This document shows positions 1 through 64,000 of a DNA stretch of 64,000 nt, piece after piece. Positions within the stretch are counted from its first letter, which is position 1; each line of letters opens with the position of its first letter. Made by a program: the position numbers and the translations under genes. The notes under the pieces were generated by a model. The model worked only from the letters and a program-made list of their open reading frames with translations, was not told the origin of the DNA and ran no database searches. The stretch comes from Pyrinomonadaceae bacterium. GTDB taxonomy: Bacteria > Acidobacteriota > Blastocatellia > Pyrinomonadales > Pyrinomonadaceae. Where the stretch lies: the NCBI GenBank assembly GCA_014380365.1, contig JACMJZ010000029.1, positions 310,001 to 374,000 of the forward strand, given 5' to 3'.

Positions 1-2
1 AC

Positions 3-317
3 TTCGTGAGCGCCGTACTTTGGCTGATAGCACACGACGAACTCGACGGCCCGGTGAACCTTGCCGCGCCGAATCCTCTGCCCAATTCCAGTTTTATGCA
101 AAACTTGCGGGAAGCATGGGGCATCTCGTTTGGTCTTCCCTCAACTGAGTGGATGTTGGAGCTCGGCGCTTTCGTCCTGCGAAGCGAAACCGAGCTGATA
201 CTAAAAAGCCGGCGGGTAGTTCCTACTAGATTGCTGGAGTCAGGGTTCGTGTTTCAGTTTCCAACTTGGCCGGCAGCCGCTCGCGATCTCTGCGGGAGAT
301 GGAGTGAGCGGAATTAG
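3..317 (+). CDS. TIGR01777-type SDR epimerase, C-terminal part (partial)
   Basis: The gene enters from the left edge; the open frame runs through the first bases, so the GTG at 6 need not be the start. The visible 104 residues include a segment reading DGPVNLAAPNP, a hallmark of TIGR01777/YfcH-like NAD(P)-dependent sugar epimerase-related proteins, followed by the C-terminal DUF1731-like domain (VVPTRLLESGFVFQFPT) that ends these proteins. The Rossmann fold and YxxxK site lie outside the window. Substrate is not known for most of the family. Strong hairpins follow the stop. Confidence 0.8.
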   Translation, partial: FVSAVLWLIAHDELDGPVNLAAPNPLPNSSFMQNLREAWGISFGLPSTEWMLELGAFVLRSETELILKSRRVVPTRLLESGFVFQFPTWPAAARDLCGRWSERN

Positions 318-374
318 CTCGAAGCGACGAAGTCAATTTTCTTGAGTACTCTTCGGCTCTGCCGCCCGATGTGC

Positions 375-443
375 GGAAGGTCTATGACCTTCCGAAAAGC
401 TCTCATACTCCTCGGGCTACGCCCACACATTGTGGCGTAGCCC
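375..443 (+). terminator. Two consecutive hairpins after the epimerase gene
   Basis: 375-382 pairs perfectly with 386-393 (8 bp, 3-base loop). 414-423 pairs with 434-443 (10 bp, with further ACA/TGT pairing toward the loop). No long T run follows, so this may be a terminator or another member of the dispersed palindromic repeats of this genome. Confidence 0.45.
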
Positions 444-490
444 CATTGATCTATGAGGGCCGGTCTTTCGGTGGGGCAAGAGCCTCCACC

Positions 491-563
491 GCCGCGAAAA
501 CCCAGTGAGTAGCGCAACTGGCTTTTAACCAGTGGGTCGCATGTTCGAGTCTTGCTCGCCTCA
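491..563 (+). tRNA. Degenerate tRNA-Lys(TTT)-like gene, probably a pseudogene
   Basis: The anticodon arm is perfect: 517-521 (ACTGG) pairs with 529-533 (CCAGT) around the 7-base loop CTTTTAA with TTT at 524-526, the lysine anticodon. A five-base variable loop is followed by a T arm with loop TTCGAGT at 544-550 and four of five stem pairs. The 3' acceptor strand TCGCCTC (556-562) and discriminator A match only five of seven bases of 491-497, and the D stem (500-503 with 512-515) has only about two pairs. Total length 73 is normal and CCA is not encoded. Decay of the 5' half with an intact 3' half suggests a pseudogene or an old tRNA-targeted integration scar. Confidence 0.45.
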
Positions 564-576
564 AGCCGATCCCAAC

Positions 577-1479
577 TTACATCTGTCGCTTCACAATCAC
601 GCTGGCGAGGCGGTCGGCGATTGCGGGATCGATGACTTTCAGTTTTTCCTGTTGTTCAGACGCCTTGGCGGTGTTTCCCATCATGAGATGGCTGATTGCG
701 AGATTGAAATAGTAAGACGGGTCGTCAGGCGCGAGGGCGATGGCCTTCTCGTGAAATGCAATGGCTTCCTTGCCTCGACCGGCTTTGGAGAGTGTGACGG
801 CGAGACCGTCGTAAGCGAGCGAATACGCGGGGTTGCTCTTGATTAAATTGCGAAACACAAACTCGGAGTAACGGAAATTGCGCATCCGGTCGTAACTGAC
901 TGCCTGGTTATACTTCGCTTTGAGCAGCGTCGGATCCAGCGCCGAGGCTTTGCCGAAGACTTCAATCGCTCGCGGATACTGTTTCAACTCCCCCAGCGCT
1001 TCCCCCAAATTGTTGTAAGCCTCTGCGTAGTTTGGATTGAGAGCAATCGCACGCTCGAAGCCAAACACTGCGTTGCCAAACTTCCGCTGAACCATGTAGG
1101 CGTTGCCGATTTTGAGGTGGGCCGTGGCAGCCGTATGTGGCTTGGTCGCCGAAAGCGCAATCACGCGATTGTATAGACGAACGGCATCCTCAAAGCGATT
1201 CTGATCCACCGCGGTCTGACCCGCGACGAGTAGCTGTTGGGGATCCGACGATTGCGCGGTTGATGGAGTATTAACTCCTCGGCTTGACGGCAAGCTCGAC
1301 GAGGGCTTGGACGGCCTGGGCTGAGATTGGACAACCGGAGTCTTAGTGACCGGACTTTGAGAGGGTGGCTTGTTTTGCGTGTTCCTGGGTGGCTGCTGCG
1401 CTGCGGCCTCAAATCCCACGCTGGCCAAGCACAAGCCGGCCAGAAGCAGCGCCCGAGACAAACCCCACGGCGTACCCAC
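577..1479 (-). CDS. Exported TPR-repeat protein
   Basis: About 300 residues. A hydrophobic signal-like segment (LSRALLLAGLCLASVGF, then AAAQQ) is followed by a Pro/Ser-rich linker and roughly five tetratricopeptide units with the usual pattern (AEAYNNLGEAL, AIEVFGKASALDP, KEAIAFHEKAIALAP). It is likely a periplasmic or membrane-anchored scaffold; the partner is unknown. The frame is open back to an ATG at 1668, but that 63-residue extension is encoded by a dispersed repeat (1521-1616) and reads as low-complexity AKDAKSAQRAQRK. I prefer the GTG at 1479, which has AGGA about ten bases upstream and places the signal peptide at the N-terminus. Confidence 0.7.
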   Translation of the reverse strand: MGTPWGLSRALLLAGLCLASVGFEAAAQQPPRNTQNKPPSQSPVTKTPVVQSQPRPSKPSSSLPSSRGVNTPSTAQSSDPQQLLVAGQTAVDQNRFEDAVRLYNRVIALSATKPHTAATAHLKIGNAYMVQRKFGNAVFGFERAIALNPNYAEAYNNLGEALGELKQYPRAIEVFGKASALDPTLLKAKYNQAVSYDRMRNFRYSEFVFRNLIKSNPAYSLAYDGLAVTLSKAGRGKEAIAFHEKAIALAPDDPSYYFNLAISHLMMGNTAKASEQQEKLKVIDPAIADRLASVIVKRQM

Positions 1480-1520
1480 CCCGACCCGTCCTAGTGCAGT
1501 TTGCCGGATTGAACTTGTCT

Positions 1521-1616
1521 TTCTCTGCGCTCTTTGCGCACTCTTGGCGTCCTTCGCGGTAAAACTATTGCGAAACCGCAAAGCGCGCAAAGTGGACGCA
1601 AAGGATCGCAAAGCGA
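1521..1616. repeat. Dispersed inverted repeat, 'GCAAAG' word family
   Basis: The left arm (1521-1560) reads as CTTTGCGC/TCTTGGCGTCC words and the right arm (1573-1614) as their complements (ACCGCAAAGCG, GGACGCAAAGG). A second member of the same family lies at 21589-21667. The repeat overlaps the possible N-terminal extension of the TPR gene. Confidence 0.6.
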
Positions 1617-1803
1617 AACGGCGTCGGCACTCCCCGACCTTTAAACTTGCCTGTCCAAGTGACTCCATGCTAAAAGATTCCCCCTTTCGGTAATAAACGG
1701 GTAATTCACAAGAAAAACTGGAAACACGTGCGGATTCCGATTTTTCTTATCACCACATACTTCTTTAGTGTTGATGAGAGGTCATCAAGGAGGACTACCG
1801 CCC

Positions 1804-2439
1804 ATGCGTAAGTTGTTTCTGCTGCTCGCCATCGTGCTCGTCTCTGCCCCGGCGAGTCTTGCCCAGGACTATTCAAACTGGGAGTTTTTTATCGGATACG
1901 CCCACGAACGTGCCAATAATGGCGCCGACCGCCTGGACGCCCAGGGCGCGAGGATCACTTCGACCGGCGCGACCAGGCCAGTCGACTTCCCTTCCAAACG
2001 GGTTCAATACAACGGCGTCACCGGCGAAGTGGTTGCGAACGTTCATCGCAACGTCGGCCTGGTGGGAAACATCAGTGCCACATTTCATAACGCGAATTTC
2101 CGCGACAGCCTGAGTGGCCAGACCTTCGACGCCAAACTATCGCGGTACACTCTGCTGTTTGGCCCCCGCGTCAATTTCCGCAACGACTCGCCGGTGATTC
2201 CTTTTGCCCATGCGCTCTTTGGCGCCACTCGGTACAACGCCAACTTCGACGACGACGATTTCACTTGTCCTGACACAAATGAGACTGCGTTTGCCATGGC
2301 GCTGGGAGCAGGGTTCGACATCAAGGCGAGCGACCGTATCGACATCCGTCCGATACAAGTCGATTATCTTCCCGTCTTCTTTGATAACCGGCGCGAAGAT
2401 GGTATTCGTTTCTCGGCAGGCGTGAAGATCAAGAACTAG
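1804..2439 (+). CDS. Outer-membrane beta-barrel family protein
   Basis: 211 residues from the ATG at 1804, chosen because a perfect AAGGAGG (1787-1793) lies ten bases upstream and the protein then begins with a signal peptide (MRKLFLLLAIVLVSAPASLA, cleavage near AQ). An ATG at 1768 in the same frame lacks this. The mature part has alternating polar/hydrophobic strands and glycine-aromatic turns (NVGLVGNISATFHN, LLFGPRVNF, RFSAGVKIKN) ending in a strand, as in OmpW/OmpA-like eight-stranded barrels. Function is otherwise unknown; small acidobacterial barrels of this type are common. It converges on the LigD-like gene. Confidence 0.7.
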   Translation: MRKLFLLLAIVLVSAPASLAQDYSNWEFFIGYAHERANNGADRLDAQGARITSTGATRPVDFPSKRVQYNGVTGEVVANVHRNVGLVGNISATFHNANFRDSLSGQTFDAKLSRYTLLFGPRVNFRNDSPVIPFAHALFGATRYNANFDDDDFTCPDTNETAFAMALGAGFDIKASDRIDIRPIQVDYLPVFFDNRREDGIRFSAGVKIKN

Positions 2440-2454
2440 CTAGCGAGGATCCTT

Positions 2455-2567
2455 CAACGGGCACTAGCCCGAACCCTGAGGGAGGGCTCGACCGTGAGGG
2501 AGGGCTCAAATCTTTACACGTTGCTAACACATGAGCCCTCCCTGACAGTCGGGCTAGCGCCCCGTTG
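2455..2567. repeat. Long imperfect palindrome between convergent genes
   Basis: CAACGGG/CACTAGCCCGA at 2455-2471 mirrors TCGGGCTAG/CGCCCCGTTG at 2549-2567. Two direct copies of TGAGGGAGGGCTC (near 2477 and 2495) face one GAGCCCTCCCT (2533-2543). It can form a large hairpin and may terminate both convergent transcripts. Confidence 0.6.
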
Positions 2568-2569
2568 CC

Positions 2570-3562
2570 TTAACCAAACTTTAGCTTCTGGCGCTGATTG
2601 AAGAAATCGGCCCAGGCACTGTCCTTCTTCTTGAGCAGGGCGGGAACATTTTTGACTGTAAAGTCGGAAATCTTCACGCCCTGCTCAATCTGTTTCCAGG
2701 TCAACGGCATCGACACCGTAGCTTTCGGTTTCGCTCGCACAGTGAACACTGCCGCCAAACTCTTGCCGCGCGCATTCTGCATCCAATCAACGTAAACCTG
2801 ATCACGCCCTCGCTTGGCGATGGTTCGCTCCACCGTCGCGATCTTTGGCGCACGCTGTGCAACCTCGGAAGCGAGCATCCGGGAAAACTCCGCCACGCTT
2901 TCATATTCGTTTGTCGGCTTCACCGGCAGATAAATATGAATTCCGGATGAGCCAGAAGTTTTAGGAAACGCATTCAGCCCGACTTCATCACAAACTTCTT
3001 TCGTGACCTTCGCGACCTGAAGCACGTTTTCCCACGGCGCTTGTTTGGGATCGAGATCAATGGCAATCCAGTCTGGCTTGTCCAAACTCTTCGTCGTCGA
3101 ATGCCAGGGATGCTGTTCGATCGTTCCCAGGTTAACGAAGTGCAGCAGGGACGCGCGGGTTGTGTAGACGGCGTAGTCGAGTTCGCGTCCTTCTTGATTC
3201 GTCAGGTGTACTGTCTTGACGAATCCCGGAGCGCTCGCCAGATCCTGTTGAAAAAACATGGGCGCGTTAATACCTCGCGGCCAGCGCTGGAGTATCGCCG
3301 GACGGTTCTGCAGAAAAGGCAAAATTAGTTCACTGACCTCGAGGTAGTAGCAAAGTAAGTCAAACTTCGTAATCTTTTCCTCAGGCCAATAGACGCGCTC
3401 AAGACTGGTCAGCGAGACCGCCTGACCGTCGAGGTCGAGTATCAGGTTGCCCTTGGGCTGTTTGAGAGCGAGAAACTCAGCAACTGAGATCCCCGGACCC
3501 TGCTTTTTTGGCGTGCGTTTTACGCCGGTCTGTTTTTTCGAAACTGCTTTCATATTTGCCAT
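2570..3562 (-). CDS. LigD-type primase-polymerase domain protein (NHEJ)
   Basis: 330 residues matching the archaeo-eukaryotic primase-like polymerase domain of bacterial LigD, which fills gaps and adds (ribo)nucleotides at double-strand-break ends. The metal-binding DLD is at 169-171, an SGSSGIH segment at 203-209 corresponds to the nucleotide-binding SGKTGLH motif, and the third carboxylate is D259 in VYVDWMQN, followed by ARGKS. A basic N-terminal tail of about 25 residues precedes it. There is no ligase or phosphoesterase domain, and no Ku or ligase gene in the window, so the rest of the end-joining set must lie elsewhere. Transcribed alone, convergent with the barrel gene. Confidence 0.88.
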   Translation of the reverse strand: MANMKAVSKKQTGVKRTPKKQGPGISVAEFLALKQPKGNLILDLDGQAVSLTSLERVYWPEEKITKFDLLCYYLEVSELILPFLQNRPAILQRWPRGINAPMFFQQDLASAPGFVKTVHLTNQEGRELDYAVYTTRASLLHFVNLGTIEQHPWHSTTKSLDKPDWIAIDLDPKQAPWENVLQVAKVTKEVCDEVGLNAFPKTSGSSGIHIYLPVKPTNEYESVAEFSRMLASEVAQRAPKIATVERTIAKRGRDQVYVDWMQNARGKSLAAVFTVRAKPKATVSMPLTWKQIEQGVKISDFTVKNVPALLKKKDSAWADFFNQRQKLKFG

Positions 3563-3724
3563 GAATAGGAATTAGGACAGACATTCCAGCCCGTCGTCAA
3601 ATCTTGAGAGTACTCAACGCGCCGAATTAACGACCTGAGTTTACGAGGCGAAAGGCAGTGCTATTCCCGGTTCATTTGACCGCGTGAGTAGTATGCGCTG
3701 GAATAGGTCAACGGGAGGTTACAA

Positions 3725-4429
3725 ATGTCTATGCATAAGAAAAGCTACGCTCGGGCAGCAGGGGTGTTGTCAGTGACTCTCTGTTGGGCGTTAGTGGGCG
3801 CTGGAAGTTTCGGAAGCCTTAGAAAGTTCCGTGCGGTTTCTGGCCCGGCCGCTAGCGGCAGCGCACGTCACGCAATCACCAATCGCTTCCGGCTCGATGC
3901 CAGCCAGAGCAAGTTCATCGCCCGCGCGCTGCGGGGCGGTCTGCTGTGGTTCAAGGGTCATGAGCATCTGATAGCCGCTCGCGAATTCTCTGGCGAGACA
4001 CAGATCACTCCGGACAAAATAACTCCGGCGTCGCTACAGCTAACCGTAAGGACTGATTCGATGGTGGAAACGAGCGACGCGTTCAGCGAGCCGCAAAAAC
4101 AGATCATCAACCGGCAACTGCGCGAGATTGTGCTGGAGCCCGCGAAGTATCCCGAGATCGTTTTCAAGAGCACTGAGGTAACGGGAAAGCGGCTGGGCAA
4201 CGGTCAATACGATCTAAGGATCCGTGGGACTCTGACGCTTCATGGTGTAACGCGCCGTATCGTGATTCCGGCGAAGGTTACTTTGACTGGAGACGATTTG
4301 CGCGCCGTCGGTGAATTCAGCATCGACCGCAGCGACTTCAAAGTGAAAGCCACTTCAGCATTTCATGGAATGGTACGAGTCCGCAACAAGGTCAAGTTCA
4401 CCTTCGATATCGTCGGACACCGGGTATGA
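3725..4429 (+). CDS. YceI family periplasmic lipid-binding protein
   Basis: 234 residues. GGGAGG lies eight to nine bases before the ATG. The N-terminal positively charged stretch and hydrophobic segment (VLSVTLCWALVGAG) form a signal peptide or anchor. The rest matches the YceI lipocalin-like fold: FRLDASQSKFIARAL, then FKSTEVTGKR, GTLTLHGVTRRIVIP and GEFSIDRSDF, the diagnostic order of strands in this family. YceI proteins bind polyisoprenoid or amphiphilic ligands in the periplasm; a specific role cannot be read here. Flanking genes are unrelated. Confidence 0.88.
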   Translation: MSMHKKSYARAAGVLSVTLCWALVGAGSFGSLRKFRAVSGPAASGSARHAITNRFRLDASQSKFIARALRGGLLWFKGHEHLIAAREFSGETQITPDKITPASLQLTVRTDSMVETSDAFSEPQKQIINRQLREIVLEPAKYPEIVFKSTEVTGKRLGNGQYDLRIRGTLTLHGVTRRIVIPAKVTLTGDDLRAVGEFSIDRSDFKVKATSAFHGMVRVRNKVKFTFDIVGHRV

Positions 4430-4504
4430 AGTTCAATCATGTCCGCCGTTCACGGTTGAGGCTGGAGACTGTCAGGAAAATCGCGATTAGCGAGACATAC
4501 AGGC

Positions 4505-4569
4505 ATATAGAGTACAACCTTCTGGTAGCCGCCCATCCCAAACAGGCAAGCTAAAGCTTGTACTCTATA
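4505..4569. repeat. Inverted repeat with 12-bp arms
   Basis: TATAGAGTACAA (4506-4517) is exactly complementary to TTGTACTCTATA (4558-4569). A second small palindrome, CAAGCT-AA-AGCTTG, lies at 4547-4560 next to the right arm. It sits between convergent yceI and galE, so termination or a mobile palindromic repeat are both possible. Confidence 0.55.
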
Positions 4570-4590
4570 CACCCGAAATGCAGACTGGCA

Positions 4591-5571
4591 TTACTCACTG
4601 TAGCCGTCCGGATGTGCCAGCATCCAGCGCCACGCCGACTCGATGATCACACGCAGATCCTGATACTCAGGTTTCCAACCAAGTTCACGTTTGATCTTGT
4701 CCGAACTGGCGATGAGGACCGCCGGGTCGCCCGCACGTCTCGGACCAACCCGTGCCGGAATGTCTTTTCCAGTAACCGTGCGGGCCATTTCCAAAACCTG
4801 ATTCACGCTATAGCCACTTCCTCCGCACCCAAGATTGTAAATGCGCCCACCTTCATCAAGCGCGTTGAGCGCGAGCAAGTGTGCGCGCGCAAGGTCGATC
4901 ACGTGAATATAGTCGCGCACGCAGGTGCCATCCGGGGTGGGATAGTCGTCGCCATAGACTTCGACGAATTCCCGTTTTCCGGCCGCCGCCTGGAGCGCAA
5001 TGGGGATCAGGTGAGTTTCATGCGCGTGATCCTCGCCGCAGCGTTCACTTGCCCCGGCTGCGTTGAAATACCTTAGCGCTGCATACCGAAGCCCATAGGC
5101 TTGAGCATACCAGCGCATCGCGTGTTCGAAAGCGAGCTTGGATTCCCCATAGGGATTAGCCGGATTGTTGGGCGCGGTTTCTTCGATGGGCTGCTGGTCA
5201 GGTTCACCATAGGTTGCCGCCGTAGATGAAAAGACAAGTCGGTTGACCCCTCTGTCGCGCATAGCGTCGAGCAACACCAGTCCATTCACTACGTTGTTCT
5301 GGTAATACTTCGCCGGCTGTGCACACGACTCACCGACAAGCGAGTCCGCCGCCATGTGAACTACGGCTTCGATGCGATGTTCTGCGAGTGTCTGGCGCAA
5401 GGTGGCGGCGTCGGCGAGGTCGGCGTGGACAAACTGAGCGCCGGCGACTATGGCCGCCTCGTGGCCCTTGTAGAGACTGTCGTAGACGACTGCCTCATGG
5501 CGGTCTTTCACTAACTCTTCGGTGACAACGCTTCCGATGTAACCTGCGCCGCCTGTCACCAATACTCTCAT
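4591..5571 (-). CDS. galE: UDP-glucose 4-epimerase
   Basis: 326 residues, the usual length of GalE. It interconverts UDP-glucose and UDP-galactose with bound NAD for cell-envelope polysaccharide synthesis. Visible signatures are the Rossmann GGAGYIG (7-13), HMAADSLVGES, the FSSTAATYGEP segment with the catalytic Ser/Thr (115-123), the YGESK catalytic Tyr141/Lys145 pair, ALRYFNAAGA, and the substrate-binding TPDGTCVRDYIHV. The C-terminal RAGDPA and LGWKP motifs are also intact. Transcribed after the zinc-ribbon gene, but a strong hairpin separates them. Confidence 0.95.
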   Translation of the reverse strand: MRVLVTGGAGYIGSVVTEELVKDRHEAVVYDSLYKGHEAAIVAGAQFVHADLADAATLRQTLAEHRIEAVVHMAADSLVGESCAQPAKYYQNNVVNGLVLLDAMRDRGVNRLVFSSTAATYGEPDQQPIEETAPNNPANPYGESKLAFEHAMRWYAQAYGLRYAALRYFNAAGASERCGEDHAHETHLIPIALQAAAGKREFVEVYGDDYPTPDGTCVRDYIHVIDLARAHLLALNALDEGGRIYNLGCGGSGYSVNQVLEMARTVTGKDIPARVGPRRAGDPAVLIASSDKIKRELGWKPEYQDLRVIIESAWRWMLAHPDGYSE

Positions 5572-5596
5572 TATTCGCTTAAAGGAGATTCTCTAT

Positions 5597-5635
5597 GGAG
5601 TGCGCCGGCAGAGCGAAGCGGCGACGGCGCACTCC
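5597..5635. terminator. 11-bp stem hairpin between the zinc-ribbon gene and galE
   Basis: GGAGTGCGCCG (5597-5607) pairs exactly with CGGCGCACTCC (5625-5635). On the minus strand it lies just after the stop of the zinc-ribbon gene (5640) and before the galE start (5571), so it probably ends the first transcript; a dispersed GC-rich repeat is the alternative. Confidence 0.5.
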
Positions 5636-5639
5636 AAAT

Positions 5640-6401
5640 TTACGTATGGGCCACTTTCGGTTGTGCCGGGGCCGGATTGGTCGAGGCTGATTCCGCTGGC
5701 GCGTAGTAGAGAATTCGATTGCAGTTCTCACATGTGATCACTTCATCGCCGCGGCGCACCTGGGCCATTGCCTGAGGCCTGAGCGCCATGAAGCAGGCCA
5801 TGCAGGCGCCGTTGCGCGCTTCAGCCACGGCTATGCCATCGCGTATGCGTTTGCTAATTCGGTTGTAGTCTGCGCCCATCGCCTTCGGTAAAGCATTGAT
5901 CAATCGTTCGCGCTCAGCACGACTTGCCGCCAGCCTGGTTGCCTGTTCGCGAGTCTCGTCATCAAACGACTTCAGCCTGGCTTCACGATCCGAGTTTAAC
6001 GAGGCTACCTCATCCGCGCGTTCGGTAAGCGACGCTTCCGCCTTTTCGAGCGCCTCCATCTTCTCCAGGATCTGCGTTTCAAGTGTCGAGATCTGTTTCC
6101 GGGCGGCGTCGGCCTCGCGTATGGCAGCGGTGTATTCGTCCTGTTTCTTGGACGACATCAAATTACGTTCGGCGCGTTCGGCGCGCGTTTTCTGTTCGGA
6201 AACCTCGATTTCAAGTTGTGAACGGCTGTGTCTGGCGTCATCCCGTGCGGTTTCCAAGGCGCGAATTTCAAAAGCGCGCCGGTCGAATTCTGCTTCGATC
6301 TCAGCGCGCCTCGTGGGTATCGCTTCCAGTTCTAATTGTAGTTTTCTGATGCTTGTATCCAGGTTTTGTAGAGCGACTAGTTGCTGTAATTCCGCTTTCA
6401 C
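5640..6401 (-). CDS. Coiled-coil protein with C-terminal C4 zinc ribbon (DUF164/CT398-like)
   Basis: 253 residues. Residues about 5-185 are almost continuous helical heptads rich in Glu, Arg and Ala, including a segment reading LMSSKKQDEY that is typical of this family. The C-terminus has two CxxC pairs (GACMACF near 208 and CENCNRILYY near 238) forming a zinc ribbon. Homologues (CT398, HP0958/FlgZ) bind nucleic acid or RpoN in a few species, but no general function is settled. The last 20 residues are a Pro/Ala-rich tail. Confidence 0.8.
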   Translation of the reverse strand: MKAELQQLVALQNLDTSIRKLQLELEAIPTRRAEIEAEFDRRAFEIRALETARDDARHSRSQLEIEVSEQKTRAERAERNLMSSKKQDEYTAAIREADAARKQISTLETQILEKMEALEKAEASLTERADEVASLNSDREARLKSFDDETREQATRLAASRAERERLINALPKAMGADYNRISKRIRDGIAVAEARNGACMACFMALRPQAMAQVRRGDEVITCENCNRILYYAPAESASTNPAPAQPKVAHT

Positions 6402-6628
6402 TCTTTATCTACTCCTTAAAAGATCGGGTCGGGGGTTGGTGTATATCAGGACAATCATTGGTGAGATTATCTGACATCGCCGCCCCCGGCGCAAGTCAGC
6501 ACCCGGCGGTAGTGTTTAATGGGAGTTGCATCCCGCTCATCGGGGTGATATAAGCCCCTCGTTAAAGTTAGTGTTCCTCGCAATCGTTTTCAACTCTGCA
6601 ACTCACATCCACCCAGGAGGAGTCTCAC

Positions 6629-7204
6629 ATGGCAACATTTACACTTGATAGGGCCTTCGTATCGCCACTGCCACTGAGTGGCGCAACCGCACACGCTTCG
6701 CCTGCATTAGCAGGCTCTGTGCTTGAAGACCGGCTCGTACAATTTCAATCGCTGGGGAGCACACCTCCCCTGGTGACCGGCGCTTTCCAGGAGCGGATTG
6801 TTCGAAGCCGCGTCGATGGGACGCTAGCTTTCTACTATCGTATTACGGAATTGCGGGGTGGCGAGCTAGACCAGTTCTTTAGAGTCGAACTGGGGCCACT
6901 CCCAACTCCACGTCCCACCGTGGAGGTTGAGTATCGGACCGATGGTTTAGGCGTTATCGGTCCTCAAGGGGTGCTCTTTGATGGCGCGGCAATATCATTC
7001 GTCTTTAGCGCATCTTCGCCGGGCCGAACTATCCCGGTTACCGAGACTGCGCTGTCACGATTCATGTTCTTCAAACTGACATCTGCTGAATCATCCGGAC
7101 GACCGATTACCTACGCTGCCGATCGCTTTGGACGAATCAGCATGCGCGGAGTACGTTGGGCTACCGGGGTCATTGGAAATTCTTTCCATCCTGTGTTTTC
7201 GTGA
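6629..7204 (+). CDS. Hypothetical protein
   Basis: 191 residues, not recognised. A strong CAGGAGGAG lies about ten bases before the ATG. There is no signal peptide or membrane segment. The sequence is rich in beta-forming stretches (GTLAFYYRITELRGG, ISFVFSASSPGRT, RFMFFKL) and ends in ITYAADRFGRISMRG, suggesting a compact beta protein. Upstream DNA (6402-6628) carries no gene. It stands alone between two minus-strand genes, so it has its own promoter. Confidence 0.55.
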   Translation: MATFTLDRAFVSPLPLSGATAHASPALAGSVLEDRLVQFQSLGSTPPLVTGAFQERIVRSRVDGTLAFYYRITELRGGELDQFFRVELGPLPTPRPTVEVEYRTDGLGVIGPQGVLFDGAAISFVFSASSPGRTIPVTETALSRFMFFKLTSAESSGRPITYAADRFGRISMRGVRWATGVIGNSFHPVFS

Positions 7205-7346
7205 CACCCAGCCCACGTGAATGCCCGGAGTTTTTAGGTAGTATCCGAAGAAACTTCGGGCATTGACGAAACGTGGAAACAACTGAGCGAATTGCTCCGT
7301 TTGCACACTCATGCCCAATTTCACTTTGACCTATCCAAGCGGGCAG

Positions 7347-8117
7347 CTAACTCAAATCGCCATACTTGTGTTGTAGCAGCGTTGTTGCCGCAATTGCAGC
7401 CGTCTCAGCACGCAAGGTTCGTCCGCCCAGGGTGACCACTGACCATCCCGCCGCGCGCGCAAAGGCAATCTCTTCATCCGCCCAGCCGCCCTCTGAACCG
7501 ATCAGTGCCGTTAACGACGAAGGCTGTGCCCGAAGATTCCGGCCCGCCGCCAGAAGTGGCTCGCCGTCGCGTTCAGAGAACATCAGCCCTTGCGACGCAC
7601 CTTCGGACTCGGCTTTCACTGTCTGAACCAGTGACTCAAAAATTACCGGGTTTGTTACTTCAGGCACAGCCGCTCGCCCTGATTGCTTGGCCGCCTCAAT
7701 CGCAATTCGCTGCCATCGTGCAACCCGCTTCGCGGCGTCTGAAGCATCGCGTAAACGAATGTCGGCGTGCTTTGTCACCACCGGGATTACACGAGCGACT
7801 CCAAGCTCCGTCACCTTTTGTACTACCAGATCAAACTTCTCACCTTTGAGCAACGCAACTGCAAGCGTTAACCGCAATGGTGACTCCGGTCGTGCGGGTT
7901 CCGTCGGGCCTAGAACTTTGAGTTGCACGGCATTGCGTTCACTTCTTTCAACCTGGCAATGAAACTCTTTGCCTGCCCCGTTGAAGACATAGACCTCGTC
8001 GCCAGGCTGCAGACGCAACACGTCGCGCAAGTGGCGCGCCTCGTCGGAAGCGAGAGTGACGCTCCCAAGCTCTGGACTAAAGGCGCTCGGTGGCGCATAA
8101 AATCTTCTTCGGGTCAT
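7347..8117 (-). CDS. rsmE: 16S rRNA (uracil-1498-N3)-methyltransferase
   Basis: 256 residues, the normal length. RsmE methylates N3 of U1498 in 16S rRNA using S-adenosylmethionine. An N-terminal PUA-like domain (HLRDVLRLQPGDEVYVFNG) is followed by a SPOUT domain with the knot motifs GSEGG (207-211) and LGGRTLRAETA (230-240). KGEKFDLVVQKVTELGV (91-107) is also diagnostic. It lies 39 bases downstream of prmA on the same strand; prmA-rsmE pairing is common, so they are probably one operon. Confidence 0.95.
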   Translation of the reverse strand: MTRRRFYAPPSAFSPELGSVTLASDEARHLRDVLRLQPGDEVYVFNGAGKEFHCQVERSERNAVQLKVLGPTEPARPESPLRLTLAVALLKGEKFDLVVQKVTELGVARVIPVVTKHADIRLRDASDAAKRVARWQRIAIEAAKQSGRAAVPEVTNPVIFESLVQTVKAESEGASQGLMFSERDGEPLLAAGRNLRAQPSSLTALIGSEGGWADEEIAFARAAGWSVVTLGGRTLRAETAAIAATTLLQHKYGDLS

Positions 8118-8156
8118 AGATGTTGGGCGTCAGGTGCCAGGACCAAGGTGTCGGCT

Positions 8157-9089
8157 TCAAACGACGATCGCCACCCATTCGCCATCTTGTACGATTTCGC
8201 TTGGACCGGTCACGCCACATTCACGCAGGCGTGCGTTAACAGCCTCGGCCTGCGAATCTAAGATCCCAGAAAGAATTAGTCGCCCGCAGGTTGCGCCCAG
8301 GAGCGTCGGCAGGAGGCTTAGGATCACGTCCGCCGTTAGATTTGCGAAGACCATATTCGCGGAAGCTGTCGCCTGTTCCACCGTCCCGACTCGAAACGCA
8401 ATCTTCCCATCTACGCCATTCAAGCGCGCGTTCTCACGCGCAATCGCAACAGCGTCTGGGTCTGTGTCGCAAGCTTCAACTTTGGCGTCGGGGAAAACCT
8501 TCGCCGCGGCGATGGCGAGAATTCCTGTTCCCGTGCCGACATCGAGCAGGCTTCCTCCATCAAAGTATTGTTCAATCGCGGTCAGGCAGAGTCGCGTGGT
8601 TTCGTGTGTTCCGGTCCCAAACGCCATGCCCGGCTCTATCCTGATAACAACCTGATCGCCCGCTTCCCGAATCTCGCTCCACGGTGGCGCCACTATGAAA
8701 CGACCTGTCTTCACCGGCTGCCAGTTTTTCTTCCACTCGCCGAGCCAATCCTCGTCCGCAACCTCGCGAAAGTCCATTTCCCTGACCGACGAAGATGGAA
8801 GGTCGTAAAGGCGCAGCGCATTCGCCAGTTCGGTGCGCACCAGCTCGCGGTCCGGTGTCTGATCGAAATAGGCTGTGACTCGCGACAGTGGTTGTCCGAT
8901 TAAGTTTACTCTGTCGTCCGGCTCGGAAGCTGAGCGACAAACTGAAGTTTGTCGGACATCGTTTGTCTCCGTTCCCAGGGCGCCCGCCTCCATGAGTGCG
9001 TACTCGACCGCCTCGCGCGCAGCGTAGTCAATATCAACGTCGAGCGCGTACCACAAGCGGGCCGAGCCGTGATCATATTTGGAACTCAT
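8157..9089 (-). CDS. prmA: Ribosomal protein L11 methyltransferase with repeat-derived insertion
   Basis: 310 residues. PrmA trimethylates L11. The SAM-binding motif I is DVGTGTG (183-189), preceded by FGTGTHETT (157-165), the family signature; the NLTADV motif is near 250. Between the N-terminal beta-alpha-beta segment (ending GALGTET) and SRVTAYF, residues 43-66 have no counterpart in the family as I know it. Residues about 46-52 (RQTSVCR) are encoded by a perfect 20-base palindrome (8935-8954), so this loop looks like an in-frame insertion of a dispersed repeat. The catalytic domain is intact and the enzyme is probably functional. Confidence 0.9.
   Translation of the reverse strand: MSSKYDHGSARLWYALDVDIDYAAREAVEYALMEAGALGTETNDVRQTSVCRSASEPDDRVNLIGQPLSRVTAYFDQTPDRELVRTELANALRLYDLPSSSVREMDFREVADEDWLGEWKKNWQPVKTGRFIVAPPWSEIREAGDQVVIRIEPGMAFGTGTHETTRLCLTAIEQYFDGGSLLDVGTGTGILAIAAAKVFPDAKVEACDTDPDAVAIARENARLNGVDGKIAFRVGTVEQATASANMVFANLTADVILSLLPTLLGATCGRLILSGILDSQAEAVNARLRECGVTGPSEIVQDGEWVAIVV
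8935..8954. repeat. 20-bp palindrome inside prmA
   Basis: CGACAAACT (8935-8943) and AGTTTGTCG (8946-8954) are exact complements around GA. It lies in coding sequence and keeps the frame. Confidence 0.7.
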
Positions 9090-9247
9090 TTGTTTTTGAC
9101 GCGTAAACTCTCAGTAAGATCAGCGGACCTAAGCGCCGAGAATAAACCACACCGTCATGGGAAGCGAGTAAACCCTCGAAACTCAAATCATTGAGGGCCA
9201 CGGAACTAAGGGCGTAGAATGCCAACCGTACTGAAAGGAACAGGATC

Positions 9248-11152
9248 ATGACCTTCCACCCAAGGACTCTCCGCACAGCGATTTGCCTGATCGCGCTTCA
9301 AATCCCACTTCAAATCGTGGCCAGCGCTCAGTCTCCAACACCCACTCCAAAGAAGCCGGCGACGAAGAAAGTGGCGGTCGAGGTCGACCCGCAGGTGGAA
9401 GCACGCCGCACACTCGCAATGTCACTCGTAACTTCGCTCGCCGACGAAGCGCGGAGCTTCCGTGACCTGACACAACGCGCACGCGTGCAGGCTCGCACTG
9501 CCGACGCACTGTGGGACGCCGACCCGGAGAACGCGCGCGCATTGTTTAAGCGCGCATGGGACTCTGCCGAAGCTGCCGACGAAGAAAACTCGCGGCGTTC
9601 AGAAGAGGAAGTGCGGGCGATGCTGGCGGCGCGCGGGAGCACAGCCAGCCGGCAGCGGCCAAACCTGCGCCGAGAGGTTTTGCGGATGGCGGCGAAGCAC
9701 GACCGCGAGTTGGGCGAAGAGTTTCTGCGCAAGCTAGAGGAGTCGAGGAAGCAGGAGGCAGAGAAAGCGCCCGCGGGAACCAACAGTCAAGCCACCGCCC
9801 GTATCAATCCCGACGATCCGCCGCAGGCGATGGCCCAGCGTCTCAGCCTGGCGCGCCAACTGCTGCAGGACGGCGACGAAGCGCGCGCTCTTCAGTTTGC
9901 CGACCCGGCGCTTTATCCCGTGAACACTTTTGGCATGAACATCCTGGACATGCTGCACGAGAAGAATCCGGCCGCCGCCGATCAGCGCTACATGTCGCTG
10001 CTCGCCCGCGCCATGAGCGATCCGGTGTCGGACGCCAACACCGTCTCGCTGCTCTCGTCCTACGTCTTCATGCCGTACATGTACATCACAGTCAGGCCTG
10101 ACGGCAACAGTCACACGCGCCGTTGGAGCGACAACAACGCGCCGCCGGCTAACATTTCGGCGGGCGTGCGTAACGCATTCTTCCGCACAGCGGCGAGCGT
10201 GCTGCTGGGCCCAGTCCCGGAGCCCGATCTGTCGTCGTCCGGACGCCTTGGCACTTACGTGGTCATCGCCCGAATGCTTCAGCTCTTCGAAAAGCATGGT
10301 GATGCGCAGGCGCCCGCCTTGCGCGCGCGACTCGCGATGTTGCTCAACGATGTCCCCGAGCGAATGCGCCAGGACGACAACGCTCTCCTCACGCGCGGAA
10401 TCGTTCCCGAAGATCCAAACAGGGACCGCGTGGCTGAGGCGCTTGACCGGCTGCAGCGTGCGAAAACATCAGACGAGCGCGATCGGATCTACTTCGAGGC
10501 GTCGCGAGCGGCTAAGGACCCCGAGCAGGCGCGTGAGCTGGCTGACAAAATCGAAGACTCCGGCCTGCGTCAACAGATGCGAGCTTATCTAGCATTTGAG
10601 GCGATGCAAGCCGCCATCAGGGGGAAGAAGCCTGACGAAGTTATGCGTCTCGCACGCAGCCAGGAGCTGACTAACGTGCAACGCGCCTGGGGGCTGACTG
10701 AAGCGGGCGCACTGCTGGCGAAGACCGAACCTGATCGCGCTGCTGAAGCTCTTGAGCTAGCCACCGCCGAAGCGCGCCGCATCGATCAGAGCTCGCCCGA
10801 TCGCGTGCGCACCCTCGTGGCCGTTGTGACGCAACTTCAGAAGGTTGACAGCGCCCGCGCCTGGGGCATGATGAGCGAAGTTATCAAGGCAGCAAACTCA
10901 GTGAGCGAGTTCAGTGGCGAGGATGGCGAGCTTACTGTGCGTGTCGAGTTTAAAGGCGGTGGAGCAATGACGCAGAATCACAACGTCGCGAGCTTCGACC
11001 TGACCGGCCTCTTCACCGCGCTTGCTACAGAAGACTTCAATCGGGCGGCTGACCTGCCCAAGGGTTTCACCGGCGAGTCGCCACGCGCCGTTGCCATGCT
11101 CGCCGTCGCCCGCACCGCGCTCAGCAAGAAACCGAAAGCGGAACCTCGTTGA
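9248..11152 (+). CDS. Large secreted hypothetical protein, helical-repeat type
   Basis: 634 residues, function not recognised. An N-terminal signal peptide (CLIALQIPLQIVASAQS) is followed by a Pro/Lys linker and a long, mostly helical Ala/Arg/Glu-rich protein with TPR-like helix pairs (NARALFKRAWDSAEAADEE, ALRARLAMLLNDVPERM, RAAEALELATAEARR). AGGAACAGG precedes the ATG. It stands alone, divergent from prmA across 158 bases. Similar secreted proteins of unknown role are frequent in Acidobacteria; a periplasmic scaffold is possible but unproven. Confidence 0.65.
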   Translation: MTFHPRTLRTAICLIALQIPLQIVASAQSPTPTPKKPATKKVAVEVDPQVEARRTLAMSLVTSLADEARSFRDLTQRARVQARTADALWDADPENARALFKRAWDSAEAADEENSRRSEEEVRAMLAARGSTASRQRPNLRREVLRMAAKHDRELGEEFLRKLEESRKQEAEKAPAGTNSQATARINPDDPPQAMAQRLSLARQLLQDGDEARALQFADPALYPVNTFGMNILDMLHEKNPAAADQRYMSLLARAMSDPVSDANTVSLLSSYVFMPYMYITVRPDGNSHTRRWSDNNAPPANISAGVRNAFFRTAASVLLGPVPEPDLSSSGRLGTYVVIARMLQLFEKHGDAQAPALRARLAMLLNDVPERMRQDDNALLTRGIVPEDPNRDRVAEALDRLQRAKTSDERDRIYFEASRAAKDPEQARELADKIEDSGLRQQMRAYLAFEAMQAAIRGKKPDEVMRLARSQELTNVQRAWGLTEAGALLAKTEPDRAAEALELATAEARRIDQSSPDRVRTLVAVVTQLQKVDSARAWGMMSEVIKAANSVSEFSGEDGELTVRVEFKGGGAMTQNHNVASFDLTGLFTALATEDFNRAADLPKGFTGESPRAVAMLAVARTALSKKPKAEPR

Positions 11153-11214
11153 GGACATAGGGGTTTTGAAGGTTTGCGCCGCATAAGACCACCAAATCCG
11201 GTATTGCGTCGCGG

Positions 11215-11709
11215 ATGCCCGGTAGAATACGTAGTTCGACCGCTTTCGTTGAAATCGCAGGAACTAAGATTGTGCGAAAACGCCGATTGAAATTAGTCGC
11301 TAAAATTCCAAACTACGTTCCTGACGGCTTGGCTTGGAAACGCGCCATTTACAGAGCTGTAACCAAAGCTCAGCGCGATGCAGGTGTCCAGTATACCGAT
11401 ACGGACAAACTCGACGTCGAAGTGCGTTTTCATCTTCACGGCCACAGGCTCACGAGGGTCGACCTCGACAATCGCCTAAAAGCTGTGGGCGACGCCTTGC
11501 AAGGCTTCATAAACGACAAGGGGAGTCTAACGAACGGGCGCAAGCGAAAACCGATCATCCCGGACGACAATCAAATCTATCGGCTGACGGCGGAAAAACG
11601 TCTGCCCGGGAAACGAGACCGTGACGCACTCAGCACCATTACTATCCGGCGGTATAATCGCGATGCCCGCACCGTTGCCGATCCGCGCGAAACTCGTAAA
11701 CACATGTAG
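11215..11709 (+). CDS. RusA-like Holliday-junction resolvase
   Basis: 164 residues from ATG 11215; a GTG at 11271 (VRKRRLKLVAKIP) would give a length and start closer to known RusA proteins. The core RVDLDNRLKAVGDAL contains the DxDN metal-binding carboxylates and the following DAL helix of RusA, and PDDNQIYRL with the following K matches the second acidic site and basic strand. RusA enzymes are homodimeric endonucleases resolving four-way junctions, usually phage-derived. Here the gene is the first cargo of the putative cassette array; its stop is five bases before attC-like site 1. No phage genes are nearby. Confidence 0.75.
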   Translation: MPGRIRSSTAFVEIAGTKIVRKRRLKLVAKIPNYVPDGLAWKRAIYRAVTKAQRDAGVQYTDTDKLDVEVRFHLHGHRLTRVDLDNRLKAVGDALQGFINDKGSLTNGRKRKPIIPDDNQIYRLTAEKRLPGKRDRDALSTITIRRYNRDARTVADPRETRKHM

Positions 11710-11714
11710 GGGCG

Positions 11715-11822
11715 GTCGAACAAAGCCTTGCAGCTGAAGGCGCGATAGCATGCTTCTCAAGTAGCCTTGTTCCTTCAGCTTGGATGCTAATGGCGCGCCG
11801 CAGCTGAAGGCCAACGTTCTAT
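11715..11822 (+). mobile_element. attC-like recombination site 1
   Basis: 108 bases. It begins with GTCGAAC (R''-like, consensus RYYYAAC) and ends with GTTCTAT (R'-like). The inner arms pair with the asymmetry seen in attC: GGC, CAGCTG and GGCGCG on the left (11725-11743) against CGCGCC, CAGCTG and GGC on the right (about 11794-11811), with unpaired bases between the blocks. The central part also closes (TAGCAT/ATGCTA). Confidence 0.65.
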
Positions 11823-11861
11823 GCCTTCCCTACCTTATCTAGACCCCGTATATTTGTTGCA

Positions 11862-12146
11862 ATGGGTTTCACATTCGAGTGGGATGACGAGAAGGCGGTA
11901 GAAAATCTCAGGAAGCATGGCGTTTCCTTCTCGGAAGCCTCGACCGTTTTTGCTGATCCTCTGTCACGGACAATTCCCGACCCATTACATTCACAGGCAG
12001 AAGAACGGTTAATTATCCTGGGTCAGTCGGGCTTGCAACACAGCTTAGTTGTGGTGCATAGCTATCGCGGGGAGGTCATCAGAATCATTAGCGCCCGGAA
12101 GTCTGCGGCGCGAGAGAGAAAAGACTATGAGCGAGGACAAAAATAA
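11862..12146 (+). CDS. brnT: BrnT family type II toxin (DUF497)
   Basis: 94 residues, the family length. BrnT toxins are RelE-fold ribonucleases that block translation. Diagnostic features are FEWDDEKAVENLRKHGVSF at the N-terminus, VFADPLSRTIPD, EERLIILGQS and the C-terminal RIISARKSAARERKDYE, which carries the proposed catalytic Arg/Glu residues. It starts 40 bases after attC-like site 1 and overlaps the antitoxin start by 20 bases. Toxin first, antitoxin second is the normal BrnT order. Confidence 0.88.
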   Translation: MGFTFEWDDEKAVENLRKHGVSFSEASTVFADPLSRTIPDPLHSQAEERLIILGQSGLQHSLVVVHSYRGEVIRIISARKSAARERKDYERGQK

Positions 12147-12324
12147 AGAAGTTGAGATGTTGGATGAGTACGATTTCAGCAACGGGGTGATTGGTAAGTA
12201 CGCGAAGCAGTACGCTGAGGGTACAAATATCGTCCTCCTGGAGCCCGATGTTGCCAAGGTATTCCCTGACTCCGCGGCGGTGAATCAAGCGCTGCGGCAA
12301 ATCATCGAGCAGCGTTCGCAATAG
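12127..12324 (+). CDS. Antitoxin partner of BrnT
   Basis: 65 residues from ATG 12127, inside the end of brnT, giving translational coupling. The DEYDFSNGVIGKYAKQYAEG core followed by NIVLLEPDVAKVFPDS and an NQALRQII helix is the small antitoxin family often found behind DUF497 toxins, distinct from the ribbon-helix-helix BrnA. It presumably binds the toxin through the N-terminal segment; DNA binding cannot be read from sequence. The stop is 14 bases before attC-like site 2, so toxin and antitoxin would move as one cassette. Confidence 0.8.
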   Translation: MSEDKNKEVEMLDEYDFSNGVIGKYAKQYAEGTNIVLLEPDVAKVFPDSAAVNQALRQIIEQRSQ

Positions 12325-12338
12325 TCCCAATCGGCGGC

Positions 12339-12446
12339 ATCGAACAAAGCCTTGCAGCTGACGGCCCGATAGCATTTCTCTCAAGTAAGCTTTTGCCCTC
12401 AGCTCGGATGCTGATCGCGCGCCGCAGCTGATGGCCAGAGTTATGA
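12339..12446 (+). mobile_element. attC-like recombination site 2
   Basis: 108 bases, clearly homologous to site 1 (shared CGAACAAAGCCTTGCAGCTG and CGCGCCGCAGCTGA). It begins ATCGAAC and ends GTTATGA. CAGCTG/CAGCTG and flanking GGC pairs form the two-block stem. A nine-tenths match to the left arm of site 1 with a drifting centre is what arrays of one integron usually show. Confidence 0.65.
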
Positions 12447-12495
12447 TGCTTTCGCTCGTGACAGTTCTCGTGACAGTTCTAAAGAGGTGAAACTC

Positions 12496-12948
12496 ATGAG
12501 ACGACTTCTGCTGACGATGATAATGCTTGCGTCCTCGATCATTGTCACCGCTCAAACCAACAGCACACCAGCGCGCGACGTGTTGCGAGTCGATCAGGAC
12601 TGGGCAGCGTTGGGTTCGAGGCGAGATGCTGCTGCGCTAACGATGTTAGATGTGATCCTGGCTGATGATTACACGTTCACGGGTGCTTTCGGTGATGTGA
12701 TTACAAAGGCAGAGTATCTTAAGGAGCGCGCCGAGGTGTCCTATAGGACCGAAGATGTGCGGTCGCGGGTTTATGAGCACACGGCTTTGGTGACAGGGCA
12801 CATCACATTCGAGAGTAGAGGCACCTTGCGCAGGCGGGCTCCTGTCAGCTTTGATAGCGTTCGTTACACGAATGTGTATGTGATGCAGCACCAGAAGTGG
12901 CGCTTAATCGCAACCCAATTCTCACCCGTGTTAAAGCCGGAGCGTTGA
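12496..12948 (+). CDS. Secreted SnoaL/NTF2-like protein (DUF4440 type)
   Basis: 150 residues from ATG 12496, preceded by AAGAGGTG. Signal peptide LLLTMIMLASSIIVTAQ, then an NTF2-like cone fold: RDVLRVDQDWAALGSRRDAAAL, a long helix with the DUF4440 pattern, ILADDYTFTGAFGDVITKAEYL, and terminal strands SVRYTNVYVMQHQKWRLIATQF. Members of this family are ligand-binding or enzymatic (isomerase-like) with diverse substrates; none can be assigned. It follows attC-like site 2 and is followed 14 bases later by site 3, so it would be the third cassette cargo. Confidence 0.75.
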   Translation: MRRLLLTMIMLASSIIVTAQTNSTPARDVLRVDQDWAALGSRRDAAALTMLDVILADDYTFTGAFGDVITKAEYLKERAEVSYRTEDVRSRVYEHTALVTGHITFESRGTLRRRAPVSFDSVRYTNVYVMQHQKWRLIATQFSPVLKPER

Positions 12949-12961
12949 CAGGCAGCGCCGC

Positions 12962-13052
12962 AACTAACAAAGGCAAGCAGCGGACGCGCAATCAGCATCT
13001 CTCTCATGCAAGACTTGTTGCTGGCGGCGGTTTGTGCGCGCCAGCGTTAAGC
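12962..13052 (+). mobile_element. attC-like recombination site 3 (weaker)
   Basis: 91 bases from AACTAAC (12962-12968) to GTTAAGC (13046-13052); the right core fits GTTRRRY exactly. Inner arms pair partly (GCAGCGGACGCGC on the left, GCGCGCCAGC on the right). It begins 14 bases after a stop codon as at site 2. Sequence differs from sites 1 and 2. Confidence 0.45.
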
Positions 13053-13155
13053 GCCCCGGGCTATCTCATCGCGTTCACGCGCGCTACAATATCGATCCAT
13101 ATTGAGTTCAGAACTCCCCGACTTACCCCAGTATGATCGATTTTGGGAGGACACC

Positions 13156-14498
13156 ATGCATGCCGACAATCGGTTCGAAAGAGTTCGCGCAGCAATAGAG
13201 CAAATCGGTCCGGCCGACCACGTCTGCACGTTGTACGAGCAGCGTGACGACGAGGTGGCTATCGCCGTCTCGTACATCCGTGCCGGCCTCGATCGCGGCG
13301 AGCTTTGCGTCTGTGTTGTCGACGACGGCGGAGAGAGCATTTTCGAGGCGCTTGCGTCCGCGGGCGTCGACATCGACGCAGAGATGCGCAAGGGCCGACT
13401 GGCATTCTTCGAGAAGCCTCTCGCGCAGGGGCTCCAGACGCTGGACATGCTCGGCAAGATCGAGCAGTTCGCCATCGAGTCCCGCAAAGCCGGCTATGCC
13501 GGCTTCCGGATTGTCGGGGAGATGTCCTGGGCGCTGGACGGCGACCTGAAGGCGCTCGCCGAGTTTGAGGCGCGGCTCAACCTCAACCGGGTTTGGGAAC
13601 GTCACGCGTGCGCCGGCTATGTCAATTCGATGTGCGGCGGTTCACGCCCGAAACGCTTCGCGAGATGATCATCGTGCACCCGCTCGTAGTTATCGGCGAT
13701 CGGATCTGCCGCAATCCCTATTACGTAGCGCCCGAGCAGTATCTCTCGCCCGATTGGCCGAGGCACGAAGCCAACTGGATGATGACAAACCTCGAGAAGC
13801 TGCAGCAGTCGCAGGACAGCCTACGCGTGTCGCAGGAGCGCTACCGGTCGCTGTCGCGCCGTCTGCTGGAGCAACAGGAGCACGAGCGCAGTGCGCTCGC
13901 CCGCGAGTTACATGACCAGCTCGGGCAGTCGCTGGTCGCTATCTCGCTGAACCTCGAGGCGATTGAGGACGAGCTCTCGCCTTCCTCGCGCGCACGCGTG
14001 CCTGAGAGTACGCAGATCATTAGGAAGATGATCGAGCAGGTGCGGACGCTTGCCTTTGAGCTACGTCCGTCGATACTCGACGAGTTCGGTCTGGTCGAGG
14101 CGCTGCGGGACCTGGTGACGCGGCACGGTCAGCGCGCCGGCGGGCGCGTGAGTTTCACTGCCGCGCCGACTGACGCGCGGGCACCAGTCGAGATCGGGAC
14201 CGCCTGCTTCCGCATCGTGCAGGAGGCACAGACCAACGTTGCTCGGCACGCGCGCGCTCGCCATGTCGAAATAACGCTGACGGCTCAGGACATTGCTCTC
14301 GAGGTCACGGTCAAGGATGACGGGGATGGCTTCGACGTCGAGCAGCTGCGCACCGGTCTGGGGCTGATAGGAATGAGCGAGCGCGCCGAACTGGTCGGCG
14401 GCAGCGTCGACATCGAGTCGGTGCCGGGCGCCGGCACGACCGTGCGCGCGCGCTTCCCGCTGCCTTCTCCGCAAGGCGTCGCAGGAACTGACCAATAG
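13156..14498 (+). pseudogene. MEDS-domain sensor histidine kinase with a frameshift
   Basis: GGGAGG lies seven bases before ATG 13156. The first frame (to a stop at 13668) encodes a MEDS sensory domain (HVCTLYEQRDDEVAIAVSYI, GFRIVGEMSWALDGD) up to ERHACAG. Its expected continuation, CQFDVRRFTPETL then HPLVVIGDRICRNPYYV, is in the next frame, from about 13619 to the stop at 14498. A single missing base at about 13618-13619 explains this. The rest is a NarX-type kinase: coiled coil, HisKA_3 with LARELHDQLGQSL, LAFELRPSILDEFGLVEAL, N box FRIVQEAQTNVARHA, G boxes DDGDGFD and GLGLIGM. It is either inactivated or a sequencing/assembly error. GC looks higher than in neighbouring genes, as in acquired DNA. 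Confidence 0.75.
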
Positions 14499-14564
14499 AC
14501 TCCCTGCGGCGACCTCGCGCAGGTTTTTCGCCTGCGCTCGTCAGGCCAATCCTCGAGCTTGGTG

Positions 14565-14592
14565 GCGCCTAACCCGTCGTTGCAGCGTTATT
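14565..14592 (+). mobile_element. attC-like left-half fragment
   Basis: GCCTAAC (14567-14573) fits RYYYAAC exactly and is followed by GTTGCAGC (14579-14586), the usual left inner arm of soil integron attC sites. No right arm follows, so if real it is a truncated attC marking the end of the array 68 bases behind the kinase gene. Short enough to be chance. Confidence 0.3.
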
Positions 14593-14650
14593 CTGAATAG
14601 TTTAAGTCAACTCAAAACTCCGGTGTGGAGTAATTTCCTGTTTGATGTAA

Positions 14651-14750
14651 TCTCTGTGCGACCTCCGTGTTCTCTGTATCTCTGTGGTGAACGTTTGCTA
14701 CGTAAGATTCACCACTGAGACACAGAGAACAGAGAGGAGGCACAGAGAAG
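14651..14750. repeat. Dispersed inverted repeat, 'CACAGAGA' word family
   Basis: The left arm 14651-14691 (TCTCTGTGCG, TGTTCTCTGT, TCTCTGTGGTGA) is complementary to the right arm 14708-14749 (TTCACCACTGAGACACAG, AGAACAGAGAGG, CACAGAGA). It ends 25 bases before the transporter start. A related repeat is at 28622-28724. Confidence 0.7.
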
Positions 14751-14774
14751 ACTAAACTTGAGGCAGCGTCGCTT

Positions 14775-15824
14775 ATGACAGATCGGAATAAGCAGATTCG
14801 TTGGTGGCTGTTGCTGGTTGTCACCGCCATCGCTCTTTATCTTTGCTGGCTGATGGTGAAGCCTTTTGCCGGCGTGTTGGCGTGGGCGGCGGTGTTGGTG
14901 ATCGTCTTCTATCCGGTTCACCAGCGGCTGGTGCGTAAGACTAAACGTCCGGCACTCAGCGCGTTGATTTCATGCGTTCTGGTAATCCTCACGATCCTGG
15001 TGCCGGTGGCGCTGGTGACGATTGCGGTGCTCAGGGAGTTCTCCGGAGCGGCGCAGAGCCTGCAGTCAAACCTCGTCGTCTTCCTCGATCCCAATTCGCC
15101 GCTAACCGGACGCGTGCTGGGGTGGCTGAGCCGCTTTGTCGATGTCGAACAGCTTCGCTCACCCGAACAACTCCTCGAGTGGCTGAAGGGCATGAGCGGG
15201 CCTATCGCCGGGCGCACCCTCGGTTTTCTTGGCGGTGCAGTCGGCGTCGTCGTGCAGATTGTTTTCGTCGTCTTCACGATGTACTACCTGTTTCGCGACG
15301 GCGATAGAATCTTTGACGTCATCAGAGACGCGTTGCCACTCGAGAAGAACCAGGCGGAAGACATTCTGGCAAGAACCCGCGACGTGGTGGGCGCCAGCGT
15401 CTATGGTCTCTTCAGCATCGCGATCATCCAGGGGGTGCTGGGAGGGCTGGCCTTCTGGGCTCTCGGGCTGCCTTCGGCAATCGTGTGGTGCGTGGTGATG
15501 ATTTTTCTCTCGCTGATTCCCATGCTGGGAGCCTTCATCGTCTGGCTCCCGGCAGCAATCTATCTTTTCGCAACCGGCCACTACGTCAAAGGAATCCTGC
15601 TCGTCCTGTGGGGAACTTTGGTCATCGGGATGATCGACAACTTTCTGCGGCCCAAGCTGGTCGGTGGCCGAACCAAACTGCACGAGTTATTGATCTTTTT
15701 TGCCGTGCTGGGAGGCTTGCAGGTTTTTGGTGTGTTGGGAATCGTGCTGGGGCCAGTGGTGCTGGCAATTACCCTCGCGCTGGTTGACGTCTTCCGCGCT
15801 GCGGATCGTGCAGCGGAAGCGTGA
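14775..15824 (+). CDS. AI-2E family (PerM/UPF0118) transporter
   Basis: 349 residues with the family layout: two hairpins of membrane helices at the N-terminus (ALYLCWLMVKPFAGVLAWA, LISCVLVILTILVPVAL), a soluble segment about 100-150, then the conserved FTMYYLFRDGD and the C-terminal helices with SLIPMLGAFIVWLPAAIYL and DNFLRPKLVGGRTKLHELL. Members include TqsA, linked to AI-2 export, and Na+/H+ antiporters; substrate cannot be assigned. A palindromic repeat just upstream and another directly over the stop flank the gene. Confidence 0.88.
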   Translation: MTDRNKQIRWWLLLVVTAIALYLCWLMVKPFAGVLAWAAVLVIVFYPVHQRLVRKTKRPALSALISCVLVILTILVPVALVTIAVLREFSGAAQSLQSNLVVFLDPNSPLTGRVLGWLSRFVDVEQLRSPEQLLEWLKGMSGPIAGRTLGFLGGAVGVVVQIVFVVFTMYYLFRDGDRIFDVIRDALPLEKNQAEDILARTRDVVGASVYGLFSIAIIQGVLGGLAFWALGLPSAIVWCVVMIFLSLIPMLGAFIVWLPAAIYLFATGHYVKGILLVLWGTLVIGMIDNFLRPKLVGGRTKLHELLIFFAVLGGLQVFGVLGIVLGPVVLAITLALVDVFRAADRAAEA

Positions 15825-15886
15825 TCCACCAAATCACACGAAACAACACTAAGCGGTTTCGTGTCTCTTAGTGTTATTTCGTGGAT
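15824..15886. repeat. Inverted repeat after the AI-2E transporter gene, possible terminator
   Basis: 15824-15853 (ATCCACCAAATCACACGAAA then CAACACTAAG) is complementary, with a few mismatches, to CTTAGTGTTATTTCGTGGAT (15867-15886). A second option pairs CACGAAAC with GTTTCGTG. It follows the stop codon immediately. Confidence 0.55.
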
Positions 15887-15922
15887 CGTTTAGTCCCTGA
15901 GTAGTTTAAGATACGCGTCTCA

Positions 15923-17425
15923 ATGACATCGTCTATTCCGATCAATGCCGCGACGAGCGGCGGCACGCACGACTACAAGATCTGGAAGGTCATCGCCGCT
16001 TCAGCCGTGGGCACGATGATCGAGTGGTACGACTTCTACATTTTCGGCAGCCTCGCGATCGTAATCTCGCCCCACTTCTATCCCCCGGGGAATAACACGC
16101 TCGCGCTCATAGCTTATCTTTCCACGTTCGCCGTCGGCTTTGTCGTTCGTCCTTTCGGCGCACTCTTCTTTGGGCGCATAGGCGACCTGGTCGGACGCAA
16201 ATACGCTTTCCTCGTCACGCTTTTGATTATGGGCGGAGCGACGGCGCTCATAGGATTCCTGCCCACGTACGCGACGATCGGTTTGGCGGCCCCCATCATT
16301 CTCCTGGTGATTCGCATTCTGCAGGGACTGGCGCTGGGTGGGGAATATGGCGGGGCTGCCGTTTACGTTGCCGAACACGTGCCTGACGCGAAGCGTGGTT
16401 TCTACACGAGCTTCATCCAGATCACCGCCACCCTGGGCCTGTTTATGTCGCTGGCCGTGATTCTCGCCGTGCAGAACATGATGAGCAAAGCGGCGTTTGA
16501 CTCCTGGGGCTGGCGCCTTCCGTTCATCATTTCAATCTTCCTTGTGGGAATCTCGCTCTACATTCGACTGCGCATGAAAGAGTCGCCCATCTTTCAGCAC
16601 ATCAAAAGCACGGGCATGACTTCGGCGAAGCCTTTGAAGGAAGCCTTCACTAAATGGAAAAACCTGAAGCTGGTGCTGATTTCTCTTTTCGGCGCAACTG
16701 CCGGCCAGGGCGTCGTTTGGTACACCGGACAGTTTTACGCGTTGTTCTACCTGCAAACTGTCCTAAACGTGAACGGCACGTCGGCGAGTTACATCATCGC
16801 GATCGCACTGCTTTTGGGAATGCCCTTCTTCGTCGTCTTCGGCGCGCTGTCTGATCGTATTGGCCGCAAGCGAATCATCATGCTCGGATGTTTACTTGCC
16901 GCCGTTTCTTACATTCCAATCTACAGAGCGATGCAAAGCGCAGCCGGCTCAAATGTCGTGACCGCTTCACCTGTCCGCAATGCAATTACCGGTTCCATTA
17001 GCCTCACGCCGCAGACTTACGTTGACGGCATTCTGCAACCGGCCAAACAAGTTCTGCCTTACGCTGACTTCGCGAGTCTCATTAGCAATCTGATTGCATG
17101 GAAACTGATCCTGCTGGTGTTCATTCAGGTGATTTTTGTGACGATGGTATATGGCCCCATCGCGGCGTATCTCGTGGAAGCCTTCCCGGCGAGGATCAGA
17201 TACACGTCGCTATCACTGCCTTATCACATCGGCAACGGCGTGTTCGGTGGGTTGCTGCCGTTGATTGGGCTCTACGTCGTCGCGCAGACCGGAAATATTT
17301 ATGCGGGATTGTACTATCCGATCATCGTGGCGAGCATTACATTCATCGTGGGCTCGTTGCTGCTAAAGGAAACGAGGCACGTGCTGATTTGGCAAGAGAC
17401 TGAGATTGCTTCGGAACCAGGGTGA
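15923..17425 (+). CDS. MFS transporter, metabolite:H+ symporter (MHS) type
   Basis: 500 residues, twelve predicted membrane helices. The opening SAVGTMIEWYDFYIFGSLA and FVVRPFGALFFGRIGDLVGRK are diagnostic of the MHS family (ProP, ShiA, KgtP-like), with the DRIGRKR repeat of the second half and RILQGLALGGEYGGA in helix 4-5. These carry organic acids, osmolytes or aromatic acids with protons. There is a longer than usual loop between helices 9 and 10 (about residues 335-385). Preceded by a palindromic repeat; no co-transcribed metabolic gene suggests the substrate. Confidence 0.9.
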   Translation: MTSSIPINAATSGGTHDYKIWKVIAASAVGTMIEWYDFYIFGSLAIVISPHFYPPGNNTLALIAYLSTFAVGFVVRPFGALFFGRIGDLVGRKYAFLVTLLIMGGATALIGFLPTYATIGLAAPIILLVIRILQGLALGGEYGGAAVYVAEHVPDAKRGFYTSFIQITATLGLFMSLAVILAVQNMMSKAAFDSWGWRLPFIISIFLVGISLYIRLRMKESPIFQHIKSTGMTSAKPLKEAFTKWKNLKLVLISLFGATAGQGVVWYTGQFYALFYLQTVLNVNGTSASYIIAIALLLGMPFFVVFGALSDRIGRKRIIMLGCLLAAVSYIPIYRAMQSAAGSNVVTASPVRNAITGSISLTPQTYVDGILQPAKQVLPYADFASLISNLIAWKLILLVFIQVIFVTMVYGPIAAYLVEAFPARIRYTSLSLPYHIGNGVFGGLLPLIGLYVVAQTGNIYAGLYYPIIVASITFIVGSLLLKETRHVLIWQETEIASEPG

Positions 17426-17455
17426 CAAGGATTAGTCGCAGTCAGGAGAAAATCA

Positions 17456-17788
17456 ATGCCGTTCAATCAAGGGGTCAAGAAATTGATTGTGATAGACAAA
17501 AGCACTGGCAAGCATCGACCGTGTGTGATGTGCGGGAAAACGTATCCTCTGCCGGATGCGGTTCATATCATCGACCAGAAAGAGTGGAAAAAAGCATCAC
17601 CGAAGGGACATGACAGCAAGGACAACGGCATTCCGTTGTGCCCCAACTGTCATAGGGTTTTCGACGAGGTACTCAAGCCTTTCCTGCATAGGGCACTGAT
17701 CAAATACGGTTGCCAAAATCTCCCTCAGGGTTGGTCAAAGAGCAACAAGATGACGATTAGTGAACAAGACTTGGGCCTGGAAGAATGA
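17456..17788 (+). CDS. Small HNH-type zinc-binding protein
   Basis: 110 residues. CVMCGK (about 24-29) and CPNCHRVFDE (about 63-72) supply four cysteines, and AVHIIDQKEW with the following NGIPLCPNCH gives the histidine/asparagine pattern of HNH nucleases. The overall spacing resembles HNH endonuclease domains of restriction-like proteins. No partner methylase or recombinase is adjacent, so the role is unclear. Starts 30 bases after the MFS gene and is probably read with it or from a promoter within it. Confidence 0.65.
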   Translation: MPFNQGVKKLIVIDKSTGKHRPCVMCGKTYPLPDAVHIIDQKEWKKASPKGHDSKDNGIPLCPNCHRVFDEVLKPFLHRALIKYGCQNLPQGWSKSNKMTISEQDLGLEE

Positions 17789-17857
17789 CTGGCAAACCAG
17801 TTCCGTGTCGCGGTCGCAACTCGCGGGCAACTAACCTGAACCTTTAGAATCAGTTTG

Positions 17858-18103
17858 ATGAGCGGAATTGATTTCGAGATCGTTGGCGAAATCTCTAACG
17901 TCGAAACCATCGCCACCGGCCCTGGTGTTCGTGATCGTGCTCGTTTAAGAAAGCAGTATGGACGAGCCAGGTGGCGGAAAGCGAAAGGCGTTGCTACGGT
18001 ACGGCTGCCAAGTGGTAGGATAAGGCTAGCTGAGATTCATTGGTATGAAGCTCATGGCATCGGGAAGAAGGAATTCAAATTGAAGTTGCCGTTCTTGGAT
18101 TAA
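17858..18103 (+). CDS. Small conserved hypothetical protein
   Basis: 81 residues from ATG 17858. Reads IDFEIVGEISNVETIATG, then RDRARLRKQYGRARWRKAKG and RLAEIHWYEAHGIGKKEFKLK. I recognise this pattern from many unconnected environmental genomes but know no function. Basic, soluble, no membrane segment. The stop overlaps the next start by one base, indicating a two-gene unit that is probably an accessory module. Confidence 0.65.
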   Translation: MSGIDFEIVGEISNVETIATGPGVRDRARLRKQYGRARWRKAKGVATVRLPSGRIRLAEIHWYEAHGIGKKEFKLKLPFLD

Positions 18104-18342
18104 TGATGAAGCAAAAGGAATCAGCTCAGTTTGTTGTTTGCCTGAATAACGATGGCTACAAGGCCTCTTTGGAGGTTGGGAAGCTCTACCGGTTTATTCC
18201 TGATGAGGAAGCCGAGGCGGAGGGCTTACTTCGGGTAATTGACGAAAGCGGGGAGGATTACGCTTTCGACTCAACGCGGTTTCATCGCGTCAGCCTCCCA
18301 GCGCCGGTAGAGAAAGCGCTGTTGGCAGCATCTCACTCCTAG
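18103..18342 (+). CDS. Small conserved hypothetical protein
   Basis: 79 residues, coupled to the preceding gene. Contains FVVCLNNDGYKASLEVGKLY, PDEEAEAEGLLRVIDESGEDY and a C-terminal amphipathic helix. This acidic SH3-like pattern is common in small environmental proteins, often beside the preceding family or beside toxin-antitoxin genes. No activity can be stated. Its end overlaps the end of era (convergent) by four bases. Confidence 0.65.
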   Translation: MMKQKESAQFVVCLNNDGYKASLEVGKLYRFIPDEEAEAEGLLRVIDESGEDYAFDSTRFHRVSLPAPVEKALLAASHS

Positions 18343-19244
18343 TTTCGGATCCCCATATCGTCCAGCAGGCCCTGCCGGTTGCGCCACTCTTCTTCCACCT
18401 TCACAAACAGCTCGAGATGGACGCGATGGCCGAGCAGGTGTTCGATATCTTCGCGAGCGCTTATGCCGATTTCTTTCAAACGCGCGGCGCCCTTCCCGAT
18501 AACAATCTTCTTTTGTGAGCCACGTTCAACCAGGATTGCGCAATGAATCCTCGTGAAGTCTTCACGCTCGTCTTCCCACTTCTCTACCACGACCGCCGTC
18601 ACGTAAGGAATCTCGTCCTGCGTCTGTAACAGAATTTTCTCGCGCACGATCTCAGCCACCATGGTGCGCACCGATTGGTCGGTCAAGTCGTCTTCGTCGA
18701 ATAACGGCTCCCCGTGCGGGAGGTGTTTGATCATCTCGGCGGGCAAGACATCGTTAACGTCGCCGCGCAAAGCTGAGATCGGGATCAGCTCGCGCCAGTC
18801 GTATTCATTTTGATACCAATCGAGTAGTGGCAGCAGTTCCTTCTTGTCTTTGAGTTTGTCTATCTTGTTGAGCAGCAGCAGGGCGGGTTTCTTCGCGCGC
18901 TGGATCAACTCGAGGACAAACTTATCGCCGCTGCCGGTTGAAACGGAAGCGTCGCGAATCAGGCAAACGAGATCCACACCCATCAGCGCGTCCTGAACCG
19001 TCGCCATCATGCGCCGGTTCATTTCGTAGCCGGGCTTGTGGACGCCGGGTGTGTCAACCAAAACGATCTGGCCTTCGGGTTTTGTGATCACACCCTGGAT
19101 CTTGAAGCGCGTGGTTTGGGGCTTGTCGGAAACGGCGGCAATCTTCTGTCCAACAAGCTGATTCAATAGCGTAGACTTGCCGGCGTTGGGACGTCCGAGG
19201 AGCGCGACGTAGCCGGCGCGGTAGGGAGTTTTTACGTCAGTCAT
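18339..19244 (-). CDS. era: GTPase Era
   Basis: 301 residues. Era binds the 3' end of 16S rRNA and checks 30S maturation. G1 is GRPNAGKS (17-24), followed by the TTR switch, G3 VDTPG, G4 NKID and G5 ISA. The C-terminal KH domain is intact (IVIGKGAARLKEIG, then HLELFVKVEEEWRN). It starts 26 bases after the stop of the nucleotidyltransferase gene, so it may be co-transcribed with that pair. Confidence 0.96.
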   Translation of the reverse strand: MTDVKTPYRAGYVALLGRPNAGKSTLLNQLVGQKIAAVSDKPQTTRFKIQGVITKPEGQIVLVDTPGVHKPGYEMNRRMMATVQDALMGVDLVCLIRDASVSTGSGDKFVLELIQRAKKPALLLLNKIDKLKDKKELLPLLDWYQNEYDWRELIPISALRGDVNDVLPAEMIKHLPHGEPLFDEDDLTDQSVRTMVAEIVREKILLQTQDEIPYVTAVVVEKWEDEREDFTRIHCAILVERGSQKKIVIGKGAARLKEIGISAREDIEHLLGHRVHLELFVKVEEEWRNRQGLLDDMGIRN

Positions 19245-19270
19245 TTTCTCTCGATTTCGCGCGCAATCTT

Positions 19271-19858
19271 CTACTTTTCCGCATGCCGCTTCAGCAGCTC
19301 TTCCAGCTTTTCCATGTATTCGGGCCTATCCAACAGGAGTTGAAACTCACCCACCAACTCTCGTATTCGCGCGAAATCTACGGCGGGGTAAAAGGAAAGA
19401 AGCTTATCGATATCAGCCAAATCCTGAGGCCTCATTGGCACTGCCTTTGAGATAATCAAGTCTTCAGCACTGGCGACGCGTAATTGGAGCGAGCCGAGAG
19501 TGATGGTCTCAGACTGATCGATCATCTCTTTCTCAAAAGGCAAAGCGCCAAGCGACAGGTCAATACTGACGTCAGAATCTTGATGTTTCAGTAATAGGAC
19601 TCTTGCGCGGGTCGCAAAGTCTAATGGATTATCGATGCGTGAAACTAAGCCGGAGGATGCTGCCGAAACTAACAGCTCTTCAGTCGAGACTCCTTCGGAC
19701 CAAATAGTAGCGTCGATATCTTGAGTTGCGCGAGGTTCGGTTAAGAGGGAAACCGCAATGCCGCCGATTATTGTGTGAGGGATCTTTTCACTGATTAGCC
19801 ATTCTGAAAGTGTTGCCAGCGCCGCAAGTATTCGCGAAGGCAGTTCCGCGCTAGACAT
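19271..19858 (-). CDS. Nucleotidyltransferase-fold protein (AbiEii/DUF6036-like)
   Basis: 195 residues. HTIIGGIAVSLLTEPRATQDIDATIW holds the GG-x-A helix and DxD pair of the minimal nucleotidyltransferase fold; a third acid is in VSIDLSLG. LQLRVASAEDLIISKAVPMRPQDLADIDKLL is typical of AbiEii/MNT-like toxins and related DUF6036 proteins. The protein overlaps its upstream 69-residue partner by eight bases. A toxin-antitoxin or abortive-infection pair is plausible but not demonstrated. Confidence 0.7.
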   Translation of the reverse strand: MSSAELPSRILAALATLSEWLISEKIPHTIIGGIAVSLLTEPRATQDIDATIWSEGVSTEELLVSAASSGLVSRIDNPLDFATRARVLLLKHQDSDVSIDLSLGALPFEKEMIDQSETITLGSLQLRVASAEDLIISKAVPMRPQDLADIDKLLSFYPAVDFARIRELVGEFQLLLDRPEYMEKLEELLKRHAEK

Positions 19859-20060
19859 TAGACAGTTCCTTCAATCTCCTCCAATGCTCCCAACCCTCTC
19901 CGCCAGTAGGAAGTGCCCATCCTAATGTCTCACCAAACTCGAACAGCATCTCCAGATCCTCCAGCTTCTTAGCAACACTCATCTGGCGAACCTCCTCGAA
20001 TCTTGCTTGATTCGCAAGATTCCATCGCTCCCTGAACTGGCTTGCTTCTTCTTTTGTCAT
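19851..20060 (-). CDS. Small partner of the nucleotidyltransferase
   Basis: 69 residues: a charged helical protein (FRERWNLANQARFEEVRQMS, KLEDLEMLFEFGETLGW) ending WEHWRRLKELSNV. Similar short proteins precede nucleotidyltransferase-fold genes in many bacteria. Overlap with the next gene implies coupled translation and stoichiometric pairing. Whether it neutralises or assists the nucleotidyltransferase is not known. Confidence 0.65.
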   Translation of the reverse strand: MTKEEASQFRERWNLANQARFEEVRQMSVAKKLEDLEMLFEFGETLGWALPTGGEGWEHWRRLKELSNV

Positions 20061-20152
20061 GGGTCTGTTCGCATCGATTTTAGCATCTCGGAGCCCGTTC
20101 GTCGCTTCGCCAGTGCTACTGCACTCGCCGGTTTACTGCATTGGCCAAACCT

Positions 20153-21466
20153 CTACGGCTTCTTCTCTGCGAATATCTGCACGAGGTGAATTAATGTCTC
20201 CGTCGTCTTTTCCAAGCCGCGACGTGAATTAAATTCGAGTTTGCCGTGGAAGTTGTTTCCACCGGTGAAAAGGTTCGGCGTCGGTAAACCGCGAAACGTC
20301 AGCCTCGCGCCGTCAGTCCCACCGCGAATTGGATCCATTTTCGGCTTAAGTCCGGCACGCCGCGTTGCTTCAAACGCGTTCTCGGTTAGCTCAGGAAAAT
20401 TCTTCAGCTCCTCTTTCATGTTCTTGTAGTTCTCTTTCACGTCGATGCTGATCTTAACTTCCGGATACTTCGCCTGCGTCTGGGCCACCATATCACGCAG
20501 CATCTTCTCTTTCGCATCCAGCCCGCTGACATCAAAGTCGCGCAGCAAAACCTTGATGCTGGATTGCTCGATATCGGCAATGCCGCCGTAGGGGTGCACA
20601 AATCCCACGCGGCCTTCCGTCGTTTCCGGCAGCATGTCTTTGGGAAAGCGCAGCAGATAATCGCCGAGCGCGTAAGCCGCGTTGACCATAATTCCCTTTG
20701 CCGTTCCCGGGTGGGTGCTCATGCCCTTAAACGTAACCACGGCCGTGCGCGCGCCCCAGGTTTCTTCGTTAATCGAGCCGAGCGATTTGCCGTCAACCGT
20801 ATAGGCAAACTTCGCTCCGAAACCCTGCACGTCAAACTTATCAATGCCGCCACCCACTTCCTCATCGGGTGTGAAAGCGATCGCTATGGCGCCGTGTTTA
20901 ATCTGCGGGTTCTGTATCAAGGTGTCGGCCATCGTCATGATTTCGGCGATGCCGGCCTTGTCATCGGAACCCAGCAAGGTGGTGCCGTCAGCAGTAATGA
21001 TGTCGTCGCCGATCAACTCTTTGAGCACGGGCGTGTTTGCGACAGTTATTATCTGCGTCGGATCCTTCGGCAGCACGATGTCGCCGCCCTGGTAATTTTT
21101 GTGAATGATTACGTTTACGTTTTCGCCTGAGACGGCGGGCGAAGTGTCTATGTGCGCGATGAAGCCGATGACCGGGACTTTTGAGTTGTCGGGCAGATTG
21201 CCGGGCAGGCTGGCGTAAACAATTCCATACTCGCTGACACGAACATTCTGGGCGCCCATCTCCTGCAACTCTTTCACGAGCAGGTTGGCGAGGTTGAGTT
21301 GCTTCTTAGTGCTGGGAACCGTCGTTTGATCTTCAGCCGATTGGGTGTCGATCTTTGCGTAGCGAAGAAAGCGATCGAGCGCAATTTCTTTGGGCGGCTT
21401 TACGGTTTGCGCCTGCGCAGAGACGGTTATGAACAAACCAAGTGTGAAGGCAAACAGAGATTTCAT
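20153..21466 (-). CDS. pepT: Peptidase T-like tripeptidase with signal peptide
   Basis: 437 residues. The M20B metallopeptidase set is complete: FIAHIDTSP (first zinc ligand and catalytic Asp), LLGSDDKAG (bridging Asp), TPDEEVGGG (catalytic Glu and ligand), STHPGTAKG in the dimerisation domain and GGNNFHGK (last His). PepT removes the N-terminal residue of tripeptides. Unlike the cytoplasmic enzyme, this one starts with a signal peptide (LFAFTLGLFITVSAQAQT), so it probably works in the periplasm. Stand-alone minus-strand gene. Confidence 0.9.
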   Translation of the reverse strand: MKSLFAFTLGLFITVSAQAQTVKPPKEIALDRFLRYAKIDTQSAEDQTTVPSTKKQLNLANLLVKELQEMGAQNVRVSEYGIVYASLPGNLPDNSKVPVIGFIAHIDTSPAVSGENVNVIIHKNYQGGDIVLPKDPTQIITVANTPVLKELIGDDIITADGTTLLGSDDKAGIAEIMTMADTLIQNPQIKHGAIAIAFTPDEEVGGGIDKFDVQGFGAKFAYTVDGKSLGSINEETWGARTAVVTFKGMSTHPGTAKGIMVNAAYALGDYLLRFPKDMLPETTEGRVGFVHPYGGIADIEQSSIKVLLRDFDVSGLDAKEKMLRDMVAQTQAKYPEVKISIDVKENYKNMKEELKNFPELTENAFEATRRAGLKPKMDPIRGGTDGARLTFRGLPTPNLFTGGNNFHGKLEFNSRRGLEKTTETLIHLVQIFAEKKP

Positions 21467-21588
21467 TTTTACTCCTCAGACTAAACGCAGATTAAATTTG
21501 GGAGGGACAAGAGTAACTAAGGATGCGGGCAAAGCAAAGTGCGCTGCCTATGGGACGGCGCGTGATCGGCCCACAAGGCAAAAAGATG

Positions 21589-21667
21589 AACCGCAAAGGG
21601 CGCAAAGAATTTCCGCAAAGAGCCGCCAAGAGAAACCCTTTGCGCAAACTTTGCGTTCTTTGCGGTT
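21589..21667. repeat. Dispersed inverted repeat, 'GCAAAG' word family
   Basis: The left arm (AACCGCAAAGGGCGCAAAGA, 21589-21608) mirrors the right arm ending TTCTTTGCGGTT (21656-21667), with CCGCAAAGAGCC/CTTTGCGCAAA words between. Same family as 1521-1616. It lies upstream of pepT. Confidence 0.65.
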
Positions 21668-21719
21668 GAGGTCTTGTTTCGGACCGCTTCAAGCCTAACA
21701 ATCACCGGGCACTCGAAAC

Positions 21720-21914
21720 TTATTCGTCAGAGTTGGGGAACTCGAGCGAGATAACGATCTCTTCGGGCGGTACAATAACGACTTTGCCGTCCTTCCAGAT
21801 GGAGATTGGGTTGCCGAGCCGCTTTTGAATAGAAAGAGTCTGCTACACGGCGGACTGCAAAATGCGCTCGATTGCTTCCGCCTGCTCCACGAAATTAACC
21901 CTAGTGAATGTCAT
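21720..21914 (-). pseudogene. Remnant of a small gene with in-frame amber codon
   Basis: A 65-codon frame reads MTFTRVNFVEQAEAIERIL then SAV, a TAG at 21843-21845, and continues LSIQKRLGNPISIWKDGKV then VIVPPEEIVISLEFP to a TAA. The second part (KRLGNPI, WKDGKVVIVPPEEI) matches a small antitoxin-like family that often precedes a PIN or similar toxin; no such toxin is nearby. A single base change would restore the frame. Confidence 0.5.
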
Positions 21915-21947
21915 TTTTCTTTCAAGATCGACTCTCCTCCTCCTCCT

Positions 21948-22790
21948 CTATTGCTGTGCCCACTCTTGCCCGCGACGATCAAGCTCGTCGAGTACAGCCT
22001 GCAGCTCATCTCGTTTCGCTTCCAGCTCCTGCTTGTCCGCCTTAGCGGAAACGAAAATTGGAGGAGCAATGTCAACGAGACAGCGAGTGAAAGGCAAAGG
22101 CGCCTGGATCCGGTCCCAACTCTTTTTCGCTTCCCAGTAACGTTGCGGCGTAATCGTGAACGGCAGGATCGGCTGTCCAGTTTTCTTCGCTAACAAAACG
22201 CCCCCCATCTTGGCAACGTATCGCGGACCCGTTGGCCCATCGATGGTGAACGCGGCCGCGTACCCAAGACGAATGAGCCGCTTCATCTCAACCAGCGCAG
22301 TCGTTCCGCCGCGGGTGCTTGACCCGCGCGCAGCTCCCGAGCCAAATCTTTGGATGAATCGAGCGATGTATTCGCCATCAGAACTCTGCGAGGTCATCAC
22401 CACGATCCCGCGCTTTTGCCAGAAATGAATCGACGAAAAAATGCGGTTGTGCCAGAACGTATAGATTGGTTGCCGGTTGTCGCGCGTGGCCGCTTCCCAG
22501 TTTTCCCAGCCTTTGACTTCATACCGAATTGTGCTGCCGACCAATCTGATGATCGTATAAAAACCGATATCGGCCAGCCGAATCAGGAGCCTCTTCCTGA
22601 ACGGATACGACGAAAGGTCGGCAAAGGTGAAGGCCCGCGCTATGGCTTCCTCGTCGGTAAACTGGCCCTTGAGCTGTTCGGGAGTCGAAACTTCCATTGG
22701 TTCTTCAATTGCGTGAAGTCTAGCAAACGCTGGGAGCGCAGACATCCGGTCTGCAATGAGCGCAGCGAACAACCCTTCACTCTCCCACAA
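21948..22790 (-). CDS. DUF374 lysophospholipid acyltransferase family protein
   Basis: 280 residues from ATG 22790; ATG 22697 (MEVSTPEQLKG) may be the true start, because residues 2-30 are encoded by an imperfect palindromic repeat (about 22737-22790). The conserved core is present: TFWHNRI (His-Asn), TSQSSDGEYIARFIQRFG, ARGSSTRGG, TIDGPTGPRYVAKMG and GQPILPF. DUF374 proteins resemble LpxL/PlsC acyltransferases and probably acylate lipid A or another lipid at the inner membrane. It follows the second acyltransferase gene by 15 bases, so the two form an operon. Confidence 0.8.
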   Translation of the reverse strand: MWESEGLFAALIADRMSALPAFARLHAIEEPMEVSTPEQLKGQFTDEEAIARAFTFADLSSYPFRKRLLIRLADIGFYTIIRLVGSTIRYEVKGWENWEAATRDNRQPIYTFWHNRIFSSIHFWQKRGIVVMTSQSSDGEYIARFIQRFGSGAARGSSTRGGTTALVEMKRLIRLGYAAAFTIDGPTGPRYVAKMGGVLLAKKTGQPILPFTITPQRYWEAKKSWDRIQAPLPFTRCLVDIAPPIFVSAKADKQELEAKRDELQAVLDELDRRGQEWAQQ

Positions 22791-22805
22791 TGTTTTGTGA
22801 ACTAC

Positions 22806-23732
22806 CTACTCGTAGAGGTCCGGCTCACCCGGCGGCCTTGTCTTCCAACGCTTATGAATCCAAAGCCACTGGTCTGGATAAAGACGAACCATACGCTCAA
22901 CCGCTGCCGCGAAGCGAGCGGTGTTCACTTCGATGTCTTTATGGTGGTCGCCGGAGCGAACCAACTCCACCGGCGGGTCGCCATGAAAGAAGTAACGCTG
23001 TCGTTTGTTGTCCCAAACTGCGCAGGTCGGGATCACGACCGCATCGGTCTTAAGGGCGAGTGTGGCGATGCCGGCCGTGGTGCAGGCGAGCTTTCCGAAA
23101 AAGGGAACAAACACTCCTTCATGCGTTTGGGTATTCAAATCGGAAAGGACGCCGAGGGTGCCGCCTTCGCGCAGCACGCGCAACGATTGCCGCGCCGCAC
23201 TTTTCTTGTCTATTGCTCGGTTGCCGAATCTCGTCCTAATCCCCTCGATCATCTGTTCGATACGGTCGTTGTCCAGAGGGCGAACGAGAAAACTGATCGG
23301 ATACTCCAGCGCAGACCACCCGAAGCTGTGCAACTCCCAAACTCCCAGATGGCCAGTTAAGAAGATCACTCCGCGCTTTTTCTTCTCGGCCTCACGCAAG
23401 TGGGCCAGACCAACCTCGTCATACTCGATCAACGCGCGAAGCGATTCAGGAGTAGCGCGCGGCAACTGGCTAAACTCACCCAGCAGCCGCCCCAGGCTCA
23501 TGAACGAGCCACGCAGAATGCGCCGGCGCTCGGGTTCAGGCATTTCCGGAAAGGCAATCTCCAGATTGCGTTGGCCGGTGCGACGGAGTTTACCGGGCAA
23601 GAGGTAACCGACTTGTCCTATAACTGACCCCACAGCCAGCGCCAGGCGGCGCGGCAGCGCGCCGAGCCCAGAGAGAATGGCGAGCGCAACTGCATACTCG
23701 ATAGACGACTGTAAATTTCCTGGTTTGGCCAT
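22806..23732 (-). CDS. LpxL/HtrB-like lysophospholipid acyltransferase
   Basis: 308 residues from ATG 23732 (MAKPGNLQ); the open frame runs back to 24080 but that extension is non-protein-like and covers a repeat. An N-terminal membrane-associated helix (AVALAILSGLGALPRRLAL) precedes the acyltransferase core: TGHLGVWE gives the HxxxxE catalytic motif, with FLVRPLDN, RQSLRVLREGGTLGVLSDLN, THEGVFVPFFG and the terminal YPDQWLWIHKRWKTRPPGE, all typical of late lipid A acyltransferases. It acts at the cytoplasmic face of the inner membrane. First gene of a two-gene unit with the DUF374 protein. Confidence 0.88.
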   Translation of the reverse strand: MAKPGNLQSSIEYAVALAILSGLGALPRRLALAVGSVIGQVGYLLPGKLRRTGQRNLEIAFPEMPEPERRRILRGSFMSLGRLLGEFSQLPRATPESLRALIEYDEVGLAHLREAEKKKRGVIFLTGHLGVWELHSFGWSALEYPISFLVRPLDNDRIEQMIEGIRTRFGNRAIDKKSAARQSLRVLREGGTLGVLSDLNTQTHEGVFVPFFGKLACTTAGIATLALKTDAVVIPTCAVWDNKRQRYFFHGDPPVELVRSGDHHKDIEVNTARFAAAVERMVRLYPDQWLWIHKRWKTRPPGEPDLYE

Positions 23733-23757
23733 CTGGTAGGAGCAGGAGTGTAACATG

Positions 23758-23811
23758 GCGTGACCGAGGACCGCTGACCGGCGACCGACATACGTCGTCG
23801 GTCGTCCGTCT
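23758..23811. repeat. Heptameric inverted repeat, 'GACCGA/GACCG' words
   Basis: GACCGAGGACCGCTGACCG words run from 23760; CGACCGAC (23782-23789) pairs with GTCGGTCG (23796-23803), with partial pairing outward. Placed between divergent genes. Confidence 0.5.
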
Positions 23812-23952
23812 CCTACGCACTTCCCTTGTCCCGGTGATATATTTCGAACGCAGCAATCCGAAATGTCGTAAATTGCTTTGGAAGCGACGGGGGACCAGTT
23901 TACAAGCGCTTCCGTTCTCTCCCTTTGATTAACACCGGCAGATTGGAGCGGG

Positions 23953-24786
23953 ATGGAGAAACGTAGGATTCTCATCGTAGACAACAACGATGAGCTGCGT
24001 GCGATACTCGAAGATGTGCTCGGCAGTCTGGGCCACGAGGCTGTGGTGACCGGCGACCGCGAGGAAGCGCTAAATCGCAAAGACCTCGATCAGTTTGATC
24101 TAATTATCAGTGACCTCACCGAAGATGCGCAGTCGGATGCACAGACAGCGGTTAAGGACCCGAGCAGCCGCCCCATCGGCGAACTGCATCGCAAACATCT
24201 GCTTACACCCGTTGGCTTCAAGTCCCCTGAACCCATCATCGTCAAGGCGTTCAAGATGGGCGCGGCGAATTACGTGCGCGGTCCTTACGACAAAGACAAG
24301 CTTCGTGAAATAGTTGAACAGACACTTTCTTACAAGCTCCGATACGTAGACGATCCCAGTCTGCTCTCTCACACACACGAGAAAATTGAGTTTGAACTTC
24401 CGAGCGACCTCGCGTTAATGAATGGCGTCCTGCAATACCTGCTCGAGCGTGTCGCCAAGCTGGGTGTCATTTCGCCGGAGGGTTCCAACTTGTTCGTGGC
24501 GCTCGACGAAGCATTTGTTAATGCAGTCAAGCACGGCAATAAAGCCGATCCGACAAAGCTGGTGCGCGTCGGCGCGGAACTATCGCCCACCGAAGCCAGC
24601 TTTACGATTGAGGATGAAGGCGAAGGATTCGATGTGCAGACGATACCCGACCCGCGCGATCCGGCTAACTTATTCAAGTCGTCGGGTCGTGGAGTTCTGT
24701 TGATGTACAACATCATGGACGAAGTTGAGTACAATGCGCAGGGCAATCGCGTGAAGATGGTAAAGAGACCGGCAGCCCGCAGTTGA
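23953..24786 (+). CDS. Receiver-like domain fused to RsbW-type HATPase
   Basis: 277 residues. N-terminal receiver-like half: ILIVDNNDELR has only one of the two acidic-pocket aspartates, LIISDLTED keeps the phosphoacceptor, an insertion of about 30 residues follows, and the conserved Lys-Pro is replaced (YVRGPYD). C-terminal half (about 140-270): serine-kinase type HATPase with N box FVALDEAFVNAVKHGN, G1 EDEGEGFD and G2 SSGRGVLLMYNIMDEV, as in anti-sigma factor kinases RsbW/SpoIIAB. This suggests a partner-switching regulator whose phosphorylation input is altered. The next gene overlaps by four bases. Confidence 0.8.
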   Translation: MEKRRILIVDNNDELRAILEDVLGSLGHEAVVTGDREEALNRKDLDQFDLIISDLTEDAQSDAQTAVKDPSSRPIGELHRKHLLTPVGFKSPEPIIVKAFKMGAANYVRGPYDKDKLREIVEQTLSYKLRYVDDPSLLSHTHEKIEFELPSDLALMNGVLQYLLERVAKLGVISPEGSNLFVALDEAFVNAVKHGNKADPTKLVRVGAELSPTEASFTIEDEGEGFDVQTIPDPRDPANLFKSSGRGVLLMYNIMDEVEYNAQGNRVKMVKRPAARS

Positions 24787-26444
24787 AACTCAACTCGTTG
24801 AATCCGACACACCCAGCGACGAACACGCCCGAAACGGCTGACAGTTTATCTCGACGTTCACCATCGGTGGCGGCGACAACTCCTTCCGCTTCCTCCCCTT
24901 CAATCTGGAATGCCTGGGCCTGGTGGCTGGTTCCAGCCTTAACAGCACTCTTGCTGGTGCTTTATTTTGTCGATCCATTTATCGGCGACTGGGACGGCAT
25001 GGACTACACGATGCTGTCTCTCGCGGGTTACCCCTCATCGATGGCGCTGGGACGCAATCTCTTCATCTTTGGAAACCACGCTCTCTATGAAACGGCCCAT
25101 TGGCTTTTCAACGTTCAACCCGACAGAGCGTATTTGATTTTTAAGTACGCGGTCGTGGCCCAGGTTCCCCTCGCGGTGATTGCTTGTTGGGTGCTGGCTC
25201 GCGACGTCACTGGCTCAATTCACTCGGCAACTCTGGCCGCGCTCTTTATCGTCTTCTCCCCTGTATTTGTGCTTTACGGCGGACAGGTGATGACAGATGT
25301 TCCCTCTGTGCTGCTGCTCGCGGTAGCCTTGATTGTTCATTACCGCGGACTACAGAAAAATCGCATTTGGATGGTGATGCTGGGAGCGGCGCTCCTGGGC
25401 CTGGGAATGAACCTGCGGGAGACAATTGGTTTTTACGCTCCCTGGCTGGTCGTCGCTCCATTCGTTTGCGGTTGGAAACTGCGGCGCCGCCATGTCCTGC
25501 TGATCGCGCTTTCCTGTCTCCTCTTTTTTGTGTGCGCCAGCGGGTGGTTCGCGTACTGGTTCATCACCGTAGACCACTATCGCGAAATCTGGTTCGGATG
25601 GCGCGAATCGATGCGACAGGAAACCGCTCGCCATCCGGTTACGCTGCAAAACCTCAAGCCTTATCTCGCTTATTTCTTTGTCAGCGCTCCGCTCGTGTTT
25701 CTGACTGTGGCGTTTGCGATTCGGAATGAATGGCGCGAGCGAAGGTTGTCGCCGCTGCTGTTGCTGGGCTTGTCAGGCCTGTTGGCTGACCTGCTGTTGT
25801 TTCTTAACTACAGCACTTCCGTTAACTGGCGTTACTTCTTGACGGGCTTGCCCGCGCTTGCGCCTTTGTCCGCAAACTTCCTGATTCGCACTCTGGGCCG
25901 GCGCTTTGGCAGTGTCCGCATTGCTTTCGTTACCTGCACCGTTGCTATGTTGGCCCTCGCTGTCGTCTTCAGTCTCTTGATTCGTCCGGCGAGCCAGCAA
26001 TTCATCGAACGACGCGCAATGAGCAAACAGTACGGCCAGGAACTGGCGAAGCTACCCCGCGACGCTGTGATGATTTCCGGCGCGCAGACAATTGCTGTCA
26101 CTTACTGGAAGGCGATAGGGATGGGCGATTGGGAAACGATTGGCACCGGCGGCGGCTGGCCCGGAAATAATTTTGTTCCCTTGATCGAGAAGTACTTGAA
26201 AGATGGTCGTCGCGTCTTTCTCGACACCGACCCGCGCTGGTGGTTGCCCTGTGGCTGGCAGCGCGATGAGATTCCCGCGATTGTTGGTTTGGAGCAGCGT
26301 TTTAGTCTTCGCCGCGTCACGGAAACGATCTACGAACTGCGACCGCGCGACGATGCGAGCGCGACCGATCGACCAAATCTGGAAAGACTACTTCCGGAAA
26401 ACCGGCCGGAAGATACAAAGAAGTGTCCGCCGGTGAGTTCCTGA
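24783..26444 (+). CDS. GT-C/PMT-like membrane glycosyltransferase
   Basis: 553 residues from a TTG coupled to the preceding stop; a start further in is possible, since residues 1-40 are Ser/Thr/Pro-rich. About ten membrane helices follow. The first periplasmic loop carries DPFIGDWDGMDYTML, matching the acidic motif of GT-C (family 39-like) enzymes that use polyprenyl-phosphate sugars, and YGGQVMTDVPSVLLLAVAL is the usual second acidic motif. A soluble C-terminal part (about 430-550) is present. Acceptor and sugar are unknown. Confidence 0.7.
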   Translation: MKLNSLNPTHPATNTPETADSLSRRSPSVAATTPSASSPSIWNAWAWWLVPALTALLLVLYFVDPFIGDWDGMDYTMLSLAGYPSSMALGRNLFIFGNHALYETAHWLFNVQPDRAYLIFKYAVVAQVPLAVIACWVLARDVTGSIHSATLAALFIVFSPVFVLYGGQVMTDVPSVLLLAVALIVHYRGLQKNRIWMVMLGAALLGLGMNLRETIGFYAPWLVVAPFVCGWKLRRRHVLLIALSCLLFFVCASGWFAYWFITVDHYREIWFGWRESMRQETARHPVTLQNLKPYLAYFFVSAPLVFLTVAFAIRNEWRERRLSPLLLLGLSGLLADLLLFLNYSTSVNWRYFLTGLPALAPLSANFLIRTLGRRFGSVRIAFVTCTVAMLALAVVFSLLIRPASQQFIERRAMSKQYGQELAKLPRDAVMISGAQTIAVTYWKAIGMGDWETIGTGGGWPGNNFVPLIEKYLKDGRRVFLDTDPRWWLPCGWQRDEIPAIVGLEQRFSLRRVTETIYELRPRDDASATDRPNLERLLPENRPEDTKKCPPVSS

Positions 26445-26535
26445 GGACAGAGGTCAGAAATCAGAGGTCAGAGGTCAGTCCATGAATGCAATCTCTGACT
26501 TCTGATCTCTGACTTCTGATCTCTGACCTCTGATT
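26444..26535. repeat. Heptameric inverted repeat, 'GAGGTCA/GAAATCA' words
   Basis: The left arm 26444-26478 has AGGTCAG/AAATCAG words in tandem; the right arm 26493-26535 has their complements (CTGACTT, CTGATCT, CTGACCT). The loop is 26479-26492. It fills the whole space between the glycosyltransferase stop and the lolC start, leaving no Shine-Dalgarno sequence outside the hairpin. Confidence 0.75.
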
Positions 26536-26538
26536 CTT

Positions 26539-27777
26539 ATGCCTTACGAACTTTTTCTGGCTCTTCGTTACCTGCGTGCTCGTCAAAAGCGCCGGCTGGT
26601 GCGCGTAACCGCGTTGATTGCCGTGGCCGGAATCGCGGCGGGCGTTGCTGCGTTGATTTTCGCACTGGCGCTGGCGCAGGGTTTTCGCGACGAAATGCGC
26701 GACAAGATTCTCGGTGGCACTGCGCACCTGACCGTCATGCGTAGCGACGGTCAACCCATGCCCGATCACAAAAACGTCGCGGCTCGCATTGCCACCGTCG
26801 ACGGCGTCGTAGCAGCAACGGGAACAACCTACGACGGCGCAGTCGTGATTGGACCGAAGGGATCTGCTTACGCGGTGTTGCGTGGCATTGATAGTGCAGG
26901 CGCGTCCGTCGCCGATTTGGCCCATTCTCTAATTGCTGGTTCCGCTACTTCCCTTTTTGAACCAGCGGCAAAATCGGATGAGGCGAATAGCCGACGACTC
27001 CAGGTTGTGCTCGGCTCTGAGTTGGCACTTCGCACGGGGCTCCAGGTTGGCGATGCTGCGGAAATAATCTCGGCCAGCACCGGGGCTGCCAGTTCCAGCA
27101 AACGATCAGTTCACGTGGCGGGAATCTTTCGTTCCGGGCTTTTCGAATACGATTCAACCTGGGTTTATCTGTCGCTCGATAGAGCGGCCGCATTTACCGG
27201 GGGCCAGCACGCCGCTTCGGTGATTAGCGTACGCCTCAGAAATATCGATGACGTAAAGCAAACAGCGGCGAACGTGCAGCAGCTCTTGGGGAGTTCCTAC
27301 ACGACAGTTGACTGGCAGGAAGCAAACCGGCCGTTGTTTACGGCCTTGGCGTTTGAACGCCGGATCGGCGCCGTGATCATCGCTCTGATAATTCTGATTG
27401 CCGCACTTAACATTACCACCACTCTGATTCTCCTGGTGATGGAGCGACGGCGTGACATCGCCGTCCTAAACACTCTCGGCGCAACGGGCCGAAGCATCAT
27501 GAGTATCTTTGTGATGGAGGGCGCGTTCGTGGGACTGGTGGGCGCTGGCGCCGGCGTAGCGATGGGAGTTATCGCAATTGTAGTTACCAATCGATACCAG
27601 CTGATCAGTCTGCCTGCTGACGTCTACTCAATCAGCAACGTGCCTTTAAGTTTGAACTTCCGCGATGCAGCCTTGGCGGCCCTGGTCGCGATTGTTCTTA
27701 GCATCATCGCAACTTTGTACCCCGCGCGGGCGGCCGCGGGCATCCGACCGGCGGAGATGCTTCGCGATGTAGGTTAA
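26539..27777 (+). CDS. lolC: Lipoprotein-releasing ABC permease LolC/LolE
   Basis: 412 residues. The LolCDE complex extracts lipoproteins from the inner membrane for LolA. One N-terminal helix (VTALIAVAGIAAGVAALIFALAL) follows the conserved LRYLRARQKRR; a large periplasmic MacB-type domain spans about 50-260; three C-terminal helices follow, with the coupling motif MERRRDIAVLNTLGATGRSI typical of LolC/E. Only one permease is present, so it may act as a homodimer (LolF-like) with the LolD encoded next. Confidence 0.88.
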   Translation: MPYELFLALRYLRARQKRRLVRVTALIAVAGIAAGVAALIFALALAQGFRDEMRDKILGGTAHLTVMRSDGQPMPDHKNVAARIATVDGVVAATGTTYDGAVVIGPKGSAYAVLRGIDSAGASVADLAHSLIAGSATSLFEPAAKSDEANSRRLQVVLGSELALRTGLQVGDAAEIISASTGAASSSKRSVHVAGIFRSGLFEYDSTWVYLSLDRAAAFTGGQHAASVISVRLRNIDDVKQTAANVQQLLGSSYTTVDWQEANRPLFTALAFERRIGAVIIALIILIAALNITTTLILLVMERRRDIAVLNTLGATGRSIMSIFVMEGAFVGLVGAGAGVAMGVIAIVVTNRYQLISLPADVYSISNVPLSLNFRDAALAALVAIVLSIIATLYPARAAAGIRPAEMLRDVG

Positions 27778-27940
27778 GTCCAATGTCCAAAGTCCAATTA
27801 AGTCCAATGTCCAAAGTCCAAAGTCCCAAGTCACAAGCCGAAGACTCTGAAACGACTGAAGCCCGCGGAAGTGCTCGATCTGTCACTCAAGGTACGGAAG
27901 CGGACTCTGGACTTTGGACTTTGGACTTTGGACTCAAAGT
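27776..27940. repeat. Heptameric inverted repeat, 'AAGTCCA/ATGTCCA' words, entering lolD
   Basis: The left arm 27776-27830 has AAGTCCA and ATGTCCA words; the right arm 27902-27937 has GGACTTT words in tandem. The spacer (about 70 bases) is unrelated. Both arms lie within the open frame of lolD. Confidence 0.75.
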
Positions 27941-28604
27941 TACTGACCTGCGAAAAAGCTTTCTGACTGCGACCGGCGAACGTATCGCGGTGTTGCGTGG
28001 TGTTACGTTTTCCGTCAATCCGGGTGAAAGCGTTGCGATCATGGGAGCCTCGGGCGCAGGCAAATCAACTCTGCTGCATTTGCTCGGCGGGCTGGAGGCG
28101 CCGGATCACGGCAGCATCGCCGCGGGCGATCTTGCAGTCGAGGCCGCCAGTCAGTCTGCTCTTGCTCGTTTTCGAAACCATCAAGTCGGGTTTGTGTTTC
28201 AGTTTCACCACCTGCTAACGGATCTAACCGCCGCCGAGAATGTCAGCTTGCCGCTCTTGGTGAAACGTACCAATCCGCGTGAAGCGGCGCGTCGCGCGAT
28301 CCAGACTCTTGAAGAAATTGGCCTGGGGGATCGTGCTTCCCATCTGGTGGGAAATCTTTCAGGCGGCGAGCAACAGCGAGTTGCCCTGTGTCGCGCGTTG
28401 ATTAACCAGCCAGCCATCGTCCTCGCTGATGAGCCCACGGGGAATCTTGACGACACAATCGGAGACGAAATCGCGCGTTCGCTTGTTAAGTACGCTCAAA
28501 AGGTTCAGGCGGTCGTCATCCTGGCCACTCACAGCCACGCCGTCGCCAGTCTCTGTAATCGCGTATTGACACTGCGTGACGGGCGACTGTTGAGTGCTTC
28601 ATAG
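27783..28604 (+). CDS. lolD: Lipoprotein-releasing ABC ATPase LolD
   Basis: The frame from ATG 27783 gives 273 residues, about 40 more than usual; the extra residues are encoded by the heptameric repeat and its spacer. In-frame start options inside the right arm, such as TTG 27921 (LDFGLKVTDLRKSF), would give a normal LolD. The ATPase is complete: Walker A GASGAGKST, Q loop FVFQFHHLLTDLTAAEN, signature LSGGEQQRVALCRAL, Walker B VLADEPTG and switch ATHSH. Directly follows the LolC/E-type gene and powers it. Confidence 0.9.
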   Translation: MSKVQLSPMSKVQSPKSQAEDSETTEARGSARSVTQGTEADSGLWTLDFGLKVTDLRKSFLTATGERIAVLRGVTFSVNPGESVAIMGASGAGKSTLLHLLGGLEAPDHGSIAAGDLAVEAASQSALARFRNHQVGFVFQFHHLLTDLTAAENVSLPLLVKRTNPREAARRAIQTLEEIGLGDRASHLVGNLSGGEQQRVALCRALINQPAIVLADEPTGNLDDTIGDEIARSLVKYAQKVQAVVILATHSHAVASLCNRVLTLRDGRLLSAS

Positions 28605-28621
28605 GCGTCTCTCCGAACGGA

Positions 28622-28724
28622 AGTCTCTGCGAGGTCTCAGCGTCCTCTGCGTCTCTGCGTTGAGATTTCCCCGCAAAAACGGCTACCGCTGAGACACAGA
28701 GGTCGCCGAAGGACGCACAGAGTC
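28622..28724. repeat. Dispersed inverted repeat, 'CTCTGCG/CACAGAG' word family
   Basis: The left arm 28622-28662 (AGTCTCTGCGAGG, TCTCAGCGTCC, TCTGCG) is complementary to 28687-28724 (CGCTGAGACACAGAGG, GGACGCACAGAG). Related to 14651-14750. The rest of 28605-28857 holds no gene. Confidence 0.65.
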
Positions 28725-28857
28725 ACTTTTCGGACAGACTAATGAGGGAACCGAGTCGGTACTGCATGGTCGTGACCTCGAGTGACGTGAGGCTGCACGA
28801 CGGTGTTTGAAATCAGGCGGCGGTTGGGACTTTTATGAGACGGGAAACCAAACAATC

Positions 28858-28887
28858 CTTTTGAGGCTATCATTCATAGGTTATAAT
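28858..28887 (+). promoter_or_regulatory. Probable sigma-70 promoter of clpC
   Basis: A perfect TATAAT at 28882-28887 with TTTTGA at 28858-28863 (18-base spacer) or TTGAGG at 28861-28866 (15). It lies 75 bases before the clpC start. Confidence 0.5.
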
Positions 28888-28898
28888 GCGCCCCAGTT

Positions 28899-28925
28899 GC
28901 CGGGCGGGCTTAGCCTTCGCCCGGC
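28899..28925 (+). promoter_or_regulatory. GC-rich hairpin in the clpC leader
   Basis: GCCGGGCG (28899-28906) pairs with CGCCCGGC (28918-28925), and GGC/GCC inside the loop can extend it. It begins about a dozen bases after the TATAAT box, so it would form at the 5' end of the transcript and could affect mRNA stability or translation. Confidence 0.45.
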
Positions 28926-28962
28926 ATGGTAATCATAAGGCCCTGTTCGACGAGTAAACCCA

Positions 28963-31323
28963 ATGTTCGAACGCTATACCGAAAAAGCTCGCCGCGTAAT
29001 CTTCTTCGCTCGTTACGAAGCGTCACAGTTTGGCGCTCCGGCCATCGAACCGGAACATCTCCTGCTGGGGCTGATGCGCGAAGACAAAACCCTGACCGGG
29101 CGCTTCTTCCCGCGCGCCCAAGTCTCAATCGAATCAATTCGCAAAGAGATTGAAGGTCGCACTTTACTCCGCGAAAAGATTTCCACCTCCGTCGAATTGC
29201 CGTTGGCTCCGGAAACGAAGCTTGTCCTGGCTTACGCTCACGAGGAAAGCGATCGTCTCCAGCACCGGCATATCGGCACAGAACACCTCTTGCTCGGTTT
29301 GCTCAAGGGCGATCGTTCTATGGCCGCGGAGATACTTTATGAGCGCGGGCTGCGACTGAACGCGGTGCGTGACGAAATTGCGCGCCAGACGGGAGCAGAC
29401 TCGCGCAGTTCACAGAAAAAGGACACTCCCCACCTGATAGAGTTTTCCCGCGATCTAACCGAAGACGCCTCAAACGATAAACTCGATCCGCTCATCGGAC
29501 GCGAAGCCGAAATAGAACGGCTCGTCCAGATCCTGTGCCGCCGCACTAAGAATAATCCCGTTCTGATTGGCGAGCCTGGAGTGGGAAAGACGGCCATCGT
29601 CGAAGGACTCGCCCAACGAATCATTGATGGCGAGGTGCCGTCGTTCCTCGAAAACAAGCGCATCCTTTCGCTCGATCTTTCGCTGATCGTTGCCGGCACG
29701 AAATACCGCGGGCAGTTTGAAGAACGCCTGAAGCAGATTATGCGCGAGCTGGTCGAGAACCCGCACTACATTGTCTTTATCGATGAGCTGCATACACTCG
29801 TCGGCGCAGGTTCCGCTGAAGGTTCGCTCGATGCGGCGAATATTCTCAAGCCGGCCCTTTCGCGTGGGGAGTTGCAATGCATCGGCGCGACCACTCCGGC
29901 CGAGTTTCGCAAGTCGATTGAAAAAGACCGTTCGCTGGAGCGGCGTTTTCAGGCTGTCAAAGTTCCGCCTCCTACTGAGGAAGAGGCAGTCGAGATTCTT
30001 AAGGGCGTGCGTGAACGTTATGAAAGCTTCCATCAGGTTCATTACACGGACGATGCGCTGATTGCCGCTGTTTATCAGTCTCACCGTTATATTCCCGACC
30101 GCTTCCTGCCTGATAAAGCGATTGACGTCATCGATGAAGCTGGCGCCCGCGTCAAACTTCGAGTGCGTCGTGAGCAGGGCGGCCTCGCGGACTGGGACCA
30201 GATACGTGAGTGGGCACAGGAACCGTTGCTGAGTGCGAATATTGAGGAAGAGGACGACGATCTGATGACCGCGCAGGTCACTCGCGATGACGTAGAAGAA
30301 GTGATTGCTCGTTGGACCGGAATCCCGGTCACATCGTTGAAAGAAGAAGAGACGCACAAGCTTCTGCGGATCGAGGAGGAGCTTCACGAGCGCGTGGTGT
30401 CACAACGGCCCGCAATCTCCGCCCTCGCTCGGGCTATTCGCAGATCGCGCGCTGGCTTGAAAAATCCGCTGCGTCCGGTCGGCTCGTTTTTGTTTCTTGG
30501 TCCCACCGGGGTAGGCAAGACTGAAGTCGCCCGCTCCCTGGCACATGTCCTATTTGGCAGCGAACGTTCCATGATTCGCTTCGACATGTCGGAGTTTATG
30601 GAGAAGCATTCCGTCTCGAAACTGATCGGATCTCCTCCCGGATACGTGGGACACGAAGAGGGCGGACAATTGACCGAACGGATCAAACGCGCGCCCTACT
30701 CCGTCTTGCTATTTGATGAGATCGAAAAAGCCCACCCGGACATTTTCAATGTCTTGTTGCAGGTTTTTGAAGATGGCCTTCTTACCGACGCCCTCGGCAA
30801 CGCCGTGGACTTCAAGAACGCCATCATCATCATGACTTCAAACATCGGCGCTCGCTTCATTCAAAAGAGAGGCACACTTGGTTTCCAGGGAACCAACGAC
30901 GCTTCGCGCGAGAAGATGGAAGAGATGGTAATGTCGGCGGTGCGGCAGACGTTTAATCCGGAGTTTATCAACCGGCTCGATGAAATAATTATCTTCGACG
31001 AGTTGCTCAGGGACGAGTTGCTCGATGTCATTCAGCTACAGGTTGACCAGATTAACCGGACCATGTCCAGGCACGGTTTTGAAGTCCGTCTAACAGACGA
31101 GGCCAAACGATGGATCGTGGATAAAACCTGTGCCGATCGCCTGTATGGCGCCAGGCCGTTGCGGCGTGCTCTGCAAAAGTATGTTGAGGATCCGCTTTCG
31201 GAGGCCCTGATTCAGGGACACCTGGGGAGCGCCTCGCTGGTCGAGGTATTCCTTGACGGTAACGACCTGAACTATAGACCCCTGGGGGTCGAAACGCCTG
31301 ACGATGCGCTGCTGATTCACTAA
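28963..31323 (+). CDS. clpC: ClpA/ClpC-type AAA+ unfoldase of Clp protease
   Basis: 786 residues. Two Clp_N repeats (1-145, with [12 protein letters not shown] and [12 protein letters not shown]), D1 with GEPGVGKT and [18 protein letters not shown], then a short linker where ClpC normally has a longer coiled M domain, and D2 with [23 protein letters not shown] pore loop, [12 protein letters not shown] and [15 protein letters not shown] tripeptide (KRGTLGFQG) sits at the ClpP-docking position, so it should feed ClpP. The short middle domain makes it intermediate between ClpA and ClpC. Single gene with its own promoter and terminator. Confidence 0.93.
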
Positions 31324-31372
31324 AACGCTTTTGATTTGCACCGTCCGGGCCGGTTACTGACAGAAGGATAAG

Positions 31373-31428
31373 GGCAAAGGCGAGAACCGTGGCATAACGT
31401 CCACCAACTCGTTCTCCTTTGCCTTTTT
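31373..31428 (+). terminator. Rho-independent terminator after clpC
   Basis: GGCAAAGGCGAGAAC (31373-31387) pairs with GTTCTCCTTTGCC (31411-31423), with two unpaired bases on the left, followed directly by TTTTT (31424-31428). The distance from the clpC stop is about 50 bases. Confidence 0.7.
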
Positions 31429-31455
31429 ACTTTTGCGCCGTCGGTTCTGTATAAT
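31426..31455 (+). promoter_or_regulatory. Probable sigma-70 promoter of the bamA operon
   Basis: A perfect TATAAT at 31450-31455 with TTTACT (31426-31431) 18 bases upstream. It would give a leader of about 200 bases before bamA; 31456-31662 shows no other feature. Confidence 0.45.
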
Positions 31456-31662
31456 GCCCGACTTTGCTGGACAAGGTTGGGCAAGCACTGGCAACGAGAC
31501 CGTCACACTTCGGAATCCAAGGGTTCCAGTCTTTCAGGCGGTTTACATGCAGGTGTGGGCACTAAAGTTTTGCCCTGTTTTCGAAAAGATAAATTTATCA
31601 CCCATTTCCAGCTCCCCGTAGTATCTGAGATCCGGTAAGTACCTCTGAGGGAAAAGGCACCT

Positions 31663-34600
31663 ATGCATTTATATCGCGGGTTTTTGCTCATGTTTTTGAG
31701 CGGAATCGTCCTGCTGGCTTCCATGATCTACGCGCTGCCATTGGTTACGGCGCAGCAAGGTCAACGCATAGTCGAATCAGTAGACGTCCTCTACAATCGG
31801 CGTCTCAGGAAAGACGACATCCTTTATTACGTCCAGACCCGTCCCGGCGACGTTTACAACGAACAGCAAGTCCAGAAAGATTTACAGGCAATTCTTGCGC
31901 AGGGGTTTTTCGATAAGACGGCGACGCGCGTGTTGACTGAAGTAGGCGCGCGGGGTGGCATCAATGTCATCTTTGAGGTCAAGGAGTTGCCGATCATTCG
32001 CGACCTGCAGTTCGAAGGTTTGAAGAGCGTGGCGGAATCGGATGTCCTGAAAGCATTCCGCGAAAGGCGCGTGGGTATCTCCAAGGAGAGCATTTACGAT
32101 CCGGTCAAAGCGCGAAATGCTGCACGCGTGCTGAAGGAGTTGCTGGCCTCAAAGGGTCATCCAAACGCCACCGTAGAGCAAAAACGCGATGAAGTCTCAG
32201 CCACGTCAACTGCGCTTACTTTTGTTATCAATGAAGGTGACCGCGTGCGCGTGGTGGAGATCCAGTTTGAAGGCAATACCATTTTTAGTGACGGCAAGCT
32301 GCGCGGCTCAATGAAGTTGGTCAAAGAAGCTGGGTTCATTACCCGCTTCAAAGGACAGGACATACTCGATCGAGAAAAGCTGGATTATGACCTTCGCAAC
32401 GTGGACAACTACATGCGATCGAAGGGCTACCTCCAGGCGCGGCATGGTGAGCCGAGAGTTGAAGGAGTCGGGCGCCGGCGAACTGGCTTTCCAATCCTGC
32501 CGCTCCCTCTCCTTTCGTCGGTCGATGAAGCGCTCAGAGTCACCGTTCCCATTATCGAAGGCAAGGTATATCGCATCGGTGAAATGAAGATCGAGGGCAA
32601 TTCCATCTACTCGGAAGAAGCCATTCGCAGCGTGATTGGGCTCAACAAGGGCGACATAGCCAACGGCGAAAAGATCGGTAAGGCCTTGTTTGAGAATCTG
32701 AAAAAGATTTACGGCAGCGCGGGCTTCATCGAGTACACCGCCGAGCCCACCCCGACCTTCAAAGATAATCCGCAAAAGCCTGACGAGGGAATAGTGGATT
32801 TCGTTGTGACCATCGAAGAAGGCAAGCAATTTTCGTTGCGCCGGCTTGAATTTGTTGGCAACACATTCACCCGCGACAACGTCCTGCGCCGCGAAGTTTT
32901 GTTAAATGAAGGCGACATCTATAATCAGAACAACTGGGAATTTTCGATCATCAAGCTCAATCAGCTCGGGTATTTCGACCCCATCGACAAGGACAAAGAC
33001 GCTAACTTCAAGACAAACGAAGAAGAAGCGACGGTTGATATCGACCTAAAAGTGGTCGAACGCGGCCGCCAGCAGATTTCCTTCAATGGCGGACTGTCCG
33101 GTATTGGCGGGTCCTTTTTTGGACTCGAGTATTCGACCAACAACCTATTGGGTCGTGGTGAAATACTTTCGCTCAACCTCGCCGCCGGCAACCGGCAGAA
33201 ATCCTTTCAATTTTCATTCACTGAGCCTTACATCAGGAACCGACCAATTAGCGCAGGCTTCTCGCTCTTCGGTTACACGCAGAAGTTCTTCGGTGAAGGA
33301 ACGTTTCTTTCGCAGAATCTCGAAGCGCAATCAGCCCTCTCAGGCAGCCAACTCGATTTGCTGAATGTGAGTGACGCGAACCTTTTCACCAGAACATCGT
33401 ACGGCGCTTCTCTTTTTGCTAGTGCTCCGCTTTCCGAGTTTTACCGTAAGCGTGCCTTTACTCAGCTTTCGCGAGTGGGTCTCTCTTACCAACTCTCAAT
33501 GTCGAGCGTAACGGATCCGGAGGTTAACGAGGATCCGAATAATCCAAGTCAATTTATTCCGGTCATCTATAAGCAGCCCAATATTGTCACCAGCCGGGCC
33601 ACGGCGAGTTTTACTTACGACACTCGCAACGCCAGCGTTGACCCGACGACGGGCCGAGAGATCACCGCGCAAATGGCATTCGCGGGACTCGGCGGTGACG
33701 TGCGCACCTACCAGCCGACGGTGTCATACATGCAGTTTATCCCGATGCGGCGTAAGCGGTCGGAGCGTCCCGAAGTGTTTGGCTTTCGCATAGTTGCCGG
33801 GACCGTCGGCAGTTTCGGAACTTCTTCCAAAGTGAGAAGCTCCGAGTCGCTGGCCTTTGTCGATGGGGTGCCGATTTTTGAACGCTTCTTCCTTGGCGAT
33901 GAGTTTAGTATTCGAGGTTATAACGTTCGCTCGATCAGCCCGCTCGCTCCGCTTGATACGTACATTACTTCGCGGAATGTAGTGATTGCCTCGAATCCCG
34001 AGGGTGCGCCGACTCCGGTGCCGGGCGTGCCGGCAAACCTTGCCAACATCGGATTATTTACCGGGCCCACTGGCTCAAACGTGGTGCAACTGCCCAGGTC
34101 GTATACCCCAATCGGCGCCGATACCCAATTGTTGGGCAACTTCGAATATCGCATCCCAATTATCGGCAATACTGTCAGCCTGGCGGCTTTCGCCGATGTC
34201 GGTTCCGCTTTCAATCTTCGCACCAAAAAGGATCAGCTCTTCTCGAGCAGCTTCCTTGACGATCAGCCGTTTTTACGGACCGTAGGCTCTATCCGATGCG
34301 CACGCGCTGGAGGTTTCGCAACCGTGAGCATGACGACGTTGGCAGCCTGCACGGCGAATACGGATCTTGCCCTGATCCCCCATCGTTCGGGTTTTCCGGC
34401 ATTAGTCATGCGGGATAACCGCCTGATTACCACGGCCGAGCTTGAAAATGCACGCCGCGACGGCCCATTCGATCCTTTCACCTTATTGCCCTTTGGTTTT
34501 GAGCCCGTGTTTCTCCGCGGTCAGGCGCAAACGAACACCGCGGTGCGCCTCTCGCAGAGTCTGTTCTCCAAGTTTGGAGACATCCGGTCCAGTCTGGGGA

Positions 34601-34758
34601 TGGAAGTGCGCGTGCAGGTACCGATCATTAACGTGCCTTTTCGCCTGATCTTTGCGTATAATCCCAACGCTAGGAAAGATCAAGTCATCGATGGATTTCC
34701 CTTCTTCTTCAACGAGAAAAAGAAGGTTATGCGATTCAGCGTTGGCCGCACCTTTTAA
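31663..34758 (+). CDS. bamA: Outer-membrane protein assembly factor BamA
   Basis: 1031 residues, longer than the 800-residue Escherichia coli protein. After a signal peptide (LMFLSGIVLLASMIYALPLVTAQ), five POTRA domains run to about 460 (IVESVDVLYNRRLRKDDI; RVVEIQFEGNTIFSDGKL; YRIGEMKIEGNSIYSEEAI; LRRLEFVGNTFTRDNVLRR), then the 16-strand Omp85 barrel, with GGLSGIGGSFFGLEYSTNNLLG at the first strands and FFLGDEFSIRGYNVRSISP carrying the VRGF-like loop-6 motif (here IRGY). The barrel has long extra loops (about 770-960). The C-terminal MRFSVGRTF ends on phenylalanine as barrels do. First gene of the envelope operon. Confidence 0.95.
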   Translation: MHLYRGFLLMFLSGIVLLASMIYALPLVTAQQGQRIVESVDVLYNRRLRKDDILYYVQTRPGDVYNEQQVQKDLQAILAQGFFDKTATRVLTEVGARGGINVIFEVKELPIIRDLQFEGLKSVAESDVLKAFRERRVGISKESIYDPVKARNAARVLKELLASKGHPNATVEQKRDEVSATSTALTFVINEGDRVRVVEIQFEGNTIFSDGKLRGSMKLVKEAGFITRFKGQDILDREKLDYDLRNVDNYMRSKGYLQARHGEPRVEGVGRRRTGFPILPLPLLSSVDEALRVTVPIIEGKVYRIGEMKIEGNSIYSEEAIRSVIGLNKGDIANGEKIGKALFENLKKIYGSAGFIEYTAEPTPTFKDNPQKPDEGIVDFVVTIEEGKQFSLRRLEFVGNTFTRDNVLRREVLLNEGDIYNQNNWEFSIIKLNQLGYFDPIDKDKDANFKTNEEEATVDIDLKVVERGRQQISFNGGLSGIGGSFFGLEYSTNNLLGRGEILSLNLAAGNRQKSFQFSFTEPYIRNRPISAGFSLFGYTQKFFGEGTFLSQNLEAQSALSGSQLDLLNVSDANLFTRTSYGASLFASAPLSEFYRKRAFTQLSRVGLSYQLSMSSVTDPEVNEDPNNPSQFIPVIYKQPNIVTSRATASFTYDTRNASVDPTTGREITAQMAFAGLGGDVRTYQPTVSYMQFIPMRRKRSERPEVFGFRIVAGTVGSFGTSSKVRSSESLAFVDGVPIFERFFLGDEFSIRGYNVRSISPLAPLDTYITSRNVVIASNPEGAPTPVPGVPANLANIGLFTGPTGSNVVQLPRSYTPIGADTQLLGNFEYRIPIIGNTVSLAAFADVGSAFNLRTKKDQLFSSSFLDDQPFLRTVGSIRCARAGGFATVSMTTLAACTANTDLALIPHRSGFPALVMRDNRLITTAELENARRDGPFDPFTLLPFGFEPVFLRGQAQTNTAVRLSQSLFSKFGDIRSSLGMEVRVQVPIINVPFRLIFAYNPNARKDQVIDGFPFFFNEKKKVMRFSVGRTF

Positions 34759-34844
34759 TTTTCCCAAGCCAACCACGGCGGAAGTCTGAACAACTAAGAG
34801 AGTTGACCAACCGCCACTTATTTAAGGAGCATTACAAGAAAGTT

Positions 34845-35468
34845 ATGAAGATAGATCGATTAATAGTTGCCATCGCATTTGTTCTAGCCCTCGCTGTTTC
34901 ACCAATGATGGCGCAGACTAGACCAGCCGCACCTGCCGGCGCGCCAGCCTCCGGGTCAACCGGGAATGTCCCGGAAAGCAAAATCGCTCTGGTTTACACC
35001 GACCTGTTTCTCGACGCCAAGACGGGTATCGCCAAGTTCACGAATCTGGTGAACACCCTGAATCGGGAATTCCAGCCTCGACAAACAGAACTGCAGCAGT
35101 TGCAGGAGAAAATCAAACAGCTCACCAACGAAGTTAATCAGGCGCAGGCGGCCAGCGCAGTAGTTGACCAGAAATCAATTCAGGCAAAAGTCGACCAGGT
35201 CGAACAACTGAAGAAAGATGCGACGCGCAAGGCGGAAGATGGACAAGCCGCTTTTGACCGGCGCCGCAAGGAACTGTTTGCACCCGTGCAGGAAGAAATT
35301 GCCAAGGCCCTGGAAGTTTATGCCAAGACGCACAACATTAACGTGCTCATCGATGGCAGCCAGGTGCCGCTAATTTACGCCGCCGACAGCATTGACATCA
35401 CGCGCGCGTTTATTAACGATTTCAACGGCAAGAACCCGGCGACCGCTGCCGCCACGACGCCTAGATAA
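34845..35468 (+). CDS. Skp/OmpH family periplasmic chaperone
   Basis: 207 residues from ATG 34845, chosen because a signal peptide (LIVAIAFVLALAVSPMMAQ) then begins the protein; AAGGAG lies 15 bases upstream. After a Pro/Ala/Gly linker, the mature part has the OmpH pattern: short strand KIALVYTDLFL, a long coiled helix pair (LNREFQPRQTELQQLQEK to DRRRKELFAPVQEEIAKAL) and the closing strands INVLIDGSQVPLIYA and DITRAFINDFN. It carries unfolded outer-membrane proteins to the Bam complex; its position behind bamA is the usual one. Confidence 0.9.
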   Translation: MKIDRLIVAIAFVLALAVSPMMAQTRPAAPAGAPASGSTGNVPESKIALVYTDLFLDAKTGIAKFTNLVNTLNREFQPRQTELQQLQEKIKQLTNEVNQAQAASAVVDQKSIQAKVDQVEQLKKDATRKAEDGQAAFDRRRKELFAPVQEEIAKALEVYAKTHNINVLIDGSQVPLIYAADSIDITRAFINDFNGKNPATAAATTPR

Positions 35469-35546
35469 TCGCCACCGGCGATCTCGGCTCACTTCAGACG
35501 CGGTGATGCGGTCCGGATTCCGCGTCCCGCGTCTCTTTCATTCCAT

Positions 35547-35999
35547 ATGGAAACCATACTCGACTCTCAGGCGATCCAAGAGCTACTGCCACATCGTTTT
35601 CCCTTCCTGCTCGTCGATCGAATCATCGAGCTGGTGCCAAAGGTTCGAATCGTCGGCATAAAACAGGTCAGCATCAACGAGCCTTTCTTTCAGGGACACT
35701 TTCCCGGCGCTCCGGTCATGCCCGGCGTATTGGTTGTGGAAGCGCTGGCTCAGGTAGGGGCGGTGCTGGCGCTGCGTGAGATCGAGGACCGCGATCAGAA
35801 ACTCGTGCTGTTTACCGGGATCCGAGAGGCACGCTTCCGCCGCCCGGTGGTGCCCGGCGATACGCTGACTCTGGAAGTCACCGCTTTACGCATTGGTTCC
35901 CGCGTGCAACGTATGCGAGGCGAAGCTAAAGTTAATGGACAACTCGTCGCCGACGCGGACATCATGAGTGTGATTGCCGACCGCTCGTCCGCCGTCTGA
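35547..35999 (+). CDS. fabZ: 3-hydroxyacyl-ACP dehydratase
   Basis: 150 residues, normal length. FabZ dehydrates 3-hydroxyacyl-ACP in fatty-acid elongation and competes with LpxA for 3-hydroxymyristoyl-ACP. Catalytic His51 lies in GHFPGAPVMPGVL and Glu65 in VEALAQ; LLPHRFPFLLVDRI at 13-26 is the N-terminal signature. Placed between the chaperone gene and lpxA, the standard envelope-lipid context. Confidence 0.95.
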   Translation: METILDSQAIQELLPHRFPFLLVDRIIELVPKVRIVGIKQVSINEPFFQGHFPGAPVMPGVLVVEALAQVGAVLALREIEDRDQKLVLFTGIREARFRRPVVPGDTLTLEVTALRIGSRVQRMRGEAKVNGQLVADADIMSVIADRSSAV

Positions 36000-36101
36000 A
36001 ATGTTTGGAGTACCGCCTTCAGGTCGTTCATGGTGTCCGGGCGAAGCCGCCTGAAGGCGACGCGCCAGGGGATCTGGTTCCAGAGTCTCCCTTTTTACGT
36101 T

Positions 36102-36896
36102 ATGGCCCTCGCTATAAGAACTGCCGATATCCATCCCACAGCCGTTATCGACCGGGGCGCACGCATCGGGAATAATTGCCACATAGGTCCCTATTCAATT
36201 ATTGGCGAGCACGTCGAGTTAAGAGACGATGTCCGGCTTGAGTCGCATTGCGTAATTGATGGCCACACCATTATTGGAGAAGGCACGCGAGTGTTTCCTT
36301 TCGTTTCCATCGGCCTTCCTCCTCAAGATCTGAAGTATAAAGGCGAACCTTCCGAGACACGGATTGGGCGTCGAAATCAGGTTCGAGAGTTTGTCACTGT
36401 CCATCGCGGCACCGCAGGGGGCGGGATGTTAACTCAGACCGGCGACGACTGTCTGCTGATGGCCCAGGCCCATGTTGCGCACGATTGCATTTTGGGTGAT
36501 GGCGTGATCATGGCCAATGCCGCGACGCTGGCAGGCCACGTGATCATTGAAAACAATGCAAACGTTGGCGCTTATTCCGGTGTGCACCAGTTTTGCCGGG
36601 TCGGCCAGGAAGCCTATATCGGCGGTTACTCGGTGGTCGTGAAGGACGCCCTGCCCTTCGCCTTAACCGTGGGTAATCATGCAAGTTGCTATGGCTTGAA
36701 TACGACGGGGATGAAACGGCGAGGGTATTCGCGGGAAGTGATTCGCTCTTTACACCGTGCCTTCCATCTTCTTCTTTCCTCAAAACTGAACACTTCTCAG
36801 GCTTTGGAGCGAATTAAAGAGGAGATCAAAGACGTCGCTGAAGTCGACTCTTTGGTCCAGTTTATCCTCTCCTCAAGCCGGGGCGTCGTAAAATAA
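36102..36896 (+). CDS. lpxA: UDP-GlcNAc O-acyltransferase
   Basis: 264 residues from ATG 36102 (MALAIRTADIHPTAVID); upstream in-frame codons from 36030 are not family-like. LpxA puts 3-hydroxyacyl on UDP-GlcNAc, the first step of lipid A synthesis. The left-handed beta-helix hexapeptides are clear (IHPTAVIDRGARIGNNCHIG; DVRLESHCVIDG), with the catalytic His in MAQAHVAHDCILG and the C-terminal helical part (GMKRRGYSREVIRSLHRAF). In an operon with fabZ and lpxI. Confidence 0.95.
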   Translation: MALAIRTADIHPTAVIDRGARIGNNCHIGPYSIIGEHVELRDDVRLESHCVIDGHTIIGEGTRVFPFVSIGLPPQDLKYKGEPSETRIGRRNQVREFVTVHRGTAGGGMLTQTGDDCLLMAQAHVAHDCILGDGVIMANAATLAGHVIIENNANVGAYSGVHQFCRVGQEAYIGGYSVVVKDALPFALTVGNHASCYGLNTTGMKRRGYSREVIRSLHRAFHLLLSSKLNTSQALERIKEEIKDVAEVDSLVQFILSSSRGVVK

Positions 36897-37046
36897 GGAT
36901 GAAGGTTGAGGGATGAAGGATGAAAAAGAGGAGGAAAGAGATTTGCAGCGCATAAATCAGACACACGCTTTCACGCCTCCTTCTCCATTTTTACTTTCCA
37001 ACCCTGGCCGCCCAGCCTTCGTCCTTCATCCTTCATCCCTCATCCA
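36896..37046. repeat. Inverted repeat of 'GGATGAA' words between lpxA and lpxI
   Basis: The left arm 36896-36922 (AAGGATGAAGG, GAGGGATGAAGGATGAA) and right arm 37015-37046 (CCTTCGTCCTTCATCC, TTCATCCCTCATCC) are complementary; the spacer of about 90 bases is not. It sits inside the operon and ends seven bases before the lpxI start. Confidence 0.7.
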
Positions 37047-37052
37047 TTAGAC

Positions 37053-37892
37053 ATGCGCTACGGTTTAATCGCAGGTAATGGCCGGTTTCCTTTCATGGTG
37101 GTGGAGGGGGCGCGCAGGGCTGGGGTTTCCCTGTCCGTCGCGGCTATCCGCGAAGAAACTGATCCGCGGATTGAACAGGAAGTCGAGAGTTTCACATGGA
37201 TCGGTATAGGTCAGCTTGGCAAGTTAATCCGTTTCTTCAGGGCCGCGGGAGTGGAGAAAGCGATCATGGCCGGCCAGGTAAAGCATGTACGGATTTTTAG
37301 CGGCGCCATACCCGATGCCCGAATGTTAAAAATGCTGCTGAAGCTCCCCCGTCGTAACACCAATTCGCTGATCGGGGGAATTGCAGCCGAACTCGCCGGC
37401 GAAGGCATCGATCTCGTCGACTCAACTTGTTTCCTTCAGGACTCTTTGCCAGATCTTGGAATTTTAACGCGCCGCAAGCCAAATGCTGCCGAGAGAACGG
37501 ATATAGCCTACGGGCAGGAAATCACACATCACCTGGCGGAACTTAACCTGGGCCAAACAATTGTTGTGCGCGGCAAGGCTTGCGTGGCAATCGAGGCAAT
37601 GGAAGGTACTGACGCCACTATCCGCCGCGCGGGCGAGATTATGCGGGGCGATCACCAGCGTGGATCGGAAAGAACAAAGTCCCGCGGCGGCCCGTTGACC
37701 GTGGTCAAGTTGTCTAAACCTGATCAGGATATGAGGTTTGATGTGCCAGTTGTCGGAATGCCAACCATTCGGGTCATGGCGGACGCTGGGGCAACCTGTC
37801 TTTGTATTAGTGCCCGCAAAACTCTCATGTTCGATCGCGATGAAATGCTCTCGCTCGCCGATCGAAACAAGATCGCCATCATCGCTGTCTAG
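37053..37892 (+). CDS. lpxI: UDP-2,3-diacylglucosamine pyrophosphatase LpxI
   Basis: 279 residues. LpxI cleaves UDP-2,3-diacylglucosamine to lipid X, replacing LpxH. Family features: GLIAGNGRFPFMVVEGAR at the N-terminus, IGQLGKLIRFFRAAGVEKAIMAGQVKH, DDxxL-like segment DLVDSTCFLQD, and the C-terminal domain with QTIVVRGKACVAIEAMEGTD, KLSKPDQDMRFDVPVVG. Last gene of the operon; its end overlaps the end of yacG by four bases (convergent). Confidence 0.93.
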   Translation: MRYGLIAGNGRFPFMVVEGARRAGVSLSVAAIREETDPRIEQEVESFTWIGIGQLGKLIRFFRAAGVEKAIMAGQVKHVRIFSGAIPDARMLKMLLKLPRRNTNSLIGGIAAELAGEGIDLVDSTCFLQDSLPDLGILTRRKPNAAERTDIAYGQEITHHLAELNLGQTIVVRGKACVAIEAMEGTDATIRRAGEIMRGDHQRGSERTKSRGGPLTVVKLSKPDQDMRFDVPVVGMPTIRVMADAGATCLCISARKTLMFDRDEMLSLADRNKIAIIAV

Positions 37893-38077
37893 TCTCCGGT
37901 TTCCTCATCGGAAACGGCTTCGTCTCCGGTGTCGTCTGCAGGTAACGGACTCCCGGGCACTCTGTAGTCTTCGCTGACCCAGCGATCGAAATCCAGCAAC
38001 TTGCAGCGTTCTGAACAAAAAGGCCGGGACGGATTATCCGTCCACTCTACCCGCTTGTTACATGTAGGACAGTTCAT
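37889..38077 (-). CDS. yacG: YacG-type zinc-binding DNA gyrase inhibitor
   Basis: 62 residues from ATG 38077; a start at 38113 is possible but would overlap the regulator gene. NCPTCNKRV and FCSERCKLLDFDRWVSEDYRVPG are the four-cysteine zinc site and following helix diagnostic of YacG, which binds GyrB and blocks DNA binding. The acidic tail is unusual but variable in the family. Follows the Crp/Fnr gene by 19 bases. Confidence 0.88.
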   Translation of the reverse strand: MNCPTCNKRVEWTDNPSRPFCSERCKLLDFDRWVSEDYRVPGSPLPADDTGDEAVSDEETGD

Positions 38078-38096
38078 TACGGATGTGGCGCGAGGA

Positions 38097-38858
38097 TCAG
38101 TTAGCCAGCGCAACTTCGCCTAACAGCAATTCAGGGCGCTTGATCAGAATTCTACGATTGACGAACTCGATCGTACCTGCGCGCCGCATTGCGTTCAAGC
38201 GCACCGTCACGCTCTCCCGAGTAGATCCGACAATGGAAGCTATTTCCCGGTGAGGCAATGGAATGTCAATCAAGACTCCGTCGGATTCTTTCACGCCATA
38301 CCGATGGGAGAAATCCGCGAGCAGCCTGTCGAGCCGAGCCGGGATGGCATTGAGCGCGAAGTCGGCCAGCCGCTGTTCAGCGCTTTCAAGTCGTTGTCCG
38401 ATCAGGCGGAATGTGTAATCGTGGAGCAACGGATCCTCCGCCATTGCCAGTTTAAACTGCTCGGCGGGGATTTTGAGTAGGGTGCAGGTTTCATAGGCCA
38501 CGGCAGAGTTTGCACGGCGCCCTGCTTTCGAGTAAAGCGCCGACTCACCGAATAGCGCTCCCTCCGGGAGAATATCGATGACCGCCTCTCGCTTGGTCGG
38601 ACCCTCGATGCGGCAAAGCTTGATGCGACCTGAGACGATCGCGTACAAGGCATCGGCCTCGTCGCCCGCACGGTATACAAAGCGGCGCCGGTTCACATCA
38701 CAGACGACAGAACAATCGGCAAAACTGGTCGCAACGCTTTCGCTAAGGTTTGAGCCAAATTCAAGGCTCTTGATAACCGCCGCGCGATCCGTTGGGCTCA
38801 AATTGTGTGCTCGTTTTAAGGGTTTCAACTTCTTGTCAATATCACTCATGGAGATCAC
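38097..38858 (-). CDS. Crp/Fnr family transcription regulator
   Basis: 253 residues. A cyclic-nucleotide-binding beta-roll (about 45-150: RFVYRAGDEADALYAIVSGRIKL; PEGALFGESALY) lacks the classical Arg-Ser-Ala phosphate-binding motif, reading KAGRRANSAVA at that place, so cAMP binding is uncertain. A dimer helix is followed by a winged helix with REIASIVGSTRESVTVRLNAMRRAG as recognition region. No cysteine cluster for an Fe-S centre is seen. Transcribed away from the kinase region. Confidence 0.88.
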   Translation of the reverse strand: MISMSDIDKKLKPLKRAHNLSPTDRAAVIKSLEFGSNLSESVATSFADCSVVCDVNRRRFVYRAGDEADALYAIVSGRIKLCRIEGPTKREAVIDILPEGALFGESALYSKAGRRANSAVAYETCTLLKIPAEQFKLAMAEDPLLHDYTFRLIGQRLESAEQRLADFALNAIPARLDRLLADFSHRYGVKESDGVLIDIPLPHREIASIVGSTRESVTVRLNAMRRAGTIEFVNRRILIKRPELLLGEVALAN

Positions 38859-39520
38859 CCACAGGGCACGAAGGATTGGTGGACGGCTATGGTTTTGTTG
38901 AAGACGACAATCTGACTGCCGTAATTGTCCAAGTCACAGGTTTAGGCCTGGTAATGTAAGGAACCCCGGTTGAAACTACCCTAGGTGTTGGAACGCTTCA
39001 GCTATTGTTACTGACTTTATAACGTCGGCGAGTTACGAAGTAGAGCGGACAATACTGATGCGCCGACTCTAGCATGAAGCGTTAGTGCACGCAAGATTGA
39101 GTTTCCCCCTTTGCGAATGTCCCTCCGAGGGTGCCAGGGTGTGCAACTCATTCCACGAGACGTGCACGCTTGCAAGATATTTTGCAGAAAAAGAACGTAA
39201 AATTGGATTGCAACTCTGGATTTATGAAACTAGAATCAGCCCAGAGCAGTCTCCCACGGCAAACGTTTTATAAAAAAAGGAGTTTCCTAATTCTCACCAC
39301 CCTGCTCCCAGGTCTTCGCCGATCAAGCTTTGAGTTTCTTGGCGTCGTCGGCTGTAGAACCCTGCACTCTGTAGCGCATGGTTCGGTCAGCGAATCGTGG
39401 GACGCAAGGTGACTATCTCATGCCAGGTTTACGTAAGTTGTGAGCTTCCGGCGTCTGGCCTTATCGATTTTTGGTAACCCGTTTCTTATTTCAACTGTGT
39501 CCCGATTTTTCCACAGAGAA
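38859..39520. other. Long intergenic region with nested palindrome
   Basis: No supported gene. AACGCTTCA (38992-39000) pairs with TGAAGCGTT (39075-39083), and inside it GTCGGCG (39024-39030) pairs with CGCCGAC (39061-39067), giving a nested structure of about 92 bases. AAAAAAAGGAG near 39275 precedes no recognisable gene. The region presumably holds promoters for the Crp/Fnr and kinase genes. Confidence 0.45.
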
Positions 39521-42500
39521 ATGAGCCCGTCAGTGGATCAAGACATCAAGGATCGCAAACAGGTTGAAGACCCTCTCAACGAGGGTCGTCGAGCCATGCA
39601 GCGCCCCTCCAAGGAATCCAAAGTGATTGCCCAGCTCGCCATCAATCGAGACGTTACTGAACGGAGGCGTATCGAGGATCGCCTGAAACGGAGCGAGCGC
39701 CACCTTGCCGAAGCACAACATTTTGCCCACATTGGAAGTTGGCGTTGGGACATAAACAGCAGGATCCAAAATTGGTCTGACGAGCTCTATCGCATCTACG
39801 GACTCCAGCCCGAAAGCATCGAGTCAACGTACGAAGCTTTTCTTGAGCTTGTTCACCCTGACGACCGGAAGCGGATGTGCGATGTGGTCGAACATTCTGC
39901 TAAAACCCGTGAGCCTTTTGATCTCTACCTTCGCATTATCCGGCCCGATGGTGAAGAGCGAGTCATTCAGTCACGCGGCTGCAGTCTTTACGATGCCCAG
40001 GGAACGCCGATCGGAAGATATGGCACGGTGCAGGACGTTACGGAACACTGGCGGGCGCAGGAGGCGCTACGAATAGCAGAGCAAAAATACCGGCATATTT
40101 TCGAGAATGCCGGCGAGGGAATCTTTCAATCGACTCCGGAGGGAAGATACATTGCCGCTAACCCAGCCCTGGCACTCATGCACGGGTTTGCATCTCCAGA
40201 AGAGTTGATTCACAACCGCCAGGATATTTCGCGGCAAATTTACGTGGACCCAACCCGCCGTGAAGAGTTCAAGCGTCAGCTCGAGGAGCAGGGTGCAGTA
40301 CGCTGGTTTGAGCATCAGCTTTTTCGGAAAGACGGGAGCAAGATCTGGATCTCAGTAAACGCACGTGCAGTGCGCGACGAGCAAGGCGCGATTCAGTACT
40401 ACGAAGGTACTGCCCAGGACGTGACGCAGCGCAAACTTGTCGAAAAAGAACTTGGCCGTAGCGAAGAGATGTATCGCAGCCTGGTGGAACAAGCGCCGGA
40501 CGCGATCTTCATCGCGTCTCCGAACTTGCATTTCATTGACCTGAACGCCCGCGCCTGCGAGCTGAGCGGATACACGAAAGACGAGATTCTGCAAATGTCC
40601 ATTCCGGATTTCATGCTGCCGGAAGACATTCTCGCTGCTCCGTTGAGATTGAAAGAAATGCAAGAAGGAAAGACCGCTATCGCTGAGCGAAGGCTCAGAA
40701 GAAAGGATGGAAAGCTGGTTCCGGTTGAAGTCAGTGCAAAGATTCTGAGCGACGGGCGGCTGCAGGCAATCGTCCGGGACATCACCGAGCGCAAGCAGGC
40801 GGAGGCGGCGCTACAAGAAAGCGAAGAGCGGTTTCGGCAATTATCCGAAGCCGCGTTTGAGGCGATTATCCTTCATGACAACGGAACGATTTTGGAAGTG
40901 AATCAATCCTTCTGTCGGATGTACGGCTATGAACGCACGGAAGTGATCGGCAAGTCTATACTAGACTTGGCTCTGCCCCAGTTCCGCGAACTGTTCCGGC
41001 AAAAGCTGCGGTCAGGAGATACAAATCCTTATGAGAGTCCCGTGTTACGTAAGGATGGGACGGTATTCAACGCGGAATTGGCCGGGAAGCCCATTAATTA
41101 TCGGGGTCGAGTTGTCCGGGTCGGGGCAATCCGTGACATCACCGAACAAAAACGGAACGAGCGGCGTCAGGCTGCGCAATACGGCGTCACGCGGGTGCTG
41201 GCTGAGTCGGCTACGCTCGCCGAAGCCACACCGCAATTACTGCGGGTCATCTGCGAGAGTCTGCGTTGGAAAATGGGCGAATTCTGGCGTGTATGCGACG
41301 GCACAAACCTCCTTCGCTGTGTCGAAACATGGCATGTGCCTGGACTTGATGCAACCGCATTCATTGAAGCTTCTCGCCAAACTGAGTTAGCTCCAGGCGT
41401 TGGCTTGCCGGGTCGCGTCTGGCAAAGCGGTCAGCCTGCATGGATTCCCGATGTAATGACGGATCCGCGCTTTGCGCGCGCGGCGATAGCCGCCAAAGTT
41501 GGGCTGCGTGGCGCCGTGGCTTTCCCAATCTTGCTGGGAAACCACACTCCGGGCGTAATGCTGTTCTTCAGCCGCCGGACCCCTGAAGTTGATGAAGACC
41601 TGCTCAAGATAATGTCGGCCATCAGTAGCCAGATCGGTCAGTTCACCGAACGCAAGCGGGCCGAGACCAGAAGTGCGGCTTTCGCTAATCTCGCGCAAAA
41701 CCTGAGCGGAGCTATGACCCCACTCGAGGCGGGTCAGATCATTGCTCGGACCGCGCAGAATCTGTTTGGCTGGGATTCATGCACTCTCGATCTTTATGAC
41801 GCCGAGCATGATGTAATCCATCCAATGTTAAATGTGGATACGATAGGCGGCAAGCAAGTGGATGTTACACCCTTCATTTCGGGCCGGAAACCAACCCCGA
41901 GAGGCAGGCGAGTTATCGATCATGGGCCTGAGCTGATACTCCGCAAAGAACCCTTCGTTTTTGACAAGGATGCCGTTCCCTTCGGCGACGTGTCACGCCC
42001 CTCAGCGGCAATAATGACCGCTCCAATTCGCCATGCCTCGCGAGTCATTGGCGTCCTTTCTATTTATACCTACAGTCCGCTCGTTTATGACGATGTGGCA
42101 CTGGGCGATCTACAGGCGCTTGCGGACCATTGCGGCGAAGCCTTGAATCGACTCCAGGCTGAAGAACAACTACGGGAAAGCGAGGAGCGCTACCGCGACC
42201 TCGTTGAGAACAGTCGTGAGCTTATATGCACTCACGATTTGGAGGGATTGATACTTTCGGCAAATCGCGCCGCCACAGAGGTTTTGGGCCACGATCGGGA
42301 GGACTACTTCGGAAAGAAAAACTTGCGCGAGATTCTGACGCCCGAAGCCCTTGAGGGTTTTGAAGATTACCTGGCCAGAATCCGCAATGACGGGGTAGCA
42401 ACTGGGATCATGCTGGTACAGACAAGCTCTGGGGAGCACCGTATCTGGGAATACTACAACACGTTGCGCACGGAGGGAGTGGCCGCGCCGATCGTACGCG

Positions 42501-43624
42501 GCATGGCGCGTGACATTACGGATCGCAAACGGGCTGAAGAGGCGTTGCGCGAAAGTGAAGAGCGCTATCGTGAGTTGTTTGAGAACGCGAAAGACGGCAC
42601 TTTCGTTCACGATCTCAGGGGCAGATATACGTCGGTGAATCGCGCCGCCGAGAGACTGCTTGGCTATGCAAGGGCCGAGATTCTCGGAAAGGAGGTTATC
42701 CACTTTTTTCCTCCGGAACAGATAGAGCACATTCGCGAGTGCGCTCGCAAGCTGGTCGACGAAGGAGAAACCGCGTACGAATCTGAATTGATCACGAAGG
42801 ATGGCCGCCGCGTAGCCGTCCACGTTGAGAGTCACCTGATCTTTGAAAACGGCGTACCCATCGGAGTGCAGGGCACAGCCAGGGACATCACTGAGCGAAA
42901 AGCTGCCGAAGAGAAACTCACGGCGAACAGCGCGCAGTTGCGTGCTCTTTCAGCTCGGCTGCAATCCGCCAGAGAAGAGGAAGGGACTCGCATCGCACGT
43001 GAAATTCACGATGAACTCGGCTCAGTGTTGACCAGTTTGAAGTGGGATTTGGAAGGCACGGAAAAGATACTGGCTAGTCCGATCGGCGCCTCAGAATCCG
43101 CAGCCCTTCGTGAAAAATTGCAGGCTGTGATGAAGCTGGCTGATGTGGCTGCCAGCGCCATCCGGCGCATCGCCTCTGAATTGCGACCCAGCATTCTGGA
43201 CGACCTTGGCCTGGTGGCTGCAATTGAATGGCAGGCCCAGCAGTTTCAAGCCCGCACTGGAATCGTCTGCATTTGCGATTGTTCTCTGGAAAAGGTTGAG
43301 CTGAACGAAGCCCAATCAACCGCGGTCTTCCGCATCCTCCAGGAAGCTCTGACCAACGTCCTGCGGCATGCGCACGCAACCAGGGTTGATATCAAGATCA
43401 ACAAGGAGCACGGTTATCTAGCCCTATCGATCAGCGACAACGGCAAAGGAATCACCGAAAGCGAGAAGTGCGAACAGGGATCATTGGGAATACTGGGAAT
43501 GCGCGAACGGGCTCACCTCGTAGGTGGTGACATCGATCTTCAGGGAATCGAGGGAAAGGGAACGCTGGTTACTGTAAGAGCGCCCATCTCGGGACAGGAG
43601 AGGGTTTTGAGAATGACGCGCTAA
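39521..43624 (+). CDS. Soluble multi-PAS/GAF sensor histidine kinase (NarX-type)
   Basis: 1367 residues from ATG 39521; an in-frame GTG at 39440 is the alternative. No membrane segments. Order: a partial PAS remnant, four PAS units (each ending VTERK-like), two GAF domains (about 540-870), two more PAS, then HisKA_3 with the phosphorylatable His near 1162 in IAREIHDELGS, the RPSILDDLGLV loop, N box ILQEALTNVLRHAHA and G boxes DNGKGI and GILGMRERAHLVGG. Such kinases sense cytoplasmic redox or small ligands and phosphorylate LuxR-type regulators; the next gene encodes one 28 bases away. Confidence 0.9.
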   Translation: MSPSVDQDIKDRKQVEDPLNEGRRAMQRPSKESKVIAQLAINRDVTERRRIEDRLKRSERHLAEAQHFAHIGSWRWDINSRIQNWSDELYRIYGLQPESIESTYEAFLELVHPDDRKRMCDVVEHSAKTREPFDLYLRIIRPDGEERVIQSRGCSLYDAQGTPIGRYGTVQDVTEHWRAQEALRIAEQKYRHIFENAGEGIFQSTPEGRYIAANPALALMHGFASPEELIHNRQDISRQIYVDPTRREEFKRQLEEQGAVRWFEHQLFRKDGSKIWISVNARAVRDEQGAIQYYEGTAQDVTQRKLVEKELGRSEEMYRSLVEQAPDAIFIASPNLHFIDLNARACELSGYTKDEILQMSIPDFMLPEDILAAPLRLKEMQEGKTAIAERRLRRKDGKLVPVEVSAKILSDGRLQAIVRDITERKQAEAALQESEERFRQLSEAAFEAIILHDNGTILEVNQSFCRMYGYERTEVIGKSILDLALPQFRELFRQKLRSGDTNPYESPVLRKDGTVFNAELAGKPINYRGRVVRVGAIRDITEQKRNERRQAAQYGVTRVLAESATLAEATPQLLRVICESLRWKMGEFWRVCDGTNLLRCVETWHVPGLDATAFIEASRQTELAPGVGLPGRVWQSGQPAWIPDVMTDPRFARAAIAAKVGLRGAVAFPILLGNHTPGVMLFFSRRTPEVDEDLLKIMSAISSQIGQFTERKRAETRSAAFANLAQNLSGAMTPLEAGQIIARTAQNLFGWDSCTLDLYDAEHDVIHPMLNVDTIGGKQVDVTPFISGRKPTPRGRRVIDHGPELILRKEPFVFDKDAVPFGDVSRPSAAIMTAPIRHASRVIGVLSIYTYSPLVYDDVALGDLQALADHCGEALNRLQAEEQLRESEERYRDLVENSRELICTHDLEGLILSANRAATEVLGHDREDYFGKKNLREILTPEALEGFEDYLARIRNDGVATGIMLVQTSSGEHRIWEYYNTLRTEGVAAPIVRGMARDITDRKRAEEALRESEERYRELFENAKDGTFVHDLRGRYTSVNRAAERLLGYARAEILGKEVIHFFPPEQIEHIRECARKLVDEGETAYESELITKDGRRVAVHVESHLIFENGVPIGVQGTARDITERKAAEEKLTANSAQLRALSARLQSAREEEGTRIAREIHDELGSVLTSLKWDLEGTEKILASPIGASESAALREKLQAVMKLADVAASAIRRIASELRPSILDDLGLVAAIEWQAQQFQARTGIVCICDCSLEKVELNEAQSTAVFRILQEALTNVLRHAHATRVDIKINKEHGYLALSISDNGKGITESEKCEQGSLGILGMRERAHLVGGDIDLQGIEGKGTLVTVRAPISGQERVLRMTR

Positions 43625-43652
43625 AGGCCCAGCCAGTTTCAAGGCGCACCCG

Positions 43653-44297
43653 ATGAAGAGACCAATGAAACGAATCCTCATCATTGACGATTATGCAGTT
43701 GTGCGGGACGGGGTGAAGAAGATTTTCGATGAGCAACCCAACGCGGTTGTTTTCGGAGAAGCGAGCACCGCAAGCGAAGCCCTTCAGCTCGTTCGCGACC
43801 AGAATTGGGACCTGGCCGTGCTGGATCTTTCTCTGGGCAACCAGAGCGGACTGGACGTCTTGAAAGAGTTTAAGCAAATTCGTCCAAGGCTTCCGGTGCT
43901 TATTCTCAGCATGCATTCGGAGGAAGAATATGCTCGCCGCGCCTTCAAAGCGGGTGCCTCAGGCTACATTACAAAAGACAGTTCCAGTGCAGAGTTGGCC
44001 AAGGCAGTAAACAAAGTCGCGGCCGGAGGTAGGTATATCACTTCCGCACTCGCGGAACGACTCGTGTTTGATCTCGGGCGAAAGTCCGATCTGCCGCCTC
44101 ATAAGAGCCTTTCTGATCGAGAGTTTGAGGTAATGCGCTTAATAGCTTCCGGACAAACTGTTACTGAGATCGCTGAGTTGCTCTCGCTCAGCGACAAGAC
44201 AATCAGCACTTATCGCGCCAGGCTATTGGAAAAGATGGGAATGAAGACAAACGCGGAGCTGACTCGCTATGCCATCCGCAACAAACTCGTGGATTGA
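43653..44297 (+). CDS. NarL/FixJ-type response regulator
   Basis: 214 residues. REC: IDD acidic pair at 11-12, phosphoacceptor in AVLDLSLGNQSG, LSMHSEEEYARRAFKAGASGYITKDSS with the switch Ser and conserved Lys. The LuxR helix-turn-helix is about 150-210 (LSDREFEVMRLIASGQTVTEIAELLSLSDKTISTYRARLLEKM). All phosphorylation residues are present. It is the natural partner of the preceding NarX-type kinase. Confidence 0.93.
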   Translation: MKRPMKRILIIDDYAVVRDGVKKIFDEQPNAVVFGEASTASEALQLVRDQNWDLAVLDLSLGNQSGLDVLKEFKQIRPRLPVLILSMHSEEEYARRAFKAGASGYITKDSSSAELAKAVNKVAAGGRYITSALAERLVFDLGRKSDLPPHKSLSDREFEVMRLIASGQTVTEIAELLSLSDKTISTYRARLLEKMGMKTNAELTRYAIRNKLVD

Positions 44298-44732
44298 ACG
44301 GAATCAATTCCCTCCCTTGCTACAAATCATGCGCGACAAACCCGGGACACCTGAATCGTTTCTTAATCTCAGTTTCCGATGCAGTTCAGTGAGAAACCCC
44401 ACAGGAGTTTTGAACTTGTATAGCATACGAACTGCAACTTCGTTGCGGCGTAAGGCAACCCCTACACAATTGCTGGCAAGGCTCCGACAGTAAAATCAAA
44501 GCTAAGCCGATACTCGTATCTGGATCTGATCTGTATGCTCTAAGCTTTGCGGTTGATTCGATTTGGGAGTTCGAGAGAGTTGGGCGCGACAGCTGTTTCA
44601 CTATCAGGTTTTCCCTGATTGCAAGCTCACGGGTAACACGGTAGTTTCCCAGCGTTGCAACAGGTCTGGTAAGAAGGTCAAGACTGATCTCCCCTGGTTT
44701 TGGGCCCGCCTGTTTCCTCACTGCTGAATGCA
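44298..44732. other. Intergenic region, no gene seen
   Basis: 435 bases between two response-regulator genes without a coding pattern on either strand. No perfect -10/-35 pair or strong hairpin was found by eye. Confidence 0.4.
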
Positions 44733-45428
44733 ATGCCGAAACCTTATCCTTCATCCGGTGCAAAACCCGTAAAGGCAGACTCTGCGCCAAAACCGATCAG
44801 AATCTTGCTATCGGGCCGGCATGCGCTGGTGCGTGCTGGTATTCGTGCCCTGCTGGAGAGAATCGACGAAGTCGAAGTTGCGGAGGCGGCGGACCGCCAA
44901 CAAATCTTTGCTGCAATTACGGAATTCAACCCTCACATTGTATTGCTCGATCTTCCAACTCCGGGCTTGAGCGGGCTCGATCTATTGAAAGAAATTGTTG
45001 AGAAATTCCCCTCGACACGAGTGATTGCCCTCTCACAACAGGAAACCGAAGAACAAGCTGTTCAGGCACTGCGATCGGGAGCGGCGGGGTTTATCGCCAA
45101 AAGTGCGGCCAGTACTGAGCTCGAGTTGGGAGTTAGGGCTGTTGTCAGAGGAGAAAGGTACCTTGCATCAGAAATATCAAAACAAGCGGTACTAAAATAC
45201 CTTGAAGACCCGCGTTCCTTTTTTCCCGAACTCACGCCGCGCCAGTATCAAGTGCTGAAGATGATTGCCGAAGGTCACGCCACCAAGGAGATCGCGCGAC
45301 GGTTAACCATCAGCGTCAAGACGGTCGAGACGCATCGCGCCCAATTAATGGACCGGCTGAATATTCATGACATAGCCGGTCTGGTTCGTTACGCGTTGCG
45401 CATGGGTCTGGTGAAACTTGATGAATGA
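44733..45428 (+). CDS. LuxR-type regulator with degenerate receiver
   Basis: 231 residues from ATG 44733. The REC domain begins IRILLSGRHALVRAGIRALLE; the usual ADDH is replaced by SGRH, so the acidic pair that binds Mg2+ is missing. The phosphoacceptor Asp remains in VLLDLPTPGLSG, as do the switch Ser (IALSQQ) and Lys (FIAKS). The LuxR helix-turn-helix is intact (LTPRQYQVLKMIAEGHATKEIARRLTISVKTVETHRAQLM). Without the acidic pocket it is probably not phosphorylated in the normal way and may work by expression level, dimerisation or ligand binding. Confidence 0.88.
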   Translation: MPKPYPSSGAKPVKADSAPKPIRILLSGRHALVRAGIRALLERIDEVEVAEAADRQQIFAAITEFNPHIVLLDLPTPGLSGLDLLKEIVEKFPSTRVIALSQQETEEQAVQALRSGAAGFIAKSAASTELELGVRAVVRGERYLASEISKQAVLKYLEDPRSFFPELTPRQYQVLKMIAEGHATKEIARRLTISVKTVETHRAQLMDRLNIHDIAGLVRYALRMGLVKLDE

Positions 45429-45821
45429 AACGACGCACTCCGTTGAGAGACTTTTGATGCAACGAATCTTTTTGTCGGAAACTCTCTCTCCTCTGTAAGA
45501 GATCTCCTCACAGCCGCCTCAGGAACTTCCCGATTGTGCTGTACGTCACATAGCCATAGACTGCCCCTCAGGATTACCCCTTATTTGCTCTACGCGTTAA
45601 CGTCCCCAAACGCGACTCAAGTACTCGGCCATCCAAAAGATCTTTTTCCTGGCGTTAGTAGAAGAACATACAGGTGTCTGACACGTAAGTTTCGGAACGC
45701 TCGTCCCAAAAGCATTTCGGCGAGCGACGCGTAGACGACGAGAGCGGACTCTACGGCGGATCTCCCTTTCGCAGTCAATTGCTCAACCAGCATCTGCGAC
45801 AGGGAAACACACAGGCCGATC
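45429..45821. other. Intergenic region, no gene seen
   Basis: 393 bases upstream of the AAA-REC gene; no frame with coding character on either strand. No clear promoter or terminator could be assigned. Confidence 0.4.
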
Positions 45822-47264
45822 ATGGAACACTTCATACTCCCACCGCAGCCAACTTCGCGATCGCCACTTGGCGCACAGCCATCCGATCTGGTGACGTTGT
45901 TGTCGCAGAAGGTTGTCGGCCAATCAGCCGCCACCAAAGCTATCGTTCCTTATGTCTACATGTATCAGTCGGGCCTCGCGCCTGAAGGGAGACCTGCGGG
46001 CGTCTTCTTGCTGCTGGGTCCCACGGGTACAGGTAAGACCAAGACGATAGAGGCGATCGCTGAGCTCTTGCACGGGGATGAAAAAAAGATTCTCAAGATC
46101 GATTGTGGCGAATTTCAGATGGAGCATGAAACAGCCAAACTGGTTGGCGCTCCTCCCGGCTACCTGGGTCATCGCGAAACCATTCCCCTGCTCACGCAAC
46201 AGCAGTTGACGGAAGTTACCAGCCTGGACTGTGACCTGGCGCTGGTGCTGTTCGACGAAATCGAGAAGGCCGCCCATTCAATCACCAAGCTGTTGCTGGG
46301 CATTCTCGACAAAGGCATCCTTCGTCTTGGCGATAACACGAGCGTCAATTTCGAAAAAAGTCTGATCTTTTTCACAAGCAACCTCGGCTCACGGGAGATG
46401 ATGAAAGAGATCAACCCCAACATTGGGTTTCAGAGCGCTACAGCCAGATCACAAATAGATCTCACCACCAGACTGGAAAGTATCGCGCTGGGGGCGGTGA
46501 GAAAGCGCTTCTCGCCTGAGTTTGTTAATCGCATCGATGCAGTAGTCACCTATAACCCACTCGATGCGGGAGCCATCGAAATAATTCTCGATCACGACCT
46601 CCGGGCGCTACAGGATCACGTCAACCTGCGGCTCGGTGAGCGGTATTTCTCAATTGAGGTAACCCCGGAAGCGAAACGATTCCTGCTCCAAAGGGGAGTC
46701 AGCCAGGAGTACGGCGCCCGGGAACTCAAGCGCACGATTCACCGTCAGCTTACGCAACCCCTGGCGACTATGGTGACCCGTGGTGAGATTCTGCCGGGTG
46801 CGCAGGTAAGCATTTCAGTAACGGATGCCGGCGAAGCTCTGTCCATAGTGTGCATAGGCGGTGCCACGAAGGTAGTACGGCAAACCACCACAGTTCTTAT
46901 AGTCGATGACAACCACGACCTATTGTTTTTTCTAGCTGGGCAGATGAAAGAGGAAGGCTGGGAAATTCTGATCGCGGAAAACGGCGCGCAGGCTCGTCTC
47001 GCCTTTTATCAGCGCCGGCCGGATGTTGTGCTGCTCGATTACTGTCTCGGTGACGACGATGGCTTCAAGCTGGGTTTGGAGTTTCACGCGCAAGCTCCGC
47101 TGACCCACATCATTTTGATGACCGGCGGCGGGTTCCCCGACGAGTTGCAGTCTGTCTGGGATGGGCAAGGTCTCCCGGTGTTATACAAGCCCTTTCTGGC
47201 CCAGGACGTTTTAAACCTGGTGAGGGGACGCATAAGTAAGGCCGCTGCAACTGCTGCGGCTTAG
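45822..47264 (+). CDS. Single-ring Clp-type AAA+ ATPase fused to a receiver domain
   Basis: 480 residues. Residues 1-345 match the D2 module of Hsp100/Clp unfoldases: VVGQSAA entry, Walker A GPTGTGKT (66-73), pore loop GAPPGYLG (109-116), Walker B LVLFDE (141-146), sensor 1 TSN (185-187), Arg finger in FSPEFVNRID (R237), sensor 2 GAR (298-300) and the D2-small helix. IGF at 201-203 occupies the ClpP-docking loop position. There is no Clp_N domain and no D1. Residues 357-475 are a complete REC: VDD (361-363), phosphoacceptor D406, T434, K456. I know no characterised protein with this order. Inference: a phosphorylation-controlled unfoldase, perhaps for ClpP, in a two-component cluster. Confidence 0.9.
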   Translation: MEHFILPPQPTSRSPLGAQPSDLVTLLSQKVVGQSAATKAIVPYVYMYQSGLAPEGRPAGVFLLLGPTGTGKTKTIEAIAELLHGDEKKILKIDCGEFQMEHETAKLVGAPPGYLGHRETIPLLTQQQLTEVTSLDCDLALVLFDEIEKAAHSITKLLLGILDKGILRLGDNTSVNFEKSLIFFTSNLGSREMMKEINPNIGFQSATARSQIDLTTRLESIALGAVRKRFSPEFVNRIDAVVTYNPLDAGAIEIILDHDLRALQDHVNLRLGERYFSIEVTPEAKRFLLQRGVSQEYGARELKRTIHRQLTQPLATMVTRGEILPGAQVSISVTDAGEALSIVCIGGATKVVRQTTTVLIVDDNHDLLFFLAGQMKEEGWEILIAENGAQARLAFYQRRPDVVLLDYCLGDDDGFKLGLEFHAQAPLTHIILMTGGGFPDELQSVWDGQGLPVLYKPFLAQDVLNLVRGRISKAAATAAA

Positions 47265-47314
47265 GGTAAAGGAGAACTGCCGCCGTTGCTGAGCAGTGAC
47301 GAATCAGATTGCAG

Positions 47315-47392
47315 AGATCGCGTGCCCTCCTGAGAGGGACGGTGCGCGCGAGTGGAGAAGGACGCCGCCTTGGGGGCGAGAGCGGCGTCCTT
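47315..47392 (+). ncRNA. Two-hairpin structured element, copy A
   Basis: Starts AGATCGCGTG like copy B. A small stem (CCCTC/GAGGG around CTGA, flanked by CGCG/CGCG) is followed by a strong stem: AAGGACGCCGC (47358-47368) with GCGGCGTCCTT (47382-47392). Strand and transcription are assumed; a dispersed palindromic repeat is the alternative. Confidence 0.45.
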
Positions 47393-47512
47393 ATCCCAAA
47401 CACTAAACCGGGGAGGCAGAATCGATAATCCGCGTGTCGCCGTCCCAGCGACACCGCGCGAAGTCAGGAGGATCTTGGCCGGCGGCCAAGGTCTTACTAG
47501 AGGAGGCGGATC

Positions 47513-47731
47513 ATGACGACTAACTATGCCAGCGAAACACTGACCAAAGCCATCAAGAACCATTTGTGGAAAGTGGATGCTATTCCGCCAACAGCAGAGG
47601 CGACAGAATTGGCCCGTGAACTTGCACAGGTTTGTCTGACCGAATTAAACACGGTGGGATTGGGTAGTGAGACGGTCGAGGACCTCTTCGCACCCTTCGC
47701 AACCAAGACGAAGGCTCGAGGTGCTCATTAA
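47513..47731 (+). CDS. Small hypothetical protein
   Basis: 72 residues, well translated by its signal (AGAGGAGG about seven bases before the ATG). Mostly helical (SETLTKAIKNHLWKVDAI; ATELARELAQVCLTELNTVGL) with a C-terminal segment TVEDLFAPFATKTKA. Not recognised. It lies alone between the two copies of the structured element and between the AAA-REC and kinase genes; a small accessory or regulatory protein for one of them is possible. Confidence 0.55.
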   Translation: MTTNYASETLTKAIKNHLWKVDAIPPTAEATELARELAQVCLTELNTVGLGSETVEDLFAPFATKTKARGAH

Positions 47732-47872
47732 AAACAAGAGCGGGAGGCGGGGGTTCCGCAAACGCAACGTAGCATTCTTTTCAAGATGTGGATCAGTAGT
47801 CCTTTAGGAGAGTCTGTGATGGAGGGAGGAATCCAGCAGGGACTCTCCCGCTAGGACGACACAATTTTTTCC

Positions 47873-47953
47873 AGATCGCGTGATGCCTTTACGTAAGGGG
47901 ACACGCGCCACGAAGAAGGACGCTGCCTTGGGGCGAAAGCAGCGTCCTTCTTC
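47873..47953 (+). ncRNA. Two-hairpin structured element, copy B
   Basis: Outer CGCGTG/CACGCG and inner CCTT/AAGG form the first stem; GAAGAAGGACGCTGC (47912-47926) pairs perfectly over 15 bases with GCAGCGTCCTTCTTC (47939-47953), followed by AGTTTTA. Relative to copy A, C-G becomes T-A in the long stem and the inner small stem changes on both sides. It ends about 90 bases before the kinase start and could also terminate transcription. Confidence 0.45.
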
Positions 47954-48043
47954 AGTTTTATCTCGCCAGTACGCGTTGCGACCAGATGGAAGAGATGAAG
48001 CGCTCGCAGGTGGAATATCAACCGGGGACTTTAGGCAGCATTT

Positions 48044-50692
48044 ATGGCGACGCGCCGTTTCTCTTTGGCCAATCTTTCGCTCAAGCACCGCTTGCCGTTG
48101 CTGATTGGTTCACTGCTGCTCGGCATCATCATAGCCTCGACCCTGGCATCTTATCGCGGAGTAAGACAATCGGCGCTCGAAGTCGGCCGGGAGCGGTTGA
48201 AGAACCTCACGCAACAGTTGGCAACCACGTCGCATCAGTCGACGGTGCTCATGCTCACTAAGACACAGACTGCTGCTAACAACTCGGCGATTCATGCGTT
48301 TCTCCAGTCCCCTTCACCTGTGACGCGATCCGAAGCTGCCGCGATTCTCCAGCAATTCACCGTGACTCACGATCCGAATAGTTTGCGAGTCGAATTATGG
48401 AACTCGAGCGCCACTATCGTTCTGATCGCGCCGGATGGCGTGTCACCAGAGATGGATGATTTGAACACTGAGTTCGCGCAATGCGCACGCGACCCGTTCA
48501 GGGCCGTAGGCGCACTTCGCCTCGTCAAAGAAATCCTCGTTTATCCGGCCCTGGCAGCGACGACAGATAAGGACGGAAAAGTGCTCGGTTATCTCGTCAG
48601 GTGGCGTCGGCTCTCGGTTACTCCTGACCCGCGTGGGCTGAGGGATTTGCTCGGTAGCGAAGCGACCCTTTACTTCGGCAACATTGAAGGCGACTTCTGG
48701 ACAGACCTGGTAAAACCCGTGTCCAGCCCCCCGTCGGGCTTCGGTTCAACTCTGGAACCGACGAATTACCTGCGAGACGGAAACTCAGTTATGGCTTTGG
48801 GGCGACCAATCAGGGGCACGCCGTTTTTCGTGGTAGTCGAATTTCCCGATCACGTCCTTCTGAGTGGGCCAAACAAGTTTCTTGGGCGCTTGTTAATTAT
48901 CGATGCCGTGTTACTGGCGTTTGGACTCCTCGGCGCCTTTACGCTGAGCCGCAGCATCACGGGGCCCCTTGATTTGCTGACCGGATCGGCGTCAAGAATT
49001 AGCGGCGGCGACTATTCCGGCATAGTTCAGATCCCCCGAAACGATGAACTCGGCGCGCTTGGCAACGCGTTTAATTCAATGGTGGCTGGAGTGCGCAGTT
49101 CACGGCGGAGTCTTGAAGAAAAGATTCAGGAACTCAAGCTGATGCAGGAGACGGCTTCGAAATTGGCGGCGATCGTGGAGTCGTCCCAGGATGCCATCAT
49201 CGGGAAAACTGGGGATGGCATTATTACCAGTTGGAATAAGAGCGCGGAAAGACTCTACGGCTATTCGGCCGAAGAAGTAGTAGGACGTTCGATCGCAGTT
49301 CTACTTTCACCAGACCTTGCGGACGAAATCGCCACGATTCTGAAGCGAGTCGGCCAAGGCGAAAGTATTGATCATTTCGAAACTGACCGCATTACAAAGG
49401 ATGGGAGACAACTTTCGATCTCCCTGACCATCTCTCCAATCCGGGACGAGTCAGGTGCGATCATCGGTTCATCAACAATTGCGCGGGATATCACCAAGCA
49501 AAAGCGCTCGGACAAAGCGCTGCGTTCTTCAGAGATCCGCTACCGGCGGCTCTTTGAGTCTGCCAAGGACGGCATTCTAATTCTCGACGCTGAAAGCGGG
49601 CGGACGCTTGATGCGAACCCCTATTTTCTCGAAATGCTCGGTACTTCCAAAGAGAAACTCCTGGGCCAGGAACTCTGGGAGATGGGCCCTTTCAAAAACA
49701 TAGTCGCCTCAAAGATCGCCTTCGACGAACTACAGGAGCGAGGCTTCAAACGTTACGAAGACCTGCCGCTCGAAGATAGCGACGGGATTATCCGCAATGT
49801 GGAATTTGTAAGTAACAGTTATTTCTCGGGTGAACGGCGGGTAATCCAGTGCAACATCCGCGACATCACAGAGCGCAAAATGGCGGAAGAGGAATTGCGC
49901 CGAACGAACCAACGCCTTGAGGGAGCGCTTGCCGATCTTCTGACCAGGACGCAGGAGTTGGCGTCGATGACGCAACAGCTTTGGCAGGCCTCAAAACTCG
50001 CGACCATGGGTGAGTTAGCCGCCAGCGTCGCTCATGAGTTAAATAATCCGCTGGCGACAATCTCACTACACACTGAACTCATTGTTGGCCTACTGGCCAA
50101 CGACGATCCCAACCTTCAATCGTTGCGGGTGGTTGAGCAGGAAGTCGGACGCATGGCAACCCTGGTGGGCAATCTCTTGCAGTTCAGCCGGCGTAGTCAG
50201 AAGCAAATCTCTACCGTGGATCTTGGCGACGAGGTAACGAAATCACTCGACTTCATTCAATATCATTTGCGCAGCCACCGGATCGATATCGTGAACGATT
50301 GTGCGACTGTCCTTCCCAGTGTCCAGGCAGACCGGGAGCAGTTGCGCCAGGTCTTCCTGAATTTGATCACCAATGCCAGCGACGCAATGCCTGGGGGCGG
50401 AACGCTGACGGTTCGCAGCCGTGCGGGAGTGATGGCCGGCGGTCACGCGGCAGTCGTCATCGAATTCTCTGATACAGGCATCGGCGTTAAGACGGGCGAC
50501 TTGCCGAAGCTTTGGGAACCCTTTTTCACTACCAAGCCGGAAGGCAAAGGCACGGGACTCGGTTTAGCTATTTGCCGCCGCACGGTGGAGGATCACCGCG
50601 GAACAATCGTGATCGAAACGGAGCCGGGGAAAGGCACGACCGTGCGCATCACTTTACCGGCAACCGCCGAAGACTTCGAGGTAGCGGCGTGA
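48044..50692 (+). CDS. Membrane sensor histidine kinase (periplasmic domain-HAMP-PAS-PAS)
   Basis: 882 residues. Two membrane helices (PLLIGSLLLGIIIASTLA near 19-36; LLIIDAVLLAFGLLGAFTL near 285-303) flank a periplasmic sensor of about 250 residues. HAMP (SRSITGPLDLLTGSASRI), two PAS domains (about 370-490, 500-625), a HisKA with His near 663 in ASVAHELNNPLATI, and HATPase with N box NLITNASDAMPGG, G1 SDTGIG and G2 GTGLGLAI follow. The NtrB-like H box fits the NtrC-type regulator encoded three genes downstream. The next gene starts inside its stop (GTGA). Confidence 0.92.
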   Translation: MATRRFSLANLSLKHRLPLLIGSLLLGIIIASTLASYRGVRQSALEVGRERLKNLTQQLATTSHQSTVLMLTKTQTAANNSAIHAFLQSPSPVTRSEAAAILQQFTVTHDPNSLRVELWNSSATIVLIAPDGVSPEMDDLNTEFAQCARDPFRAVGALRLVKEILVYPALAATTDKDGKVLGYLVRWRRLSVTPDPRGLRDLLGSEATLYFGNIEGDFWTDLVKPVSSPPSGFGSTLEPTNYLRDGNSVMALGRPIRGTPFFVVVEFPDHVLLSGPNKFLGRLLIIDAVLLAFGLLGAFTLSRSITGPLDLLTGSASRISGGDYSGIVQIPRNDELGALGNAFNSMVAGVRSSRRSLEEKIQELKLMQETASKLAAIVESSQDAIIGKTGDGIITSWNKSAERLYGYSAEEVVGRSIAVLLSPDLADEIATILKRVGQGESIDHFETDRITKDGRQLSISLTISPIRDESGAIIGSSTIARDITKQKRSDKALRSSEIRYRRLFESAKDGILILDAESGRTLDANPYFLEMLGTSKEKLLGQELWEMGPFKNIVASKIAFDELQERGFKRYEDLPLEDSDGIIRNVEFVSNSYFSGERRVIQCNIRDITERKMAEEELRRTNQRLEGALADLLTRTQELASMTQQLWQASKLATMGELAASVAHELNNPLATISLHTELIVGLLANDDPNLQSLRVVEQEVGRMATLVGNLLQFSRRSQKQISTVDLGDEVTKSLDFIQYHLRSHRIDIVNDCATVLPSVQADREQLRQVFLNLITNASDAMPGGGTLTVRSRAGVMAGGHAAVVIEFSDTGIGVKTGDLPKLWEPFFTTKPEGKGTGLGLAICRRTVEDHRGTIVIETEPGKGTTVRITLPATAEDFEVAA

Positions 50693-53600
50693 GTAACCAG
50701 AGCCTGGAGCTAAAAGGAAAGGAAATGGTTACAACCAGCGCCGGGGCAAACACGCCGCTGGCAAAAATCCTGGTTGTAGACGACGAGCCAGAACTCAGAA
50801 GCGTTCTGGTTAAGTCACTTCAGAAGCATGGTTATGAAGTGGCCGGTGCTGGTTCCGGGCACGACGCGCTCACCAGGCTGCGAGAGCGAGATTTCGATCT
50901 GCTACTGACAGATTTAATGATGCCTGAAATGGATGGCATCGCTCTACTCAAGGCCGCTCTCGAAATCGATCCTCATCTCATCGGCATTATGCTGACAGGT
51001 CGGGGCACGATTCAGACCGCGGTTGATGCCATGCAAGTAGGCGCGTTTGACTACGTGCTTAAGCCTTTCCGGCTCCAGAATCTCCTGCCGGTCTTAACGC
51101 GGGCCCTCAACACGCGACAACTACGACTGGAAAATCTTCAACTTCGCGAGACGGTGGCGATTCATGAGCTGAGTCAGACGATTGCCTTCACGCTTGACCC
51201 GCAAACGGTGATGAGCAAGCTAACCGAAGCCGCCTTGCTGCAAAGTGAAGCCGACGAAGTCTCCGTTCTCTTGCCAACCGCTGACGGCAAGGAGTTTTAC
51301 GTCGCCGCCGCCCGCGGCGAACACACCGCACGCCTGCTGGGCGAGCGCATACCGTTCGATCGCGGCATCGCCAGTTGGGTAGCGCGGGAAAGGAAGGCGG
51401 TGATACTCAATGGCGAGGTCAAAGACGACCGATTCGAAGCCCTATGGCCGCGGCCGGCTATCAGTTCTTCAGTCTCGGTGCCGATGGTGGTCGCCAATAA
51501 ACTCATCGGGGTTCTCAACCTTAATGTCATTAATCGCCACCGTCCGTTCGCCCTGGGCCAGATGAAGGCTTTGAGCATTTTGGCGGGCACGGCGGCCGCC
51601 GCTCTCGAAAGCGCCTCCCTCTACACGCAGGTGCGGACGACTGAAGAAAAGTATCGAGCCATTTTCGAGAATGCCACTGAGGGTCTGTTTCAAACGACTG
51701 CCGGTGGGCGTCTCCTCACTGCGAATCCCGCACTCGCTCGAATTCTAGGTTACGACTCACCTGAAGACATGATCGCGATCGTCACCGATCTCGCGAGTCA
51801 GATCTATGTCAATCCCGAAGATCGCGTAGACGCCAGCCGGCTACAGGAAGAATCCGGCGTCCTTCTGGGATTTGAAATGGAAGCCTACCGGAAAGACCGT
51901 GAAAAAATCTGGGTGAGTGTGAACCGGCGAGCGGTCCGCAATCCAGACGGCGCATTGCTTTACTTCGAAGGCTCTGTCGAAGACATCACCGCTCGCCGGC
52001 AGGTCGAAGAGGAAAAGCGCAAAATCAGGCAACAGTATGAATCGTTAGTGCACACGATTGACGGCATTGTCTGGGAGCTTGACGTAAATACTCTTACTTT
52101 TACCTTCATCAGCAAACAGTCGGAAAAAATACTCGGCTACACCCCGGAGCAGTGGGTTAATGATCCGAGTTTCTGGGAAAACCATTTGCACCCGGACGAC
52201 CGCGCCTGGGCCCTTGAGTTCTGTCGCGTCGCCTTAACCAAAAGAGAAGATCACGAGTTCGACTATCGAATGATTGCGGCGGATGGTCATACAGTCTGGT
52301 TGCGCGACATCGTGGTGGTGGACAAGACGAATCGTGAGCACCCTCTGTTGCGCGGAGTCATGGTCGACATAACTGAGCGCAAGCGCGTTGAAGAAGCGTT
52401 GACTGAAAGCGAGCGACGCAAAGACGCCATTCTCAAGTCAGCACTGGATTGCGTTATCACCATCGATCATGAGGGGAAGATCGTCGACTTTAATCCTGCC
52501 GCCGAACGCCAGTTTGGGTACACAAGCGAGCACGCGATGGGAAAGAAGATGCAGGATTTGATCGTTCCTCCTTCACTGAGGGCCAGTCACAAAGTCGGGT
52601 TCGCCAGATACCTGGCAACAGGGTCTTCCTCAATGTTGGGCACGCGAATTGAAACTGCGGCGATGCGCTCTGATGGCAGCGAGTTTCCGATTGAGTTGAC
52701 CGTGACCGCAATCGGCAAGCTCCCGCGACCGATGTTCACCGCATTTCTTCGTGATTTAACCGAGCGCAACCGGGCTGAGGCTGAGCTACGAAAAAGCGAG
52801 GAACGCTACCGGGACCTGGTTGAAAATGCCCACGACCTGATCTACGAGCACGACTTGAAGGGCAGGTACACGGCCACCAACAAGGCAGGGGAACGGATGA
52901 CTGGCTACTCCCTCGAAGAAAGCCTTGAGTTAAATCTCGCGCAAACCGTGGCCCCGGAGTGTCTGGAGAAGGCGAAGGAGATGCTGCAGCGCAAACTCGC
53001 CGGTGAGAGCGTAACGGCATATGAGCTGGTCATCCTCGGAAAAGACGGCCATCGCGTCCCAGTCGAAGTGAATACCAGACTGGTTCTAAAAGATGGCGTT
53101 CCAGTCGGCGTGCAAGGTATCGCTCGCGATATCACCGAGCGCAAACGCGTCGAAGAAACGCAAGCCCGCCGCGCAGATCATGCGTTATTCCGGGCTGATG
53201 TCAGCGCTGCGTTAACCATGGGCAACGCGCCATTAAAGGCAACTCTCGAAGCCTGCGCCGACGCAATGGTCCATCATCTCGACGCAGCCTTTGCCCGTAT
53301 CTGGACTCTTAATCCCGAAGAAGCGATGTTGGAGTTGCAGGCCAGTGCTGGAATGTATACCCATATTGATGGGCCCCACTCCAGGGTTCCGGTGGGCTCG
53401 TTCAAGATTGGCAAGATCGCCGAGGAGCGCGCGCCCCATATCACAAACGAGGTACAGACTGATCCGCGAGTGGGCGACAAGGAATGGGCCCGCCGGGAGG
53501 GAATGGTGGCCTTCGCGGGATACCCATTGCTCCTGGAGAATCGGGTGCTGGGCGTCATGGCTATGTTTGCGCGCGAGCAACTTGCCGAAGACACACTCGA

Positions 53601-55251
53601 CGCGCTCGCGGCGGTTTCCGATCTCATCTCCCAGGGCATCGAACGCAGGCGCACCGAAGAAGAGTTGCGCGAAAACGAGGAGCGATACCGGATGCTCTTC
53701 GACAGCAACCCGCAACCAATGTGGGTCTACGATCTGGAAACGCTGGCGTTCCTCGCCGTTAACGGGTCAGCCGTGCGCCACTACGGCTATTCTCAGGAAG
53801 AGTTTCTCGGCATGACGATCGAGGACATTCGTCCCGCAGCAGAGATACCCTCCCTTCACGCTTCCCTTGCCGATAGTTTGGAGGAGGTTGGCTTGCCGCG
53901 CGCATGGAGGCATGTCAAGAAGGATGGCACCCTCATAGAGGTGGAAATTACTTCTCACTTGCTAGTGTTTGACGGTCGGCGAGCTGAGCTGATCCTCGCC
54001 CACGATATTACCGAACGCCAGCGCCTCGAGGCCGCACTGCTGGCGAGCCAGGCACAGCTCCGACAGTCCCAAAAGCTTGAAGCGATCGGGCAACTGGCTG
54101 GCGGCGTTGCTCACGATTTTAATAACCTGCTGACCGCAATCAACGGTTACAGCGCCCTGGCGCTGCGGCGACTTGGTGACGATCACCCCATAGCGTCTTA
54201 CCTGGAAGAGATCAAGAAAGCCGGAGATCGCGCCGCCAATCTCACCCGGCAACTGCTGGCGTTTGGACGCAAGCAGCTTCTCCAGCCGCTTTCACTCAAT
54301 CTCAACGACATTGTCCTGGATATGAACAAGATGCTGAAACGGCTAATCGGTGAAAACATCGACCTGGTGGCCAAGCTGAATCCGAGTCTCAAACAAATCA
54401 AGGCCGATCCCGGTCAGGTGGAGCAGGTGTTGGTCAACCTCGTGGTAAACGCCCGAGACGCCATGCCCAGAGGCGGCACCTTAACAATCGAGACGGCGAA
54501 TGCCCAACTCGACGGCGTGTACGCAAGTAAACATGTTGGGGTAATCCCGGGTAGCTACATCATGTTGGTCGTGAGCGACACGGGGATGGGGATGGATCAG
54601 GAAACCCAGGCGCGCATGTTCGAACCCTTCTTCACCACCAAGGAGAAGGGCAAGGGCACGGGTCTGGGTCTGTCCACGGTTTACGGGATTGTCAGGCAAA
54701 GCGGTGGAAACGTTTGGGTGTATAGCGAGCTCAATCGAGGCACCAGCTTCAAGATTTTTCTGCCGCAGATTGACGGCGAGGACGGGGTAAACGGTGATTC
54801 AGTTTCAGTTTCAGGCACTGCGCGCGGGTCTGAGACTGTATTGCTGGTCGAAGACGAAGATATGGTGCGCAACCTGGCCACCGAGATACTGAAGGACAGC
54901 GGCTACACAGTTCTGGAAGCAAGCGGCGGCGAGGAAGCTATTGGACTGTGCCGGGAACACAGAGAACCAATACACCTTTTGATCACGGACGTCGTGATGC
55001 CCAGAATGAGTGGGAAGGATGTGGCCCAGCAACTCCAGATGATCCACCCTGAAACAAAAGTACTGTTCATGTCGGGTTATACAGACGAGGCCATCGTACA
55101 TCACGGCATTGTTGACGCCGATATCGCGTTTATTCAAAAGCCATTCTCGGAAAATGCCCTGGCTCTCAAAATCCGGGAAGTGTTGGACTCTGAAATGCCT
55201 CCGGGTGGGCTGGGCGAGATTCCGCCGAAGGGATTTAGCCTTCTGGCATAG
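50689..55251 (+). CDS. Hybrid histidine kinase REC-GAF-PAS4-GAF-PAS-kinase-REC
   Basis: 1520 residues from GTG 50689, which overlaps the preceding stop as GTGA and has GAGG upstream; ATG 50725 is the alternative. Order: REC (LVVDDEPELR, LLTDLMMPEMDG, KPF), GAF, four PAS units, second GAF (about 840-1000), one PAS, HisKA with His near 1141 in GGVAHDFNNLLT, HATPase (NLVVNARDAMPRGG, SDTGMGMD, GTGLGLST), and a C-terminal REC (VLLVEDEDMVR, LLITDVVMPRMSG, MSGYT, KPF). Both REC domains keep all catalytic residues. Soluble. Likely a phosphorelay hub working with the preceding membrane kinase. Confidence 0.92.
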   Translation: MSNQSLELKGKEMVTTSAGANTPLAKILVVDDEPELRSVLVKSLQKHGYEVAGAGSGHDALTRLRERDFDLLLTDLMMPEMDGIALLKAALEIDPHLIGIMLTGRGTIQTAVDAMQVGAFDYVLKPFRLQNLLPVLTRALNTRQLRLENLQLRETVAIHELSQTIAFTLDPQTVMSKLTEAALLQSEADEVSVLLPTADGKEFYVAAARGEHTARLLGERIPFDRGIASWVARERKAVILNGEVKDDRFEALWPRPAISSSVSVPMVVANKLIGVLNLNVINRHRPFALGQMKALSILAGTAAAALESASLYTQVRTTEEKYRAIFENATEGLFQTTAGGRLLTANPALARILGYDSPEDMIAIVTDLASQIYVNPEDRVDASRLQEESGVLLGFEMEAYRKDREKIWVSVNRRAVRNPDGALLYFEGSVEDITARRQVEEEKRKIRQQYESLVHTIDGIVWELDVNTLTFTFISKQSEKILGYTPEQWVNDPSFWENHLHPDDRAWALEFCRVALTKREDHEFDYRMIAADGHTVWLRDIVVVDKTNREHPLLRGVMVDITERKRVEEALTESERRKDAILKSALDCVITIDHEGKIVDFNPAAERQFGYTSEHAMGKKMQDLIVPPSLRASHKVGFARYLATGSSSMLGTRIETAAMRSDGSEFPIELTVTAIGKLPRPMFTAFLRDLTERNRAEAELRKSEERYRDLVENAHDLIYEHDLKGRYTATNKAGERMTGYSLEESLELNLAQTVAPECLEKAKEMLQRKLAGESVTAYELVILGKDGHRVPVEVNTRLVLKDGVPVGVQGIARDITERKRVEETQARRADHALFRADVSAALTMGNAPLKATLEACADAMVHHLDAAFARIWTLNPEEAMLELQASAGMYTHIDGPHSRVPVGSFKIGKIAEERAPHITNEVQTDPRVGDKEWARREGMVAFAGYPLLLENRVLGVMAMFAREQLAEDTLDALAAVSDLISQGIERRRTEEELRENEERYRMLFDSNPQPMWVYDLETLAFLAVNGSAVRHYGYSQEEFLGMTIEDIRPAAEIPSLHASLADSLEEVGLPRAWRHVKKDGTLIEVEITSHLLVFDGRRAELILAHDITERQRLEAALLASQAQLRQSQKLEAIGQLAGGVAHDFNNLLTAINGYSALALRRLGDDHPIASYLEEIKKAGDRAANLTRQLLAFGRKQLLQPLSLNLNDIVLDMNKMLKRLIGENIDLVAKLNPSLKQIKADPGQVEQVLVNLVVNARDAMPRGGTLTIETANAQLDGVYASKHVGVIPGSYIMLVVSDTGMGMDQETQARMFEPFFTTKEKGKGTGLGLSTVYGIVRQSGGNVWVYSELNRGTSFKIFLPQIDGEDGVNGDSVSVSGTARGSETVLLVEDEDMVRNLATEILKDSGYTVLEASGGEEAIGLCREHREPIHLLITDVVMPRMSGKDVAQQLQMIHPETKVLFMSGYTDEAIVHHGIVDADIAFIQKPFSENALALKIREVLDSEMPPGGLGEIPPKGFSLLA

Positions 55252-55259
55252 GCTTGTAA

Positions 55260-57044
55260 ATGGAAAACAAGGCTCAAGGTTTGAAGAAGCGGTCTAGCAT
55301 CCTGATCATCGACGACGAGGAACAGGTGCGCTGCCTGCTCGGAAACATATTGGCGGTCGCCCATGAGTGCACCTTTGCCAGTTCGGCTGAAGAGGCAATG
55401 CGGGTACTAAAGGCCATCAAGTTTGACCTGGTGATTAGCGACATAAACATGGGCGGCGTAAGCGGGTTGGATCTGGTTCCATACGTCTTAGAAGAAAGTC
55501 CGGAAACCGTGGTGGTGATGATTAGTGGCCAGCAATCAATCGACGCTGCCATCCAGGCAATGCGAGCCGGCGCGTTTGATTACATTACGAAACCGTTTGG
55601 TCTCCTTCACGTCGAAGCCGCAGTCACACGTGCCCTCGCCCATCAGCAACTTCTGGAAGACAGAAAGTATTACGAAAGCCATTTACAGGACCTCGTACGC
55701 CAACGCACTGCCGAAGTTGAGCGGCTCGCTTATTTCGATACGTTGACCGATTTGCCAAACCGCGTGCTTTTCGAAGACCGATTAACAGAAGCCTTAAAGC
55801 GGGCGCAACGCGACAACCGTATGCTCGGAGTATCGATGCTGCGGGTAGATCGCTTCAAGAAGATGAACGACGCTTTCGGGCATATCCTCGGAGATCGACT
55901 GCTCCGCGACATCGCCCAAAGAATTCAAACGGCGATTGGCGATCGGGGAACGCTCGCAAGATTCGAAGGCGATGAGTTTGCCCTTCTGCACGACGAAACC
56001 GACAGCTCCGAAAAGTTACTCGAGGCGCTTCGACACCTTAATCAGTCGTTACAGGTTCCCTTCGTTGTAGACGGCCATGAGCTCTTTACCACCGTCAGCC
56101 TCGGCATCAGCCTTTTCCCAACAGACGGTGAGACTCCTCAGGAGCTGCTGAAAAATGCAGGCGTCGCTTTAGATCGGGCCAAGAGCCTGGGAGGCAATAC
56201 CAGCCAATTTTATCGGGCGGACATGAACGCACGCGCACTCGAGCGGTTGACCATGGAAGCCGAACTGCGCCGCGCCATGGAAAATAAGGAGTTCATCCTT
56301 TACTACCAGCCGCAGGTTGATCTCGTCACCAATCGAATAGTGGGCGCTGAAGCGCTGATTCGTTGGCAACATCCGCAGCGTGGATTATTGCTCCCCGCCG
56401 ACTTCATATCGTTGGCTGAAGACTCCGGCTTGATATTACAGATGGGAGAGTGGGCCTTGCGAGCGGCCTGCACTCAAGCCACCTTATGGAGAAAAGATGG
56501 TCTCGAGGGACTCCGGGTATCCGTAAACGTTTCGCCGCATCAATTTCAACAGGACAATTTCGTGGAAACTGTGGCGCAGATACTGGCCGAAACCGCGGTT
56601 GACCCTGCGACCGTCGATCTGGAGATTACCGAGACTTCAATCATGGAGAATGCCGACCGGGTGGTGACGCGACTGTCGCAGCTCCAGCGGATGGGGCTGA
56701 GAATCGCTATCGATGATTTCGGTATTGGCTACTCGTCGTTGGGATATCTAAAGCGACTGCCAATCGACATGCTCAAGATCGACCGCACCTTCGTAAGTGA
56801 CGCTACTACCGATCCCGACGATGCGGCACTGGTGATGACGATCATAACCCTGGCGCACAATCTCAGGCTCAAAGTGATGGCCGAGGGAGTTGAGACTGAG
56901 GAGCAGTTGAGGTTTCTGCGGTTGCTCAAATGCGATGAAGGGCAGGGCTATTTCTTTGGCAAGCCCTGGCCGCCCGGCGAGTTCTTTACGAAAGCGATTG
57001 GCGCCGGCAGCACTGAGGCGCCGGTGCTTAGCTGCCATCCGTAA
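55260..57044 (+). CDS. REC-GGDEF-EAL cyclic di-GMP protein
   Basis: 594 residues. REC (IIDDEEQVR, LVISDINMGGVSG, KPF) is complete. The GGDEF domain (about 155-320) has RFEGDEF at the active site, so the first Gly is Glu, and YFDTLTDLPNR is normal; cyclase activity is doubtful, GTP binding may remain. The EAL domain (about 330-580) is complete: GAEALIRWQ, SVNVSPHQF, LEITETS, IDDFGIGYSSL, KIDRTFV and EGVETEEQ. Net output is probably c-di-GMP hydrolysis under phosphorelay control. Eight bases after the hybrid kinase, so co-transcribed. Confidence 0.92.
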   Translation: MENKAQGLKKRSSILIIDDEEQVRCLLGNILAVAHECTFASSAEEAMRVLKAIKFDLVISDINMGGVSGLDLVPYVLEESPETVVVMISGQQSIDAAIQAMRAGAFDYITKPFGLLHVEAAVTRALAHQQLLEDRKYYESHLQDLVRQRTAEVERLAYFDTLTDLPNRVLFEDRLTEALKRAQRDNRMLGVSMLRVDRFKKMNDAFGHILGDRLLRDIAQRIQTAIGDRGTLARFEGDEFALLHDETDSSEKLLEALRHLNQSLQVPFVVDGHELFTTVSLGISLFPTDGETPQELLKNAGVALDRAKSLGGNTSQFYRADMNARALERLTMEAELRRAMENKEFILYYQPQVDLVTNRIVGAEALIRWQHPQRGLLLPADFISLAEDSGLILQMGEWALRAACTQATLWRKDGLEGLRVSVNVSPHQFQQDNFVETVAQILAETAVDPATVDLEITETSIMENADRVVTRLSQLQRMGLRIAIDDFGIGYSSLGYLKRLPIDMLKIDRTFVSDATTDPDDAALVMTIITLAHNLRLKVMAEGVETEEQLRFLRLLKCDEGQGYFFGKPWPPGEFFTKAIGAGSTEAPVLSCHP

Positions 57045-57080
57045 CGGTTCAGGCAGGGGAAGTTTTCGAAGGCTAAAACT

Positions 57081-58529
57081 ATGAATGATAACAAGCCCCA
57101 TGTCCTGGTGATCGACGACGAACCGGCGGTGATCGGCCTGGTCGGCACAATCCTGCGCGAGGAAGGTTGGGCCGTCGCCGAAGCGGCATCGGCAGAGCAG
57201 GCTATTGAGATGTTGCGCGAAGAAGCGTGGGCGTTCGTCCTTTGCGACGTGCAACTCGGCGGCGCCGATGGTTTCTCTGTCTTGCGCCGTTTCAAGGCGG
57301 AGTTGCCTGCAACGAAGGTGGTGTTAATGACTGGGCAAGGCACGGCGTCCGGGGCGGTTGATGCCACGGCATTTGGCGCGTACGACTATTTACTTAAGCC
57401 ATTTGGTCCTGACGAACTGCAATTGCTCGCGCGAGCGCTGCGTGAACAGTTATCGAGCCACCCATCGCGCCGGCTGGGCACGCCCCATGGAAGTGCGGGC
57501 TACCAAGCCGACGTGGCCCTCCTGGGGCGAAGTGAACCTTTCATTAAGGTGATGAAGCAGGTCGGCCGGGTGGCTGCCACAAATTTGTCGGTGCTTTTGA
57601 CCGGCGAGTCCGGCACCGGAAAGGAAGTTGTCGCGTCGTCGCTGCACAAACACAGTAGTCGCGCGGAACAGGCGTTTGTGGCAGTCAACTGTGGTGCGAT
57701 TTCCGCTGAACTGATCGAATCAGAATTGTTTGGTCACGTTAAGGGCTCATTTACCGGAGCCGATCGGGACCGCCGAGGACTTTGGGAAGAGGCGGATAAG
57801 GGAACCGTCTTTCTCGATGAGATAACCGAAACAACGCCGGCCTTTCAGGTGAAACTTCTGCGAGCGTTGCAGCAAGGCGAGATTCGCCGCGTCGGTTCCA
57901 ATCAAACGCAACGCGTGGATGTGCGGGTCATTGCCGCCAGCAACCGCAATGTTGAAGCAGAAGTGGCTGCCGGGAGATTCCGCAACGATCTATTTTATCG
58001 TTTGAATGCTGTCTCAATTGTGCTGCCGCCATTACGTGAGCGCAAGGAGGACATTCTGCTGCTGGCCAAGAGTTTTGCGGAACGTGTTTATTCCCTGAGT
58101 CCGGAAGTGAAGTTTTCTTTGGAAGCACTTGAACTGCTGGAACAGTACACCTGGCCCGGGAACATTCGCGAATTGGAGAATGCCGTCGTGCGGGCCACGG
58201 CAATCTGCGATGGAACGATCCGCGTGAAGGACTTGCCCGAACGCGTGCAGGAGTTTTGCAAAAGCCAATCGGCGAATGACGGCCAGAAGCTGGAAAGCAA
58301 CGCGACTGAGCCTGAGGAGGAGGAATGGCCGAAGCTTTCGATCATTGAAGGACGCTACGTTGCGAAGGTGCTGGCACACACTGGCGGAAACAAACAGGCG
58401 GCCGCGCGCCTGATGGAAGTCGATCGCAAGACTCTCGACCGCATGATCAAGCGTCATAAGATTTCAAGAAATGGCGCCGCCACTCCCCTGGTTGAACCCA
58501 ATAGAGTAAAACAACTGAGTGTCATGTGA
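57081..58529 (+). CDS. NtrC-family sigma-54 activator
   Basis: 482 residues. REC (VIDDEPAVI, FVLCDVQLGGADG, MTGQG, KPFG), AAA+ activator domain with GESGTGKE, ESELFGHVKGSFTGADRDRRG and GTVFLDEITE, and a C-terminal Fis-type helix-turn-helix (VLAHTGGNKQAAARLMEVDRKTLDRMI). The sigma-54 contact loop reads GSFTGA instead of GAFTGA; this variant occurs in functional activators. It follows the EAL gene by 36 bases and probably answers the membrane kinase of the same operon. Candidate -24/-12 sites lie just downstream. Confidence 0.94.
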   Translation: MNDNKPHVLVIDDEPAVIGLVGTILREEGWAVAEAASAEQAIEMLREEAWAFVLCDVQLGGADGFSVLRRFKAELPATKVVLMTGQGTASGAVDATAFGAYDYLLKPFGPDELQLLARALREQLSSHPSRRLGTPHGSAGYQADVALLGRSEPFIKVMKQVGRVAATNLSVLLTGESGTGKEVVASSLHKHSSRAEQAFVAVNCGAISAELIESELFGHVKGSFTGADRDRRGLWEEADKGTVFLDEITETTPAFQVKLLRALQQGEIRRVGSNQTQRVDVRVIAASNRNVEAEVAAGRFRNDLFYRLNAVSIVLPPLRERKEDILLLAKSFAERVYSLSPEVKFSLEALELLEQYTWPGNIRELENAVVRATAICDGTIRVKDLPERVQEFCKSQSANDGQKLESNATEPEEEEWPKLSIIEGRYVAKVLAHTGGNKQAAARLMEVDRKTLDRMIKRHKISRNGAATPLVEPNRVKQLSVM

Positions 58530-58532
58530 GAG

Positions 58533-58549
58533 TTGACACGGCTCTTGCT
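58533..58549 (+). promoter_or_regulatory. Candidate sigma-54 promoter 1
   Basis: TTGACAC-GGCTC-TTGCT has the exact -12 box TTGCT and a -24 box with one mismatch to TTGGCAC (second G of GG is A). It lies about 70 bases before the small gene at 58620 and directly behind the sigma-54 activator gene. Confidence 0.35.
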
Positions 58550-58619
58550 ACCGTAAGTGGTTTTGCGCATAAGAGAACGCCCTATAGCGTGGCGATTCTT
58601 ACAGGTATATGGTGATCCT

Positions 58620-58892
58620 ATGCTACACGTTCCCCTAACGATGGAGGCAGAAGCTCAGCAGGTCCTTGACCAGCTGTGGGGCGAAAAGCTAACTCCTTTT
58701 GCGCTTACGGTCGGCAAGATCACTGAAGCCGATGGCGAGTACACGATTCATTTTCACGATAGCCGGATATACACATGCAGCGTTCCCACAGCCAATGGTA
58801 GTTCCTTCAGCGAAATGGTTCGAGCCGCTGTCCTGGCTCGCGTGGCGAAGATGAGTGGCCCCTTGCATGACGCACAAAAGGGCCTAGCCTGA
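58620..58892 (+). CDS. Small hypothetical protein
   Basis: 90 residues from ATG 58620 (MLHVPLTMEAEAQQVLDQLW); an upstream extension to 58557 is possible. Contains EKLTPFALTVGKITEADGEYTIHFHDSRIY and FSEMVRAAVLARVAKMSG. An alpha-beta-alpha small fold is likely; no family recognised. It is the first gene after the NtrC-type regulator and may be its target. Confidence 0.55.
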   Translation: MLHVPLTMEAEAQQVLDQLWGEKLTPFALTVGKITEADGEYTIHFHDSRIYTCSVPTANGSSFSEMVRAAVLARVAKMSGPLHDAQKGLA

Positions 58893-58930
58893 CCAAGACA
58901 GTGCCGAGTCGCTGCCGGTTAGTTTTCACT

Positions 58931-58946
58931 TGGTACAAGAAATGCT
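58931..58946 (+). promoter_or_regulatory. Candidate sigma-54 promoter 2
   Basis: TGGTAC-AAGAA-ATGCT keeps the invariant GG and GC at the right spacing with one mismatch in each box. It could serve the last kinase cluster. The interval 58893-59162 otherwise holds nothing recognised. Confidence 0.3.
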
Positions 58947-59162
58947 CTGAAAGAACATGCAGCTTACGAGTGCTGCACCGAGACAGATCGGGGTGTTATG
59001 CCCCGGTCACTTCGTCCCATCCGCCCATTTCGTCCCACATTTTGCGCTTGCAAACTGAGCGCACTGACAGTTCTGAAGAAATAAACAGAAGAATCACATC
59101 GCCCAACACGTGTAGGTGTGTCACCTCTAAATCTGCTGCCTTGGAGAAACGTAAAGGACAGA

Positions 59163-59536
59163 GATGATTGCTGAAAAGTCTAATCAGGGAGCTGCAAGAT
59201 GATCGAGCGTTGGATTACTTCCAACACATCATCGAGACGGTGCGCGAGCCGCTCCTCGTCCTCGATTCCGACTTGCGCGTGAAGGGCGCGAGCGGGGACC
59301 GGAGGAGGCCTCGCCATCTGCCGCAAGATAGTCGACCGCCACGGCGAGACTATCACCGCTCGCAGTACTCCAGGCCAGGACACGACATTCGTTGTGACTA
59401 TACCAGTCATGCAACCAAAGGAAGTTGAAGTGTTATGAGAAGCGCCCGCAAACCGATCGCCATTCTGCTCGTTGACAACGCTGAGGAGGACCGCACGCCG
59501 GTTTGCAATGCTCCCGCTCGGGATTCTGTCCTATGA
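59163..59536 (+). pseudogene. Decayed histidine kinase-receiver pair
   Basis: Three pieces. 59168 to about 59283 encodes the start of a PAS-type kinase (RALDYFQHIIETVREPLLVL, DSDLRV). Then, in another frame, 59295-59438 encodes the very end of a kinase (GTGGGLAICRKIVDRHG to MQPKEVEVL), almost the same as the end of the intact kinase at 63213. Then 59435-59536 encodes 33 residues of a receiver (MRSARKPIAILLVDN), like the receiver start at 63210. The middle of the kinase is deleted. The receiver remnant's stop overlaps the start of the next kinase as ATGA, which may couple its translation. Confidence 0.75.
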
Positions 59537-62500
59537 AAAACAACGGCATAAACACGGAGCGAACAGATATTCTTCAGCGCGAACCTCTCACCGTGGAGAT
59601 CGTCACCGAAGTCCACCGCGAAGAGGCGCTGCTCAAGGCGGGGGCATTGCAGAGCGCAATCTTCAACAGCGCCAACTTCTCGAGCATCGCCACCGACGCA
59701 AAGGGTGTGATCCAGATCTTCAACGTCGGCGCCGAGCGGATGCTGGGTTACACGGCCGACGAAGTGATGAACAAGATCACGCCGGCTGACATTTCCGATC
59801 CGCAGGAAGTGATCGTGCGCGCCGAAGCCCTCAGCGTCGAGCTCGGAACCCCGATTGCGCCAGGCTTTGAGGCGTTGGTGTTCAAGGCTTCGCGGGGTAT
59901 CGAAGACATCTACGAGCTGACCTACATCCGCAAGGACGGCAGTCGCGTCCCGGCGGTCGTTTCGGTCACGGCGTTGCGCGATGCTCGAGATGGAATCATT
60001 GGTTACCTGCTGATCGGCACCGACAACACGGCGCGCAAGCAGGCGGAAGAGGCGTTGCGCGAGAACTACGCTCTGCTGCGCACAATCCACTTGCACTCCA
60101 TCGTTTCGGTCACCGACCAGGCGGGCCGCATTGTCGACGCCAACGAAGGCTTCTGCAAAATATCGGGCTACAGCCGAGACGAGTTGCTCGGCCAGACCCA
60201 CCGCATCGTCAACTCTGGTGTGCAGGACCGCGCGTTCTGGACCGACATGTGGCAGAGCATCACTGCCGGCCAGCCCTGGCGCGGTGAGATATGCAACCGC
60301 ACCAAAGAGGGCGCGCTGTATTGGGTGGACAGCATCATCGCGCCTTTCATGGCTGAGGATGGGCACACCAGGAGGTACATCTCGGTCCGCACCGACATCA
60401 CGGCGCGCAAGCAGGCGGAAGAGGCGCTGCTCAAGGCGGGTGCCCTGCAGAATGCGATCTTCAACAGCGCCAACTTTTCTAGCATCGCCACGGACGCGAA
60501 GGGCGTCATTCAAATCTTCAACGTCGGCGCCGAGCAGATGCTGGGTTACACGGCCGACGAAGTGATGAACAAGATCACGCCGGCCGACATTTCCGATCCG
60601 CAGGAAGTGATTGCGCGCGCCGAAGCCCTCAGCGTCGAGCTCGGCACCCCGATTGCACCCGGCTTTGAGGCATTGGTGTTCAAGGCCTCGCGCGGCATCG
60701 AAGATATCTACGAGCTGACCTACATCCGCAAGGACGGCAGCCGCTTCCCGGCGGTCGTTTCAGTCACGGCGTTGCGCGACGCACAGAATGCAATCATCGG
60801 CTATCTCCTAATCGCCACTGACAACACTGCGCGCAAGCAGGCGGAGGAGGCTCGCGCCCGATTTTTCGCGCTCTCGCGGGACTTGTTCTGCACTATCGGC
60901 TTTGACGGCTACTTCAAGGATCTGAATCCCGCCTGGGAGAAAACGCTCGGCTACACGAGGGCGGAGCTTCTCGCCGTGCCGTTCATCGAGTTCATCCACA
61001 CCGACGACCGGCAAGCCACGGCGGGCGAGGCGGAGAAGATCTCCGGCGGCAACACACTGATCGCCTTCGAGAACCGCTACCGTTGCAAGGACGGCTCCTA
61101 CCGGACTTTTCTATGGAGCGCCACGCCGGACATCGGCAACCAACTAATGTTTGGAGCCGCCCGCGACGTTACTGAGGCTAAGCAGGCGGAAGAGGCGCTG
61201 CTCAAAGCCGGCGCCTTGCAGAACGCGATTTTCAACAGCGCCAACTTCTCGAGTATCGCCACGGACGCGAAGGGCGTCATTCAAATCTTCAACGTCGGCG
61301 CTGAGCGAATGCTGGGTTACACGGCCGATGAAGTGATGAACAAGATCACCCCCGCTGACATTTCCGATCCCCAGGAAGTGATCGTGCGCGCCGAAGCTCT
61401 CAGCGTCGAGCTCGGCACCCCGATTGCACCCGGCTTTGAGGCACTGGTGTTCAAGGCCTCGCGCGGCATCGAAGATATCTACGAGCTGACCTACATCCGC
61501 AAGGACGGCAGCCGCTTCCCGGCGGTCGTGTCGGTCACGGCGTTGCGCGACGTAAATGACGCCATCATCGGCTACCTGCTGATCGGCACTGACAACACTG
61601 CACGCAAGCAGGCGGAAGAGGCGCTGCTCAAGGCGGGGGCCCTGCAGAACGCGATCTTCAACAGCGCCAACTTCTCGAGTATCGCCACGGACGCGAAGGG
61701 CGTCATCCAGATTTTCAACGTCGGCGCCGAGCGGATGCTCGGCTATACGGCCGATGAAGTGATGAACAAGATCACGCCCGCCGACATTTCCGATCCGCAA
61801 GAGGTGATTGTGCGAGCCGAAGCTCTCAGCGTCGAGCTCGGGACCCCGATTGCGCCGGGCTTTGAGGCGTTGGTGTTCAAGGCCTCACGCGGTATCGAGG
61901 ACATCTACGAGCTGACGTACATCCGCAAGGACGGCAGTCGCTTCCCAGCGGTTGTTTCGGTCACGGCCCTGCGCGATGCCCAGGGTGGAATCATCGGCTA
62001 TTTGCTGATCGGCACCGACAACACCGCCCGCAAGCAGATCGAGGCCGAGCAACTGCAACTCGGTCAACGCCTGCGCGACCATCAGTTCTACACTCGCTCG
62101 TTGTTCGAAGCCAACATCGACGCGCTGATGACCACCGATCCGTCCGGCATCATTACCGACATCAATAAACCAATGGAGGCGCTCACCGGTTGCACGCGTG
62201 ACGAGCTGATCGGGGCGCCGTTCAAGAACTACTTCACCGACCCGGACCGGGCCGAGGCGGGCATCAAGCTGGTGCTGAGCAAAAAGAAGGTCACTAACTA
62301 CGAGCTGACCGCGCGCGACAGAGAGGGGAAGGAAACGGTGGTGTCTTACAACGCGACGACTTTCTACGATCGAGACCGGCGACTGCAGGGCGTGTTCGCC
62401 GCGGCGCGCGACATTACTGACCGTAAGCGGGTCGACGAAAAGTTAAAACTCTACTCCGACAAGTTAGAGCGCAGCAATCGCGAGTTGCAGGATTTCGCGC

Positions 62501-63213
62501 AGGTCGCGTCGCACGACCTCCAGGAGCCCCTGCGAAAGATCCTATCCTTCGGTGACCGGCTGAAGACAAAGGCTGGTGAATCGCTCGACCAGGATTCTCA
62601 AGATTACCTCCAACGAATGACTAATGCCGCGGCCAGGATGCAGACCCTGATCACCGACCTGATGGCCTTCTCCCGAGTTGAGACTAAGGGGCAACCTTTC
62701 ATCCCGGTAGACCTCGGTGTGATCGCCAGAGAGGTCAGCGCCGATTTAGAAGCACGCATCGAGCAGACCGGCGGGCGTGTCGAAATTGGAGAACTCCCGA
62801 CGCTGGATGCTGACCCTATGCAGATGCGGCAACTGCTACAGAATCTGATTGGCAACTCACTTAAGTATTTTCGTGCCGGCGTTCCCCCCGCCGTTCGGGT
62901 CTACTCTCAGAGGCTGGACGCGCGCGGTTCTGAGTCCATGGACGAAAGTGCCCTGGCGCGGCAACCCTGGCAAATCTTCGTAGTGGATAACGGCATCGGG
63001 TTTGACGAGAAATACCTCGACCGCATCTTCACTGTCTTCCAGCGCCTGCACAAGAAGGGTGAATACGAGGGGACCGGAGTAGGTCTGGCCATCTGCCGCA
63101 AGATCGTCGACCGGCATAGTGGAATGATCACGGCACGTAGTAGTCCAAGCCAGGGCGCGACCTTCGTGGTGACCCTGCCAGTCATACAACCCAAGGAAGT
63201 GGAAGTCCTATGA
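59533..63213 (+). CDS. Multi-PAS sensor kinase with four near-identical PAS units
   Basis: 1226 residues from ATG 59533. Soluble. Seven PAS units: units 1, 3, 5 and 6 are almost the same sequence (LLKAGALQNAIFNSANFSS, GAERMLGYTADEVMNKITP, SDPQEVIVRAEALSVELGTP), at about 30-172, 296-438, 553-695 and 695-836; units 2, 4 and 7 differ. The kinase core is phytochrome-like: His near 993 in VASHDLQEPLRKIL, N box NLIGNSLKYF, G1 DNGIGFDEKY and G2 GTGVGLAICRKIV. It overlaps the receiver gene that follows (ATGA), its probable partner. Confidence 0.92.
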   Translation: MKNNGINTERTDILQREPLTVEIVTEVHREEALLKAGALQSAIFNSANFSSIATDAKGVIQIFNVGAERMLGYTADEVMNKITPADISDPQEVIVRAEALSVELGTPIAPGFEALVFKASRGIEDIYELTYIRKDGSRVPAVVSVTALRDARDGIIGYLLIGTDNTARKQAEEALRENYALLRTIHLHSIVSVTDQAGRIVDANEGFCKISGYSRDELLGQTHRIVNSGVQDRAFWTDMWQSITAGQPWRGEICNRTKEGALYWVDSIIAPFMAEDGHTRRYISVRTDITARKQAEEALLKAGALQNAIFNSANFSSIATDAKGVIQIFNVGAEQMLGYTADEVMNKITPADISDPQEVIARAEALSVELGTPIAPGFEALVFKASRGIEDIYELTYIRKDGSRFPAVVSVTALRDAQNAIIGYLLIATDNTARKQAEEARARFFALSRDLFCTIGFDGYFKDLNPAWEKTLGYTRAELLAVPFIEFIHTDDRQATAGEAEKISGGNTLIAFENRYRCKDGSYRTFLWSATPDIGNQLMFGAARDVTEAKQAEEALLKAGALQNAIFNSANFSSIATDAKGVIQIFNVGAERMLGYTADEVMNKITPADISDPQEVIVRAEALSVELGTPIAPGFEALVFKASRGIEDIYELTYIRKDGSRFPAVVSVTALRDVNDAIIGYLLIGTDNTARKQAEEALLKAGALQNAIFNSANFSSIATDAKGVIQIFNVGAERMLGYTADEVMNKITPADISDPQEVIVRAEALSVELGTPIAPGFEALVFKASRGIEDIYELTYIRKDGSRFPAVVSVTALRDAQGGIIGYLLIGTDNTARKQIEAEQLQLGQRLRDHQFYTRSLFEANIDALMTTDPSGIITDINKPMEALTGCTRDELIGAPFKNYFTDPDRAEAGIKLVLSKKKVTNYELTARDREGKETVVSYNATTFYDRDRRLQGVFAAARDITDRKRVDEKLKLYSDKLERSNRELQDFAQVASHDLQEPLRKILSFGDRLKTKAGESLDQDSQDYLQRMTNAAARMQTLITDLMAFSRVETKGQPFIPVDLGVIAREVSADLEARIEQTGGRVEIGELPTLDADPMQMRQLLQNLIGNSLKYFRAGVPPAVRVYSQRLDARGSESMDESALARQPWQIFVVDNGIGFDEKYLDRIFTVFQRLHKKGEYEGTGVGLAICRKIVDRHSGMITARSSPSQGATFVVTLPVIQPKEVEVL
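59621..62040 (+). repeat. Four copies of a ~425-bp intragenic PAS-coding repeat
   Basis: Copies at about 59621-60050, 60420-60848, 61191-61618 and 61618-62040. Copies 3 and 4 are directly adjacent; the others are separated by distinct PAS units. Differences are mostly synonymous third positions, so the units look recently duplicated or homogenised by gene conversion. Confidence 0.85.
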
Positions 63214-63680
63214 GAAGCGAACGCAAACCAATCATCATCCTGCTCGCCGATGACGACGAGGAAGACCGCATGCTGGCCTGCGATGCTCTGGCTGAGAGCC
63301 GCTTGTCGAATGAAGTAAGTTGCGTCACGGACGGCGAGGATTTGATGGACTACCTGCACCGCCGGGGCAAATACGCCCCGCCAGCCGTTGCGCCCCGCCC
63401 GGGCCTGATCCTGCTCGACTTAAATATGCCGAAGAAGGACGGGCGCGAAGCCTTGCGGGAGATAAAGGCCGACCCCGACTTCCGGCAGATCCCGGTCGTA
63501 GTTTTGACTACCTCGAAGGCCGAGGAGGACATCTTTCAAAGCTACGATTCAGGGGCAAGTTCGTTTATCAGCAAGCCGGTGACTTTCGCGGGTTTGATCG
63601 ATGTCATGAAGGGGCTGGGCCGGTACTGGTTCGAGATCATTGACCTGCCCCGGCACAAAGAGCAAGGGAAATGGAAATGA
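63210..63680 (+). CDS. Rcp1/CheY-type single-domain response regulator
   Basis: 156 residues. REC only: IILLADDDEEDRML with acidic pocket, LILLDLNMPKKDG with phosphoacceptor, VVLTTSKAEEDI and SFISKPVTF. The YLHRRGKYA and PRHK segments match the Rcp1-like family that serves phytochrome-type kinases. It overlaps the stop of the preceding kinase and the start of the next regulator by four bases each, a tightly coupled relay unit. Confidence 0.93.
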   Translation: MRSERKPIIILLADDDEEDRMLACDALAESRLSNEVSCVTDGEDLMDYLHRRGKYAPPAVAPRPGLILLDLNMPKKDGREALREIKADPDFRQIPVVVLTTSKAEEDIFQSYDSGASSFISKPVTFAGLIDVMKGLGRYWFEIIDLPRHKEQGKWK

Positions 63681-64000
63681 ATAGCGAAACAATCAAAGTC
63701 CTCCTCATCGAGGACGACGAGGACGATTACATCCTTACCCGCGAGCTGCTGGCTGAAGTGAAGGCCGGCAACTATGAGCTTGATTGGGCTCCCTCCTACC
63801 AGGAAGGTCTGGAAATAGCCACGCGCCGGGAACATCACGTTTGCCTGGTCGACTATCGGCTCGGCGAGCGCAGCGGCGTGCACCTAATACGAGAGGCGCG
63901 AAACTTTGGGTTAACTACGCCGATGATCCTGCTCACCGGACACGGTGACCACGACGTGGATGTGGCTGCGATTGAGGCCGGGGCAACTGACTATCTGGTC
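63677..64000 (+). CDS. Response regulator, N-terminal part (partial)
   Basis: 108 codons before the right edge. ATG 63677 overlaps the preceding stop (ATGA). REC domain: VLLIEDDEDDYIL, CLVDYRLGERSG with the phosphoacceptor, LLTGHGDHDVD with the switch Thr, then AGATDYLV where the window ends, just before the expected Lys-Pro. An output domain (often PAS, kinase or GGDEF in this arrangement) may follow outside. Confidence 0.85.
   Translation, partial: MNSETIKVLLIEDDEDDYILTRELLAEVKAGNYELDWAPSYQEGLEIATRREHHVCLVDYRLGERSGVHLIREARNFGLTTPMILLTGHGDHDVDVAAIEAGATDYLV

Follow-up and report, generated by a model that had tools for sequence, protein, structure and literature searches.

The protein described here joins a Clp-type unfolding motor to a response-regulator receiver in one chain. 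The motor is familiar and the receiver is familiar, but their union is not, and it has clearly been maintained in evolution. The family, conserved in Acidobacteriota and apparently undescribed, may allow a phosphate signal to control protein unfolding or destruction in the cell. The window, that is the whole stretch of DNA analysed (64,000 nt), covers positions 310,001-374,000 of the forward strand of contig JACMJZ010000029.1 from Pyrinomonadaceae bacterium assembly GCA_014380365.1, the host being a soil bacterium. The features of the gene are as follows; positions rest on the family alignment where no other source is named, and conservation counts out of 54 refer to the window protein plus the 53 listed D2-receiver homologues.

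45822-47264, + strand: coding sequence of 480 aa with ATG start, Hsp100 D2 AAA+ module plus C-terminal receiver (ORF list, Pfam)
45900-46559, + strand: large AAA+ subdomain, residues 27-246 (Pfam AAA_2 at 57-240; D2 alignments begin at residue 24-27)
46017-46040, + strand: Walker A GPTGTGKT, residues 66-73, G66 and K72 invariant
46158-46169, + strand: pore loop GYLG, residues 113-116, 54/54
46242-46259, + strand: Walker B LVLFDE, residues 141-146, D145 and E146 54/54
46374-46382, + strand: sensor 1 TSN, residues 185-187
46422-46430, + strand: ClpP-docking-type tripeptide IGF, residues 201-203, family consensus FGF (family and Clp alignments)
46530-46532, + strand: arginine finger R237 in NRID, 54/54
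46563-46814, + strand: D2-small subdomain, residues 248-331 (Pfam ClpB_D2-small)
46719-46721, + strand: sensor 2 R300 in GAR, 54/54
46827-46892, + strand: variable linker, residues 336-357, mean pairwise identity 37%
46893-47222, + strand: receiver domain, residues 358-467 (Pfam Response_reg)
46905-46910, + strand: acidic pair D362 and D363, 54/54 and 53/54
47037-47039, + strand: putative phospho-acceptor D406, 54/54
47121-47123, + strand: switch hydroxyl T434 (T in 47, S in 3, A in 2, C in 2)
47187-47189, + strand: conserved K456, 53/53 of the sequences complete here

The AAA+ module of D2 type is complete and single, spanning residues ~24-335 of the 480-aa protein, with the receiver following at 358-467 (Pfam E-values of 1.8e-32 for AAA_2, 8e-16 for ClpB_D2-small and 3.4e-13 for Response_reg). 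All traits of the Hsp100/Clp superfamily are present (Walker A and B, pore loop, arginine finger, sensor 2 and D2-small), as are the receiver residues D362, D363, D406, T434 and K456. Pfam finds in the ORF no Clp_N domain, no D1 or second AAA module, no ClpX-type N-terminal zinc-binding domain and no NtrC-type HTH. The original prediction of one D2-like module with a receiver, lacking Clp_N and D1, is therefore borne out on the full 480 residues, and the motifs it named are all complete at the positions it gave. Sigma54_activat scores only 27 bits, from general AAA similarity; AAA_2 and ClpB_D2-small score best. The NCBIfam ClpB and ClpA models match the D2 part only and stay far under their whole-protein cut-offs, and the PDB sequence matches of the 480-aa protein are the D2 modules of ClpC, ClpB and ClpA. 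In an AlphaFold model built from 64 sequences (mean pLDDT 91, pTM 0.74) both domains are well formed, the linker scores about 80 and residues 1-20 form a low-confidence tail. Structure comparison ranks ClpC chains first with Z of about 32-33, several of them from ClpC-ClpP complexes, and ClpB D2 slightly lower, Z gaps below 1 counting as ties.

The architecture search suggested with the original prediction turned up many more genes built in this way. Scanning 84,980 species genomes gave 136 relatives, and the best 80 of these contain 53 proteins with the receiver and 27 without, so that there are at least 53 D2-receiver homologues beyond the window protein, mostly from Bryobacterales, and at least 27 close receiver-less relatives. 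An assembly artefact or a chance fusion is ruled out by these 53 genes, 50 of which come from records with names other than Blastocatellia or Pyrinomonadaceae; chance is also excluded by the presence of G202, F203 and D406 in 54/54 of the D2-receiver proteins. The fusion is rare in the host class (4/162 genomes), and a phylum sample of 396 genomes holds four complete fusions plus two near relatives lacking the receiver, at E <= 1e-92. Most genomes of the class also carry a member of a remoter single-D2 family without receiver (~45% identity, ~400 aa); the host is among them, and its second single-D2 gene likewise has no receiver. The fusion thus belongs to a wider set of Clp-like ATPases with a single D2. 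One genome carries both fused and receiver-less forms. Of the fused or sister loci, two bear the labels Nevskia and Acidimicrobiia, and these may be mislabelled MAGs. No Clp/Hsp100-receiver fusion is described in the open-access papers or solved structures searched, in agreement with the earlier remark that no characterised protein of this architecture was known.

A plasmid-borne fusion was considered and rejected: 91 plasmid records match at <60% identity and none spans 80% of the query, the best matches being ordinary ClpB/Clp subunits at 34-39% identity. On viral contigs, none of the 80 loci kept covers the receiver, and some bear single-D2 genes. One of these IMG/VR 'viral' contigs (L148) has, upstream of its single-D2 gene, an infA at 4189-4404 that is 86% identical to Bryobacterales IF-1; with an infA of bacterial type, this part of the contig, at least, may come from a bacterium.

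The fusion shares with ClpC and ClpA the D2 fold (Z about 33 to ClpC), the pore loop, the arginine finger, sensor 2 and a hydrophobic-G-F/L loop at the ClpP-docking position. In contrast to them it lacks an N-domain, D1 and an M-domain, bears a C-terminal receiver and is ~7 residues longer in the stretch from pore loop to Walker B (HRETxPxL...). Like ClpX it has a docking loop and would form one AAA+ ring; unlike ClpX it has no zinc-binding N-domain, profile and structure both assign its AAA module to the ClpB/ClpC D2 type, and a receiver is added. Bacterial ClpB is 36-38% identical to it in the D2 sequence, but has D1 and an M-domain and no GF loop, where the fusion has a single module with a GF loop. 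NtrC-type regulators also place a receiver on an AAA+ ring ATPase; theirs is N-terminal, joined to a sigma-54 activator AAA+ of a different AAA clade and a DNA-binding domain. ClpI of Actinomycetota (PMC10149685) is likewise a non-canonical Clp class set by sequence and judged by an LGF-type loop, but has two AAA modules, an N- and an M-domain and no receiver.

The loop at residues 201-203 was originally predicted to lie where ClpA, ClpC and ClpX have their ClpP-docking tripeptide and ClpB has none. Alignment confirms this placement: IGF aligns with LGF of the host ClpC and IGL of E. coli ClpA, and neither host nor E. coli ClpB has such a motif at the loop position. Across the 54 D2-receiver proteins, in which Walker A and B, pore loop, sensor 1, arginine finger and sensor 2 are essentially invariant, the loop reads [FI]-G-F. 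G202 and F203 occur in all 54, so the conservation on which the original prediction had staked itself holds for the GF pair. Ahead of this pair stands F in 50 proteins and I in 4, making FGF the family consensus and the IGF of the window protein a minority form. Receiver-less sisters have F-G-[FY] here (27/27), and in the broader single-D2 family all 28 have G-F, preceded by I in 27 of them. A GF-type loop is a marker that sets ClpP partners apart from ClpB in the ClpI study (PMC10149685). In the host genome ClpC has LGF, ClpX has LGF in its own loop and ClpB has none, the distribution to be expected of a marker of ClpP partners. It is noted that a third Hsp100 of the host (L005:1408-3708, G000 C2) keeps an LGF docking loop and has GIVG for GYVG as its pore loop. 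The host has one ClpP gene, inside a tig-clpP-clpX-lon cluster, and a ClpP gene is present in 10/10 genomes checked. In one genome a second ClpP lies 5 kb from a broad-family D2 gene; orientation and the genes in between give no support for an operon of the two.

We propose that the fusion is an unfoldase with one ring that works with ClpP, and that its built-in receiver adjusts how the ring assembles, hydrolyses ATP or docks on ClpP, with a kinase that is probably distant, an account that we hold to be evenly poised between right and wrong. That the phosphorylated built-in receiver directly gates assembly or ClpP docking, giving a one-chain signal-controlled protease motor in Acidobacteriota, is advanced more tentatively, at a little below even confidence. 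We infer a hexamer, a partnership with ClpP, phosphorylation and the direction of its switch, and substrates. Six D2 modules would form the ring and thread proteins through the GYLG pore loops, a ring chemistry that follows from the family. The [FI]GF loops would dock this ring on ClpP, to judge from their position, and threaded substrates would be degraded. A histidine kinase, whose gene probably lies elsewhere, would phosphorylate D406, and the phosphorylated receiver would alter ring assembly, ATPase activity or ClpP docking. The fusion would then be a response regulator with unfolding or degradation as its output instead of DNA binding.

Support for receiver control comes from the response regulators that already govern ClpXP, RssB (PMC7226468) and CpdR (PMC11519897), through which the two-component control of Clp proteolysis known so far runs. 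In these, too, the phosphorylation state of a receiver can control Clp proteolysis, but they are separate adaptor proteins acting on ClpXP, whereas the receiver of the fusion is covalently joined to the AAA module. Phosphorylation of RssB lowers the apparent Km of sigma S turnover about threefold (PMC7226468), and the unphosphorylated form of CpdR is associated with active ClpXP (PMC11519897), so in the fusion control could have either sign. If the proposal is true, a receiver on an unfoldase would link a sensor kinase directly to protein destruction, and it would offer a handle on how a receiver gates a ring motor. Several points stand against it. The FGF consensus is unlike the IGF, LGF, VGF or IGL of known ClpP partners. 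No clpP adjoins the fusion gene, and there is no conserved kinase partner. Three positions ahead of K456, 52/53 sequences have V, I or L in place of the usual aromatic switch residue, so that the receiver does not have to signal by T-Y coupling of the usual kind. Four proteins have lost the T434 hydroxyl (two with A, two with C), and an acidic-pair residue is missing from one.

The fusion could instead be a remodelling chaperone or disaggregase independent of ClpP, a receiver-controlled single-D2 ring like mitochondrial CLPB (SKD3), with the GF loop serving another partner or the ring itself; we consider this rather unlikely. In the same alignment its D2 is nearer to the host ClpB D2 (38%) than to host ClpC (32%) or E. 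coli ClpA (32%), and the FGF consensus is atypical. Mitochondrial CLPB is a disaggregase with a single AAA ring, according to PMC9934407 and to PDB entries. The single D2-type ring is shown for SKD3 and would be shared by the fusion, but SKD3 has ankyrin repeats and no receiver. The loop itself argues the other way, being longer than that of ClpB and keeping G and F in all 54 proteins, with several of the residues around them variable, and ClpB members have no GF loop.

The D2-small side of Hsp100 rings lies away from substrate entry. Because the receiver follows D2-small, it would sit toward the ClpP side or the rim rather than at substrate entry, which would favour control of docking or assembly over substrate delivery. 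This placement, together with the lack of any substrate-binding domain after the receiver, speaks against a receiver that serves for recruitment or localisation, as an attached CpdR- or RssB-like adaptor supplying the ring with substrates or sites, and not as a motor switch. We regard that arrangement as improbable, although stand-alone receiver adaptors do bring substrates to ClpXP and localise it by phosphorylation state (PMC7226468, PMC11519897), and although the receiver is less conserved than the AAA module in the fused proteins (mean identity 66% vs 77%) and hangs on a variable linker, as would be expected for a loosely attached domain.

Purifying selection acts on the receiver: nine of the 13 disjoint pairs have a dN/dS of 0.02-0.13, much as in the AAA module, and the remaining four have 0.24-0.47. 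A receiver that is only structural or phosphorylation-independent, tolerated on a housekeeping unfoldase, would fit the receiver-less relatives at the same infA-linked locus and the key positions altered in L109, L111, L112 and L114, but it is very unlikely in view of D406 in 54/54, K456 in 53/53, the low dN/dS over most pairs and the retention of the receiver in homologues as low as 52% identity among the matches listed. In those four proteins T434 is changed to A or C, or one acidic-pair D to S, and they are possibly phosphorylation-independent lineages.

In a tree of the D2 module only, all 54 fused proteins fall into a single clade (SH-aLRT 99, quick method) that lies within the receiver-less relatives, and a single change accounts for the receiver label. 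With the outgroup used, this is most simply one gain of the receiver, most likely by an unfoldase that already worked without it; as the outgroup branches are long, the root and gain over loss are likely, not proven. The window protein groups with three other Blastocatellia proteins within the mainly Bryobacterales clade, which, together with the rarity of the fusion in the class, suggests that its lineage acquired the fusion by horizontal transfer, differential loss being the alternative.

Neighbouring genes of the homologue loci were called by codon-scored gene calling. In Bryobacterales the gene infA (translation factor IF-1) lies one or two genes upstream in 33/54 fused and 21/27 receiver-less loci. 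This common linkage indicates that both forms share one locus in many genomes, where the receiver-less sisters provide a natural before/after comparison. A cold-shock protein gene is nearby in 29 fused loci, usually just ahead of infA (often cspA-infA). The resulting cspA-infA-D2 order resembles E. coli cspD-clpS-clpA plus infA; orthology is not claimed, as orientation differs.

The original prediction that a neighbouring kinase could phosphorylate the receiver did not hold for the family. The window gene stands alone, with gaps of 393 bp upstream and 779 bp downstream, in no obvious operon with kinases, and no sigma-70-like promoter was scored at the gaps flanking it. Two kinase queries, non-exhaustive, place a histidine kinase within 7 genes in 7/54 fused loci. 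Among the matches listed, a kinase lies directly downstream only in the window, at 48044-50692, and in L065 and L066, all three from Blastocatellia, and no conserved kinase neighbour occurs in Bryobacterales loci or elsewhere outside these three. A neighbouring kinase is therefore rejected as conserved family partner and is lineage-specific at best, a possible partner in the three Blastocatellia loci. It should be mentioned that the window is dense in signalling genes at 39440-58529, with multi-PAS kinases, two LuxR-type regulators, a receiver-GGDEF-EAL protein and an NtrC-type regulator. The gene that follows the fusion in eight Bryobacterales loci codes for a 252-aa protein resembling a degenerate receiver, with a weak DUF3052 match below cut-off (e.g. 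L097:9421-10179). A Cas6-like RAMP gene (PF10040) on the opposite strand is found in 21 loci, usually three genes upstream of the fusion, as at L118:5250-6122 (-).
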